A stretch of DNA of 64,000 bases, from contig JNVV01000036.1 of assembly GCA_000733355.1 (NCBI GenBank), positions 139,609 to 203,608 on the forward strand, in the 5' to 3' direction. Shown in pieces: positions 1 to 64,000 of the stretch. The stretch comes from Falciphora oryzae. Taxonomy: Eukaryota > Ascomycota > Sordariomycetes > Magnaporthales > Magnaporthaceae. How positions within the stretch are numbered: the first letter of the stretch is position 1; each line of letters opens with the position of its first letter. The notes below the pieces were generated by a model. It had not been told where the DNA came from and did no database searches. It was given only the letters and a program-made list of their open reading frames with translations. The position numbers and the translations under genes are program-made.

Positions 1-1640
1 GTAGGTTTTCTACCAATAGGTTCCAGATTTTGCCATTCCGTATAATGGCCTTTATATTTATAAAATGGAATCCGTTAAATATTTATAGCGGATTTCCTTT
101 AGCAGCTTTGCGATAATTGTTCGTACGAGCTTTTTTTTTAAATTGGATATAGGTTTAGGTAATATCTTTTGTTTTATACGATGCTTTTAGTTTTTTTTTA
201 TTAAGGTCGGGCCGATGCTAAAAAATAGGCGCTAGCTTATCCGTTAAATGGTTGGAATTTGGGTAAAAAGTTCCTTTTTTTCGAAATCGTTAAACCTTTG
301 CGCAATTATCCTGGTTTTTTCGTACGGATAATCCGAGGTTTTCCCTTTTATTTTTCGTACGAAGCGGGTATTTTATATCCGGAATCCGGCGTATTTGTTT
401 AGATCGTATTTAACGATTTTAATAGTACCTCGTGCGATAAGGTTATTAATTTCTACCGCGTTAAATTTTTCGAACGGCTTTTTTAATGTAGTAATTTTTC
501 CTTCCGTACGAAATAATAGGGCCAGTTTTTAATTACCTTTTTTTTAGCAGTTAGGTATGTTATTAGCTATGCGTTTTTTTCGGTTTTCCTTTGCTTCGTT
601 TAGGGGAAATAACCGGGTTAAATTGGGCGGTAGCTTTTATTGCTTCGGGAGTTTCGTGCGATAGGTTTGGCTTATTAACTATTTTTTTTTAAAGTTTCGT
701 ACGATAGGTTTGGTTTATCGTTTTCCTTTTCCGGATTACGGATATATGGCTTGGTTTGTATTAGCCGGAATACTTTTAATCCGCTTTCCGTTAGGACGGT
801 AACGTTGGATTAATCGGTTACTTAAAGGATATGCGGTCCGGTTTAGCCCTTTTTTTCTTTTCAAACGAAAACTTCATTACCGAAAGGAAATTGCAATAGG
901 TTATACGTACGAGGTCCGTTTTAAATGTTTAATGCTCGGCTAACTTCAATTTCCGCACGGATACTTCGCAATATTTTTATTACCTTTTAAATTGCTTTTG
1001 CTTTTCGTACGATATTTAAGGACGGAGCGGAGTTTTGGTTAATCCGGGGGTAAGTACTAAAAACTAATAAGGTTGGCACGAAACCGTTAGGTTCTGCTGT
1101 ATCGTTTAATATTTTGATTGCCATTTGTAATAATATTTTATTATCCGTGCAATATTTAAATTCCTTTTTTAAAATATCGTACGCTTTTTTAAAAGGTTAG
1201 TACGTTCGTTTAATTTTTTTTAACAGCCTAATAAGCTTTTATTAGCATCTTTTTGTACGATATTCTTATTATTTTAACGTAATTACGGAATACTTTCGAC
1301 GAAAAGTTCGTACTAAAGTCGTACGAAATAGTATTTAGTAGCTTTTAGTAAATAAAAATCCAGCATTTGCAAAGGGCGTTTTATACGTTTTAAATTGATA
1401 GTGATCGTACGAACGTCGCAATTTGGAAAGATATTGCTGCATCGATAACATATAGTGCGTTTTTCCTTCCCAAATATACGATATCGATAACGATTTCGTA
1501 ATTAAATTCGCAATTGTTTTTAATCGAAAATTTAAACCGTTAAGGGGCCGGGTTGTATGTTTGGTAATAGTGGCACATTTTGCTAATTTCCTTTAGGATT
1601 TTTTTTTTACGTTAAAATGTTTTGCTTTTTTTTAAAAATC
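1..1640 (-). pseudogene. copia C pol remnant: integrase core and start of RVT_2 reverse transcriptase
   Basis: On the minus strand from about 1579 the text starts near MCHYCQTYNPAPQRF, followed by an integrase core with an IDIVYLGRKNALYVIDA-like segment and a stretch near ILNDTAEPNGFVPTLLVF (about 1130-1060). I recognise this layout from fungal copia polyproteins with an rve domain. Below about 500 comes an RVT_2-like segment containing VRKIKGKTSDYPYEKTRIIA and a QIPTIQRISQRL-like motif. Stops are mainly TAA/TAG in place of glutamine codons, and tryptophan codons are also lost. No continuous frame survives, so this is a dead copy. It could not make an active enzyme. Confidence 0.72.
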
Positions 1641-2049
1641 GATAAAGGCGTTTCGTACGAAAGTGTTTAAACTTTTAATAAAGCCTTTTAAATTTTCCTT
1701 TTGTTAGAAATGCTGCTATTTCCGCATTATTTACGTTAAAAAATAGGTGCTTTTATTTCCTAATTATAGGAATAATTGTTCCGTTTTTTCGTACGATGTT
1801 ATCGTTAACGTTATTAAAATAACATTTTAATTTGTCGGCGTTATATAAATAAAATAAAAATGGGGTTTAAAAATTTAAAATATAGTAAATAACTTCCCCG
1901 AAAGGGTTTTTTATCCGCATCGTACCGATAAAAGTTTTTATATTGTTTTTTCCAAATTTTATTTCCGTTAATTCCGGCGTTTAATCGGTTTTTATACGGG
2001 GGTTTTTTTTTTAAATATACCTCCACCTAATATTTTCCAATTATAAAAA

Positions 2050-4180
2050 TTTATACGGCGCCGGTATTTTAAAGCTCGCTTTAATAAATCGTATTATATT
2101 AATTATATAATACGAATTGGTCTGACGCTTCGTTTAAACTGGTTTAGTAACTGTTTTCGCCAATTATGCGATAAAAATAAATATAATTTTAAAAATATTA
2201 CACTAATAATATTTAAATTTATTTATTTTCCTTTTTATCGTACGATAGTGGTAAGCTTTCGTAGTTTTAAAGGAATATTTCGAAATTATTTCCTTTTTTG
2301 CTTAGGTTTTCGCACGCTTAAAGGTACCGTTATTACGCACTTTTTTATTTTTTACGTAAATGCTTCGTTAATTAGCATCCTTTTTTTTGCATATATAATA
2401 GCGTAATTTCGTACGATATTAAAAGTTGCTATTTAATTGGTAATTGCCGTTACCGCCTATCCGGAAATTGCCGCTTTAGCCCGTTCGGGGTTTATTGTTA
2501 TTATAATACCGTTAATCCGTATAGTTAGTGTTATACGGTCCTTTTTCCAATAGGAATTAGGTCCTGCTCGTACGATTTATCGTTATTTATAATGCTATTT
2601 GGAAATTTGCGAATAAAGCTTCGCACGTTAGCTTTTAAATAAGGAATGCGATTTTAAATTCCGGCATTTTACGGTATGCTTAAATAACGACCGTATAAAA
2701 GGCACTTTCCTTTTAATAGCTTTTATTTAAAGCTTTTTATGCGAATTGAAATTTATCTAGCATCGTTTTTAGCATTTCGGGCAATATTTTGTTTAAATAA
2801 ATTTAACGTATCCGTACGAACGTCGTTAACGTCCAATTTATCCAATAAAACGTATGGTTAATTTTCGAATTAAAATAAAAATCGAGGAGTTTATACATTT
2901 CGTTTTATCGCTTTCCAAATCCGATATGGTTGATATAAAAATTTTCCGTACGGTTTGATAAAATATCGGGGAAAATAGCGTAATACTGGTTTTTTTCAAT
3001 TTGGAATCGTTAATAGCAGCCGATAAAAATCCTTGCTTTATTAAATAAAATATCGTACGGTTTGCCGGTATAATTTCGGTTCGTTTTCTATCCTTTTTGG
3101 AAAGCTGAGATTTTATTCAGCTTTAGTAGGTAATTATATACCGGCAATTTCGGGGGCAGGTTGTATTTTATCGGGGGAATGGTCGTGCGAAGGGTTTAAT
3201 TTTTCGGGAGTTGTAAAAAGTTCCAAACTTTTTATATCGTACGTGCTTTTAGTGGGATAATTTTAAATACCTGTGTTTATTTTCATACGAAATCCGTATT
3301 ATTATGGAGCTGTTTTATTTTTACGGTAGGGATTGCTATCGGGATTGCTTTAGCCGAAATAACGGTTAGCTAAATTAGGGCTGTGTTATACGAGGATATT
3401 TGTCGTTTAAATTATAGTATTTGGGATAAACGTGTTAATTGCGCTAGCTACAAAATGGGTGTTTCGTACGGAATGTTTGGAAATGTAAGGTCTAATATTC
3501 GCATAAACCTAACCGTTATTATTCCTTTTAGGATATAGGTCCCATTTTTTATTAAAAATTAGTTTATCCGCTTTTTAAACGTACGACCAATTTGGTTAAA
3601 TAAGTCGTATATCCATCCGGCGAATTCCTTTCAAAAGGTTTAACGTAGCGCTTTGCTTTTAATAAATATCTAAATAGCTTCCGCGACCGATCGTACGAAA
3701 TAAATTGTAATTTCGTTAACCGAAAGTGGTTAAATTAAGTTAACGTCGTTTTCCCAGCGTTCGGGGTCGATGTATTTGCGTTATGCTAACAAAGGGATGT
3801 TTGTTTTTTCGGCGATTTTTTTATGCTAATCCTGGGAAATTTTGCTAAGATAACTTTTATGCGATATTCCCGCCGGTTTAGCGACGGGTGTGTTTGGGGT
3901 TTCGTTTTTACCTGATATGGTGATCGTACGAAAATGTAAGGTAAAAAAATGGTATAATAAAAAGGTAGGGGGAAAAACGAAATAAAATGTTAAGTAAAAA
4001 AAAGGGGCAAAATGAAAATAAAAATGTTAAAAAGCTAATGTACGCAACGGAACGCGATTTACTTCCTTTTCCGTACGAGCTAGGTCTCCGTTTTTTAATT
4101 GGCTGTCGTTCGTACCAAAGGTTAATAAACCCGTCCAAATTCCTTTCCTTTAATTCCGATTGCCGTTTATAAGGGAAAAT
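2050..4180 (-). pseudogene. copia C gag-like region remnant
   Basis: Minus-strand text is protein-like once RIP stops are read as Gln: for example KYIDPERWENDVNLI followed by PLSVNEITIYFVRSVAEAI around 3770-3660, and LDKLDVNDVRTDTLNLFKQN around 2840-2780. Position between the LTR and the integrase fits gag. I do not recognise a zinc knuckle or a protease active site in it, so the boundary between gag and protease cannot be set. Stops occur every few tens of codons. Confidence 0.5.
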
Positions 4181-4274
4181 TGCTTAGGTAGTAGCACGGG
4201 ATTGATTGTACGAGGCGAATTCACAATTTCGTTAACTAGTACGAACCGCTTTTTCACGTTGCCAATTTGTAGGT

Positions 4275-4690
4275 TGTAACCACCCACTAATTAGTATTCG
4301 TAGCACGCTAATATCGATATCAACCGGTTAGGGTAAAAAGGCCTTTGGTATATTTTGTTATCCAAAGTGTCGTTTGTTTTTTAGAAATAACGGAAGGGCT
4401 CCTCGTACGAGCCCTTTAGATACATATATCCCAATCACGGAGGCCGCGGGGTGCGGTCGCACAAGGCCAGTCCCGGTGCCGGGCCTGATTTGTGATTTGC
4501 ACCGCTTCCGTGCATAACCGGTGATTTCCGTGCATGACCGGTGATTTCCGTTTATAACCGGTGATCCCTATTGCCGGTCCCTCCGTGTCAGAGAGGCGGG
4601 GCCTCTCAGTCCCGGAGTCCCTGGTCATTGGGGATTCCCCTTGCCCGTGCTTCTACCTGTCGTGCGACCTCTTGCTGCCCTTCCAACAAT
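4275..4690 (-). repeat. putative 5' LTR of copia C
   Basis: Read on the minus strand this block starts TGTTGGAAGGGC and ends GGTTACA just before the coding remnant, matching the TG...CA form of LTR ends. Most of it is GC-rich and still contains CA/TG dinucleotides, unlike the body of the element. The partner LTR is beyond the window, so the call depends on position and end bases only. Confidence 0.55.
4511..4570. repeat. 20-bp tandem repeat, three units, inside the LTR
   Basis: Three consecutive 20-bp units: 4511-4530, 4531-4550 and 4551-4570. The first two differ at one base, the third is more diverged. Each carries the palindrome ACCGGT or the variant GACCGGT. Such repeats in an LTR may be enhancer-like, but no function can be shown here. 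Confidence 0.8.
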
Positions 4691-4758
4691 AAGCTTTGCT
4701 AATATTAAATGTAATGTATATTTATCGCTTTTTAATTTCTTTTTATTTTTTAACCATA
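4691..4758. other. short spacer between copia C and pogo copy 1
   Basis: AT-rich and without a gene. It probably belongs to the same old Gypsy copy that resumes at 6919, because the pogo element is inserted at a TA inside it (4757-4758 duplicated at 6917-6918). Confidence 0.4.
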
Positions 4759-5018
4759 ACGTGGTTTACAAATGCGTGGAACACACAAGCGAATAGAACA
4801 CCCACACCCGACCTCCAATTAATTAACGCGCATGCTAACCCAATAACCCTAAAAGTCCATTCAAACTATTTAAAACTGTATATATCGGACATTTTTACTT
4901 TTTTTAACAAATGCGCGCATTGTGTCCGGTTTTGCCGCACGTGCTATATTGCTAACGAGTTATCGTCGCCCTTTTTTTTAACCCTTATAATCGCGCATTT
5001 TTTGCTATAGCTATTTAT

Positions 5019-5311
5019 TGTAACAAGGGGTCAAAGACGGCTTGGAGAAGGATCTCTATATTGCAGATAATCTTTCTATGGGCTCAAGAGATGCTTGAGG
5101 AGGAGGAATCTTTCGTGAAGGACATAGGAGATGGCAGGGTTTATATAGACCCTTTGTGATCCGTGCGAAGTATCGAGTACATGATTCACACTGCCTTCCG
5201 ACCTTCACCGCTTGGTCTTAGGGCCGCTGACCGCCTATGCGGGTTTTCGAACCTCCGTAAGGCCGACTCGTGATGCCGACTAGTTAGGTCCACGGGTTCT
5301 TCCGTGTGACA
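5019..5311 (-). repeat. solo Gypsy-1 LTR inserted in pogo copy 1
   Basis: The complement starts TGTCACACGGAAGAACCCG and ends GTTACA. It matches the LTR at 51796-52090 along its length. It is flanked by a direct duplication TTTAT (5014-5018 and 5312-5316). The equivalent place in pogo copy 2 (near 10067-10085) has no insert and continues across the site, which gives an empty-site control. Removal of the internal region by LTR-LTR recombination is the usual origin of a solo LTR. Confidence 0.93.
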
Positions 5312-6780
5312 TTTATTTAGCTCCTGCTGGTCCAAAATATTTCGTATTTCGTTAATGGTAAGTAACCTTCCGAATCGGATACGTGTTTTTTTAGCCCTCC
5401 GGCGTTTGCTTAATATTTCGTTCGTTTTTCGTAGTTTGGAATACTTTTTTTTTAAAAAAAATTAATCCGATGCATAATTGCTTTCGCCTTTTTCGTAAAC
5501 TAATTTACAACCGCTAGCATAAATATCAGAAAGCCGTTTTAGTAATTGGAAATTCGAATTTTGATATATTCGGATTGCGAAATTGATTTTTTAGCCGTCC
5601 GTGGCGTTTTAAAAGTCCAAAGTTCGGGGTCGTTTAAAAGCGTTTTCGGGGGAATTGGAATCTGTAGCTTTATATCCAGCTTTTTTAAAACCGAATCCGG
5701 ATTAAAAAAAAGTAAAGCCAATTTTTTAAAAGCTTTTTCGGATATTTTTTTCGGTTATAAAATTAAAAAATGCCGCTTTAAACGCCGAAAAAAATTATTT
5801 TTAATTATATAATTAACGTGCGATTTTATTAAATTTTCGATTTGTTAACCGTACGTTTTTTTTATTAAATTAAAGCATTTAACGTTAAGCGGCTAAAAGA
5901 AATAAAACTAATACGGAAGCATATAAAGCGTAATAATGTTATATTTTTAGCAATAAACTTCGAAATCCGTTAAATGGTAGCTTTCGTATCCGTTTAGTAC
6001 TAACAAACGATAAAACCCCGTAAAACGAATTGCAATGTATTTATCGAAATGCTAAATCCATTTTAAACCGAGCTCGTTCGTAATTTATTTATTAGCGCTT
6101 ATTGCGATAATTTAATTACGTAAAAGGTTGGTTTTTAAATACCAATTAGTTAAATAGTATTGCTTTTTAACGATAATAAAAAAAGGGATCGTTTAACCGT
6201 AATAATTAACTTTTTAAATAATTGTAATTTATTTCCGATTGCTAAATCGGACCAATTTTGCTTTGCTACGGCTTTCCGATATTATAATAATTATAACGGC
6301 CGCGATTATGCTTATAAAAAAGCCGGTTTCGTTAAAATTATAAATGTCGTTATTTAAAATGCTATATTTAGCTATAATATTTCGTATAAAATCGAATTAC
6401 GTAAAAACGAGCTTGGGATTTTTGCATTTAGCCTTTTAGTAATCGTATTTTCGAATCCAACGCGTACCGAGCTCCGCGCGACGTTTGATAAAGTTCGCGA
6501 CCCAATTTTTGCCAACGGTGCCCGCGTCGCGTTCGGCAAATAGTTAGTTAGCTATATTTTTAATACCAAAAGGCCGCGGAGAGAATGCGCGAGAATTTAG
6601 TTCGAATATATATTTAATAAGCGCTTCCTTTTCGGATTCCGTTAATTTCCGGGATTTGGGAATGTTATCGCATCGAGCAGGTTGGCCGCGTTTTCGACGC
6701 GAAAAGGTCGTAAAAGCGACGAAATAAATTTTAGCAGCGGCCCGGAAGCTTAGATTTGGGTCGGATTGCAAAGCTTAAAA
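5312..6780 (-). pseudogene. pogo transposase remnant, copy 1
   Basis: From about 6771 the minus strand encodes a helix-turn-helix N-terminus (SFRAAAKIYFVAFTTFSRR, then RKLTESEKEALIKYIFELNS) like Fot1/pogo DNA-binding domains, followed by a DDE-type region. The same protein can be followed in pogo copy 2, which is less damaged. Many TAA/TAG stops replace Gln or Trp codons and the C-terminal part is interrupted by the solo LTR. Confidence 0.8.
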
Positions 6781-6999
6781 GGTAATAATTAATCGGCTTT
6801 TTTTATTTTGTTTTGCTAGGTTTGTTGGTGGAAAGGTTGGTGGTAGAAGGAGACGCGTTGTGTTGTCGCGTTCGCGTGTTCCACTCGCTTGTGTGTTCCA
6901 CTCATTTGTAACACGTTATGGGTTTAATTTAATAGTTTGTTATCGGTTTCGTTATCGGTATTGCGAATGGATTCGGTCGCCGCCCCTTTTTTTATTTTA

Positions 7000-8250
7000 G
7001 TTTTAATCGGGGTTTATAAATTCGCTTTCTTTTAAATCGAACGCAATTTACGTAACGACGTTTTTTTTTTTTCGAAATCCGTAAATTTAATAACGAAAAC
7101 TTGTTTTTTTTCGCTATCGTATTCGATTTTAACGGGGTTTTTATTAAAAATCGGTTGGATCCGTCGCGTTATAGTTACCCGCTTTTTAAAATATTAGCCG
7201 GTTGCGTTTTTATCGAATTAATGCGTTATGTATAAATCTTCGCAATAATAGGTCCAGCTAAATGCTACCCCAGGGCATAGGTTATTTTCCGTTTAAATGT
7301 TTCCCCGTTAAATAATTGCCGTTTATTGCTACGGATAATCCCGCTTTATATAGCTTTTTTTAAACTATATTTAAAGCATTTCCCGTTTTTTTTAAAAAAA
7401 AAAAAAAATTTATCGTTTTACTTTTACTAATAGGTAGCTTCCGCATTAAAAGTTATAAATTTAAAATATATATTGTAAATTGTATTTAGTTATTATTTTT
7501 GTTATTTACTATTTTAATTAGCTAACTTTTTTTTCGAATCGTTATTCGTATAATTTATCGTTAATACGGACGGCTATTTAAATATAATGCGGAAAATCCT
7601 CCGGTTAGTCCGCTTTAAAAAGCTCGTTTTTTATATTTTCGCGGAAACCCCCGTAAAAATGCGCCATTTTAATATAATCGGTTTAGTTAAATTTAGTTAT
7701 AAAGCGTTGGAATTTTAAAACGTATATAAAAGCTAGCCTTTTTTATTAAAAGCTAAAAATCTTTTTTTCCGTAACCAATCGTTCGTTAATTTAGCCGAAA
7801 ACTTTGCCGACCTTTTTTCGAATTTTTCGAAATTAGTAAATACAATTTATATTTGCTTTTTAGATTACACGCTTTTAAAATAATCCGTTTACGTAAGTTA
7901 AACCCAATTTTTAACTATTTTTTTTTAAAAAAAACGTATAATAACGTAAGCTATTTTTTTTCGGTACCGAAATAAACTTCGTAAAATGAAAAATAAATTT
8001 AGCATTCTGTAAAAACAATTCGAAATTTGCCCGTTTTTCCGTCGTAAATTTCCGGAAATAAAAATTTGTATCCTTTTATCGTAATATCCGGGTTGTTTTA
8101 AATTGCGGCTAATTAAACTTTAATTTTAGTAAAGTCCTTTATAAACATTCGGAAAAGTTTGTAGGAAATGTTATTATCGTATACTTTTTTTCGTATTCGA
8201 TAGTAAAAAATTTCTTCGTTTTTTTAAAGCCGGATGCCGATATTTTATCG
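7000..8250 (-). pseudogene. Gypsy-2 gag remnant
   Basis: Minus-strand text contains a capsid-like stretch (FRKIRKKVGKVFGQINERL, then VLKFQRFITKFN and MAHFYGGFRENIKNELF) when RIP stops are read as Gln. It is homologous to the plus-strand fragment at 11865-12482, where a decayed zinc knuckle (former C-x2-C-x4-H-x4-C, now with Cys to Tyr changes) can be seen. No functional frame remains. Confidence 0.65.
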
Positions 8251-8946
8251 TATTATTTATTTTCGGCAAATATTAAATAAAATTAGTTAAAATGTTATAA
8301 TTAAGCTTTGTTTTTAAAGTAAAACATTTAAGAAAAACGCTAAATAGTATATTTAATAAAGGTTTCTTTAGGGGAATTTGGAAACTGGTAATAAAAGTTT
8401 TAATTGCTTGTTTAAAGGGGTACTTTGGAATTAATTTAAATTAATTGATGCCGATGTTTTAATCCAAACTATTTAATTGCTAAAAAAAACCTTTTTTTTA
8501 TATATATAACCTATTATTTTGCTAACTTTAGTGATATGTTTGTTATATCGTATATTAAATATATAGTTCCGAACTTTGGTGCTATATTTGCTATAACGAA
8601 TATTAAATATATTACTTTAAAGCTTCGTGCTATGTTTGCTATATCGCGTATTAAATATATTACTTTAAAATCACGTAACTCCTTACGTAAACTTTTTTTT
8701 TTTAAATGCAGGGTTAAAGGTGCTTTTTTCCCAGGGTTCGGAATTTAGTCATTAGTCATTAGTCATAGTCATGACTATTTTAGTCTAGTCAGTTTTAGTC
8801 AACGGTGTGACTAACTAATGACTAACTAAATTTTTTTTTGACTAACTAAAGTGACTAAAATAGTCATTTTTTAGTCATTTTTACATAATTTCGTACAATT
8901 TTTGCATATTTTATACAACCTGGTTTTTTGTTATTTTATATAAAAA

Positions 8947-9064
8947 ACTAATAAAAATACTAATAAAAATACTAATAAAAATGCTAATAAAAATACTAAT
9001 AAAAATGCTAATAAAAATACTAATAAAAATGCTAATAAAAATACTAATAAAAATGCTAATAAAA
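8947..9064. repeat. 12-bp minisatellite in hAT copy 3
   Basis: About ten units of AAAAATACTAAT, alternating with AAAAATGCTAAT. The A/G alternation every second unit suggests expansion of a 24-bp dimer. Confidence 0.85.
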
Positions 9065-9276
9065 TAAATATAATTTTTTTATTTTATAAATAAATAAATA
9101 CTATTTTAATATATAAATTAATTTATTTCGTTCTCCGAATCGCTATTTTTACTAGACGACTTTTCGTTTTGTTGGAATTCTTTCTGCCAAACTGATAAAT
9201 CGGCTATATTCCAGCTTTTTAATAGTAATATTTTACGGTTTGTTTCCGATTTTAATTTATTACGGCTTGGGGTTAT

Positions 9277-9534
9277 TGCAAATTAAAAGGCCATTCCTAC
9301 AAGCAATGTTGGTTTTTACAACCAAATAAAGCGCCAAACGGTTGGGAAATTAAAAAACAACCAAATAACAATATATATACCAAAAAACGCGATTATTTCC
9401 TTTCCATTTTAAATAATAAAACGGAAAATGCTACAGAATATAATAACGATTATAATATCGGTAATATAAACAATACTGATATAAAAAATAACGAAAAAGA
9501 TTTCGAAATTACGGAGGATAATATGATTTATTAA
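9277..9534 (+). pseudogene. 5'-truncated CCHC zinc-knuckle gene of hAT copy 3
   Basis: An open frame of 85 residues up to TAA matches the C-terminal three quarters of the 119-residue protein at 31780-32139 (CKLKGHSYKQCWFLQPNKAP shared). The first cysteine of the knuckle and the N-terminus are lost. The frame is uninterrupted and still contains CA dinucleotides, so it has escaped RIP although neighbouring Gypsy sequence has not. Confidence 0.75.
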
Positions 9535-9812
9535 AAAGGAATTTATTTATTTATTTATGTGAATGACTAAAAAATGACTAAATTAGTCACTTTAGTTAGT
9601 CATTAGTTAGTCAGAAATAGTCATAGTCACTGCCTTGACTAAATTAGTCAGTCATAGTCAAGGTGGTGACTTGACTAACTGACTAAATTCCGAACCCTGT
9701 TTTTTCCTAAGGCTTAACCCAGGCCTCCTGTCCCCACCACCTATGTTGGTTATAACATCGAGGAAGTTAGGATTAACTAAACTAATTAGCTAATTAATGA
9801 AATTAGGATTTA

Positions 9813-11675
9813 ACGTGGTTCACCAGCTTGTGCCACAAACCAGAGTGTGCCACACCCACACCCAACCTCCGGTTAATCGACGCGCACGCCAACCCAACAA
9901 CGCCAGGAATCCATTCAAACTATTCGGAACTATATACATTAGATATTTTTACTTTTTCCTGACAGGTGCGCGCATTGTGTCCGGTTTTGCCGTACGTGCC
10001 ACATCGCTAACGAATCGTCGTCGCCCTCCTTTCCTGGACCCCATAATCGCGCATTTTTTGCTATAGCTATCCATCCAGCTCATGCCAGTTCAGAACATTT
10101 CGTATTTCGTTGATAGTAAGTAACCTTCCAAATCGGACACGTGTTTTTTTTAGCCCTCCGGCGTTTGTTTAATACTTCGTTCGCCTTTTTAAACGTGGAT
10201 ATTTCGGTTCGGAAAAAGGCCACTTTATGCATTATCGCTTTCGCCCCTTTTGCAATTTAATCCATAACCGTATAAATAGGAGTTGGAAAGCTGCTTTAGT
10301 AATTGGAGATCCGAGTTTTAATATATTCGGATTGCGAAATTGCTTTTTTAGCCGTCCGCGGCGTTTTGGAAGTCCAAAGTTCGGGCTCGTTTAAAAGCGT
10401 CCTCGGGGGGGTTGGAATCTGTAACTTTACATCCAGCTTTTCCAAGACCGAATCCGGATTGAAAAAAATAAAGCCAGCTTTTCGGAAGCCTTTTTGGATG
10501 TTTTTTTTTAGTTACAAAAGCAAAAAATGCCGCTTTAAACGCCGAAAGGAACTCGACTTTAGTCACGTAGCTAACGTATAACCTTATCAGGTTTTCGATT
10601 TATCCACCGTACGCCCGCTTCATTAGGCCAAAATACCTAACGTTAAGCGGCTAAAAAAAATGAAACGAATGCAAAAGCATGAAAAACGTAATAATATTAT
10701 ATTTTTAGCAATAAAGCTCGAAATCCGTCAAATAGTAGTTTTCGTAGCCGTTTAGCACTAATAAACGATAGGACCCCGTAAAACGAACTGCAATATATTT
10801 ATCGAAATACCGGATCCATTCCAAACCGAGTTCGTTCGTAATTTACCCGTTAGCGTTTGTTGCGATAACTTAATTGCGTAAAAGGTCGGTTTCCGAATAC
10901 CAATTGGCTAAATAGTACTGCCTTTTAACGATAATAAAAGGGGGGATCGCCTAACCGCAATAATTAACCCCTTAAATAACTGTAGCCTATTCCCGGTTGC
11001 TAAACTAAACCAGCTTTGCTTTACTACGGCTTTCCAATGTTATAATAACTATAACGGCGGCGATTATGCCTATAAGGAAGCCGGTTTCGTTAAAGTTGTA
11101 AATATCGTTATCTAAAATGCCATATTTATCGACAGTATTTCGCATAAGGTCGAATTACGCAAAAACGAGCTTAGGATTTTCGCATTTAGCCCTTTGGTAG
11201 TCGTACTTTCGAATCCAGCGCGTACCGAGCTCCGGGCGGCGTTTAACAAACCTCGCGACCCAGTTGGTCCCGACGGTAGCCGCGTCGCGTTCGGCGAGCA
11301 ATCGGTTGGCCATATTTTTAACACTAAAAGGCCGGGGAGGGAATGCGCGAAAATCCAGCTCGAGTATGTATTTAATAAGCGCTTCTTTTTCGGAATCCGT
11401 TAATTTCCGATTTTTGGGCACCTAGTCGTATCAAGCAGTTCGGCCGCGCTTCCGCCGGCCGAGGGTGGAAAAATCGATTTTATAAATCTTGGCGGCGCTC
11501 CGGATACTTAATTGTGGATTCGATACGATCGCTTAAAGGGCCAGAACAATTTTGCCTTCGTCGCTTTTGTTTGCCATTATTTGTTGTGGAGGTATTCGCG
11601 GATAAAATTGGATTAACGCGTGGACGCGTCAATTATGGCACACTCTGGTTTGTGGCACAAGCTGGTGAACCACGT
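9813..11675 (-). mobile_element. Fot1/pogo-type DNA transposon, copy 2
   Basis: Near-perfect 41-bp inverted repeats start ACGTGGTTCACCAGCTTG at 9813 and at 11675 on the complement, flanked by TA (9811-9812 and 11676-11677). Total 1863 bp, close to the known size of Fot1-class elements. It has less RIP than copy 1 and gives a readable transposase. It sits between two stretches of Gypsy-2 sequence. Confidence 0.93.
9920..11577 (-). pseudogene. pogo transposase, copy 2, inactivated
   Basis: Starts at ATG 11577 (MANKSDEGKIVLAL). N-terminal helix-turn-helix part includes RKLTDSEKEALIKYILELDF and a second DNA-binding part with NWVARFVKRRPELGTRW. The DDE domain begins around YNFNETGF, where the family has FDETGF, so the first catalytic Asp codon has become Asn by a G-to-A change. 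A second block HSFHFFQPLNVRYFGLMKRA corresponds to the conserved HSSHLLQPLDV-type block, again with Asp to Asn. A C-terminal knuckle C-x2-C-x4-H-x4-C-like sequence (CGTYGKTGHNARTC) precedes the stop. Several Gln to stop changes and at least one frame change make it a pseudogene. Confidence 0.85.
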
Positions 11676-11689
11676 TAACTAAACTAATC

Positions 11690-11864
11690 GAAGCAAAATG
11701 CAAGGCTTCGTGCTATATTTGCTATATCGCATATTAAATATATTACTTTAAGGTTACGTGATTTATTACGTAACCCCTCCTTTTCCAGGTGCGGGGTTGA
11801 GGGTGCTTTTTTCCTAGGGCTTAAGATAAGCCTTTTGCCCCTGCCGCCTGTGTTAGTCGTAACA
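11690..11864 (-). repeat. Gypsy-2 LTR fragment
   Basis: Complement starts TGTTACGACTAACAC at 11864 and aligns with the outer part of the LTR at 8292-9757. It is truncated at about 11690 near the right end of pogo copy 2. Confidence 0.6.
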
Positions 11865-12482
11865 TAAATATAAATTATATTTGTTAATTTCGAAAAATTC
11901 GGAAAAAAGGTTGGTTAAATTTTCGGTTAAATTAACGAACGATTGGTCGCGGAAAAGGAAATTTTTAGGTTTTAATAAAAAGGGTTAATTTTTATATACG
12001 TTTTAAAATTTTAACGCTTTATAACCAAATTTAATTGGATTAACTAAACTAAAATAGCGCATTTTTATACAGGTTTTTAAAAAAGATATAAAAAACGAGC
12101 TTTTTAAAAAGGACCGACCGGAAAACTTTTTAGATTATATTTAAATAATAATTTGTATTAACGATAAATTGTTCGAATAACGATTCGAAAAAAAATTAAC
12201 CAATTAAAATAGTAAATAATAAAAATAACTATAAAAAAAACAAATAATAGCTAAATATGGTTTACAGCATATATTTTAAATTTATAAACTTTAATGGGAA
12301 TTACTTATTAGTAAAAATCAAACGATAAAAAAAAGTAGGATTTTAAAAACGGAAAATATTTTAAATGTAATTAAAAAAGCTATATAAAACGGGATTATCC
12401 GTAATAATAAACGGTAATTACCCGCCGGGAAAATATTTAAACGGAAAATAACTTATACCCCGGGGTAGTATTTAATTAAACT
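11865..12482 (+). pseudogene. Gypsy-2 gag fragment, plus strand
   Basis: This is inverted relative to 7150-7880 and homologous to it. Plus-strand text with RIP stops read as Gln gives KFGKKVGQIFGQINERLVAE and VLKFQRFITKFNWINQTKIA, then a decayed knuckle with the cysteines turned to tyrosine. It is cut at 12482 by the 3' end of LINE W copy 1. Confidence 0.65.
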
Positions 12483-12773
12483 TATATATATATTCATACG
12501 TCCGTTATATTTGTAAAAGACCTCGGTGCCTCTACTATGTAGTATTTTACATGTAAAAACCCTTGAACTCGTCCTCGGGTGCGTATCGCCCCCGCTCCGG
12601 AGCCTGGGAGTAAAAATCATATCTGCTTTTCGTATACGGTCCTGCTATATTAAACAGTGGTACCGTTTGCTTATCTTCATGCAACTGCTCGTAAAGGTTC
12701 CTTCGTAAAAGCGTCCTTATAATTAATGGAACAAAAAAAAATACGTAAAAAAATAAGGGTATGTTGCGCCGGA

Positions 12774-13017
12774 GCAACGCTTCGGTACCGGGTTTCGCCC
12801 TCGTAGCGAAACGGCTGTATTAATACTCGTATTATAGCGTCCTAATGTAGCTTTTCCGCGTAAATTGGCCCGGCTCCGCTCCGGGTCCCAACCGGGGCAA
12901 CGCCTTAATATCGGGTTTCGCCCTCGTAGCAAAACGTTTGTATTGGTACTCGTATTATAGCGTCCTAATATAGCTTTTTCGCGTAAATTAGCCCGGCTTT
13001 ACTCCGGGTCCCAACCG
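12774..13017. repeat. RIPed two-unit repeat near the LINE W 3' end
   Basis: Two units of about 123 bp, the counterpart of 22023-22269, each starting around the GGTTTCGCCCTCGTAGC segment. Presence in both W copies shows the duplication predates RIP of this copy. Confidence 0.65.
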
Positions 13018-13455
13018 CGGGCGGGCCCTCCGGGTCCGGCGTTTTACTTCGTAACTTTAAATAATTCAGCTTTTAATAGGTGCCTGCTTCCGGGGCCGTT
13101 GCTCCGCGTGCGGTTCGGGTCCGCCTTTGTAGCTTGCATTTAATTTTTCTATTAGTTGCTTCCCTTTTTTTTAAATCGCGTTATTTAAGTAACTCTTTTT
13201 TGTTGCTGCGTTATTATACGTTGTAGTTTTTAGTAATAACTTCCTTTTGTTTCCCTCCGGATCCGGGTTTCCACCGGCCTTCCTTTTCCCAACTACAAAA
13301 AGCCCTTTTTCCTTCCTTTCTCTCTCCCTTTCGCTCTTTTTTTTACCACCACTTCCGGTCCTGCCCTTCTGCCCGCGCTTCCTTTTCTCCTACCTGCATC
13401 TAAGTTCCTACTCGCTCGCGCCTCGTTTCCCTTCCGTTTCCTATTCTCCTATAGC

Positions 13456-14866
13456 ATAGCTCCCAAAAATAAAACTCCCAAATCTCCCCGCGGTAGTAGT
13501 AGTAGCGGTCGCGGTAGCAATCCTAACAGCGGAGCTACGGGCGGTAACCGCGCCGTTCCCGCCGCTATAGCTAATAGCAATAGCAATAGTGGTAATAGTA
13601 GTGGTAACAGTAGCAATCGTCCTTTTAATCGCCCTCCGCTTACGGACGAAAACGACGGCGGCTCGGGCGACGGCGTTTAAAACCTTCGTATCAAAGCTGT
13701 AAATGCGGCTTTACCCCGTTCCTTTCCCGGTTTTATAGCTAATTTCCTCTTTTCCTCCCAGCCCTACCGCCTGTACAATTAATCGGAGTACTTACCGGCG
13801 GTTAAAATCTTTAACAACTGCGTCTTTTACGACGATATAGTATATATTTACCGCCCCGCTATCCTTCCTATTCCGCCTCGCTAACTTCCCAATCCTTCGT
13901 GCAAAATATATGTTAGCTGTTTTTAACGTTTCGCTAACGGCATCAACGGTGCTAATGCTATGCGCTGGTGCTACTACAAAGCCTATATGTAGCGCTCTTT
14001 ATCCTGCTTTTTTCCGCTCCGTTTCCGGTTTTGCTAACGTAATAATTCCAACTACCAAAAGCTTCACCTATATGGGCTGCGCTTAGTTTCGTAATGCTTG
14101 CGTTTAAATTTGTCGCTCCCTTTTAGTATCCGCTCGCGATCTCGTCGCTAACGTTTCGTTCCCGTCGCGGTAACCTCCTACTAATTCCAAAAACCAAATT
14201 ACCGTTGTTTTTTGTACCTACTATCGCTATATGCAATCCCTACCCAAAACTAATACGGACCGCGATATTACGTTTGCGGATATCCATATTGTTATTAAAA
14301 TATATACCGCTTTTATTTCGGGCCGCTATTTGTTTTATCCTAACATTTTTTTTTCGTTTTAAATTTGTTATACCGGTTTGAAGTATGCGATTGCCGGATA
14401 TTACCGTATTTTAAAAAATATTTTTGAACGGTCCGGTATTTTTTCCGGCGCTAGGTTTAACCGTTTATTCCCTATCAATTTTAAAAATGCCTTCGCTATT
14501 ATAGCTGCTTTTAATAGTTCGGGTTTAATCCGCTCCCTTTCCGGTAATATAATACCCCCGGGCTAAATTATATTAGGCTAGGCCGAAAGGATCGTTACTA
14601 AATGGAATACGAAAAATCGCACTCGGATAAAAAAACTGGCTTTTAAACGGGCTAAAATACGGGTAGGTATTTTTTTTTCGTTATTATTATCCGCTTTTAA
14701 TCCGCTAACTCCACGGTATTTTTTAAATTTTTTTCGGCAAAACGTTACCGAAAACGTTTTAAATAAAATACTATTGGAATGCCGGAAAACGTTTTTAATA
14801 AGATAAAACGGGATATAAACGATAATAGCTTCCGTTATTATTTTTTTTATTAACCCCCTTTAGTAA
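13456..14866 (+). pseudogene. RIPed copy of the antisense spliced gene of LINE W
   Basis: Aligns base for base with the intact gene at 20164-21584 but on the plus strand. The start ATG is ATA at 13456 and the stop is TAA at 14864. The Gly/Ser-rich N-terminus, the Cys-cluster region and the C-terminal exons can all be followed. Intron branch sites GCTAAC/CTAAC are still visible, for example near 14690, because they lack the RIP target at that position. Many CAR to TAR stops make it dead. Its location, convergent to ORF2, is the same as in the second copy. Confidence 0.8.
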
Positions 14867-14971
14867 TTTTTTTGGTTTTCCCTTTATAGCGGCTCGGTTA
14901 CGTAACGTCGGTATTTACGTAGTTTTTTTTTTCCTTTTCGCTTTTTGGGTATAATATTTTCGTTTGCTTTT

Positions 14972-17360
14972 TTATAGTTTTTTTTAATTCGGTTCGTTCG
15001 TTTTCGGTTTGGTAGCGTTATTTTTCCTTTTTTTTATACGTTTTTTTTTACCTTTTTAACCGCTTTAAAATTTAATAATTTTTTATACGAAATATTATAC
15101 GTACCATTTTTTTAAATAGTATACCCTTTATTTTTTACAATTCGAAATACGCTTTCCGGCTATTTATTTGCGTTAACCCGGTATTTTCCCGCTATTTATT
15201 TTATCGGGCGCATTAAGTTAATACGTATTACGCTATTTCCTTTTATCCGCTACCGCATTCGCATAATAGCGCTACTGCGTTAAATACGCCTTTATTAAAT
15301 AGGAACGAATTTAGCTTTAATTTTTCCGTTTTAATTTAGATTGCTACCAAATTATACGCTTTTGGCATTTTTTCGTAATATTTAACCATTTTTTCCGTAA
15401 ATAAAGGGTTATCCGTTAAGTAAGCGGTTTTATATCGGTTCGCTTTTTTCGCTGTTACCGTCGTATTAGCTATTTTTAATTTCCATTCCATTATTACGTT
15501 AAAATTTTAACGTTTTACGTATTTATATTTGGATTTTCAATTTTTTCCCTAAAAAACGGGTTTTTGTTTCGGTTTTAACGCTATTTTAAACCGGTCCTAT
15601 CGTATTATTTACTTTTTTTTTCGCTTATTCGCTTTAAAAGTAAATCTTTTTTTTCGTTTTTTATAATCGAATTTTTAAAAACGGTCCGTTATTTTCGCTA
15701 TTATTTCGTTAATACGATACGTTATCCCGGTTTTTCCCCATTTATTTTCCGTATTTATAACCTTTTCGTTTAAATATAAATCCAAAAACGGTACGTAAAT
15801 TTTTATTTTAAAATATGCTAACGAAATTATTTTATAAACTTTAACCACTATTTTAAAATATGCTTTTTATTTTTTCGCTATTTCCTTAGCTGCGTCCCGG
15901 AACCAACTTTAAAGTTCCGTTAGTAAATAGTAAATTGCCGTTTTATAAACTAATACGTTGCGGCATACGACCGCGTACAATTGCTTTACGCGTACGAAAT
16001 TGCTTTTTTACGTTACCGCCGCAAATTTTATTACCGTAAATTATTACTATCTTTTTTATTTGCCTTTTGCTTATTTAATATAAACGTTAAAATTTAGCTT
16101 ATAATTTAACCAAATTTTTAAAAATTTCGCCGATAGCGTTAATTGCATTTATATATTTCCGGTACGGACCCGGGTCCGGTTTAAAGTTTTAATAAAATAA
16201 AACAGCTTAATTTTAGCCGCGTTAAATGTTATTTTTATTTTTATTTGCTTATATTTAGTACGTATCCCAAACCCGTTTTAATAACCGGGCGGTTTCCGTT
16301 ATAGTTTTTTTTATTGCTAAAAAGTTAATATTATCGGCGAAATTAACTACCGTTATTTTTAATATTTTTTCCAATTTGTTATAAAATAATGCGATATATA
16401 AAATAAACAATATAAATAAAAGTGGTAAATTTTATAATATTTTTATTATTATTTATATAAACGTAAACAGATCCTTATTAAACCGGAACCGGGCCGTTTT
16501 ATTTATTAGCTAGCTTTTAATTTACCTAATTATTTTTAATAAAATTTTTTATTTTCGTAAAATATCAAAAAGTTTAATATAATTAACGTTATTAAATGCT
16601 TTTAATAGGTCGAATTATAATAGCGAAATTATAGCGCCGTAATTTTACGCCGTTATTATAATATTTATTATTTATTTAATAGCAAATTCGGTATTACGTT
16701 TCCTTTTATTGCTTATTTGCTTTTCCAATAGCAATCCTTTTTTTCCGCCTCGGTTGCGACCCGTATTCCTATTATCGCTTTTATAATTTTGGATATAAAC
16801 GAAAAGAATGCGATCGGTTGCTACCTTTTTATTATTTTTTTATTTTCCGTATTTGTTTTTAATTTAAAAAACATTACCGTTAATGCGTTTCGGAAACGCT
16901 TTAGGAAATATTTAAATTCGAAGCTAGCGTTAGCTATTTTAAATATAACCTTTTTAGCATAATTCCCCGTATGCTTTTAATAATCCGTTCGGTAGGCTAT
17001 CTGCTTTTAAAGGTTTCCAATTCCGATTTTTTTAAAGCCGCTAATATTTCGTTTTTTTCGGGGTTTATTCGGTAGTTAATTAAAAATAAATTAATAAAAG
17101 TATATTTTTTAAACGTAGTATTACTAACGTTTATTAAGTCCGTTTCCGGGTTAAAATAAAATTTAGCTGCTAAAATTGTAGCTTTATTAACGTAAAAATT
17201 CGCTAGCTTTTAATTTCCTTTTTTAAACCGGTTTAAATCCGGTAATTTAATTAGGTTCCGTTTTTTATAGCTTCGTAATTTCGTTTATCGTTCGATAATT
17301 TAAAAAACAAATTCGAAATCCTTTTTTTAACGCTTTTTTAATAAACTTTTTCCAATATGC
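14972..17360 (-). pseudogene. LINE W ORF2 remnant: reverse transcriptase and C-terminal Cys/His region
   Basis: Minus-strand text with RIP stops read as Gln contains the RT blocks LLQFDLLKAFNNVNYIKLFD (about 16650), NLPLLFILFILYIALFY (about 16420) and VVNFADNINFLAI (about 16350), the last equivalent to the YVDDINLL active site with Asp to Asn. The end of the frame corresponds to the ORF2 end at 20059 of W copy 2. The 5' part (ORF1 and endonuclease) is absent because the element is cut at 17368. Confidence 0.78.
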
Positions 17361-17454
17361 GTTAAAAGCAGGATTGGGAATTTAGTCAAAAGTTATAGTC
17401 ACGGTCGTGAATATGACTAACTATTGACTAACTACGGGTGACTACCGTAGTCAC

Positions 17455-17457
17455 ATA

Positions 17458-17523
<66 letters not shown>
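17455..17523. repeat. (ATAA)n microsatellite, about 17 units
   Basis: Uninterrupted tetranucleotide tract just inside the hAT end. The same tract occurs at the matching place in hAT copies 2 (32147-32177) and 3 (about 9540-9560), so it is part of the element. Confidence 0.95.
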
Positions 17524-17524
<1 letters not shown>

Positions 17525-17536
17525 CAAAATTTCCGT

Positions 17537-17610
17537 TTAATAATCCATATCGCCCTTTATTAATTCAAATTTCCTTTTGTTTTTATCGTTATTTCTAGGT
17601 TTTCCGTGTT
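17537..17610 (-). pseudogene. C-terminal remnant of the hAT zinc-knuckle gene, copy 1
   Basis: Minus-strand text NNDKNKRKFELIKGDMDY then TAA at 17539-17537 matches the end of the 119-residue protein (NNENNEKEFEIIKDNINY). Only the tail is recognisable; upstream sequence is diverged and cut by the foldback MITE. Confidence 0.65.
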
Positions 17611-17770
17611 GTTATTATTAGTAGTATTTTTAATATTACAAATTACATATTGATAATTTAAATTTTCTAGCATTTTCGAGCATCTTCTACCACTTTCTTT
17701 TGCTTATTAATATAAAATCGTATTATTAACTCGATTTTTACCTAAATTATTAATTAATTAATTACTAATA

Positions 17771-18200
17771 ACGTGGTTCACAAGCGAGTGCACCACCCAA
17801 GCGAGTGCAACACGACGAAATCCTATATTGAACGTGTTTTTTAATACCTTTGCTAACTCGGCCAATTTAAGCCCAAATTTAACCAAATTTAACAGGGGTA
17901 TATTTAACTAAATAGAAAATTTAATTTAATTTTCTTAGATTTTTATTATTACCCGTTTAAGCTTAGTTCGTAACACTGTATAATATACTGTGTAAAATAT
18001 GCAAATTAACTTAAAAGGGTAATAATAAAAATGCAACCTAATTAAATTAAATTCGCTATTTAGTTAAATATACCCTTGTTAAATTTGGTTAAATTTGGGC
18101 TTAAATTGGCCGAGTTAGCAAGGGTATTGAAAAACACGTTCAATATGGGATTTCGTCGTGTTGCACTCGCTTGGGTGGTGCACTCGCTTGTGAACCACGT
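17771..18200. mobile_element. pogo-related foldback MITE, 430 bp
   Basis: Nearly the whole element is an inverted repeat with arms of about 190 bp around a centre near 17985. The ends read ACGTGGTTCACAAGCG and are flanked by TA (17769-17770 and 18201-18202). The ends resemble the pogo terminal repeats at 4759 and 9813, so a pogo transposase probably moved it. A second member is at 44042-44469. No coding capacity. A transcript would fold into a long hairpin. Confidence 0.9.
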
Positions 18201-18201
18201 T

Positions 18202-18563
18202 ATTATAAATTATATATTAATAATCTAAATATTTTAGCATTATCTAGTAATTTCTATGAAATTCTTTTCGATTCCATGCGATTCTCTATATTATAAATCC
18301 AATTTAATTTATAATTTTATATTATTAATTTAACATACATTACGAAATTTGCTTATAAATCCGAATATTAATTACTAATACGAAGAAACTTCTAGAAATT
18401 TAAATTGAAGTATAAATAACCGTCGAATTTCCCACCGTATTAACAGATATTTCCTTTTGGTTTTTTTAACTACACAAATAACAAATACACTTTATTTTAT
18501 TATTTACTTTTTAACCCAATTATATTATTTTTATTATTTCCATTAACATATATACCGTTAAAA
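18202..18563. other. AT-rich region between the two hAT genes, probable promoter region
   Basis: No gene. It lies between the divergent zinc-knuckle gene and the transposase start, so it should hold the promoters of one or both. No specific box can be singled out from the AT-rich background. Confidence 0.4.
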
Positions 18564-19756
18564 ATGGAATATACTCCTTTTTATTCGCAATTAACCACTT
18601 CAACTAATAGTATTATTTCAGATAATAATTCCGATAATAATTCCGATAATAATTCCGGTAATAATAATTTAAATAATGAACAAAATTATAAAAATTCGCT
18701 TTATAATCAGCCAGATTACGTTTTACCAGCTGCAAAAGATACAAAAACTTATATTTTTAAAAATAATTTATTTACACTTACTCTTTTACCTATAAATACG
18801 GAAAAAGAACGACAGTTTATTATACAATGCACTACGTGCAAATATAAAAAAATCGAAAATATTTCTAAATTTCAATCGTCGAATTACGCAAGGCATTATA
18901 AAATAAGCCACCCGAATATAGCTTATAATAAATCTAGTGAAAAAAACTAGGCAAAAAAAATTAAATCCAACTCCATCACCAATAATAACATCGTTTTTAT
19001 CAGATAAATTAACGGATAATCGAAAACGACACGGCAAAATACGATTTTAACAGATTTTAACGATGCGGATGCATATAAAAAAATATTATGGTTTATAATT
19101 GATAATAATTTATCTTTTAATATAGCAGAATCGGAATCGTTTACCGATTTACTTAATTATTATAACAAAATATCACCTATAATCAATAGAAAAAAATTGA
19201 AATTAATATTAAATAACATATATAATGAATATCTATCGTTATTTAACGATGAAATGCGATTACATATCGAAAATAACGGAAAATTTAATATAACTTTCGA
19301 TATTTGGACTTCCAAATTACTGGAAATCAATATTTTGGAATTATAATAATATTTATTAATTCTGATTTTAAAATAAATTATAAAATAATTGGATTTGAAG
19401 AAATTGGTAATATAACCCATACGGGTGAAAATTTATATTTAGAATTTAATAATATAATTAAAAAAAATCCTTTTATTAATAGCGATAATATTTTATCAAT
19501 TACCCGTGATAACGCTAGCAATAACGATACATTTATTAATTATTATACGGAAAATAATCAAAGCTATTTTTATAATATTCGTTGTACGGCTCATATATTA
19601 AATTTGGTTGCAAAAGACATTTTACGGGATTTTTTAAATAATACCGATAATAACGACAATAATAACATAACGGCTAGAATTCGTAAAATTATAACAATTT
19701 TAAAATATAATAACGAACCAAAACAGCTTTTAATAGAAGGAATTAATAAATATAAA
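18564..19756 (+). pseudogene. hAT transposase, N-terminal half, copy 1
   Basis: ATG at 18564. After an Asn/Ser-rich repeat region (SDNNSDNNSDNNSGNNN) comes a BED-type zinc finger (CTTCKYKKIENISKFQ, then H-x4-H around RHYKISH). Further on come the hAT core motifs FDIWTSK, NQYFGI, ITRDNASNND and RCTAHILNLVAKDILRDF. Compared with copy 2 there is an extra A near 18940, a small indel near 19035 and a missing base at about 19311, which break the frame. Coding stops at GINKY where LINE W copy 2 is joined. The frame by chance continues into the LINE, giving a hybrid open frame to 20059. Confidence 0.85.
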
Positions 19757-20059
19757 ACGCCACTGTGCGAGTGTGGCAGCGGACAAAGGGAAACAGCGTG
19801 GCACGTATTAACCCAATGCGCCCGATGGGACAGGCAGCGGGAAGGCACCGGGCTGGCGCAAGCAGACAGCCGGAGAGCGTACTTCGAGCTGTGGGAAACA
19901 GGGGGCACACCGTTCAAGGAAGTGGCACGCATGATGTTTCGCACAGGAAGACTATTAGATTTCAGGGCGGCTAAAAAGGCAGAGAGAGAACGCATAAGGA
20001 GAGAAGAGGAAGAGCAACGCTACCGAGCCGAGAACGAACCGAACCAGAGAAGACCATAA
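19757..20059 (+). pseudogene. LINE W ORF2, C-terminal 100 residues
   Basis: The frame TPLCECGSGQRETAWHVLTQ, then CARWDRQREG, is the Cys/His motif found after the RT domain in Tad1-like LINEs. It ends with an acidic/basic tail (AAKKAERERIRREEEEQRYR) and TAA at 20057-20059. It lacks endonuclease and RT because of 5' truncation, so it is inert by itself. Its stop is 104 bp from the stop of the convergent spliced gene. It is fused in frame to the hAT transposase fragment upstream. Confidence 0.8.
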
Positions 20060-20163
20060 AAAAGCAAACGAAAGCACCATACCCGAGAAGCGAAAAGGAA
20101 AAGAAAACCACGCAGACACCGGCGCCACGCAACCGAGTCGCTACAGGGGGAGAACCGAGGAAA

Positions 20164-21584
20164 CTACTGAGGGGGGTTGGCAGGAGGACGACGACGGAGG
20201 CCATCATCGTTCATATCCCGCTTTATTTCATTGAAAACGTCCTCCCGGCATTCCGACAGTATTTTGTCGAAAACGTCCTCGGTGACGTTTTGCCGAAGGG
20301 AAACCTGAAAGATACCGTGGAGTTAGCGGACTGGAAGCGGACAGCAAAAGCGAAAAGACAAACACCCACCCGTATCTTGGCCCGCTCAAGAGCCAGCTTT
20401 TCCATCCGAGTGCGATTCTCCGTGCTCCACTCAGCAACGATCCTCTCGGCCCAGCCCGACATGGCCTGGCCCGGGGGCACCATGTTACCGGAGGGGGAGC
20501 GGACCAGACCCGAACCACCAGAGGCAGCCACAGCAGCGAAGGCATTCCCAAGACTGGCAGGGAACGAGCGGCCAGACCCGGCGCCGGAAGGAATACCGGA
20601 CCGCTTAAGGATGTCCTTCGAAACACGGCAATACCCGGCGATCGCATGCTCCAAACCGGTGTGGCGAGCCTGGAAGGAAAAGAAATGTCAGGACAGGACA
20701 GATAGCGGCCCGGAACAGAGGCGGTACACACCTTGGCAGCAGCATGGACATCCGCAGACGCAGCATCGCGGTCCGCACTGGTTTTAGGCAGGGACTGCAT
20801 GTAGCGATGGTGGGCACGAAGAACAGCGGCAACCTGGTCCTCGGAACCAGTGGGAGGCTACCGCGACGGGAACGAGACGTTAGCGACGAGATCGCGAGCG
20901 GATACCAAAAGGGAGCGACCAACCTGAACGCAGGCACTACGCGATTGAGTGCAGCCCACACAGGTGAGGCCTTTGGTAGCTGGAATTACCATGTTAGCAA
21001 GACCGGAAACGGAGCGGAAAAGAGCAGGATGAGGAGCGCTACACACAGGCTTTGTAGTAGTACCAGCGCACAGCACCGGCACCGTTGATGCCGTTGGCGA
21101 GACGCTGAAGACAGCTAACGCACATTTTACACGAGGGATTGGGAAGTTAGAGAGGCGGAACAGGAAGGACAGCGGGGCGGCAAACATACACCATGTCGTC
21201 GTAGGAGACGCAGTTGTCGGGGACCTCGACCGCCGGCAAGTACTCCGATTGACTGTACAGGCGGTAGGGCTGGGAGGAAAAGAGGAAGTTAGCAACAAGA
21301 TAGGGAGAGGAACGGAGCAGAGCCGCACCCACAGCTTTGACACGAGGGTCCTGGACGCCGTCGCCCGAGCCGCCGTCGCTTGAGCCGCTGCCGTCGTTCT
21401 CGTCCGCAGACGGAGGGCGACTGCGAGGACGACTGCCACCGCCACTACCACCACTACCACTGCTACTAGCTGCAGCGGCGGGAGCGGCGCGGCCACCGCC
21501 CGTGGCTCCGCTGCCGGGATTGCCACCGCGACCGCCACCACCACCACCGTGGGGAGATTTGGGAGCTTTATCTTTGGGAGCCAT
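20164..21584 (-). CDS. intron-containing antisense gene in the LINE W 3' region (340 aa, Gly/Ser-rich, Cys cluster)
   Basis: I do not recognise a named family. On the minus strand seven exons join in frame: 21584-21333, 21269-21190, 21114-21047, 20979-20924, 20857-20732, 20669-20370 and 20304-20164. The six introns are 62-75 nt, all GT...AG, each with CTAAC (CTGAC in intron 5) before the acceptor, as in ascomycete genes. The sum is 1023 nt, 340 residues plus TAG. Residues 1-84: MAPKDKAPKSP start, then a Gly/Ser/Asp-rich low-complexity region. Residues 104-150: C104, C112, C140-x2-C143-x6-C150, resembling half of a Zn2Cys6 cluster. Residues 153-340: predicted helical, charged, ending RRRPPANPPQ. 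Intron 2 has the least certain acceptor. Role unknown; a nucleic-acid-binding or regulatory protein is a guess. A RIPed copy is at 13456-14866. Confidence 0.82.
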
Positions 21585-21690
21585 GCTGCAGGAGAATAGG
21601 AAACGGAAGGGAAACGAGGCGCGAGCGAGCAGGAACCTAGATGCAGGCAGGAGAAGAGGAAGCGCGGGCAGAAGGGCAGGACCGGAAGCG

Positions 21691-21738
21691 GTGGTGAAAA
21701 GAGAGCGAGAGGGAGAGAGGAAGGAAGGAAAGAGGGCC
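21691..21738 (-). promoter_or_regulatory. CT-rich tract upstream of the spliced antisense gene
   Basis: On the minus strand this is a long C/T run (CTTTCCTTCCTTCCTC-type) about 105-155 bp before the ATG. Pyrimidine tracts just upstream of the transcription start are common in highly expressed filamentous-fungal genes. The RIPed copy keeps a CT tract at the matching place (about 13310-13345). No TATA box could be assigned with confidence. Confidence 0.45.
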
Positions 21739-22022
21739 TTTTGTAGCTGGGAGAAGGAAGGCCGGTGGAGACCCGGATCCGGAGGGAAACAAAGGGAAGT
21801 CACCACCAGAAACCACAACGCACGACAACGCAGCAACAAGAAAGAGTCACCCAAACGACGCGATCCAAAAAGAGGGAGGCAACCAACAGAAAGATCAGAT
21901 GCAAGCCACAGAGGCGGACCCGAACCGCACGCGGAGCAACGGCCCCGGAAGCGGGCACCCACCAAAAGCTGAATCACCCAAAGTCACGAAGCAAAACGCC
22001 AGACCCGGAGGGCCCGCCCGCG

Positions 22023-22269
22023 GCTGGGACCCGGAGCAGAGCCGGGCCAACTCACGCGAAGAAGCCACATCAGGGCGCCACAACACGAGTACCAACACAA
22101 ACATTCCGCCACGAGGGCGAGACCCGACACCAAGGCGCTGCCCCGGTTGGGACCCGGAGCGGAGCCGGGCCAACTCACGCGGAAAAGCCACACCAGGACG
22201 CCACAACACGAGTACCAACACAGCCGTTTCGCCACGAGGGCGAGACCCGGCACCGAGGCGCTGCCCCGG
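22023..22269. repeat. two-unit 123-bp tandem repeat near the LINE W 3' end
   Basis: Units 22023-22145 and 22146-22268 align throughout (both contain GGGACCCGGAGC and CACAACACGAGTACCAACAC). For the antisense gene this lies 440-690 bp upstream of the ATG and could be regulatory; for the LINE it is in the 3' UTR and could be an RT recognition feature. The duplication is also present in RIPed copy 1. Confidence 0.85.
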
Positions 22270-22563
22270 CGCAACACACCCTCATTCCCTTACGTACTTT
22301 CCTTTTGTTCCACTGATCACAAGGACGCTTCCACGACGGAACCCTTACGAGCAGTCGCATGAAGACAAGCAGACGGTACCACTGTTCAACACAGCAGGAC
22401 CGTATACGAAGAGCAGACATGGTTTTTACTCCCAGGCTCCGGAGCGGGGGCGACACGCACCCGAGGACGAGTTCAAGGGTTTTTACATGTAAATACTACA
22501 TAGTAGAGGCACCGAGGTCTTATATAGACATAACGGTAGTATGAATATATAATATATATATAT

Positions 22564-23782
22564 AATATTTATTAATGCCTTCGGTTAAAAGCTTTTTTGG
22601 TTCGTTACTATATTTTAAAATTGTAATTATTTTACGAACCTTTGCAATAATATTATTATTATCGTTATTATTATTATTATTTAAAAAATCACGTAATATA
22701 TCTTTAGCCACTAAATTTAATATATGGGCAATGCAACGAATATCGTAAAAGTTACGTGTAATATTTTCGTTATAATAATTTATAAAAATATCGTTATTAC
22801 TTGCGTTATCCCGCGTAATAGATAAAATATTATTATTATTAATAAATGGATATTTTCTAATAATATTATTAAATTCTAAATATAAATTTTCGCCAGTATG
22901 GCTTATATTACCAATTTCTTCAAATCCGATTAATTTATAATTTAATTTAAAATCGGAATTTATAAATATTAAAATAATGCCAAAATATTGATTTCCAGTT
23001 ACTTTGGAAGTCCAAATATCAAAAGTTATATTAAATTTGCCGTTATTTTCGGTATGCAATCGCATATTATCGTTAAATAACGAGAAATATTCATTATAAG
23101 TATTATTTAATACTGTTTTTAATATTTTAGTATTTATAATTGGGGAAACCCTATTATAATAATTTAGCAAATCGGTAAATGAATCCGATTCTATTATATT
23201 AAAAAATAAATTATTATCAATTATAAACTATAATATTTTTTTATATGCATCCGCATCGTTAAAATCTGATAAAATCGTATTTTGCCGTTGTCGTTTTCGA
23301 ATTCCGGTAGAAAAGGACGATATTATTGGTAATTGGGCGGTATTTTGCCTTTTAACCCTCGTTTTTTCACTTGCTTTATTATAAGCTATATTGGGATGTT
23401 TTAATTTATAATGCCTAGAATAATTAGACGTTTGAAATTTAGATATTTTTTCGATTTTTTTATAGCTGCATATAGAGAATTTTATAATAAATTCACGCTC
23501 TTTATTAATATTTATTGGCAAAAGCGTACGCGTAAATAAATTATTTTCAAATATATACATTTTACTAGCTTTACCGGTAGGTAAAACGTAATCCGGCTGG
23601 TTATAAAGGGAGTTTTTATAATTTATATCGCTATTGGAATTGTTACTGGAATTATTGCCGGAATTATTATCGGAATTATTATCGGAATTATTACTGGAAT
23701 TATTAATATATTTAGAATTATTATCCGACGTAAAACTATTCGTTAAATCGGTTATTTGTGAATGTAACGGATTATCCTCCAT
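22564..23782 (-). pseudogene. hAT transposase, N-terminal half, copy 2
   Basis: ATG at 23782. An Asn/Ser-rich N-terminus is followed by the BED-type finger (CSYKKIEKISKFQTSNYSRH) and, after one stop at 23229-23227 (TAG where copy 1 has TGG), by the hAT core: FDIWTSKVTGNQYFGI, ITRDNASNND, IRCIAHILNLVAKDILRDF. Without that stop the frame is otherwise open to the break at GINKYY, the same codon as in copy 1. The C-terminal dimerisation half is missing. AT-rich codon use (many AAT, AAA, ATA) is intrinsic to this hAT family rather than a RIP effect, since CA dinucleotides remain. Confidence 0.87.
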
Positions 23783-24293
23783 TTTTAATGTTAATAAAGG
23801 TTGATGTAAGTGGTAAAAATAAAGTAATAAAGGTGTAAATGTAATAATAAAATAAATTGTAGGGGTTTTTGCGTTGCTATTAAAACGGAAAAAAAATCAG
23901 CAGTAAGGTGGGAAACTTAACGTTTATTTATATTCTAAACTTAATTTCTAGAACTTTCGACGTATTATAAATATAAAATTATATTTATAAGCAAATTGCA
24001 TAATTTAAATTAACTTAATAATATAATATTACAAATTAAATTTAATTTGTAATATAATTTAATGCATAGAATTAAAAAGAATCGTGTGGAATTTGCTAGA
24101 AATTGCTAGAAAATTTGGATTACTAATACTTAATTTGTAATAATAATTAATAATAAATAATTATTATTAGTAATATATAAAAATCTCGCATTATTAATAT
24201 ATTTATATATTAGTAAGCAATAGAAAGTGTTAGAAATTTCTGGAATTTTCGTATTATTAATACAATATTTACGTAAAATACGTTAAAATACGT

Positions 24294-24307
24294 GCATTTT
24301 ATTAATA
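24294..24307. repeat. 14-bp target-site duplication of the chimeric LINE insertion
   Basis: GCATTTTATTAATA at 24294-24307 is repeated at 31542-31555. The sequence on both outer sides belongs to hAT copy 2. Confidence 0.85.
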
Positions 24308-24747
24308 TATAGATTTATTTACCCTTTTCGACTTCTATAAGCCATAGGGAGTGTCTGCTAATCTAGGTAATATTGGGATAAAAACCGTACCTCCGGTGTT
24401 ATAACCGTTTTAATAAAATCGGGTAAAAAGGTCCCGTCGAACTACTAGCGAATCCTTTTCGTATGCTTATTTGTTAAAATACGGTCTCACTATCGTACTT
24501 CCAATGTTAATAAAAAAGAAAGTATATCGGTCGACGCGGGGTATCGGGGTATGGTCCTGGAGTCGTATCGGGGTAGTCGCTCGGTCGGTTCGGTCGGTCG
24601 TTATTTTTTTTTATCGTTCCTTCCAAATTCGGCCAACCTCCTCGTGCCTTCCCTTTATTAACGCCGGTACCTTACCCAATATCCCACGCTTTTTTTCCTT
24701 CGCGATTTTTAATCCTTTTTAATTTTTAATAATAACAGCTTAAAGCA

Positions 24748-25740
24748 ATGCGATCCGGTACGTTTTCCCTACCTTCCGCGACCTCGCAAACCCCTTTAAC
24801 CCTCCTTAACAACGCGCTGCCGTCCCTAGTACTCCATTGCGACCTCCCATATACCTATCGAATACGCGCAATGCTAAAGCGCAATTCTTTTCCTCCCTTT
24901 TCGCCCGCGGGCCGGAAGCGCCGCAAAAAGCGCCGTTTATAAGTTCTTTTTTTCGTTAAAGCGTTTTTACGGCTTTTCGTTAACCCTTCCTAATGTCCTA
25001 GCCGGTAGCAAAAGTTGCGGCATTTGCTTCCGTATAATAGCTAACGATTTTTCTCCCGATCGCCATTATATCCAAAATACCAGTAAATTATGCTTCCGTT
25101 TTCCTTTTTTCCCATTTTCCGATACCCTTTTAATATTTATATTTAACTAAATTCCAAATCCAAAAAATGCGTTTATTGCTGCTTTAAAAAAAAAGCTAGC
25201 AAAAACGGTCGGTGTATTTTTGCGGATAAAAAAACCGCGTCGAAATCCGGTATAGCTTTTAATAAAACCGCCGCGATTTTATTAAAAATCCGTAACGATT
25301 TCGAAAATTGCAACGCCTTTTTTAATTTTCGCAAATAGCGGGCTTAAACTAGCGCTTTTAAAGGCCGTAATAAAAATGTAGGTTTTTTTTTGTTTTTTTT
25401 TTCGTTTTCCCGGATACGTAGCTAATACATTTTTAAAATTGGGGCGTTTAGCTTAAAACCGAAAAAAAGGCCGCTTATTAGGCGTTTAAAAACGCTTATA
25501 AGGCATACGCCCCTGCTGGTTCGCAAGTTCCTTTCCGTTACCTTACGGTTAATCCGAACGTTGTTTAAGCGCGTTGTAACTTAGCTTCTAGTTTCTTTTT
25601 TTACGGTATTAAAATTTAATTCGAAATAACTTAAAAAGTAACGATAGCGGCGATAACGGTAATTCCGACGATATTAGTAACCCGCTAGCAAGCAGCGGTA
25701 AAAACGCGTAAAGGGGTTTTCGGGTTTTTTTCGATCTTCC
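24748..25740 (+). pseudogene. RIPed antisense Cys-rich gene in the LINE Z 3' region, copy 1
   Basis: Plus-strand exon-like text from MRSGTFSLPSATSQ to AGRKRRKKRR, an intron ending CCTAG near 25009, then a Cys-containing stretch (SKSKKCVYC, then NGRCIFADKKTASKSGIAFN near 25160-25250), and a Ser/Asn/Asp-rich part (SNDSGDNGNSDDISN near 25640). The inverted copy at 38290-39490 has the same order and a better preserved intron. Convergent to LINE ORF2, which ends at 26042. Exon limits other than that one intron cannot be fixed because of RIP. Confidence 0.6.
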
Positions 25741-26041
25741 GACGGATTGGTTTATTTCTTTTTTTCCCGGTTTTTTTTTCGGTTAGCTTTTTTGGGGGGG
25801 GTTGGCGCTTTCCGGGTATTAGCTTATAAGTTTCCGTTATTTAAATAACGGGTAGCGCCCTCGCGTTAAAGTTAAATAAACCGTAGGTAATCGTTTAATT
25901 TTAGCTTAATTCCTTTATTGCGTCCCGTTTATTTCTTTTTGTTTTCGCCGAAGCTTTGCGTAAAGGTTGGGTTAGGTTATATATTAGTTATTGTAATTGT
26001 AGTTCGTAATCGTAAGGCTTTTTTAACGAAATCCTTTAGGT

Positions 26042-29000
26042 TTAATTTTTTAAAGCCGGGGTTGCGATAACCCCTTATCCCTTTTTAAAGTTCGCCGCTT
26101 CGTTACGGCGTTCCTTTTTTTATTTCCTTTTTTTTTCCTCCTTTTTTTTTAATCCATTCGTTTATAATATTTGCGGATAAAGCGTAATTTGGGATACGTT
26201 TTATCCGTAAAAACCACCGAATTACTTTCGCCGCCTCCTTTTAGCGGTTTAGCGTTAACGTTATTGCTTCCGACATTATTTGTAACAACGTTACTCGTTT
26301 TTCGCGAAAGCTAAAGCAATAACCCAATACGTAAGCGACTATTTCCGGGAATTACCCGCAAAAACATTCCGCGTTTACTTCTGGAACTTGCTTCGACGCT
26401 AAATAGCTTTTTAGCCCCAACCGTTCCGTACGTAATTGGATTAATAAAAAGCTTTCGGTTTTATATAGGTTTCGGTAAAATAGCAGCCTTTTTTCGCTTA
26501 GCTCCCCTTTATTCGCTTTTGCCTATCGTTTCGTACGGGCTGCGTACCTTTTCTATTGCTCCTTTTATTCCTTTTCGATAGCTTTTTCGGGGGGTTGGTT
26601 TAGTATCCAATTGGTTGCTTTTTCGCGTTTGCGTGTTTTTTTAAACGTCGTTACGGATTGTCGCTTTTTCGTATTTTTTAGTTTTTTTTTTACGCCTTTA
26701 TATGCTTTTTCCATTTTTTCCGCCATTTCGTTACTTCGTAATTTCCTTTCGAAATAAGCGATTCGTTCGTTTAATTAAATGTTAATTAGCGCTACGTATA
26801 TTTTTACTTTTAATAGCCTTTATAATATGCCTTTATATGTTTCAATCGTTTTTTTTAAGCATTCGTTTTGCATTTTCGCTTACGTTTTAACTACCCCTTT
26901 AGGTTTTTATAAGTTCCCGTTAAATTCGTAATACGCGGGGGCTGCGAACCCTAAAACCGCTTTAATTACCGCCAAATATAGGTATTTGGTTTTAATAAAC
27001 GTAGGTTTTTAAGTGGTCGCTATAAAGCGTATAAAAAATAGCTTTTAATGTTTTATTTTGTCGTATATTTTCCGTATATGTTAGGTTTATTCCAATTTGG
27101 AATTAATTTAAAGGCTAAAAATTCGGACGCCTTTTTCGGTTTTTTTCGGCTTTACGGTAACCTCCCCGAAACGTAACGGGAGGGTAGGGGGTAATTTCCG
27201 TTTTTTAGTTAGCTAAATAAATTAATATTTGCTTAGGTCGAATTTTGCTCCGAATTTGGTAGCTTATTTAATGTATACGTTATATGTTATGTTAAGTTTT
27301 TTTATTGCGTTGGTCGCGTTACAGTTGAAGCTAATTAGGTTAATATTATTCGCGAATCCTATCGATGTTACCCCTTTTACTTCGCGGAAGCTTTTGTACA
27401 GTTTTGCGGTATAAAGGATAAATAGGATAGGGGAAATTGGGGAGCTTTATAGGATTCCGCAAAGTATTTTTAACGTTTTAATATCTTCGCCGTCGAAATG
27501 GAAAGATATTTTCCTTCCATTTAAAAAGCTTTTTAGCAATTACAATAGCTATAGTAGGTATCCGTATTTTTTAAGCTCGTCCAATAGGCGTAAATGCGAT
27601 ACCGTATCGAAAGCGCCGCTAATATTAAAGGATAAAAACCTTACTATTGCTTTCGCGTCCCAAACTATATTAACTATATCCGTAAAAAGGCGTATAGTTA
27701 TTTCCGTCGATTTATTTTATCGGTTTCCTATTTATTCGTTAGGGAGTAGCTAATATTTTTTTGTTATATCTTTTATGCGGTTTGCTAAAATCTTTTTTAA
27801 AACCTTCCCTATAGTTTCCAATAAAGCGATCGGCTTCCAAACTCCAATTATACTAGGGTTTTTATCGGGTTTTTGCAAAATAATAATACGAAACCGCTGG
27901 AACCTCGCGGGGAAGTAGCCGTAGTCCATGCACGCGGTAAACAGCTCCGCTATAGCCGTAAACAAAGCGGGTCCCATTATTAGTAAATTTCCGTTTAGGA
28001 TACCTGTTAGCTTTAATGCCTTCCATGGTCCGGTTTTTCGCAAAACCTTTTCCACGTTTTCCGCGGATACCCTTTAGCGAACTTTTAATAGGGTAACGTT
28101 TATAAAAAGGTCGTCCGGAACGTTTAAAACGTCGGCTATAAACGTCGGGAAAAATTTCGCCTTTAAAGCTTTTTTTTGGTTTACCGGGTTGCCGTAACCC
28201 TTCCGCCCCCTAATTTTAACGTTGGCAAAGAAAAGGGCGGTAAAGGTTTGTGGCTTTTTTTTTTTTACCCATTTGGCGATCGTTTATATGCTTTTAGCGT
28301 TTTGTTTTTTGCTTGTTTCGTGCATAGCGGTACGCTACGTATACCTTTTTGCTATTTTAATAGCTTATTTTTTTCTTTTCGTTAATTCCCTTATTAAAAC
28401 TTTAGCTATATCGGTACGGTTTCGCTTCCATTCCTTTTCGGCTTCGTATTTTTCGCAAAATAGCTGTAAAATCTCCTCGGTTTACCAATTGCAGCTTCCG
28501 GGTTTATTTTTCCGCTTTAAAACGGTAAAATCTTTAATTTCCAATATAGCTTTAATTAATTCGTCCATTTGATCGTTAATTGCTTATAAATCGCTAAAGG
28601 GTCGGGTTAATTTGGTTATACGAACTACCGCTAAATTTTTCGCGTTTTTTTTATCGATTTTTTTCTAATTCCACCTCTTTTTTTTAGGGGTTTTTAATTA
28701 AGGACTTAACCTTTAAATTATAGTTATAATCCCCGCGTGGTTGCTACCCTTTTGCTTCCATTTCGCAAATTCCGTTATAGCTAGGTTATTTGTAACCTAC
28801 GCTAGGTTTATCGTTATATCCTTATAACGTAGTGCGGATTTCGTTAGGAAATCGCGGCGGGTTAACAAATGCATATTTTATGCTTTTGTTAGCCCTAATA
28901 GCTTTGCAACTCCTGCGTGCATTAAAAGCTCTTTTTTTTTCCGGGATATCCAAAGGTCGTAATATAGGTTAAAATCCCTTACTATTAAATTATAGCTTTT

Positions 29001-29600
29001 GGGGTATTTTTTTACGAAGTTGTCGATAAAGGTAACCTAATTTGTTATTATAGTATTCCCCGGTATTGGTAAATAAACCGACCATATTATAATGTTTTTT
29101 TTTTTAGTGCCAATAGTAACTCGACACTAATCCGGTTTCGCTTCGTAATTTAATATACGTAGCGTAAACCTAACGTAAATTATTATGCGTACGGGTTAAA
29201 GTGGTAGTAAGGGGGGAAGGGAGGGGGAGGGGGCTTGCTCCCTTTCCTCCTTAGGGGAAGGTGATGTTACTTCGCCGTAAGGTCGTAGCGTTGGCGTTTG
29301 TTGGTATTGGATAATCTTTATTCCTACCCAGGTCGGGCATTTCGTTTCCCTTTTGCCGTTTTTTAGTAGCTCCTAAATCGCTAATACGTTAAAGCGACCG
29401 CTTTTTGCCAATAACGCGTTTAATACCTTTATTTTCCTTCCTATATTCCATTATAAAACCTCGAACTTTATATAATATCTATAATAGTTATATCTTTTTC
29501 GCTTTCGGGGTATATGTTTTCGGGGGTTTTTTCGACCTTTTTACGGAATTATGTTATCGGTAATAGGGGTTCACTTTGGCTTAACTTCGGTAATACTGTT
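26042..29600 (-). pseudogene. LINE Z ORF2 remnant, copy 1 (endonuclease, reverse transcriptase)
   Basis: Minus strand. The segment 28055-27750 is open and reads KTGPWKALKLTGILNG, GYFPARFQRFRIIILQKPDK and PIALLETIGKVLKKILANR, the N-terminal part of a LINE RT. The rest matches the inverted copy at 34560-37984 in order. Stop at 26044-26042. Numerous CAR to TAR stops. The upstream part (to about 30370) corresponds to the end of ORF1. Confidence 0.8.
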
Positions 29601-30370
29601 TTTAATGGGAAAAGTAATATTGGGGTAGCTAGGGGTCCTAAGGTTTTCGGCGTCCCCGGGGATTGGGACACGCGGGGTCTTTTCGAAGGTATTTTCGGTT
29701 TTTAGCTGCGGAAAAAGGAAAGGATCGCGGCGTTATTGTTGTTTGCTTTAAAGGTTTTTCGTAGCCTGCCTACCGGCCTTCCCGGGGATCTGCCGGCATT
29801 TTTAAAAAAGTTTTTTTTTCTTTTTATAAAGGAAGGGGGTCGCGGCGACGTTTGTTCTAGCTCGCTTACGTCCCTTTGTTAGGCTAGTTCCGGGGTCTCC
29901 GGCGCGTTTCCTCGGCTTGGTGTAAGGGTTTACGGGGTTTCCGCTACCGGCTCCGTCGGTATAGCTTTTTAGTATTCGGCCGGGGTAGCTTCTTTTTCCA
30001 AATGGTAAAGTTTTTTATTAAATACGAGGGTTACCCCTAATGCTTCGCCGCGACCTTTTTGGATGCGTCGCTTATACCATTTGTTGAGGTGGTTTCCTAA
30101 AAAGGCCTTCCTTTTTTCGTAGGTTTCGAGTCCTTCGACGTAAGCGTCGGCCTACCGAGTCCCCGCGTCTACCTTTTCCATAAATGGGATCCTATCCTTT
30201 ATTTGGGAAAGCTTTTGCTTTATTACCGGGTCCTATCTTTTTTTCCCTTATAGGTCCGGCGTAGGGGGTAAAGGGGCTCGCGGCGACTTCGGCGGCGGGG
30301 TCGGTTATTTCTCGAAATGGGTTAGGCGTATAAACCATGCGTCTCTTCTTTTTTATTGCGCTTGTTTCCT

Positions 30371-31541
30371 AACTGCCTCGTATTTCCTATAGAAAACTAT
30401 AGTTAGAGGGGTGCCGAATCCCTTTAACGGACATGCCGGCTAAAGCCCGCCTTCTCTTTCTTGCTAAATAGCCAGCCTGCCACGTAAATATAAGGTTTGC
30501 ACCTTAAGCCTATCGCAGCCACAAAAAGGCCTCTTGATAAACCGACGTGCGCATCCGTCCTCTCGGGCTAAAATATAGTCTCTTCCGCTTAACATACCGA
30601 CGACATCATCTGCCCCGGTGTACGTCCCTAGTGCGAGTAGGAAGCCAAAAGCCGGCGACACCCCGTACTTGTTCATCCACGGCCCGGTCCTTCGTTGGTT
30701 CTTAGGCAAGCCTAGTAGGCAAGCCCAGTGCCACTATGTGGATCATGAATGCAACGAGTTCCTCCCGTCCTCCAAACCCGGCACAAACTCCCAGTGCGAG
30801 TGGGAAGCATACGGCGCCTCAGTCACTATATCCCACCACGGCCCACCATCCACGGGGTATACCGTTTCCTGCTTCCCGTTACCCAAAGCCGTCTCCGGCA
30901 AGGGGCCGACCACGTCTTGCTGTCGGGGCCCTTGGGGGACTGCCGCGCCGGCGCAGTGCCCCCAGCCCACGTACAACTAACCAACCCCCGTAACGGCACT
31001 GCCTCCTCGCTGCGGAACAGTCCCAAAAGGAGTGAAGGGGCGAAAGGGTGCCCTGTCGATCCGGAGACCGTCGGGTGGTTTTCAGCCTAATTTCCCTTTC
31101 TCTTAAACCGTTTATCAAGCCTCCCGGGGGAGGGTGCGTCAAGCCTCCCGAAGGAGGGTGCATCGAGCCTCCCGAAGGAGGGTGCATCGAGCCTCCCGAG
31201 GGAGGGTGCCTGCCTTTCGGGCTGGCGGAATCTTGCCACGCTGGCTCGCTGCGCGAGATTGGGCCTTATCTTGTGCGCCTCTGTGCGGGAGGCGCGCCGG
31301 GCCATCGAACGGACTCTATCTTCACCGCGGTCGATGGAAAACTCGTCAAAGGAGGTCTGCCGATTAAATGTGTTGCGAAAGGAGGGAGGATTGCGTGCAA
31401 TGGTGGTGATTGAGGGCGGCAGGTTGAAGAGAATTTTTCGTTTGTGGGCGCCTGTTAGGGCTACAGGCGGAAGTCCCGCCAAAACCTTAACAACATGGTC
31501 CGTGCACACATGCTCTAAAATTTGTGAACGGGAAAGAGTTC
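30371..31541 (-). other. un-RIPed, unrecognised segment fused to LINE Z
   Basis: GC-rich with normal CA/TG content. On the minus strand an open frame runs from the insertion edge (about 31541) to 31087 with text such as EHVCTDHVVKVLAGLPPVAL and TFNRQTSFDEFSIDRGEDRV, then an octapeptide repeat APSFGRLD and RFKRKGN. Another open stretch is 30709-30464 (GVSPAFGFLLALGTYTGADD). I recognise no family, and part of these frames may be chance. If the segment was copied from an RNA, the minus strand is the likely sense strand because the LINE is minus-oriented. Confidence 0.5.
31117..31212. repeat. 24-bp tandem repeat, four units, each a small hairpin
   Basis: Units at 31117-31140, 31141-31164, 31165-31188 and 31189-31212. 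Each contains CCTCCCGAAGGAGG, an inverted repeat with a 4-base loop. Because 24 is divisible by 3 all frames stay open; on the minus strand it encodes the octapeptide APSFGRLD. Confidence 0.93.
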
Positions 31542-31555
31542 GCATTTTATTAATA

Positions 31556-31779
31556 ATAAAAGGGAAATCGACATTACTAGTAAAATTTATATTAATAAGC
31601 AACAGAAAATTTTAGAACTTTTATAGTTACTATAAATTTAATCGTTCCTTTCGCCTTACCGTTCGGTATTGTTTTTCCCTTTACCCAGCTAAATTAAATA
31701 TCCCTATATTACTTATAGCTATTACTTATTTCGTTTATTAACTCGCTTTATAACGATACCTATCGTTATTACAATTAAA
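31556..31779. other. AT-rich upstream region of the hAT zinc-knuckle gene
   Basis: Resumes hAT copy 2 after the LINE insertion. No gene. By position it is the promoter and 5' UTR of the gene at 31780. Confidence 0.5.
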
Positions 31780-32139
31780 ATGCCTTCGAAAATTACTATT
31801 AATGTCGAAAATTCTAACGATATTAAACGGCTTTTATCGGTTTTAAAACAACCCCGAATAAGTCGATATAATAACGATATTCCCGCTGTTACAAAGGCTA
31901 AAATTTGCACTTATTGCAAATTAAAAGGCCATTCCTACAAGCAATGTTGGTTTTTACAACCAAACAAAGCGCCAAACGGCTGGGAAATTAAAAAACAACC
32001 CAATAACGATATATATACCAAAAAACGAGACTATTTCCTTTCTGTTTTAAATAATAAAACGGAAAATAACACCGATTATAATAATAACGAAAATAACGAA
32101 AAAGAATTCGAAATAATAAAGGATAATATAAATTATTAA
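31780..32139 (+). CDS. CCHC zinc-knuckle protein carried by the hAT family (119 aa)
   Basis: Intact frame from ATG 31780 to TAA 32139. A basic N-terminal half (MPSKITINVENSNDIKRLL) leads to a C-x2-C-x4-H-x4-C knuckle at residues 43-56 (CTYCKLKGHSYKQC), followed by WFLQPNKAPNGWEIKKQ and an acidic Asn/Glu-rich tail. CCHC knuckles usually bind RNA or single-stranded DNA. It is divergent from the transposase of hAT copy 2 and points to the element end, as in copies 1 and 3. Gene copies in hAT 1 and 3 have decayed or been truncated at the start. It could be an accessory transposition factor or a captured retroelement gag piece; function is not known. There is no RIP damage. Confidence 0.75.
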   Translation: MPSKITINVENSNDIKRLLSVLKQPRISRYNNDIPAVTKAKICTYCKLKGHSYKQCWFLQPNKAPNGWEIKKQPNNDIYTKKRDYFLSVLNNKTENNTDYNNNENNEKEFEIIKDNINY

Positions 32140-32146
32140 AAAGGAA

Positions 32147-32147
32147 T

Positions 32148-32177
<30 letters not shown>
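32147..32177. repeat. (ATTT)n microsatellite of hAT copy 2
   Basis: About seven to eight units directly after the zinc-knuckle gene. It is followed at once by the 5' start of LINE Z copy 2, so the target of that LINE was this AT-rich tract. Confidence 0.9.
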
Positions 32178-32179
<2 letters not shown>

Positions 32180-32291
32180 AAAAAACGGAAGCTTCCAGCG
32201 GCTCGCGCGGAAGAAGACAACGACCAATCCCAAATCTAAGGACATTACGAGAATCGGCACCGCCGAGTTGCCCTAGGGCGCGGCGGGCTCG

Positions 32292-34500
32292 ATGCCACCC
32301 CAAGGCGACGTCGCGGCGCGGATGGAAAAGGCTTTTAGCCTCGCCCATTTGCAACACGCGTCGCGCACCGAAAACACCCCAAACAACCCAACGCAACCCC
32401 GAAAAAAACCATCCGTAAGCTCGAATCGACCCAAACCTATCCAAAAAACGATGAACTACGCAAAAACGTACTTCCAATCGCTTAATAAAAAAGAAAAAAA
32501 AACTACGGCCGCTACAATTATCGCGAACCTCGTACGACACCTCGAAACGACCGGAACGACCACCGCGACCCCGACGACTACGATTATCGACCCCGACGCG
32601 ACTTAAACGATCCTAAAATCCTTCGAGCGAATCGAATTAACGATTAAAAAAAAAATGCATACGACGCATAACATTTAACCCGCAAAGGGGGCCGGGAAGC
32701 TAACCTAGGCCCAAATTGCAGCAAAGGCTTAAGGAGCTCCCCCCGGGGGCCCGGCGATAGCGAAAAAAACAACTGCGCTTCCAATCGATAATAAAGTTTT
32801 CACTATCGAAAAAAAGGCATTAATTAAAAAAATGGCCCCGGGAAAGATCCTTTAAATGTGTAACACCACGTTAGGTCGCGAATGGGTTAAAACGGCCCAC
32901 TAACACTTATCGGGAAACATACGCCTGCATTTTAGGGACGCCGAAATTAAAAAAAAAAAGCGGAAAAAAAAAGCCGAAAGGTATCGGAAATGCGGCGGCG
33001 ACGGGACCGCGACCAAACGCACGAATGGAAAGCAATGGACCACCCAAACGACCTGGCAGAACATTACGAGCCCTACTTTTAGTACGCGCTTTTCGTAGCC
33101 CTTCCAAAGGGCCCGTAGCACGCTAACCGTTTAAAGCTTAAAAGACCAACGATTACGATGGTGGCGACGGGTTTACTTACGACGTCCTTTCGACCCCTCC
33201 TAAACGATAACGGGAAGGCGGAAACCGGATCGGATTTGGTAAAAACCTTGCAAAAAAACAATAAAACGGACGCGATTAGCCGTATAATGGTAGCGGCGTA
33301 AAAGCGGCGAAATAACAAACCCACTATAGCAGCCTTTATCCAACTAACGAATTTCGAAGGGGTAAACCGCCTTTAAAAGAACTACTTTAAATAGGACGGC
33401 GCGACGTACCAATGCCGTCCTTTCGACCCCGAATTCGCTACCGCCCAATGCTTCAAATGCTAGAACTGGGGGCATAAAAGCCCCTAATGCAAGCTTAATA
33501 TCGCGTGCGTTTAATACGGATTAAAAAAATACGACGATAAATAATGCGAAAAAAAAAAGGAAACCGCGGCGAAGTTTCTAGGAAATATTAACGAAGCCTT
33601 TTATATCCCATGCAATAAAACAAAGCACCCGTCCTACTATTAAAAATGCCTAATCAGGAAATAAGCGCAACAAAAAAAAAAAAACGCATGGCTTATACGC
33701 TTAACCCATTTCGAAAAATAACCAACCCCGCCGCCGAAATCGCCGCGAACCCCTTTACCCCTTACGCCGGACCTATAAGGGAAAAAAGGATAAAACCCGG
33801 TAATAAAACAAAAGCTTTCCCAAATAAAAAATAAAATCCCATTTATAAAGGTAAACGCGGGGATTCGGTAAGCCAACGCCTACGTTAAAAAATTCGAAAC
33901 CTACGAAAAAAGGAAGGCCTTTCTAAAAAAACTACCTTAATAAATAGTATAAACGACGCATTTAAAAAGGTTGCGGCGAAGCATTAAAAGTAACCCTCGT
34001 ATTTAATAAAAAACCTTACCATTTGGAAAAAAAAGCCACCCCAGCCGAATATTAAAAAGCTGTACTAACGGAACCGGTAACGGAAACCCCGCAAACCCCC
34101 ATACCGAACCGAAAAAACGCGCCGGAAACCCCGGAACCAGCCCAATAAAAGGACGCAAACGAACTAAAACAAACATCGTTACGACCCCCTTTTTTTATAA
34201 AAAAAAAAAAAAACTCTTTTAAAAATGCCGGCAAATCCCCGGGAAAGCTAGTAAATAGGCTACGAAAAACCTTTAAAACAAACAACAATAACGCCGCGAT
34301 CCTCTCCTTCTTCCGCAGTTAAAAACCGAAAACACCTTCGAAAAAACCCCGCGTATTTCAATCCCCGGGGACGCCGAAAACCCTAAAACCCCTAACCACC
34401 CCAATATCACCCTCCCTATTAAAAACAATATTACCGAAATTAAATTAAAATAAACCCCTATTACCGATAACATAATTCCGCAAAAAGGTTAAAAAAAAAC
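32292..34500 (+). pseudogene. LINE Z ORF1 remnant with CCHC knuckles
   Basis: An N-terminal open stretch begins at 32292 (MPPQGDVAARMEKAFSLAHL). In a different frame, at 33430-33640, a typical Tad-type knuckle array can be followed: AQCFKC-NWGHKSP-CKLNIACV, then DK-C and a further NKTKHPSYY-KC block, with Gln codons turned to stops. A Pro/Thr-rich tail follows. The frame change between the two parts shows at least one indel. The start codon and total length are uncertain. Confidence 0.65.
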
Positions 34501-34559
34501 CCCGAAAATATATACCCCGAAAGCGAAAAAGATATAACTATTACAAACATTATATAAAG

Positions 34560-37500
34560 TTCGAAATTTTATAATGGAATATAGGAAAAAAAATAAAGGT
34601 ACTAAACGCGTTACTGGCAAAAAGCGGTCGCTTTGACGTACTAGCGATCCAAAAGCTACTAAAAAACGGCAAAAGGGAAACAAAATGCCCGATTTAAACA
34701 AAAATAAAAATTATCCAATACTAACAAACGCTAACGCCACGATTTTACGGCGAGGTAACATCACCCTCCCTTAAGGAAAAAAAAAAATAGGCCCCCTCCC
34801 TTTCCCTTCCCCTTTTACCACCACCCCGACCCGTACGCATAATAATTTACGTTAAATCCACGCTACGTATATTAGATTACAAAACGAAACCGGATTGGTA
34901 TCGAGTTATTATCAGCACTAAAAAAAAAACATTACAATATGGTCGGTTTATTTACTAATACCGGGGAGCATTATAATAACGAACTGGGTTACCTTTATCG
35001 ACGACCTCGTAAAAAGATACCCCAAAAGCTACAGCTTAATGGTAAAGGATTTTAACCTATATTACAACCTTTAAATGTCCCGGAAAAAAAAGGAGCTTTT
35101 AATGCACGTAGGAGCTGCAAAGCTATTAGGGCTAACAAAAGTATAAAATATGCACTTATTAACCCGCCGTAACTTCCTAACGAAATCCGCACTACGTTAT
35201 AAGGATATAACGATAAACCTAACGTGGGCCACAAATAACCTAACCATAACGGAATTTGCGAAATGGGAGCAAAAAGGTAACGACCACGCGGGGATTATAA
35301 CTACAATTTAAAAGCTAAGCCCTTAACTAAAAACCTTTAAAAAAAAAAGTGGAATTGGAAAAAAATCGATAAAAAAAACGCGAAAAATTTGGCGGCAACT
35401 CGCATAACCAAATCAACCCGACCCTTTAGCGACCTATAAGCGATTAACGATCGAATGAACGAATTAATTAAAGCTATATTAAAAATTAAAAATTTCACCG
35501 TCTTAAAGCGGAAAAACAAACCCGGAAGCTGCAATTAATGGACTAAGGAAATTTTACAATTACTTCGTAAAAAATACGAAGCCGAAAAAAAATGGAAGCG
35601 AAACCGTACCGACGTAGCTAAAGTCCTAATAAAGGAATTAACGAAAAAAAAAAACAAGCTATTAAAATAGCAAAAAGGTATACGTAGCGTACCGCTATAT
35701 ACGAAACGAGCAAAAAATAAAACGCTAAAAGCATATAAACGATCGCTAAATGGGCAAAAAAAAAAAAAGCCACTAACCCCTACCGCCCTTTTCCTTACCA
35801 ACGTTAAAGCTAGGGGGCGGAAAGGTTACGGCGACCCGGTAAACTAAAAAAAAAGCTTTAAAAGCGAAATTCTTCCTAACGTCCATAACCGACGTTTCGA
35901 ACGTTCCGAACGACCCCTTTACAAACGCTACCCTATTAGAAATTCGCCGAAAGGTATCCGCGGAAAACGTAAAAAAGGTTTTGCGAAAAACCGGATTATA
36001 AAAGGCACTAAAGCTAATAGGCATCCCAAACGGAAGCCTATTAGCAATAGGACCCGCTTTATTTACGGCTATAACGGAGCTATTTACCGCGTGCATAAAC
36101 TACGGCTATTTCCCCGCGAAATTCCGGCGGTTTCGCACTATTATCCTATAAAAACCCGACAAAAACCCTAATATAATCGGAACTTAAAAGCCGATCGCTT
36201 TATTAGAAATTATAGGGAAAGTTTTAAAAAAGAATTTGGCAAACCGCATAAAAAACACAATAAAAAAGTATTAGCTACTTTTTAACGAACAAATGGGAAA
36301 CCGATAAAATAAATCGACGGAAATAACTATGCACCTTTTTACGGATGTAATTAATATAGTTTAAAACGCGAAAGCAGTAATAAAGCTTTTATCCCTCGAT
36401 ATTAGCGGCGCTTTTAATACGGTATCGCATTTACGCTTATTGGACGAGCTTAAAAAACACGGATACCTATTATAGCTATTGCAATTACTAAAAAGCTTTT
36501 TAAATAAAAGGAAAACATCCCTCCATTTTAACGGCGAAAACATTAGAACGTTAAAAGTATTTTACGGAATCCCACAAAGCTCCCCGATTTCCCCCATCCT
36601 ATTTATCCTTTACACCGTAAAGCTATATAAAAGCTTCCGCGAAATAAAAGGGGTAATATTAATAAAATTCGCGAACGATACCAACCTAATTAGCTTCGAC
36701 CGCAACGCAATTAACGTAATAAAAAAACTTAATATAGCATATAACGTATGCATTAAATAAACTACCAAATTCGAAGCAAAATTCGACCTAAGCAAATACT
36801 AATTTATTTAGCTAACTAAAAAACGAAAACCACCCCCTACCCTCCCGTTACGTTTCGGGGAAATTACTATAAAACCGAAAAAAACCAAAAAAGGCGTTCG
36901 AATTTTTAGCTTTTAAATCGATTCCAAATTGAAATGGACCTAACATATACGGAAAATATACGATAAAATGGAATACTAAAAGCTATTTTTTATACGCTTC
37001 GCAGCGACCATTTAAAAACCCACGTTTATTAAAACCAAATACCTATACCTAGCGGTAATTAAAGCAGCTTTAGGGTTCGCAACCCCCGCGTACTACAAAT
37101 TCGACGGGAACTTATAAAAACCTAAAGGGGTAGCTAAAACGTAGGCGAAAATGTAAAACGAATATTTAAAAAAAACGACCGGAGCATATAAAAATATACT
37201 ATAAAAGCTGTTAAAGGCAAAAACATACGTAACGCCAATTAATATTTAATTAAACGAACGAATCGCTTATTTCGAAAGGAAATTACGAAATAGCGGAATA
37301 GCGGAAAAAATCGAAAAAGCATATAAAGGCGTAAAAAAAACTCTAAAAAATACGAAAAGGCGACAATCCGTAACGACGTTTAAAAAAATACGCAAACGCG
37401 AAAAGGCAACCAATTGGATACTAAACCAATCCCCCGAAAAAGCTATCGAAAAGGAATAGAGGGAGCAATAAAGAAAGTACGCAGCCCGCACGAAACGATG

Positions 37501-37984
37501 GGTAAAAGCGAACAAAAGGGAACTAAACGAAAAAAAGCTACTATTTTACCGAAACCTATATAAAACCGAAAGCTCTTTATTAATCCAGCTACGTACGGAA
37601 CGGTTAAGGTTAAAAAGCTATTTAGCGTTAAAGCAAGTTTTAAAAATAAACGCGGAATGTCTTTGCGGGCAATCCCCGGAAACAATCGCTTACGTATTGG
37701 GTTATTGCTTTAGCTTTCGCGAAAAACGAATAACGTTGTTACAAATAGTATCGGAAGTAATAACGTTAACGCTAAACCGTTAAAAGGAAACGGCGAAAAT
37801 AATTCGGTGGTTTTTACGGATAGGACTTATTTTAAATTACGTTTTATCCGCAAATATTATAAACGAATAAATTAAAAAAAAGGAAAAAAAAAAAAAAAGG
37901 AAATAAAAAAAGGAACGCCGTAACGAAACGGCGAACTTTAAAAAGGGATAAGGGGTTATCGTAACCCCGGCTTTAAGGAATTGA
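34560..37984 (+). pseudogene. LINE Z ORF2 remnant, copy 2 (endonuclease, RT, no RNase H seen)
   Basis: Endonuclease of the EEP type: SGRFDVLAIQKLLK near 34620, KDFNLYYN near 35050, LTWATNNL near 35220. RT blocks: LLSLDISGAFNTVSHLRL near 36390-36440, GIPQSSPISPILFILY near 36570, IKFANDTNL near 36665 (active site FADD with Asp to Asn). The open stretch 36479-36760 holds the last two. After about 250 residues without an RNase H motif comes LCGQSPETIAYVLGYC (37660), the Cys/His C-terminal motif also seen in LINE W. Stop TGA at 37982-37984. Dead through many CAR to TAR changes. Confidence 0.82.
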
Positions 37985-38289
37985 ACCTAAAGGACCTTGT
38001 TAAAGGAGCTTTACGATTACGAACTATAATTATAATAACCAATATATAACCTAACCCAACCTTTACGCGGGGCTTTGGCGAAAATAAAAAAAAGTAAACG
38101 GGATGCAATAAAAAAATTAAGCCGAAATTAAACGATTATTTACGGCTTATTTAACCTTAGCGCGGGGGCGCTACCCGTTATTTAAAGTAACGGAAATTTA
38201 TAAGCTAACACCCGGAAGGCGCTAACCCCTTTTAAAAAAGCTAGCCGAAAAAAGAACCGGGAAAAAAAGAAATAAATTAGTCCGTTAGA

Positions 38290-39490
38290 AAATCGAAAAA
38301 AACCCGAAAACCCCTTTACGCGTTTTTACCGCTATTCGCCGGCGGGTTACTAACATCGTCGGAACTACCGTTATTACCGCTATCGCTACTATCGCTACTA
38401 TCGCTACCGACATTGCCGATACTATTACCGCCGTTGCTAACCTCCGGTCCCAAAAAAAAAGCACCGGCGTATCCGCGAAATCCCAAATATTAAAAAAAGT
38501 CCTTAATTATCCCTTTAAAACGGGGAGCCGCGTTATCGAATATAACGAAAGCGGCCTAATAGTCGTCGGGATTTACGGTTTCGCCGCAAGCTACCTTTTA
38601 AACTACTTCAAGCTAAGTTTTAATACCGTAAAAAAGGAAACCAAAAGCTAAATTACGACGCGCTTAAACAACGTCCGGATTAACCGTAAAGTAACGGAAA
38701 GGAACCTGCGAACCAATAGGGGCGTATGCTTTATAAGCGTTTTTAAACGCCTAATAAGCGGCCTTTTCCTCGGTTTTAAGCCAAACGCCCTAATTTTAAA
38801 AATGTATTAGCTACGTATCCGGAAAAACGAAAAAAAAATAAAAAAAAAACCTATATTTTTATTGCGGCTTTTAAAAGCGCTAATTTAGGCCCGCTATTTG
38901 CGAAAATTAAAAAAGGCGTTGCAATTTTCGAAATCGTTACGGATTTTTAATAAAATCGCAACGGTTTCGTTAAAAGCTATACCGGACCTTAACGCGGTTT
39001 TTTTATCCGCAAAAATGCACCGACCGTTTTTACTAGCTTTTTTTTTAAAGCAGCAATAAACGCATTTTTTGGATTTAGAATTTAGTTAAATATAAATATT
39101 AAAAAAGTATCGGAAAATAGGAAAAAAGGAAAACGGAAATATAATTTACTAATATTTTGGATACAACGGCGATCGGGAAAAAAATCGTTAGCTATTATAC
39201 GGAAACAAATGCCGCAACTTTTGCTACCGGCTGGGACATTAGGAGGGGTTAACGAAAGGCCGTAAAAACGCTTTAACGAAAAAAAGAACTTACAAACGGC
39301 GTTTTTTGCGGCGCTTCCGGCCCGCGGGCGAAAAAGGAGGAAAAAAATTGCGCTTTGGCATTACGCGCATTTGATGGGTATACGGGAAATCGCAATGGAA
39401 CATTAGGGACGGTAGCGCGCTGCCGAAGAGGGTTAAAGGGGCTTGCGAGGTCGCGGAAGGCAGGGAAAACGTACCGGATCGCATTGCTTT
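38290..39490 (-). pseudogene. RIPed antisense Cys-rich gene in the LINE Z 3' region, copy 2
   Basis: Minus-strand text: MRSGTFSLPSATSQAPLTLF at 39484, ending AGRKRRKKR; an intron 39293-39231 with consensus GTAAGT, a TTAAC branch site and CAG; then a Cys region SKSKKCVYCC followed by NGRCIFADKKTALRSGIAFN near 39060-38970; then a Ser/Gly/Asp-rich stretch SDSSDSSDSGNNGSSDDVSN near 38420-38350. The order differs from LINE W (Ser/Gly-rich part last rather than first), so homology between the two genes is unproven. It ends within about 300 bp of the ORF2 stop. RIP has removed any complete frame. Confidence 0.62.
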
Positions 39491-39926
39491 GGGCTATTGT
39501 TGTTAAGGATTAAAAAGGATCAAAAATCGCGAGGGAAAAAAAGCGTAGGATATTAGGCAAGGCACCGGCGTTAACAAAAGGAAAGCACAAGGAGGTTGGC
39601 CGAATTTGGAAAAAACGATAAAAAAAAACAACGACCAACCGAACCAACCGAGCGATTACCCCGATACGACTCCAAAACCACACCCCGATACCCCGCGTCG
39701 ACCGACACACTCTCTTTTTCACTAACATTAGAAATACGGTAGTAAAACCGTACTTTAACAAACAAGCATACGAAAAGGACTCGCTAGCAGCTTAACGGGA
39801 CCTTTTTACCCGACCTTATTAAACCGGTTATAACACCGGAGGCACGGTTTTTATCCCAATATTACCTAAATTAGCAGATACTCCCTATGGCTTATAGAAG
39901 TCGAAAAGGGTAAATAAATCTATATA

Positions 39927-40110
39927 CTTATATATATATTCATACGTCCGTTATGTCTGTAAAAGACCTCGGTGCCTCTACTGTGTATATTTACATGTAA
40001 AAACCCTTGAACTCGTCCTCGGGTGCGTGTCGCCCCGCTCCGGAGCCTGGGAGTAAAAACCATGTCTGCTCTTCGTATACGGTCCTGCTGTGTTGAACAG
40101 TGGTGCCATG
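39927..40110 (-). mobile_element. LINE W copy 3, 3' end fragment of about 180 bp
   Basis: Matches 12483-12665 and the complement of 22375-22563, starting with the TA-rich tail and ATACGTCCGTTATG. The other side is truncated at 40110, the typical strong 5' truncation of LINEs. Little RIP. It abuts the 3' end of LINE Z copy 2, tail to tail. Confidence 0.8.
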
Positions 40111-40403
40111 TTTTTATTACTTATTTTACTATATTTATTTCTTTATTTTTATTACTAGTTTTTAATATAAATTAATAAAATAAAAGGTTTTAAAATTATA
40201 CGAAAATTATGTAAAATTTATGCAAGTCGGACTAAAAATGGACTAATTTAATCCGTTTAGTTAGTTTAAAAAAAATTAGTTAGTCATTAGTTAGTTTAAA
40301 AAAAATTAGTTAGTCATTAGTTAGTTTGACCGTAGACTAAGACTAACTAAATTAAATTAGTCTGGATTAAGACTAAAGACTAAGGATTAAATTCCGAACC
40401 CTG
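40111..40403. mobile_element. hAT left-end fragment
   Basis: Read inward from 40403 it starts CAGGGTTCGGAATTTAATCC and follows the left subterminal region of hAT copy 3 (ACTAACTAATGACTAACTAA repeats, then TTTTACATAATTTTCG). It faces left, as expected for the far end of hAT copy 1. The octamer on its right, CTTATTAA, does not match the octamer left of hAT copy 1. Confidence 0.75.
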
Positions 40404-42650
40404 CTTATTAATACGCTAGCCACTTTTTAGCGAATAATCGATTACGTATTGCGGGAATATTTCGATATTTTCGTTTTTGTATATTTGGACGATATCCTAA
40501 TTTTTTTAAAAACATTGGAAAAATACAAAAAGTACGTTTATAAAATGCTATAAAAGCTATAAAACGTTAAACTTTTAATAAACCTAAAAAAATGTGTATA
40601 GCACATTTAAAAAGTCGTTTTTTTAAGTTTTATTATTACGTTAGGAAAAATCTGCATAAACCTTAAAAAAGTGTACGAAATTAAAAAAATAACCCGTATT
40701 TACGAACGTTAAAAAAATCCGAAGTTTTTTTAGGGTTTATAAACTTTTATCGACGGTTTATTCGAAATTTTAACAAAAAAGCTATACCATTTACGAATTT
40801 TACTAAAAACGATATCTAATTCCATTAGGGGAAGCAAAAACAAAAAGCTTTCGAATTATTACGGAAAGCCGTTTCGCAAAAGCCAATTTTAACGATACCA
40901 AACCCAAATAAGCTTTTTAAAGTTAAAACCGATACGTCGGATTTCGCAATCGGGGGATAATTCGGATAAAGGGATAAGCAAAAAAAGCTACACTTTTGCG
41001 CCTTTTTTTCGCAAAAATTTAATAGATTTAAATTAAATTACCAAATTTATAATAAAAAACTTTTCGCCGTTATTAAGGCGTTAAAAAAATAAAAGCTTTA
41101 TTTATATAGGGCGAAATATTAGGTTATAATACATATAAACTATAAAACCCGTCGCATTTTACTACTAGTAAAAATTTAAACAAACGGCAAATCCGATAAA
41201 ATAAATTCCTTTAAAACTACGACATCCGGATCGAATACCGCAAAAAATCAGAAAACGGACGAGCAAACGCTTTTGATTAGCGATTAAACCACGAAATTAA
41301 TATTTTAAAAAAAAACTCGTATAATATTCGCTTAAAACCTAAACGGATTTTTAGTCCCAACATAACGGGTATTAGCTAAAATAGCTAAATAGGAAAAATG
41401 GACTGTTAAAAAAATCCAGCAAATTTACGGACAATTGGCCTATAGCTTATAAGGAGTAACTAAAATATAAAAAAAGCTACGATAATATTACGGGTTTGTC
41501 GGAATTTAAACCGAAATATAAAAAACAATTAAAAATTGTACAAGCTGTGCAAAAAGTAAAGCCAGCCGATACAAATTTTATAAATTATTGCAATTTTTAT
41601 TAGCGTTTAGCGAAATATAGCAATATGTTATAACAAATTTCGTCGTTAAGCTATTAAAGTTAAAAAAGCCTTTAACAAACGTTTGTTATCACAATATTTT
41701 AATAGTAGTAAATAGGTTTACTAAATATACTTTGTTTTTATTTTATAAAAGGGCAAACGACGTTACGAAATTGGCATACGTTTTTATCCGGTACGTAATC
41801 GTAAAATACGGAGTGTTAAAATATATCGTTACAAATAAAAATAAGCTATTTATAAGCAAATTTTAGCGTACGTTCGTATTTAAACTAAAAACCATATATA
41901 CTTTATTAATAGCGTACTACCCGGAAACAAACGGATAAATAAAGCGAACGAACCAAATTATAAAATAGTACTTTCGCTATTACGTTGATTATAAATAAAC
42001 AAATTGGATATAACTACTTTTTATAACGCAATTTGCATATAACAGCTTAATATACGAAAGTACGGGGACTATACCGTTTTTTGCAAATTATAAATATATA
42101 CCTACAGTATACGGAAAACTTAAAGTAGGATTATATGCTTTAGTAGCGGAAATCCAAATAACGGAATTCGTTAAACTGCATAAAAATTCCCAAATAAAAC
42201 TCGAAAAGCTACGGCAACGGATAATTACGTAAACTAATAAAAAAATCAAGGGACCGATTTTTAAAAAAGGGGATAGCGTTTATCTTTTGCGCCGTAACAT
42301 TAAAACGAAACGACCGAATGATAAACTGGATTATAAAAAAACTTAGGCCGTTTAAAGTAAAAAGAAATGGTATTAAACGTTAATTACGAATTACAATTCC
42401 CTTTAATTATAAAAATTTACCCAATTTTTTACGTCTTTTTGCTAAAACTAGCACCGTTTAAGATAAAAAGCACCAAATTAATGGAAATCGTTTTAAAATA
42501 AAAATATAAAATCGAAATTTTTTTAAACGAACGCGTAAAGCGACGTTTTAAAAAGTACTTAATTAAATGGAAAAGGTACGATTACGAAAAAAACACGTAA
42601 AAAAAAACCAACTTTAGGAATTGCTAGGAAATTTTAACGGAATATCGGCA
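40404..42650 (+). pseudogene. Gypsy-2 pol remnant: RT, RNase H, integrase
   Basis: FVYLDDILIFLKTLEKYKKY near 40480 is the YLDD active site of a Gypsy RT; GFINFYRRFIRNFNKKAIPF (40730) the connection region; KTDTSDFAIGG (40925) the RNase H start; LYRAKYQVIIHINYK and later NRFTKYTLFLFYKRANDV (41710), VLKYIVTNKNKLF (41815) and AYYPETNGQIKRTNQIIK (41910) the integrase core with the D, D-like and E positions partly lost. A GPY-like tail KGDSVYLLRRNIKTKRPNDK follows near 42270. Stops are mostly former Gln codons. RIP has destroyed any activity. Confidence 0.85.
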
Positions 42651-43503
42651 AAAGCGCTTATAGGAAAGTTAGCAAAAAAAACTTACGCATTATCCGAATT
42701 ACTCGCCCAAATAATGCGTAAACATAGTTATATTAGGATTCGAACCTGAAACTTTAGCAAAAAAAAAGCTAAAGCCATACCTAATATATTATAGGATTTA
42801 AAGAAATTGTTAGGAATTTTACGATTTACCCGATTAAAAAAAACACCCAAATCGAAAATAGGATAAACTTTTGGACCCGGCCAATTTAAAAAGGAAAAAG
42901 ATAGCGAAAAAAAGGGGCAGGTAGGTTAGGAAGCGCGATAAGGGTTTGCGCCGCAGCCTTTTCAGCCTTTTCCCGCTTAACCCGCTCCAATTTTTCTAAA
43001 CTATCGATATTTTAGCGAATCGTACGTATTTCTTTTTTATTTACTTTTTTTTTTACTTACGTAAGCGAATTGCTTTAGCAATCGCACGCAAAACCTCCTC
43101 GTCCGCAGCTTTTAATTCAACTTCCAGCTTTTGGCGTTACTAACTAATAAATTGAAATTAGGTATCGGAAGGACCAAAAACGTTATAACGTAACCGGCTT
43201 TGCCGGAATACACTTAGCATAACGGGATAAATCGGAAAAAAATACCTAACATAAAACGAAGCCATCGGCCTTACAAATAAAACAAAAAGGCATTTCCACG
43301 GGGAAAAAAAAAGGCGGAAAAAAGGGTGTTACGACAAGCAATCGATCGTGTGCCCCTAAAATTATTTCGTTTTTACACCCGATTAAACATTTTGTTAAAA
43401 GCAAAGGGATGGGAAATGGTAAAAAAAAAAAAGTATTTACTACTAACAAAAAGAGGGATAGCAGATATAGCTAAAGGGATTTGGCTTAGGAAAAGGGACC
43501 TAA
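42651..43503. other. Gypsy-2 region between pol and 3' LTR
   Basis: No clear domain. The open stretch 43326-43541 is short and crosses the LTR start, so it is probably chance. The stretch 42900-43010 could encode the chromo/C-terminal tail but is too degraded to tell. Confidence 0.4.
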
Positions 43504-43730
43504 TATTACGACCACGCAGGTGGCGGGAACAGAAGGCCTAAATCAAGCCCCAGGAAGGAAGTATTTTTAACCCCGCACCTGGACGTGGAGGAGTTATATA
43601 AAGAGTTATGTAACTTTAGGGGTAATATAAGTGCTATAAATATAGCACCTTTAGCATTCAGATTTTAAGGGTAATATAAGTGCTATAAATATAACACTTT
43701 TAGCACCAGGACCTTAAAGGTAATATAAGT

Positions 43731-44770
43731 CAGGGTTGGCATTTTAGTCACTAGTTTTTTAGTCAAGTCATAACTTGACTAGTTTTTTTTGACTAAAGTC
43801 ATCTAGGTGACTTGACTAGGACTAATTTTTTAGAATAGTGACTTGACTAATTGACTAAATTTGACTAGTTTTATTTATAGTAATCATTTTTGTTAAATTT
43901 TTATAAATTTAAACATTTAAAGGTATATACAAAAATATAAAAATTAAAGCAATACGTTAAAAATTAATAAAAAAAAACCTATAAAAACTAATAAATAAAT
44001 TATAATTAATTATTTTAACCTTAAATAAATTAAAAAGGGTAACGTGGTTTATAAGCGAGTCGCGCACATAAGCGAGTCGCGCACTTTAAAATCCTATACT
44101 AAACGCAGTTTTCGACATCTTTGCTAACTCGACCAATTTTGATCCAAATTCGATACAATTTTGTATATAACGTTTTAATTATATACCGGATTTTATGTAA
44201 TTATTTTCAATTTTACAACCCTAACCCGGGTGAGGTATTAAGAAATTCGCTAATTTAACCCCTGCATTTTCAATATCTCACCGGGGTTAGGGTTGTAAAA
44301 TTGAAGATAATTACATAAAATCCGGTATATAATTAAAACGTTATATACAAAATTGGATCGAATTTGGATCAAAATTGGTCGAGTTAGCAAAGATGTCGAA
44401 AACTGCGTTTAGTATAGGATTTTAAAGTGCGCGACTCGCTTATGTGCGCGACTCGCTTATAAACCACGTTACCCTTTTTAATTTATTTAAGGTTAAAATA
44501 ATTAATTATAATTTATTTATTAGTTTTTATAGGTTTTTTTTATTAATTTTTAACGTATTGCTTTAATTTTTATATTTTTGTATATACCTTTAAATGTTTA
44601 AATTTATAAAAATTTAACAAAAATGATTACTATAAATAAAACTAGTTAATTTTAGTCATTATTTTAGTCACTAGTCAAGTCCTAGTCAAGTCCTAGTCAC
44701 TAGGGTGACTAGAAAAAATTGACTTAAGTCACAGTGGTGACTTGACTAGTTGACTAAAATGCCAACCCTG
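43731..44770. mobile_element. foldback hAT MITE with perfect 8-bp duplication, 1040 bp
   Basis: Ends CAGGGTTGGCATTTTAGTCA are mirrored at the right end. The perfect target duplication ATATAAGT is at 43723-43730 and 44771-44778. The arms (43731-44041 and 44470-44770) are inverted copies of each other throughout, so the whole element, including the pogo-type MITE at its centre, is one long palindrome. No coding capacity. Confidence 0.92.
44042..44469. mobile_element. pogo-related foldback MITE, 428 bp, at the centre of the hAT palindrome
   Basis: Ends ACGTGGTTTATAAGCGAG with TA on both sides (44040-44041 and 44470-44471). Internal text (TTTGCTAACTCGACCAATTT) and length match the MITE at 17771-18200. 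Arms of about 195 bp around a spacer of about 30 bp (44240-44270). Confidence 0.9.
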
Positions 44771-44970
44771 ATATAAGTGCTATGAATATAGCACTTTTAG
44801 CACCAGGAACAGGGCAGTACGGTCGTGTATATAAAAGAAAAAATCCTTTAAAAAGTTAAATGGCTTTAATTAAAGCATCGGCATTAGTTAACCTAAGTTA
44901 GCTCCAAAGTACCCCTCTGGGCAAGCAATCCAGACTTTTGTCACCAGTTTCCAAATTCCCCTGAAGCAAC

Positions 44971-45596
44971 TGTTAAAAGAACTAATGTATTTAGCTTAGG
45001 TTGGGTGCATAGGCCCAACCTACCATGTACTACTCTTATTAGATTATCTACCTTGTACTGTTGTGGAGTTGTGCATAGGAGTAGCGGGCAGGGCTTATAG
45101 CGTACCCGGGGGTGGCTTACAGCATTTATAGCGCTTACTGAAAGCTTGAAGGTGGCCTGTAGCCCCTGTAGGATGCCTAAGCACCCAAGTCAGCCGTTGT
45201 GGGTCGCACTGACTCGCCTACCCTGCACATCTACCCTACACAGAATTGGTCAGGAGTCAATTTGCACAAGTTAGAATTGGAGGCTTAACGCGGAGATGGG
45301 TTTGGTAATCGTGGGTCGATTTTTTGGAAACCCCATACAAAATAATTTTTCGGAAAATCGCTTGCGGCACCGGAAGCCCCCACGGCGGAGAACCCGCGGG
45401 ATCGATGTCGGTGGGTATATGAGGGAAGCGATTGTTGGCGCCCCTCAACTGCAATACAAGCCTGTTCCACCCACTAAGCTTGGGGCCCCGACAGCGCTAT
45501 TTATAGCGCCTGTCAGGGCCCAATCCAACTAACCGAGACCCTGCTGGCCACTGTGACTGCGCTGCAAATCCCCGATTTGACCTCCTAATATTAATA
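44971..45596 (+). repeat. copia A 5' LTR, 626 bp
   Basis: Begins TGTTAAAAGAACTAATG and ends AATATTAATA. It matches the complement of 56852-57477 (also 626 bp) and of 63833-64000. The end is set by the start of the primer binding site. Confidence 0.92.
45490..45514. promoter_or_regulatory. palindromic TATA element of the copia LTR
   Basis: GACAGCGCTATTTATAGCGC followed by CTGTC is an almost perfect inverted repeat with CTATAAATAG at its heart on the minus strand and TATTTATAG on the plus strand. It is conserved in both copia B LTRs (near 56937-56961 and 63918-63942). It is probably the core promoter, possibly active in both directions. Confidence 0.6.
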
Positions 45597-45612
45597 GGTT
45601 ATGAGCCCGGGA
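45597..45612 (+). other. primer binding site complementary to the initiator-tRNA anticodon arm
   Basis: GGTTATGAGCCC directly follows the LTR. Its complement GGGCTCATAACC is the anticodon stem-loop of eukaryotic initiator tRNA-Met (anticodon CAT). Drosophila copia is known to use a 5' half of this tRNA. The same bases adjoin the copia B 5' LTR. Confidence 0.8.
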
Positions 45613-46496
45613 GATCCAGTGATTGGCGGGCGATCGGAGCTTATCGAGTGCTGAATTGAGCCTACTGATAGACCTTGCGATCGCTGGATTGCGCGACGAA
45701 TTGACGTTGTGACCGCCCTGTAGAGGGCGAGTTAGGGCTTTGATTTGGGGGATTAAAGGTACTGGAGCTAATTGCTAGAAGGTGGTAACACCTACTAGTA
45801 GGCGCTGAGGAGCGCTAATACCAAAGCTTATTGCGGCGTTGCACAACGCTATAAATAATCCAAATAAGGATACCCAATTATTAATTGGGGGGCTATAGCG
45901 CTTAAGAGCGCATTATAAGTACCTATCTAGTCCTATACTCGTGAGGGTAACGTTGCGCAGATTGTTATGCAGCCTAGTAGGAGATACACCTCGGTTAAAG
46001 CAGTTTGTAACCTACCCTAAAAAACGTTTTACCCTCGCGGTAAACCTACTAAAGCGGAAGTTGCTTGCTTCGGTAACTAACGATTTAATTGGTATTAGTA
46101 GTGCATTTAGCACCTAAAGGAACGCTGAATAGCTGCATTTTAGGAACCCTGTTGGTGCACGTGGAAGCTGGAAATAAAATCCTAAAGCTTAGCCACCTTT
46201 AGGTCAACTAATTGTAATTGTAACGATCCCTTCAGGGAATATAAGGTTTAATTAGCCTTTAAAGCTACCTTGTATTTTAAGCCCTGGAATTTTGCAAGCT
46301 TTAGGCCAGTTGCGCTATAGTAATTGTTAAGCAAAACCCTAAAAGATTAGGCACCTTTTAGGTCAGTTAGCGCAAAGCAACTGTTAAAAGCCCTGGAGGA
46401 CGGTGACCTTTAGGCATTTAAGCAGTACTGTTATAAACAGGAATTGCGAGGTTAAAATTGCTATAAGTTACCTTATATAGGGCATTTTAAGCAAAT
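45613..46496 (+). other. copia A leader
   Basis: About 880 bp without an open frame of note, rich in short inverted repeats such as GCGCTATAGC-type motifs. It is conserved in copia B (62934-63815). Packaging and translation signals would lie here. Confidence 0.55.
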
Positions 46497-49400
46497 ATGC
46501 AGAACAACCCAAACGATGGAACTCAAATGACGAGTAAAAGGGGTAATATTGCCCCAACTGCACTGGAAACAATTTTGGTAACAGTAACCGCACAAGCGGC
46601 GCGTATCGATCAATTAACTAGGGCTTTAAAAGCGTTACAAGGCAATAATGGGGGTAACCAAACGCAACAACAGGGGGCAACGGGGGCTACATTTCCTCCG
46701 TCAAATCTTTAGGTCCTTGGGCAGCTGGGAGTCCTTACAACTGCTGCCCCTAACGTATCTAAAAATCTAGTTAATTTATCGAGGGCTCCATCCCCGCCGC
46801 CTGCGCCGGCACCTGCGCTATCGCCACCGGCCCCTAATAACTGGGCGGATATTTTATCCTATTCCAACCCAGTAATGAGGGAATTATTCCGTAAAATGCA
46901 CTTTTTTTTTGAAACCTTAAAGCTAAAAGGGGCCCAAAATTATGCAGAATGGAAACATACGCTGGAATTACAATTTACCGCAATGGGTGTAACGGGTTTT
47001 ACAGAAAACCTTAAAGCGGCTATTTAAATTTCGCTGGCAAATCAAGCAAATTTGTTGCTATTTTTAAAGGACAGTTGCAGTAAAGAGGTGCTTCACATTA
47101 TAACGTGGGAAATAACACCTATTAGAGCGTTTATTGCCCTAAGGGATAGTTACTTCCTAACGCTAAAAATCGAACGAAATGCCCTTTATAGGGAATTCCA
47201 TGCCTTAGATTACGCTAAATATAAAGGCGGTATTAGCGAGTTTAATTCCTACTTTAATTCACTGCTAATTCGGCTCCGGAATAGTCAAGTGCAATTAGTT
47301 GCTGTTGATATCAAAAATCAATACCTAAAGGCCATGGAGGGGTCTTTTCCCCAGTGGGCTGAAAGGCTTCGGAGTACTATTCGTAGTGCTACTGCTTTAG
47401 GGCAGTTTACCGAAGGCATTAATTTGCAATACCTAATGGCTGATTTAATTGCTGAAACCTATAATCCAATCTCTACAGCCCACAAACAGGCTGCTAGCTA
47501 TAGGGCTTAATCGCAAAAAAAGCCAAAAGGCGAAGAGGGTACCAATGCTAAAGGCAAAGGAAAAAAGAAGGAGAAGAAAGCCGCTGAGGGGAATGGCAAA
47601 AAGGCTAAAAATGAGCCTAAAAGCCAAAATGGCTCCTCTGGATCTGACAAATTTAAAAAGAAGAGAAAAGACGGTAACAAGTCCTCCGATAAAGAAGGAA
47701 CTTCCTTTGCAGCGCTGAGTTACAATCTCCTTTCAGGGGGTGTTGGCGCTAAAAACCCTTTTGTAGGGTTTTCGGAAAGTAACGCTAGTAGCGGAACTGT
47801 GGACTTGGGGTCACTGGACGTATTAGATAACAGTGACTTTTCGGATCCTGGATCCGATTTAGAGGCTTCAACTACCTTTGATTTACCGGCGGCAGTGCAG
47901 TGCACGCGCTGTAAATTTGTAAATAACGTTAAAAAGGCTTCAAAAGCCTCTGTTCTATACGATATAGGTAGCACAGATCACATCTTTAACTCTAAGGAGC
48001 TTTTTTTTGATTTTAGTACCAAAACTAAAAAGGAGATTATAACGGGTGGCGGCCCCGTAACCACTAAAGGCATAGGCACTGTTAAAATACCAGTGAAATG
48101 CTTTACAAACCCTGATGTTTTCGAAGTAATAACACTAAAAAATGTGTTGTTTATCCCCGAATTCGATATCAATATTATTAGTGGTCTTCGTCACTATAAG
48201 TCAGGCGGTGTTTTTGTCAAACACAAGCTATTTAACTCTAATTATAAACGCTAGGGCGTTTTGGATCCCGTTAATAACGGTTTTTTCCTTAACGTTAAAG
48301 GGCATATCCTGCCCAATATACGTAAAGGATTTCATTATAGTACAAGTTTTAGCTATGCCTTACAGCGGGTAACTCCCGTAATTAGCGTTGAACTTAACAA
48401 CGTTCCCCCTGTAAATCAAAAGGAATATGCTCGTTTCGATTCTAATTCAAAAAAAAATACGGATTAAACGGAAAAGCTACCCTATACCAAAGGTAAAACT
48501 ACCCTAAACCAAAAGAAAAAATTGGAACAGGGGGCCATTAAAACCAAGCCTAAATTTAGTGCAAAAAGCCCTAAAAACTCCCGTGTAATTGAGCCCCGTA
48601 AGCTCGGCAAGCCACTAAACAAGTCCATTAAAAAGCCTATCCCAGAGGACATTACTTCATTAAAAAGGGGGACTTCCCATGCAAAAGATCCGTTGCCCGA
48701 GTCCCCCCCAGTAGGTGAGGTACAGGCGGCCCCTTATATCGACATTACCCCTAAAGGCCTCCAAAAGTCAGCTGACGGATGGGTAAGTGCAGAGGGGGAC
48801 GTTGTAAAAGGGTGTGATGAAGATTTGGCCTTAAAAGCGCTGCTTTGGTACCGCCGATTAGGGCATTTGGGGTTAGCGTTGCTGAAAAAGATTGCTAAAA
48901 TAACTGCTAGTCTTTTTAACTTTGATAAGGTTTAAAGGCTGCAATGCGTAATTTGTGCCAAAACTGTAGCGGTGTGGAGAACTAGAAAAGGCCCGTTGCC
49001 TTTACCGGATAACGTTCTAGATTCTATCGAAGGGGATACCGTTACTTTATCCCCAACGCTACATAATAGAAAGCTAGTAATCCTTTTGCTTATTGATCGA
49101 AAATCAAAATATAGGTGGACCTTCCAGCTATCCAATAAGCACGGCCCAGTAGTGTACACAGCTATAAAATCCTTTTTTAAGGGCTTAAAAGCAAATTACG
49201 GGCGCTATCCCTCAAGGTTATTCTTTGATGGTGGTAGGGAGGTTAATTTGGCGCTAAAAGATTGGCTTAGTAAAAAAGGCACTGCGTTTGAAACGTCAAA
49301 CCCCTATAACCACGGGCAAAATGGCCTGTTAGAACGCTTTGTAAGGGTGATTTTAAACAGGCTTAGGGCTACGATTACTGCGGCAGGCCTGCCGTTTTAT

Positions 49401-51795
49401 TTGTGGTGTTATATCCTACCTGCCGTAGTTAAACTAGTGAACGCTACTGCAGTTACTAATAGGGAGCTTTGCCCCTACCAAAAGTTCTATAACGAAGTAG
49501 AACCCGGATCTTCTCACAGGCCTAATTTAGGCCATTATAAAGTGATTGGTACCCATGCGGAGGCATTAATACCCCTGGAACACAGGGCAAAATCGAAAAA
49601 ACTAGCAACTAGAACGGAACCCGTCAGGCTCCTCGGAGCCCTGAGCAAAACAACTGTCCTTGTATATGCGCCTGTACGAAGGGCGGTATATAAAACCTCT
49701 ACAATCAAGCTATTAAAAGGGGTAACAGTAGAAAATCTCGTTCCAGAGGGGGATAATAATTCAGAGGGGGTTACTATCGAAAACCCTGCTGAAAAAGGCA
49801 CTATTCCAACTAGTGTTTTTACCCCCGTTAGTGAATTTGAAAGCGAAGTGGAAATCGATTCTCTACCAAATCAACTGCTTGCGGAAACCTCAAAAGCTCC
49901 GCTACCTACCCTGCAATACAGGCCCCCTGAGCCTGTTCAAGCCACTGTACGGCCCCCTGAAAAGCCTACAGTTTCAGTGCCCCCGACACGTAAAATACCG
50001 GTACCTACAGTGGATGAGGAAGTGCGTGTTAGCGATACTCTCGTTAATGCTTTAAGGAAGGCATTACCTGAACCAGACCTAATGGAAATCGACGATTTCG
50101 TTCACTATATCTGCTATAAGGCAAAACAGGCTGTTAAAAAGAAAAAGCCTGCTAAAGACGGCGAACCCAATTCCTATAAAGAGGCTTTAAAAAGCTCCTA
50201 TAATAAACATTGGTTAACTGCCTTGGGGTTAGAATTCGAGCAACTTTTACGCGCTGGAACTTTTAACTTCCTGCCAAAAGCTAAACTACCTAAAGGGCGG
50301 AGATTAATAACCTGTCGACCGGTTTTTAAGCTTAAAAAAGATAAAGAAAATCGCCCCCTAAAGTATAAAGCCAGGCTGGTTGCTAGGGGTTTTTTGCAAA
50401 TAGAAGGCTTGGATTTTATCGAAACCTTTGCCTCTACTAGTATACCGCCTACCTGGCGTATTTTGCTGGCCTTTGCTGCAGCAAAAGATTGGGAAATCGA
50501 ACAAATCGATTTTATTGGGGCATTTCTAAACAGTGACCTTAACGTGGAGCTATACCTTAGTATTCCAGAAGGCTTTAAGGAGTGGTTAGCTACTGCAACC
50601 CCCGAAATCAAAAAGCTCGCCAAGCATTTTGGCTTTAAATCTTCGGAAGAACAGGTAATCCTGCTGAAAAGGGCACTATATGGTTTGAAACAGGGACCCC
50701 GTGAATGGCAAAACAAGCTAAAAACCCTACTTAAAAAGGAAGGTTTTACGCCTTTTGTTTCTGATCCAGCGGTTTACTTTAATGCAAAAATAAAGCATTT
50801 TATTATCACCTTTGTGGACGACTGCTTGTTAATAGGGCTTAATATTAAATATATCCGGTCCCTGAAAAAGTCGTTAAACAAGGTGTATGCATTAGAAGAC
50901 CGTGGGCCTGCCACCTATTTTTTAGGTGTTCAAATCATAAGGGATAGGCTTAAAAAGCTTCTTTGGATCCACCAAAGCCAGTATATCGATGAAATGCTAG
51001 TAGCCTTCGGGTTGCAAGATTTTCGAAATATAAATATCCCTTTACAACCGGGTATGCTGAACGATACTGGCGGATCGCCTGTAACCTCTGCCGAAGTTAA
51101 ATTGCTACAAAGGATTATAGGGACCGTTATATATTTGATGCTTTTAACCCGCCCGGATGTCGGTTTTACTGTTCAGTGGATTTCACGCCACCTTACAGCG
51201 CCTACCAACACGCATATAAATGCTGCAAAAAACCTACTTAGGTACTTAAGTACAACCCGTCAAACAACTATCTGCTACGGGCACCTAGGGAAAACAACAA
51301 GTCCTATACATGCACAAGTTGCAGGTAACTTGTTAAAATTAGTTAGTTTTAGCGATAGCGACTATGCGGGGGATAAATCCACTTTAAAATCAACTTATGG
51401 CTATTTATTTTGCCTAGCAGGTGGTCCCATTAGTTGGAAGTGCAAAAGGGCTAGCACTATAGCCCTTAGCACTGTTGAGGCTGAAACCGATGCTTTAGCG
51501 GAAACCCTTCGAAAGGCGAAGTGGTTAAGGTACCTGTTTACAGAGCTACAAAGCCCTATTAACGGACCTATTGCTATTTTTGGCGATAACACTGGTTTTA
51601 TCGGAAATGCGCACAACCCTACCATGCATGCAAGGACTAAACATACCCTGCTAAAGTTCCATTTCGTCAGGGAGGAAGTTAGCGCTAAAACAATTACGAT
51701 ACAGTACATCGATACCAAGAATATGCCCGCTGATGGGTTGACTAAGCCTTTAACCCCTCCAAAACACAAGGCTTTTTTAAAGCTAATGGGCCTAC
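46497..51795 (+). pseudogene. copia A gag-pol polyprotein frame with six stops
   Basis: One frame throughout, starting MQNNPNDGTQMTSKRG. Domains: gag (to about residue 340), lysine-rich linker, protease with YDIGSTDHIFNS (DTG in copia B), pre-integrase with WYRRLGHLGLALLKK and CVICAK, integrase core with LLIDRKSKYRW, FFDGGRE and NGLLERF, RVT_2 with ALYGLKQGPREW and FVDDCLLIG, RNase H with SDSDYAGDKST and STVEAETDALAE. Stops at 46710, 47025, 47508, 48465 and 48933 (former CAR) and 48252 (former TGG). From 48972 the frame is open for more than 900 codons. The last three residues are replaced by Gypsy-1 LTR sequence. Not functional as it stands. Confidence 0.9.
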
Positions 51796-52090
51796 TGTCA
51801 CACGGAAGAACCCGTGGACCTAACTAGTCGGCATCACGAGTCGGCCTTACGGAGGTTCGGAGACCCGCATAGGCGGTCAACGGCCCCAAGGCCAAGCGGT
51901 AAAGGTTGGAAGGCAGTGTGAATCATGTACTCGATACTTCGCACGGATTACAAAGGGTTTATATAAACCCTGCCATCTCCTATGTCTTCCACGAGAGATT
52001 CCTTCTTCCTTAAGCATCTCTTGAGCCCATAGAAAGATTATCTGCAATCTAAAGATTCTTTTTCCAAGCCGTTTTTAACCCTTTGTTACA
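51796..52090 (+). repeat. Gypsy-1 5' LTR, 295 bp
   Basis: TGTCACACGGAAGAACCCG to CCTTTGTTACA. It is the same sequence as the solo LTR at 5019-5311. It contains GGGTTTATATAAACCC near 51956-51971, a palindrome with a TATA core that is a likely promoter. Confidence 0.92.
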
Positions 52091-52189
52091 AATAATCTTT
52101 TTACGCTCTGCCCCCTAACGGAAGCCTTACTATTTTTCCTCCTAAGCTTTGGAGAGGCCCTGTCAATCGGTACCCCCAAACCCCAACTA
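52091..52189 (+). other. Gypsy-1 leader
   Basis: Short non-coding stretch between LTR and gag. No match to a tRNA 3' end could be recognised right after the LTR, so the primer type is unknown. Confidence 0.4.
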
Positions 52190-55100
52190 TTGCCTTTTTT
52201 AGCGAATAAAACCCTGGGGCCACACCACAAACATTTTAACTGTTACCGGTGTTTTCAAACGGGTGAAAGCGAAAAGAATATACAAAAGGGTCGTTTTACC
52301 CTTTTAATCGCCCTGGAAAAACCACGGGATTCTAAAAGAGGCCGGAAATTCTCCCTTATACCTTTAGGATTTTACGCTGCCCAGAAATACAGGGAACCGG
52401 ACCCCCTCATCTCGTCTGCAACGACATCTCCTTCCTTACCAAACGACTTTAGCATACCGGCTGTAGAATCCCCTTCTTTGCCTAGCGATTCCGATATACC
52501 TGCCGATACCATGCCGGCCCAATCTGAAAAAGCGGCCGGAAAAGCCCCCGAAGGCTCCTCCCGGTCTGCACCGAAAGAACGTTAAGATACATTTATGCTC
52601 GACGATTAAAGGGCACTTATCCTGTATTCGGCACCCCCTTTTAGCATAGCCCTCGAACAATAAGCCCTTATATCCGTAGGACGCCTTTAGGATCCCCCGG
52701 GCTGGATAACTGAAATCCAGCGGGAATTTATCAGTACGCACGAAGCAATTTCGGCCCTATCCCGAAATGTGAGCCAGGAAATCCTCGCCGATCGGGAACA
52801 AATCCGCGAAATTAGGACCCATTACGACCACATCACCTACGCGTACAATACCATCGTCTCCTTATATAAAGAAAGCCTAATCGCTTCCGCCGACTAACAA
52901 AAGGCATTCCGGTAACGGATTATCGGAAAAAGCTAGGCATTTGCACAACAAGTTTGGGCTACGATTGCCACTTTGGCCGAAAAGCAACAAACCCGTTCGG
53001 AGGCCCTAGTTCAGCTCCGGGACGTTACTTGGGCCCAACAAAACCATTTGCAAAACCTATAAGCACGGCTTTCCATTTTCAAAGAAAAAGTTACTAATTG
53101 GGCCGTTAATAAGGATACCCAGATCCAGGATCTCCTAACTAAGGAGCACATATCGCCCGAAGCTTTTACTAATGCCGAACGGCGCATATTGGCCCAAACG
53201 CATCAGCTCGTTAGGGACGCCGTACGGGAAAGCCGGCGATTTGCGGCACAAAGAAGGCGGCTTAGATTAGCTACGGTACTTTCGGCCCTTTAAAGGTCGT
53301 CCTTTCCACCGGGCTTACGTTAAAGCACTCCAGAAAGGGAACCCGTTTTTTCTACGGAGAAACCGCTACCTTAATCGGCGTTTAAAACGTCGGCATCATC
53401 ACGCTAGGGCCTTTAGGACCCCTTATCGTCCGATAACCTCCGACGGCAACAAGTTCGGGCTACGGCCTTCGCTGCCTAACAATAGTACAGGGCCGCAACG
53501 GTAGGTTTTAGGCACTCCGGAAGCTTCGGAGAACTTTTTTAAGGGCCTCCCCAGGGGCCACCTAACGAACCCCCCGAGCATATTGCTATTCCTTCGGAAC
53601 CTTTAAAACCTTCGAACTCCTCTTCGGACGACGATACCCCCGAAAATAACGGACGGGCCTTTAAGGACCCCGATTTGCGGGATTTTATTAAAGCCATCCA
53701 ATAGGGAACTGCTCGCCCGCGTGGTCCGATCCCTACGGCCGTTATCAACCCAGTCCAGCTTAATAAGCCACCCAATTACGACGGCAAAGACCTGGCTAAA
53801 TTTAAGCTATAATAGCTTCGCGTTACCTCCTATATGGAAACCTACGTCGAAAGCTTTCCTAACGATACAATTAAAATTAATTGGGTTGGGTCCTTATTTA
53901 CGGAAAACGCACAAATTTGGCACTATTAACGCCTTCGGTCCCTTCGAAGCGCGCAGTTCGAAAATAACTAGCGGGCCTATTCGGCGGCCCTATAGGAACG
54001 CTTCCGGGACGCTACCGAACACTACCGTAACGCTAAAAAGATGAGGGAGCTTAAATATAAAAGAGATACCGTTTAGTACTTTACTGAACTTTTCGACCTT
54101 AACGAAACGGTGCAATGGTCGGGCGTTATATTTAGGGAGCACATTTCCCGCACCTTCCTAAAAGAAATTACCAAATTGGTATATTCCCGTTGCGGAAAAG
54201 TTTTTAATACGGACGAAGAATTCCTCGCCGTAATCCAAAAAGCCGGCAAAATCTACGAGGTTATGCTTTAGGACCCTGGGCTAACCCCGAAGGATAAGGG
54301 AAAAGACGAGCCCGTTTCGACTTCGGAGCGTTTGAACGCGGGCCGTCGCCGCGGTAAGGGCTCCAAAAACAGGAACCCAAATCCATCTTTAAGCTCCCGT
54401 TCCGGAAAGAAGGCTAACGATAAAAAGGCCGCCGATAAAAAGAACAACATTTGGATTACTACCAAATAGGCATTCGAAGGAATCGAATAACGCGATATAA
54501 ACGCACGAAAGTTGGCTAAAGCCGACTGCTGGCGCTGCGGAAGAGAAGGGCACTATACGTTGGAATGCTACGCCAAAAAGGACACCAACGGCAAGGAACT
54601 CCTTCCTATACTAGCAAAAACGGCCGGTGCCAAATCCATTTTTAAACGCCCTGTAACGGACGAACAAAAGGAACAGCCATAGGCCAAAAAGGCCAAAATC
54701 GCCGGCCTCGTTTCGGAAGCCCTGGAAGGAAACGCCTTTACCGGATCCCGAATCTTCGAGCTATTAAATTCGGAATCGGACGATGACTGTTAACAACTAT
54801 CGACCGTCGCTGCTGCCCGAAGGCCCTTAACGGATAAGGAGCTCGCAAGGCCGATTCTCCGTATATATATACGTGTAAGGGGATCGAAGGAAATACCTGT
54901 TTGGGTCCTTTTGGACGGAGGTAGCGATACGAAGGTTATTTCGGATAAAATAGCTAAATAGCTTTTAAGGCATTTGGTTGATAGAGCTATTCCCCGCATT
55001 ATGATTACCTTTTTAAGGGCAGTCGAACTAAAAGCCGGAAAGCAACTAGTAATCGACGTTACCCTCCGGCACAAAACGCACTATTTTACGGAAACGTTCG

Positions 55101-56850
55101 AAGTTAGTCCTACGGATCCAGATTGCGACGTTATCCTACTTTTCGCATGGTAAAAGCAATACCTACCGCTGGGCTTATTAGATCGCGACCTTCGGGATAT
55201 CCGCATGGATTCGGACAAATGCCGGAAATGCAACAAGCCCCGGGCCCGGAAGCTATAGGACTTACGGCCCCTAAAAGGCTTACGCTTTCGGGAGGATATA
55301 AAAACGGTCGAACCCGTAGTTATTACGGCTATTAAGTACGGGCATGGTATTCCTTCCCTTAAGGAAGTGGCCAAAGCAGATTCGGACGGCTTCGAATCGG
55401 TACTAAAGGAGTTTAGGGAATTCCTTCTTATTATAACGGAAGCGGCCGCTACCCGTTTTCCCGATTATTAGCCCTAGGACCACGAAATTCACTTAAAGGA
55501 GGGAGCCCAATTAACCCATAGCCCCTTATACCAAATGAGCTAAAAGGAGCTGGACGTTTTAAAACCTTAGCTGGAAAAGCATATGCGAACCGGCAAGGTT
55601 AGGCCATGTAAAACTGCCAACAGTTCGCCCTTTATGTTCGCATAAAAGAAAAACCCCCTTAATCCCTTAAGGGTGGTAGTTGACTATAAGGACGTTAACG
55701 CTAAAACGATCCCGATTCGGTGCCTTATCCCGTTTATTACGAAGTTCCAAAATCGATTTCGGAATGCCAAATGGAAAACGAAAATCGACCTTAAAACCGG
55801 GTTTAACCTAATTCGGATGAAAAAGGGGCACGAATGGTTTACAGCCTTCCGTTGCAAATACGGCGTCTTCGAGTTCACGGTTATGCCTATAAGCCTTATC
55901 AACGCCCCCGCCACCTTCCAAAGCATGATGAACTATATCTTTATAAACTTTATCGATGCCGGGCTCCTCGTGTATTTGGATGACCTCCTAATATACGCAG
56001 AAACCAAGGAACAACACGATAGTTTGGTAAAGGAGGTGCTTCGCCGCCTTACTAAACACAACCTGGCCGTAGCCCCTCGCAAATGCGTTTGGGGGGTGCA
56101 CGAGGTCGAGTTCCTTGGTCACATAATAGGACTTGAGGGCATCGCAATGTCCAAAGACAAGGTTGATGCTATCATCTAATAGAAGACCCCCAGCTGCCTT
56201 AAGGACTCCCAGTCGTTCGTCGGCTTTGCTAACTTTTATAAAAGGTTTATTAAAGGGTTTTCCGGAATCGTTAGGCCTATAACGACGGCCAACGCCCTGT
56301 TTAAAAACCAATGGCGATGGACCCCCGAGATGGACCAGGCCTTCGAAGCTTTTAAAGTCGCTTTCGTTTCGCTTCCGATACTCCGGCATTTCGATCCGTT
56401 TCTCCCGGCGCAAATCGAGGTAGACGCTTCGGACTTTGCCCTTGGAGGGGTACTATCCCAAAGGGACCCCGAAACCAACAAACTGCACCCCGTTGCCTTC
56501 CATTCGCGCAAAATGTCACCCGCCGAAATTAATTATAAAATCCACGATAAGGAACTTTTAGCGGTCGTCGACTGTTTCGCTAGGTGAAGGCATTACCTCG
56601 AAAGGGCAAAGCACCGGATAAAGGTTTATACGGATTACTGGAACCTCGAATATTTCCTAACGGCCAAAGTCCTTAATCGAAAGCAAACTAGATAAGCACA
56701 ACAATTGGCTGGTTATTGGTTTATAATCAACTACCGGCCAGAAAAGCAAAATGAAAAGGCTAATGTGCTATCGAGATTACCCCAGCATAAGCTTAAAAAA
56801 GGGGGAAGTAAGGATTAGCCGATTACGACGATCTTGCAAAAAAAACACTT
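52190..56850 (+). pseudogene. Gypsy-1 gag-pol frame with multiple RIP-type stops
   Basis: One frame holds all domains. Gag: coiled-coil-like stretch (EILADREQIREIRTHYDHI, about 52770) and capsid (NYDGKDLAKFKL near 53770); knuckle CWRCGREGHYTLEC at about 54528; protease VWVLLDGGSDTKVIS near 54900; RT with VVVDYKDVNAKTIP (55673), GVFEFTVMPISLINAPATFQ and YLDDLLIYAE (55975); RNase H with EVDASDFALGGVLSQRD (56420) and HSRKMSPAEINYKIHDKELL. The open pieces 55673-56179 and 56330-56587 are the longest. Stops are TAA/TAG in place of Gln. The true start codon is unclear; the first open piece begins with TTG. Confidence 0.85.
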
Positions 56851-56851
56851 C

Positions 56852-57477
56852 TATTAATATTGGGAGGTCAAATCGGGGATTTGCAGCGCAGTCACAGTGG
56901 CCAGCAGGGTCTCGGTTAGTTGGATTGGGCCCTGACAGGCGCTATAAATAGCGCTGTCGGGGCCCCAAGCTTAGTGGGTGGAACAGGCTTGTATTGCAGG
57001 TGAGGGGCGCCAACAATCGCTTCCCTCATATACCCACCGACATCGATCCCGCGGGTTCTCCGCCGTGGGGGCTTCCGGTGCCGCGAGCGATTTTCCGAAA
57101 AATTATTTTGTATGGGATTTCCAAAAAATCGACCCACGGCCACCAAACCCATCTCCGCGTTGGGCCTCCAATTCTGACTTGTGCAAATTGACTCCTGACC
57201 AATTCTGTGCAGGGTAGATGTGCAGGGTAGGCGAGTCAGTGCGACCCACAACGGCTGACTTGGGTGCTTATGCATCCTACAGGGGCCACAGGCCACCTTT
57301 AGGCTTTCGGTAAGCGCTGTAGATGCTGTAAGCCGCCCCCGGATACGCTATAAGCCCTGCCCGCTACTCCTGTGCACAACCCCACAACAGTACAGGGTAG
57401 ATAATCTAATAAGGGTAGTACATGGTAGGTTGGGCCTATGCACCCAACCTAAGCTAAATACATTAGTTCTTTTAACA
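56852..57477 (-). repeat. copia B 3' LTR, 626 bp
   Basis: Complement begins TGTTAAAAGAACTAATG at 57477 and ends AATATTAATA at 56852; same length as the copia A LTR. It includes the palindromic TATA element. Confidence 0.92.
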
Positions 57478-57490
57478 CCCCCTCTCTTTG
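57478..57490 (-). other. polypurine tract of copia B
   Basis: AAAGAGAGGGGG on the minus strand directly before the 3' LTR, the usual primer site for plus-strand DNA synthesis. Confidence 0.8.
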
Positions 57491-57620
57491 ATTATTTGCT
57501 TGCAAAAAAGGAAAAGGCTAATTACGGGATAAAAGAAATAAGGGTTGTAAAGAAAATTTTCTGTGCAGTAACCAGCACTGATTGACAAAAAGCCTAACCA
57601 AAGAGCACTAAGGAAAAAAC

Positions 57621-60600
57621 TTAAGCTGGGGTTTGTAGGCCCATTAGCTTTAAAAAAGCCTTGTGTTTTGGAGGGGTTAAAGGCTTAGTCAACCCATCAG
57701 CGGGCATATTCTTGGTATCGATGTACTGTATCGTAATTGTTTTAGCGCTAACTTCCTCCCTGACGAAATGGAACTTTAGCAGGGTATGTTTAGTCCTTGC
57801 ATGCATGGTAGGGTTGTGCGCATTTCCGATAGAACCAGTGTTATCGCCAAAAATAGCAATAGGTCCGTTAATAGGGCTTTGCAGCTCTGTAAACAGGTAC
57901 CTTAACCACTTCGCCTCTCGAAGGGTTTCCGCTAAAGCATCGGTTTCAGCCTCAACAGTGCTAAAGGCTATAGTGCTAGCCCTTTTGCACTTCCAACTAA
58001 TGGGACCACCTGCTAGGCAAAATAAATAGCCATAAATTGATTTTGAAGTGGATTTATCCCCCGCATAGTCGCTATCGCTAAAACCAACTAATTTTAACAA
58101 ATTACCTGCAACTTGTGCATGTATAGGACTTGTTGTTTTCCCTAGGTGCCCGTAGCAGATAGTTGTTTGACGGGTTGTACCTAAGTACCTAAATAGGTTC
58201 TTTGCAGCATTTATATGCGTGTTGGTAGGCGCTGTAAGGTGGCGTGAAATCCACTAAACAGTAAAACCGACATCCGGGCGGGTTAAAAGCATCAAATACA
58301 TAACGGTCCCTATAATCCTCTATAGCAATTTAACTTCGGCAGAGGTTACAGGTGATCCGCCAGTATCGTTCAGCACACCCGGTTGTAAAGGGATACTTAT
58401 ACTTCGAAAATCTTGCAACCCGAAAGCTACTAGCATTTCATCGATGTACTGGCTTTAGTGGATCCAAAGAAGCCTTTTAGGCCTATCCCTTATGATTTAA
58501 ACACCCAAAAAATAGGTAGCAAGCCCACGGTCTTCTAATGCATACACTTTATTTAACGACTTTTTCAAGGACCGGATATATTTAATATTAGGCCCTATTA
58601 ACAAGCAGTCGTCCACAAAGGTGATAATAAAATGCTTTGTTTTTGCATTAAAATAAACCGCTAGATCAAAAACAAAAGGCATAAAACCTTCCTTTTTAAG
58701 TAGGGTTTTTAGCTTATTCTGCCATTTACGGGGTCCCTGTTTCAAACCATATAGTGCCCTTTTCAGCAAGATCACCTGTTCTTCTAAAGATTTAAAGCCA
58801 AAATGCTTGGCGAGCTTTTTGATTTCGGGGGTTGCAATAGCTAACCACTCCTTAAAGCCTTCTGAAATACTAAAGTATAGCTCCACGTCAAAGTCACTAT
58901 TTAAAAATGCCCCAATAAAATCGATTTGTTCGATCTCCCAATCTTTTACTGCAGCAAAGGCCAGCAGAATACGCCAGGTAGGCGGTATACTAATAGAGGC
59001 AAAGGTTTCGATAAAATCCAAGCCTTCTATTTGCAAAAAACCCCTAGCAACCAGCCTTGCTTTGTACTTTAGGGGGCGATTTTCTTTATCTTTTTTAAGT
59101 TTAAAAACCGGTCGACAGGTTATTAATCTCCGCCCTTTAAATAGTTTAGCTTTTAGCAGGAAGTTAAAAGTTCCAGCGCGTAAAAATTGCTCGAATTCTA
59201 ACCCTAAAACAGCTAACCAATATTTATTATAAGGGCTTTTTAAAGCCTCTTTATAGGAATTAGGTTCGCCGTCTTTAGCAGGCTTTTTCTTTTTAACAGC
59301 CTGTTTTGCCTTATAGCAGATATAATGAACGAAATCGTCGACTTCCATTAGGTCTGGTTCAGGTAATGCCTTCCCCAAAACATCAACGAAGGTATCGCTA
59401 ACACGCACTTCCTCATCCACTGTAGGTACCGGTATTTTACGTATCGGGGGCACTGAAACTGTAGGCTTTTCAAGGGGCCGTACAGTGGCTTAAACAAGCT
59501 CAGGGGGCCTGTATTGCAGGGTAGGTAGCGGAGCTTTTAAGGTCTCCGCAAGCAGTTGATTTGGTAGAGAATCGATTTCCACTTCGCTTTCAAATTCACT
59601 AACGGGGGTAAAAACACTAGTTGGAATAGTGCCTTTTTCAATAGGGTTTTCGATAGTAACCCCCTCTGAATTATTATCCCCCTCTGGAACGAGATTTTCT
59701 ACTGTTGCCCCCTCTAATAGCTTGATTGTAAAGGTTTTATATACCGCCCTTCGTGCAGGCGCATATACAAAGACAGTTGTTTTGCTCAGGGCTCCGAGGA
59801 GCCTGACGGGTTCCGTTCTAGTTGCTAGTTTTTTCGATTTTGCCCTGTGTTCCAAGGGTATCAATGCCTCCGCATAGGTACCAATCACCCTATAATGGCC
59901 TAAATTAGGCCTGTGAGAAGATCCGGGTTCTACTTCGTCATAAAACTCTTGGTAGGGGCTAAGCTCCCTATTAGTAACTGCAGTAGCGTTCACTAGTTCA
60001 ACCACGGCAAATAGGATATAACACCACAAATAAAACGGCAGGCCTGCCGCAGTAATCGTAGCCCTAAACCTGTCTAAAATCACCCTTACAAAGCGTTCTA
60101 ACAGGCCATTTTGCCCGTGGTTATAAGGGTTTAACGTTTCAAACGCAGTGCCTTTTTTACTGAGCCAATCTTTTAGCGCCAAATTAACCTCCCTACCTCC
60201 ATCAAAGAATAACCTTGAGGGATAGCGCCCGTAGTTTGCTTTTAAGCCTTTAAAAAAGAACTTTATAACTGTGTACACTACTGGGCCGTGCTTACTGGAT
60301 AGCTGGAAGGTCCACCTATATCTTAATTTTCGATCAATAAACAAAAGGATTACTAGCTTTCTATTGTATGGCGTTAAGGATAAAATAACAATATCCCCTT
60401 CGATAAAATCTAGAACGTTATCCGGTAAAGGCAACGGGCCTTTTCTAATTCTCCACACTGCTACAGTTTTAGCACAAATTGCGCATTGCAGCCCTTAAAC
60501 CTTATCAAAGTTAAGGAGACCTGCAGTTATTTTAACAATCTTTTTCAGCAACGCTAACCCCAAATGCCCTAATCGGCGGTACCAAAACAGCGCTTTTAAA

Positions 60601-62933
60601 GCCAAATCTTCATCACACCCTTTTACAACGTCCCCCTCTGCACTTACCCATCCGTCAGCTGACTTTTAGAGGCCTTTAAAGGTAATGTCGATATTAGGGG
60701 CCGCCTGTACCTCACCTACTGGGGGAGACTCGGGCAACGGATCTCTTGCATGGGAAATCCCCCTTTTTAGTGAAGTAACGTCCTCTGGAATAGGCTCTTC
60801 AATGGACTTATCTAGTGGCTTGCCGAGCTCACGGGGCTCAACTACACGGGAGTTTTCAGGGCTTTTTGCACTAAACTTAAGCTTAGTTCTAATAGCCCCC
60901 TTTTCCAATTTTTTCTTTTAGTTTAAGGTAACCTTACCCTTAATATAGGGTAGCTCTTCCGTTTAATCCGTATTTTCTTCCGAATTAGAATCGAAACGAG
61001 CATATTCCTCCTGATTTACAAGGGGAACGTTGTCAAGTTCAACGCTAATTACGGGAGTTACCCGCTGTAAAGCATAGCTAAAACTTGTGCTATAATGAGA
61101 TCCTTTGCGTACATTAGGCAAGATATGCCCTTTAACGTCAAAGAAAAAACCGTTATTAACGGGATCCAAAACGCCCCAGCATTTGCGATTGGAGTTAAAC
61201 AGCTTGTGTTTGATAAGGACACCGCCTGACTCATAGTAACGAAAACCACTAATGATATTGACATCGAATTCGGGAATAAACAACACATTTATTAGTGTTA
61301 TTATTTCGAAATCATCAAGGTCTTTAAAGCATCTTACTGCTATTTTAACAATGCCTATGCCTCTAGTGATTACGGGGCCGCCACCCGTTATAATCTCCTT
61401 TTTAGTTTTAGTACTAAAATCAAAAAAAAACTCCATAGAGTTAAAGATGTGATCTGTGCTACCTGTATCGTATAAAACAGGGGCTTTTAAAGCCTTTTTA
61501 ACGTTATTTACAGATTTACAGTACGTGCAATGCACTGCCACCGGTAAATCAAAGGTAATTGAAGCCTCTAAATCGGATTCAATATCCGAAAAGTCACTAT
61601 CGTCTGATGCGTTTAATAACTCCAAATCCACAATTTCGCTAGTAGCGTTACTTTCCAAAAACCCTACAAAGGGGTTTTTAGCACCAAAATCTCCTGATAG
61701 GAGACTGTAATTTAGCACTGCAAAGGAAGTTCCTTTTTTATCGGAGGACTTGTTACCGTCTTTTCTCTTCTTTTTGGATTTATCAGATCCAAAGGAGCTA
61801 TCTTGGCTTTTAGGCTCATTTTTAACCTTTTTGCCTTTCCCCTCAACGGCTTTCTTCTCCTTCTTTTTACCTTTACCTTTAGCATTGGTACCCTCTTCAC
61901 CTTTTAGCTTATTTTGCATTTAAGCCCTATAGCTAGCAGCCTGTTTGTGGGCTGTAAAGATTGGATTATAGGTCTCAGCAATTAAATCAGCCATTAGATA
62001 TTGCAAATTAATGCCTTCAGTAAACTGCCCTAAAGCAGTAGCACTACGGATAGTACTCCGAAACCTTTCAGCCCACTAGGGAAAAGACCCCTCCATAGCC
62101 TTTAGGTATTGATTTTTGATATCAACAGCAGCTAATTGCACTTAACTATTCCGGAGCCGAACTAGCAGTAAATTGAAGTAGGAATTAAACTCGCTAATAC
62201 CGCCTTTATATTTAACGTAGTCTAGGGCATAGAATTCCCTATAAAGGGCATCTCGTTCGATTTCTAGCGTTAGGGAGTAACTATCCCTTAGGGCAATAAA
62301 CGCTCTAGTAGGTGTTATTTCCCACGTTATAATGTAAAGCACCTCTTTACTGCAACTGTCCTTTAGGAATAGCAACAAATTTGCTTGATCTGCCAGCGAA
62401 ATTTAAATAGCCGCTTCAAGGTTTTCTGTAAAACCCGTTACACCCATTGCGGTAAATTGTAATTCCAGCGTATGTTTCCATTCTGCATAGTTTTGGGCCC
62501 CTTTTAGCTTTAAAGTTTCAGGAAAAGAGTGCACTTTACGGAACAATTCCCTCATTACTAGGTTGGAATAGGATAAAATATCCGCCCAGTTATTAAGGGC
62601 CGGTGGCGATGGCGCAGGTGCCGGCGCAGGCGGCGGGGATAGAGCCCTCGATAAATTAACTAGATTTTCAAATACGCTAAGGGCAGCAGTTGTAGGGATT
62701 CCCAGCTGCCCAGGGACCTAAAGATTTAACGGAAGAAATGTAACCCCCGTTGCCCCCTGTTGTTGCGTTTGGTTACCCCCATTATTGCCTTGTAACGCTT
62801 CTAAAGCCCTAGTTAATTGATCGATACGCGCCGCTTATGCGGTTACTGTAGCCAAAATTGTTTCCAGTGCAGTTGGGGCAGTATTACCCCCTTCACTCGT
62901 CATTTAAGTTCCATCGTCTGGGTTGTTCTGCAT
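57621..62933 (-). pseudogene. copia B gag-pol polyprotein frame with about sixteen stops
   Basis: From ATG 62933 to TAA 57621 there are 1771 codons in one frame, colinear with copia A without an indel. Protease keeps the catalytic DTG (LYDTGSTDHIFNS). Integrase has FFDGGRE and NGLLERF, RT ALYGLKQGPRKW and FVDDCLLIG, RNase H SDSDYAGDKST; the natural end reads KLMGLQTPA. About sixteen stops, by my reading all TAA/TAG where copia A or context implies CAA/CAG. Five are at the same codons as in copia A. Further C-to-T replacements turn Leu to Phe and Pro to Leu or Ser. Confidence 0.9.
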
Positions 62934-63832
62934 ATTTGCTTAAAGTGCCCTATATAAGGTAACTTATAGCAATTTTAACCTCGCAGTTCCTGTTTATAAC
63001 AGTACTACTTAAATGCCTAAAGGTCACCGTCCTCCAGGACTTTTTAACAGTTGCTTTGCGCTAACTGACCTAAAAGGTGCCTAATCTTTTAGGGTTTTGC
63101 TTAACAGTTACTATAGCGCAACTGGCCTGGAGCTTGCAAAATTCCAGGGCTTAAAATACAAGGTAGCTTTAAAGGCTAACTAGACCTTATATTCCCTTAA
63201 AGGATCGTTACAACTACAATTAGTTAACCTAAAAGTGGCTAGGCCTTAGGATTTTATTTCCAACTTCCACGTGCACTAGCAAAGTTCCCAAAATGCAGCT
63301 ATTCAGCGTTCCTTTAGGTGCTAAATGCACTACTAACACCAATTAAGTTGTTGGTTACCGAAGCAAGCAACTTCCGCTTTAATGGATTTACCGCGAAAGT
63401 AGAACGTTTTTAAAGTAGGTTACAGACTGCCTTAACCGAGGTGTATCTCCTACGAGGCTGCATAACAATCTGCGCAACGTTACCCCCACGAGTATAGAAC
63501 TAGATAGGTATTTATAATGCGCTCCTAAGCGCTATAGCCCCCAATTAATAACTGGGTATCCCTATTTAAATTATTTACAGCGTTTTGCAACGCCGCAATA
63601 AGCTTTGGTATTAGCGCTCCTCAGCGCCTACTAATAGGTGTTACCACCTTCTAACAATTAGCTCCAGTACCTTTAATCCCCCAAATCAAGGCCCTGACTC
63701 GCCCTCTATAGGGCGGTCACAACGTCAATTCGTCGCGCAATCCAGCGATCGCAAGGTCTATCAGTAGGCTCAATTCAGCACTCGATAAGCTCCGATCGCC
63801 CGCCAGTCACTGGATCTCCCGGGCTCATAACC
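62934..63832 (-). other. copia B leader and primer binding site
   Basis: The counterpart of 45597-46496. The primer site GGTTATGAGCCC is at 63832-63821 on the minus strand. No gene. Confidence 0.7.
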
Positions 63833-64000
63833 TATTAATATTGGGAGGTCAAATCGGGGATTTGCAGCGCAGTCACAGTGGCCAGCAGGGTCTCGGTTAG
63901 TTGGATTGGGCCCTGACAGGCGCTATAAATAGCGCTGTCGGGGCCCCAAGCTTAGTGGGTGGAACAGGCTTGTATTGCAGGTGAGGGGCGCCAACAATCG
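63833..64000 (-). repeat. copia B 5' LTR, first 168 of an expected 626 bp
   Basis: Matches 56852-57019 base for base as far as can be checked by eye and includes the palindromic TATA element; cut by the window end. Confidence 0.9.

Follow-up and report, generated by a model that had tools for sequence, protein, structure and literature searches.

LINEs are usually seen as one- or two-gene elements with passive 3' tails. The 64,000-nucleotide stretch of Falciphora oryzae DNA analysed here at its full length (the window) raises the question of whether such an element can carry, over the long term, an additional gene that is interrupted by introns and read from the opposite strand. A preliminary description of the window had placed a spliced gene of this kind, in antisense orientation, in the 3' region of a LINE. 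We consider it probable, at roughly two chances in three, that a LINE clade of F. oryzae carries its own gene of about six introns, downstream of and convergent with ORF2, and that this gene would encode a spliced, trans-acting accessory protein; the proposal is drawn from sequence comparison.

A predicted seven-exon gene on the minus strand

Positions 20164-21584 of the minus strand contain a predicted gene of seven exons with a frame of 340 codons, in which the phases agree at all junctions. All six introns have a GT donor, a CTAAC or CTGAC branch site and an AG acceptor. The six introns of 62-75 nt, seven exons, 340 residues and matching phases of the preliminary description are all present on this strand, as are the Gly/Ser-rich head and the C-x2-C-x6-C cluster that it reported, and the cluster is also kept in a second LINE lineage (C89, see below). 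The features of the gene are as follows.

21727..21746, minus strand: TATA-like CTACAAAAGG, 162 bp upstream of the ATG, with the beginning of a pyrimidine-rich tract
20164..21584, minus strand: the antisense gene as a whole, spliced to 340 codons, from the ATG at 21584 to the stop codon at 20166-20164
21333..21584, minus strand: exon 1, Gly/Ser-rich head; the second-family counterpart is much shorter and poorly conserved
21270..21332, minus strand: intron 1, 63 nt (64 nt in the L046 homologue, with GTAAGC..CTAAC..TAG)
21190..21269, minus strand: exon 2
21115..21189, minus strand: intron 2, 75 nt in the present model; acceptor uncertain
21047..21114, minus strand: exon 3
20980..21046, minus strand: intron 3, 67 nt
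20924..20979, minus strand: exon 4, coding for C-x2-C-x6-C
20858..20923, minus strand: intron 4, 66 nt
20732..20857, minus strand: exon 5
20670..20731, minus strand: intron 5, 62 nt
20370..20669, minus strand: exon 6, source of the strongest matches
20305..20369, minus strand: intron 6, 65 nt
20164..20304, minus strand: exon 7

The splice choices are not unique: as many as 75,168 splice combinations leave the frame open, and the exact exon boundaries therefore depend on how the second family compares, rather than on the window alone. Given so many combinations, the open frame by itself is weaker evidence than it looks.

The element carrying the gene is a LINE

The placement of the gene in the 3' region of a LINE holds for the full copies of the element, which have the CCHC knuckle, the endonuclease and the reverse transcriptase (RT); the copy in the window is truncated and lacks the RT. 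The parts of the element in the window are listed here.

19757..22556, plus strand: LINE copy truncated at the 5' end, comprising the 3' 2.8 kb of the 7.74-kb element and nested within AT-rich remnants that match DUF659 weakly
19757..20059, plus strand: C-terminal remnant of LINE ORF2
22016..22270, no strand assigned: 123-bp repeat present twice in the LINE 3' region, on the upstream side of the antisense gene
12483..15271, minus strand: another copy of the 3' part of the same LINE, degraded by RIP, with a remnant of the antisense gene

Alignments of the window copy with other copies start at 19757, the point of its 5' truncation, and stop near 22551-22556, and the stretch between 19757 and 22556 has a GC content of 0.589 in AT-rich surroundings; no clear target-site duplication was seen at this copy. 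The antisense stop lies 104 bp from that of a convergent plus-strand frame ending at 20059. Here the preliminary description was right about the distance to the convergent ORF2 stop, and its frame has to be amended, as the open frame ending at 20059 begins outside the LINE, in AT-rich DNA that matches DUF659 weakly (E=0.00028).

This match and a further one (E=0.0018) fall short of the Pfam curated cut-off, and both are located in the flanks. DUF659 is linked to hAT DNA transposons, and we considered whether a DUF659 transposon might include both the antisense gene and the frame that stops at 20059; this was rejected, the matches being in the flanks and the gene within the LINE ends. The AT-rich DUF659-like remnants on either side of the LINE copy (18200-19753 and 22565-24143) are 78% alike and inverted with respect to each other.

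Searching the 50.2-Mb genome of the same fungus with positions 20060-21700 gave at least 45 matches with identities from 76% upwards, at least 26 of which, the window's own included, cover the whole query; scoring covered the best 40 of 79 first-look candidates, which makes these copy counts minimum values. Family copies compared with their flanks have a common 3' end and staggered 5' ends. Three full copies give an element length of 7.74 kb, and in all three the ORF1 CCHC knuckle (C-x2-C-x4-H-x4-C) was found, with an in-frame stop inside in one. By eye, target-site duplications are seen at these three copies, one with a mismatch, and the 3' tail consists of TA units. The longest ORF2 frame (L011:527-3724, 1,066 aa open) matches RVT_1 (E=1.7e-38), Exo_endo_phos (E=4.6e-15) and Exo_endo_phos_2 (E=4.8e-15), and a further copy (L014) matches RVT_1 with E=1.3e-22. 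An RNase H domain, which occurs in many Tad1-clade members, had no match in a domain search of L011:527-3724 and 3725-4030. Self-comparison of the three full copies gave no terminal direct repeats, and they are not LTR elements. With its RT, endonuclease, CCHC ORF1, common 3' end and target-site duplications, the element is a LINE, although its copy in the window has no RT.

Variation within the window family

In an alignment of 35 rows (the window copy, the second window copy and 33 others), the differences consist almost wholly of transitions, with C-to-T changes mainly at CpA and CpT. For the 34 rows set against the window copy, C-to-T rates are 0.37-0.43 at CpA, 0.31-0.39 at CpT and 0.04-0.11 at CpC and CpG, a mutation that we class as RIP-type from its pattern. 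It strikes CpT nearly as often as CpA, unlike a pure CpA preference. The window copy is the only one of the 35 rows without an in-frame stop, and the only one in which all twelve splice dinucleotides are intact.

Because differences within the family are almost all RIP-type, dN/dS at this level is uninformative. Only shared transversions escape the effect, and these are few: counting those found in at least two rows, there are 4 per 398 intron bases (one of them, at 20676, at an indel-prone site) against 3 per 1,023 coding bases (two of these are synonymous and the third falls in the Gly/Ser head), a contrast that is suggestive only. The Gly/Ser head also has a 9-nt insertion in three rows and one of 6 nt in a fourth. 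In two places (L015 and L040) the matches begin at the same point, corresponding to window position 20259 within exon 7.

The alignment also bears on the second intron. Its acceptor, AG in the window copy, is GG in 9 of the other 34 rows, and several of these nine carry few mutations; the junction of intron 2 and exon 3 is accordingly uncertain by about 4 residues. It is likely that the AG of the window copy is a RIP change from GG. Use of an alternative acceptor about 10 nt downstream would leave out about 4 residues, among them a Cys common to the C89 protein.

A homologous antisense gene in a second LINE lineage

Distant exon-6 matches were obtained by a six-frame protein search of the same genome, in which 119 of 205 candidates were scored. 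The C89 element belongs to a separate LINE lineage, with EN and RT domains and an ORF2 that is colinear with that of the window family and identical to it at 440 of 722 residues (61%). An antisense gene homologous to that of the window (L046:1451-206, minus strand) follows this ORF2 in the same convergent place. Between the window and C89 genes, 124 of 250 aligned codons give the same residue (50%), and the six introns have matching positions and phases (0,2,1,0,0,0), the window model having guided the choice of the C89 splice sites. The C-x2-C-x6-C cluster is present in both proteins, and the C89 antisense copy contains in-frame stops. Both genes also have in common a TATA-like CTACAAA followed by a pyrimidine tract, 162 bp upstream of the ATG in the window and 166 bp upstream in L046.

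Comparison of the two lineages by NG86 gave dS 1.46, dN 0.50 and a ratio of 0.34 for the antisense gene (246 codons), and a ratio of 0.15 for ORF2 (703 codons). For the antisense gene, the bootstrap 95% range of pN-pS is -0.37 to -0.19. Differences fall at codon positions 1, 2 and 3 in the numbers 103/78/144 of 250 (p=1.4e-8), and transversions only in the numbers 64/47/73 (p=0.023). These values support purifying selection on the predicted gene between the two lineages. The preliminary description had named selection among copies as a check on the gene, which is thus informative between lineages and, under RIP-type mutation, uninformative within the family. Since the second lineage has a homologue in the same convergent position, with matching introns and signs of purifying selection, we regard the gene as part of the LINE.

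Alternative accounts of the antisense gene

A gene of this kind might have been captured once from the host, by antisense transduction, and carried since as a passenger without benefit to the LINE, an account that we consider unlikely. The introns and the promoter-like site do resemble those of an ordinary fungal gene, and copies of the element without the gene exist. In one of these (C98, L060), a stretch equal to about window 20074-21880 is missing, that is, the whole gene together with the promoter-like site, and the same deletion junction occurs at at least three places (L060 in C98, C69:43416-44276 and C69:70521-71381) among the best 40 scored of 159 first-look candidates. One of the three adjoins an RT, lying behind that at C69:41814. 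The gene-less derivative has evidently multiplied, by retrotransposition or duplication, and with the whole gene absent at three places the gene would not be needed in cis. When 61 antisense exon-6 places, among the matches listed, were set against 123 RT rows from this one genome, 76 RT rows had no antisense partner. Fifty of them are below 49% identity and appear to be largely other families; 22 are at 54% or more, 2 of which are accounted for by the deletion derivative, and a separate gene-less lineage among the related LINEs is possible.

What the passenger account does not explain is that the gene has kept its position through the divergence of ORF2 to 61% identity, and that it appears constrained. 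Nor was a clearly separate host gene found among the own-genome places listed; the homologues seen so far are not confined to host genes unlinked to LINEs, which is part of what would have told against the preliminary description. A protein-database search with the window and C89 antisense proteins gave no homologue among the best 7,996 and 7,995 candidates scored, respectively. The database does include fungi, since an RT control matched 205 of its proteins, the names shown including Corynascus and Chaetomium; transposon genes that are spliced or broken may escape such a search. Capture is possible as the origin of the gene, and it is the passenger status that the data speak against.

Somewhat less probable again is that the minus strand yields only a spliced antisense non-coding RNA, which would pair with the LINE RNA and act in RNA silencing or regulation of the element, with an incidental frame. 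Such molecules are documented: in Blumeria hordei, spliced minus-strand lncRNAs from transposons are reported, without meaningful peptides, and in the available sections of that report the eight amplified examples are Ty1/Ty3 elements or intergenic, not LINEs (PMC10648671). Convergent transcription in a layout like the present one would, moreover, give double-stranded RNA. However, a non-coding transcript predicts neither the codon-level selection indicated between the lineages (pN<pS, with position 3 changing fastest) nor a frame conserved over six junctions.

Far less credible is an independent mobile gene that inserted repeatedly beside LINEs. Convergent RT on the opposite strand within 4 kb was found at 44 of the 61 listed antisense places, which, together with the homologue behind ORF2 in the second lineage, bears out within this genome the association proposed in the preliminary description. 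The spacing is near constant, at 2082-2092 bp in 29 of the 44 pairs, and an opposite-strand RT on the wrong side occurs at 0 of the 61. Two of the 61 have a same-strand RT within 4 kb, one being the window copy beside a degraded RT of 46% identity. In favour of an independent gene are the 17 listed places without convergent RT within 4 kb, including three cut inside the antisense gene and without the ORF2 end (L015, L028 and L040). Yet of the 11 such places that were read with their flanks as their own locus, 7 retain the whole 303-bp ORF2 end, as 5'-truncated LINEs should (one further place has broken pieces and three have none), and these 7 are best classed by sequence as 5'-truncated LINEs; the gene also lies inside the alignable ends of the LINE.

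Finally, a chance frame in GC-rich DNA, seemingly spliced through flexible splice choices, draws on the 75,168 open combinations but is barely tenable beside the homologous protein with matching introns in the second family and a dinucleotide-shuffling control on region 20060-21800. Of 200 shuffled versions of each strand, one from the minus strand and none from the plus strand gave a spliced path from ATG to stop of 340 aa or more (longest real paths: 385 aa on the minus strand, by a different model with 4 introns, and 195 aa on the plus strand).

A possible accessory factor supplied in trans

In our preferred account, that of a gene belonging to the LINE, the antisense gene would be transcribed from its own promoter at the LINE 3' end, and the spliced mRNA would yield a protein of about 340 residues, with a shorter head in the second family. 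This protein would have a low-complexity head, a Cys cluster potentially able to bind zinc and a charged C-terminal part. Retrotransposition would leave the introns in place, since it copies the RNA of the opposite strand, on which they are not introns. Since 5'-truncated dead copies often keep the whole gene, along with the promoter-like site, the protein could be supplied in trans. Its most likely role would be that of a nuclear accessory factor, not strictly needed in cis, that aids the LINE through nucleic-acid or chromatin binding or through anti-silencing. That the spliced opposite-strand gene is a dedicated trans-acting factor, for example a zinc-binding protein of the nucleus that opposes genome defence and that dead copies keep supplying, is a more specific suggestion which we put forward tentatively.

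Domain searches did not place the protein in a known family. The preliminary description's proposed profile search of the Cys cluster gave no Pfam or PDB family above noise: the window protein had no Pfam match, the C89 protein and a fragment had Pfam matches of E=0.09-0.2 only, below the cut-offs, and four PDB matches of the window protein (E=0.26-0.98) were taken as noise. Kinship with DUF3716 (PF12511), suspected from the Cys pattern, was not supported, as neither spliced protein matches the model, and most of eight DUF3716 stretches read in this genome show a different, six-Cys layout. This Cys-rich domain has 28 matches in the genome, 24 of them above the Pfam cut-off.

Comparison with other retrotransposons

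The closest analogy is with the aORF-3R class of plant elements (maize Grande gene23, rice RIRE2, Silene Retand), in most copies of which an additional antisense gene follows pol; an own promoter is reported for gene23, and a nuclear product of unknown function is also reported (PMC7264820). These are LTR retrotransposons, whereas the present element is a LINE without long terminal repeats, and the word 'intron' occurs 0 times in the available main text on aORF-3R (PMC7264820), in contrast to the six introns predicted here. The likeness is by analogy and concerns the antisense layout only, while by membership the present gene would be a LINE component. Among fungi, brtn is an additional antisense gene of the gypsy retrotransposon Boty of Botrytis cinerea, as reported in PMC7264820, PMC8365987 and PMC4227169. 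Both Boty and the present element are fungal retrotransposons with an antisense extra gene, likened here by description, but Boty is an LTR element. The original paper on brtn is reportedly that of Zhao et al. 2011.

Among LINEs, human LINE-1 has ORF0, a short, primate-specific antisense reading frame in the 5' UTR. The present gene shares with it the antisense orientation within a LINE, but lies at the 3' end, is predicted to have seven exons and is convergent with ORF2. In bdelloid rotifers, additional ORFs are common to different lineages of Terminons and of ORF3-bearing LTR elements (PMC5408684); these are other element classes, and the available sections of that work describe no convergent multi-intron gene.

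Most likely, then, the gene would encode a trans-acting accessory protein and have its counterpart in the antisense genes known from LTR retrotransposons, although its carrier is a LINE, it is predicted to be multiply spliced, and its function is inferred. A literature search confined to open-licence papers gave, in titles and the starts of abstracts, no LINE with a convergent spliced gene, and the antisense gene is apparently a lasting and undescribed accessory part of these LINEs. A conserved multi-intron convergent gene would show long-term carriage of an intron-bearing gene on an RNA-based mobile element, and, if true, intron-bearing cargo can be carried by a retrotransposon simply through reverse orientation. 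It also suggests that accessory proteins serve some LINEs, as they do retroviruses and certain LTR elements. Since copies that have the gene and copies that lack it occur naturally, its role could be tested directly.

Other repeats in the window

Two copies of another LINE family occupy 24300-30370 and 33656-39932, with an RT 44-46% identical to that of C89; tblastn found no antisense gene in these two copies. Directly adjoining this family, 195 bp at 39913-40107 share 93% identity with the final 200 bp of the window LINE. A 6.4-kb inverted repeat (45429-51795 and 57635-64000, 94% identical) has long open frames, for example 48972-51827 (951 aa). At 17743-18227, 485 bp match their own reverse complement at 88%, and relatives of this stretch are found near 44040-44471 and next to several LINE copies.
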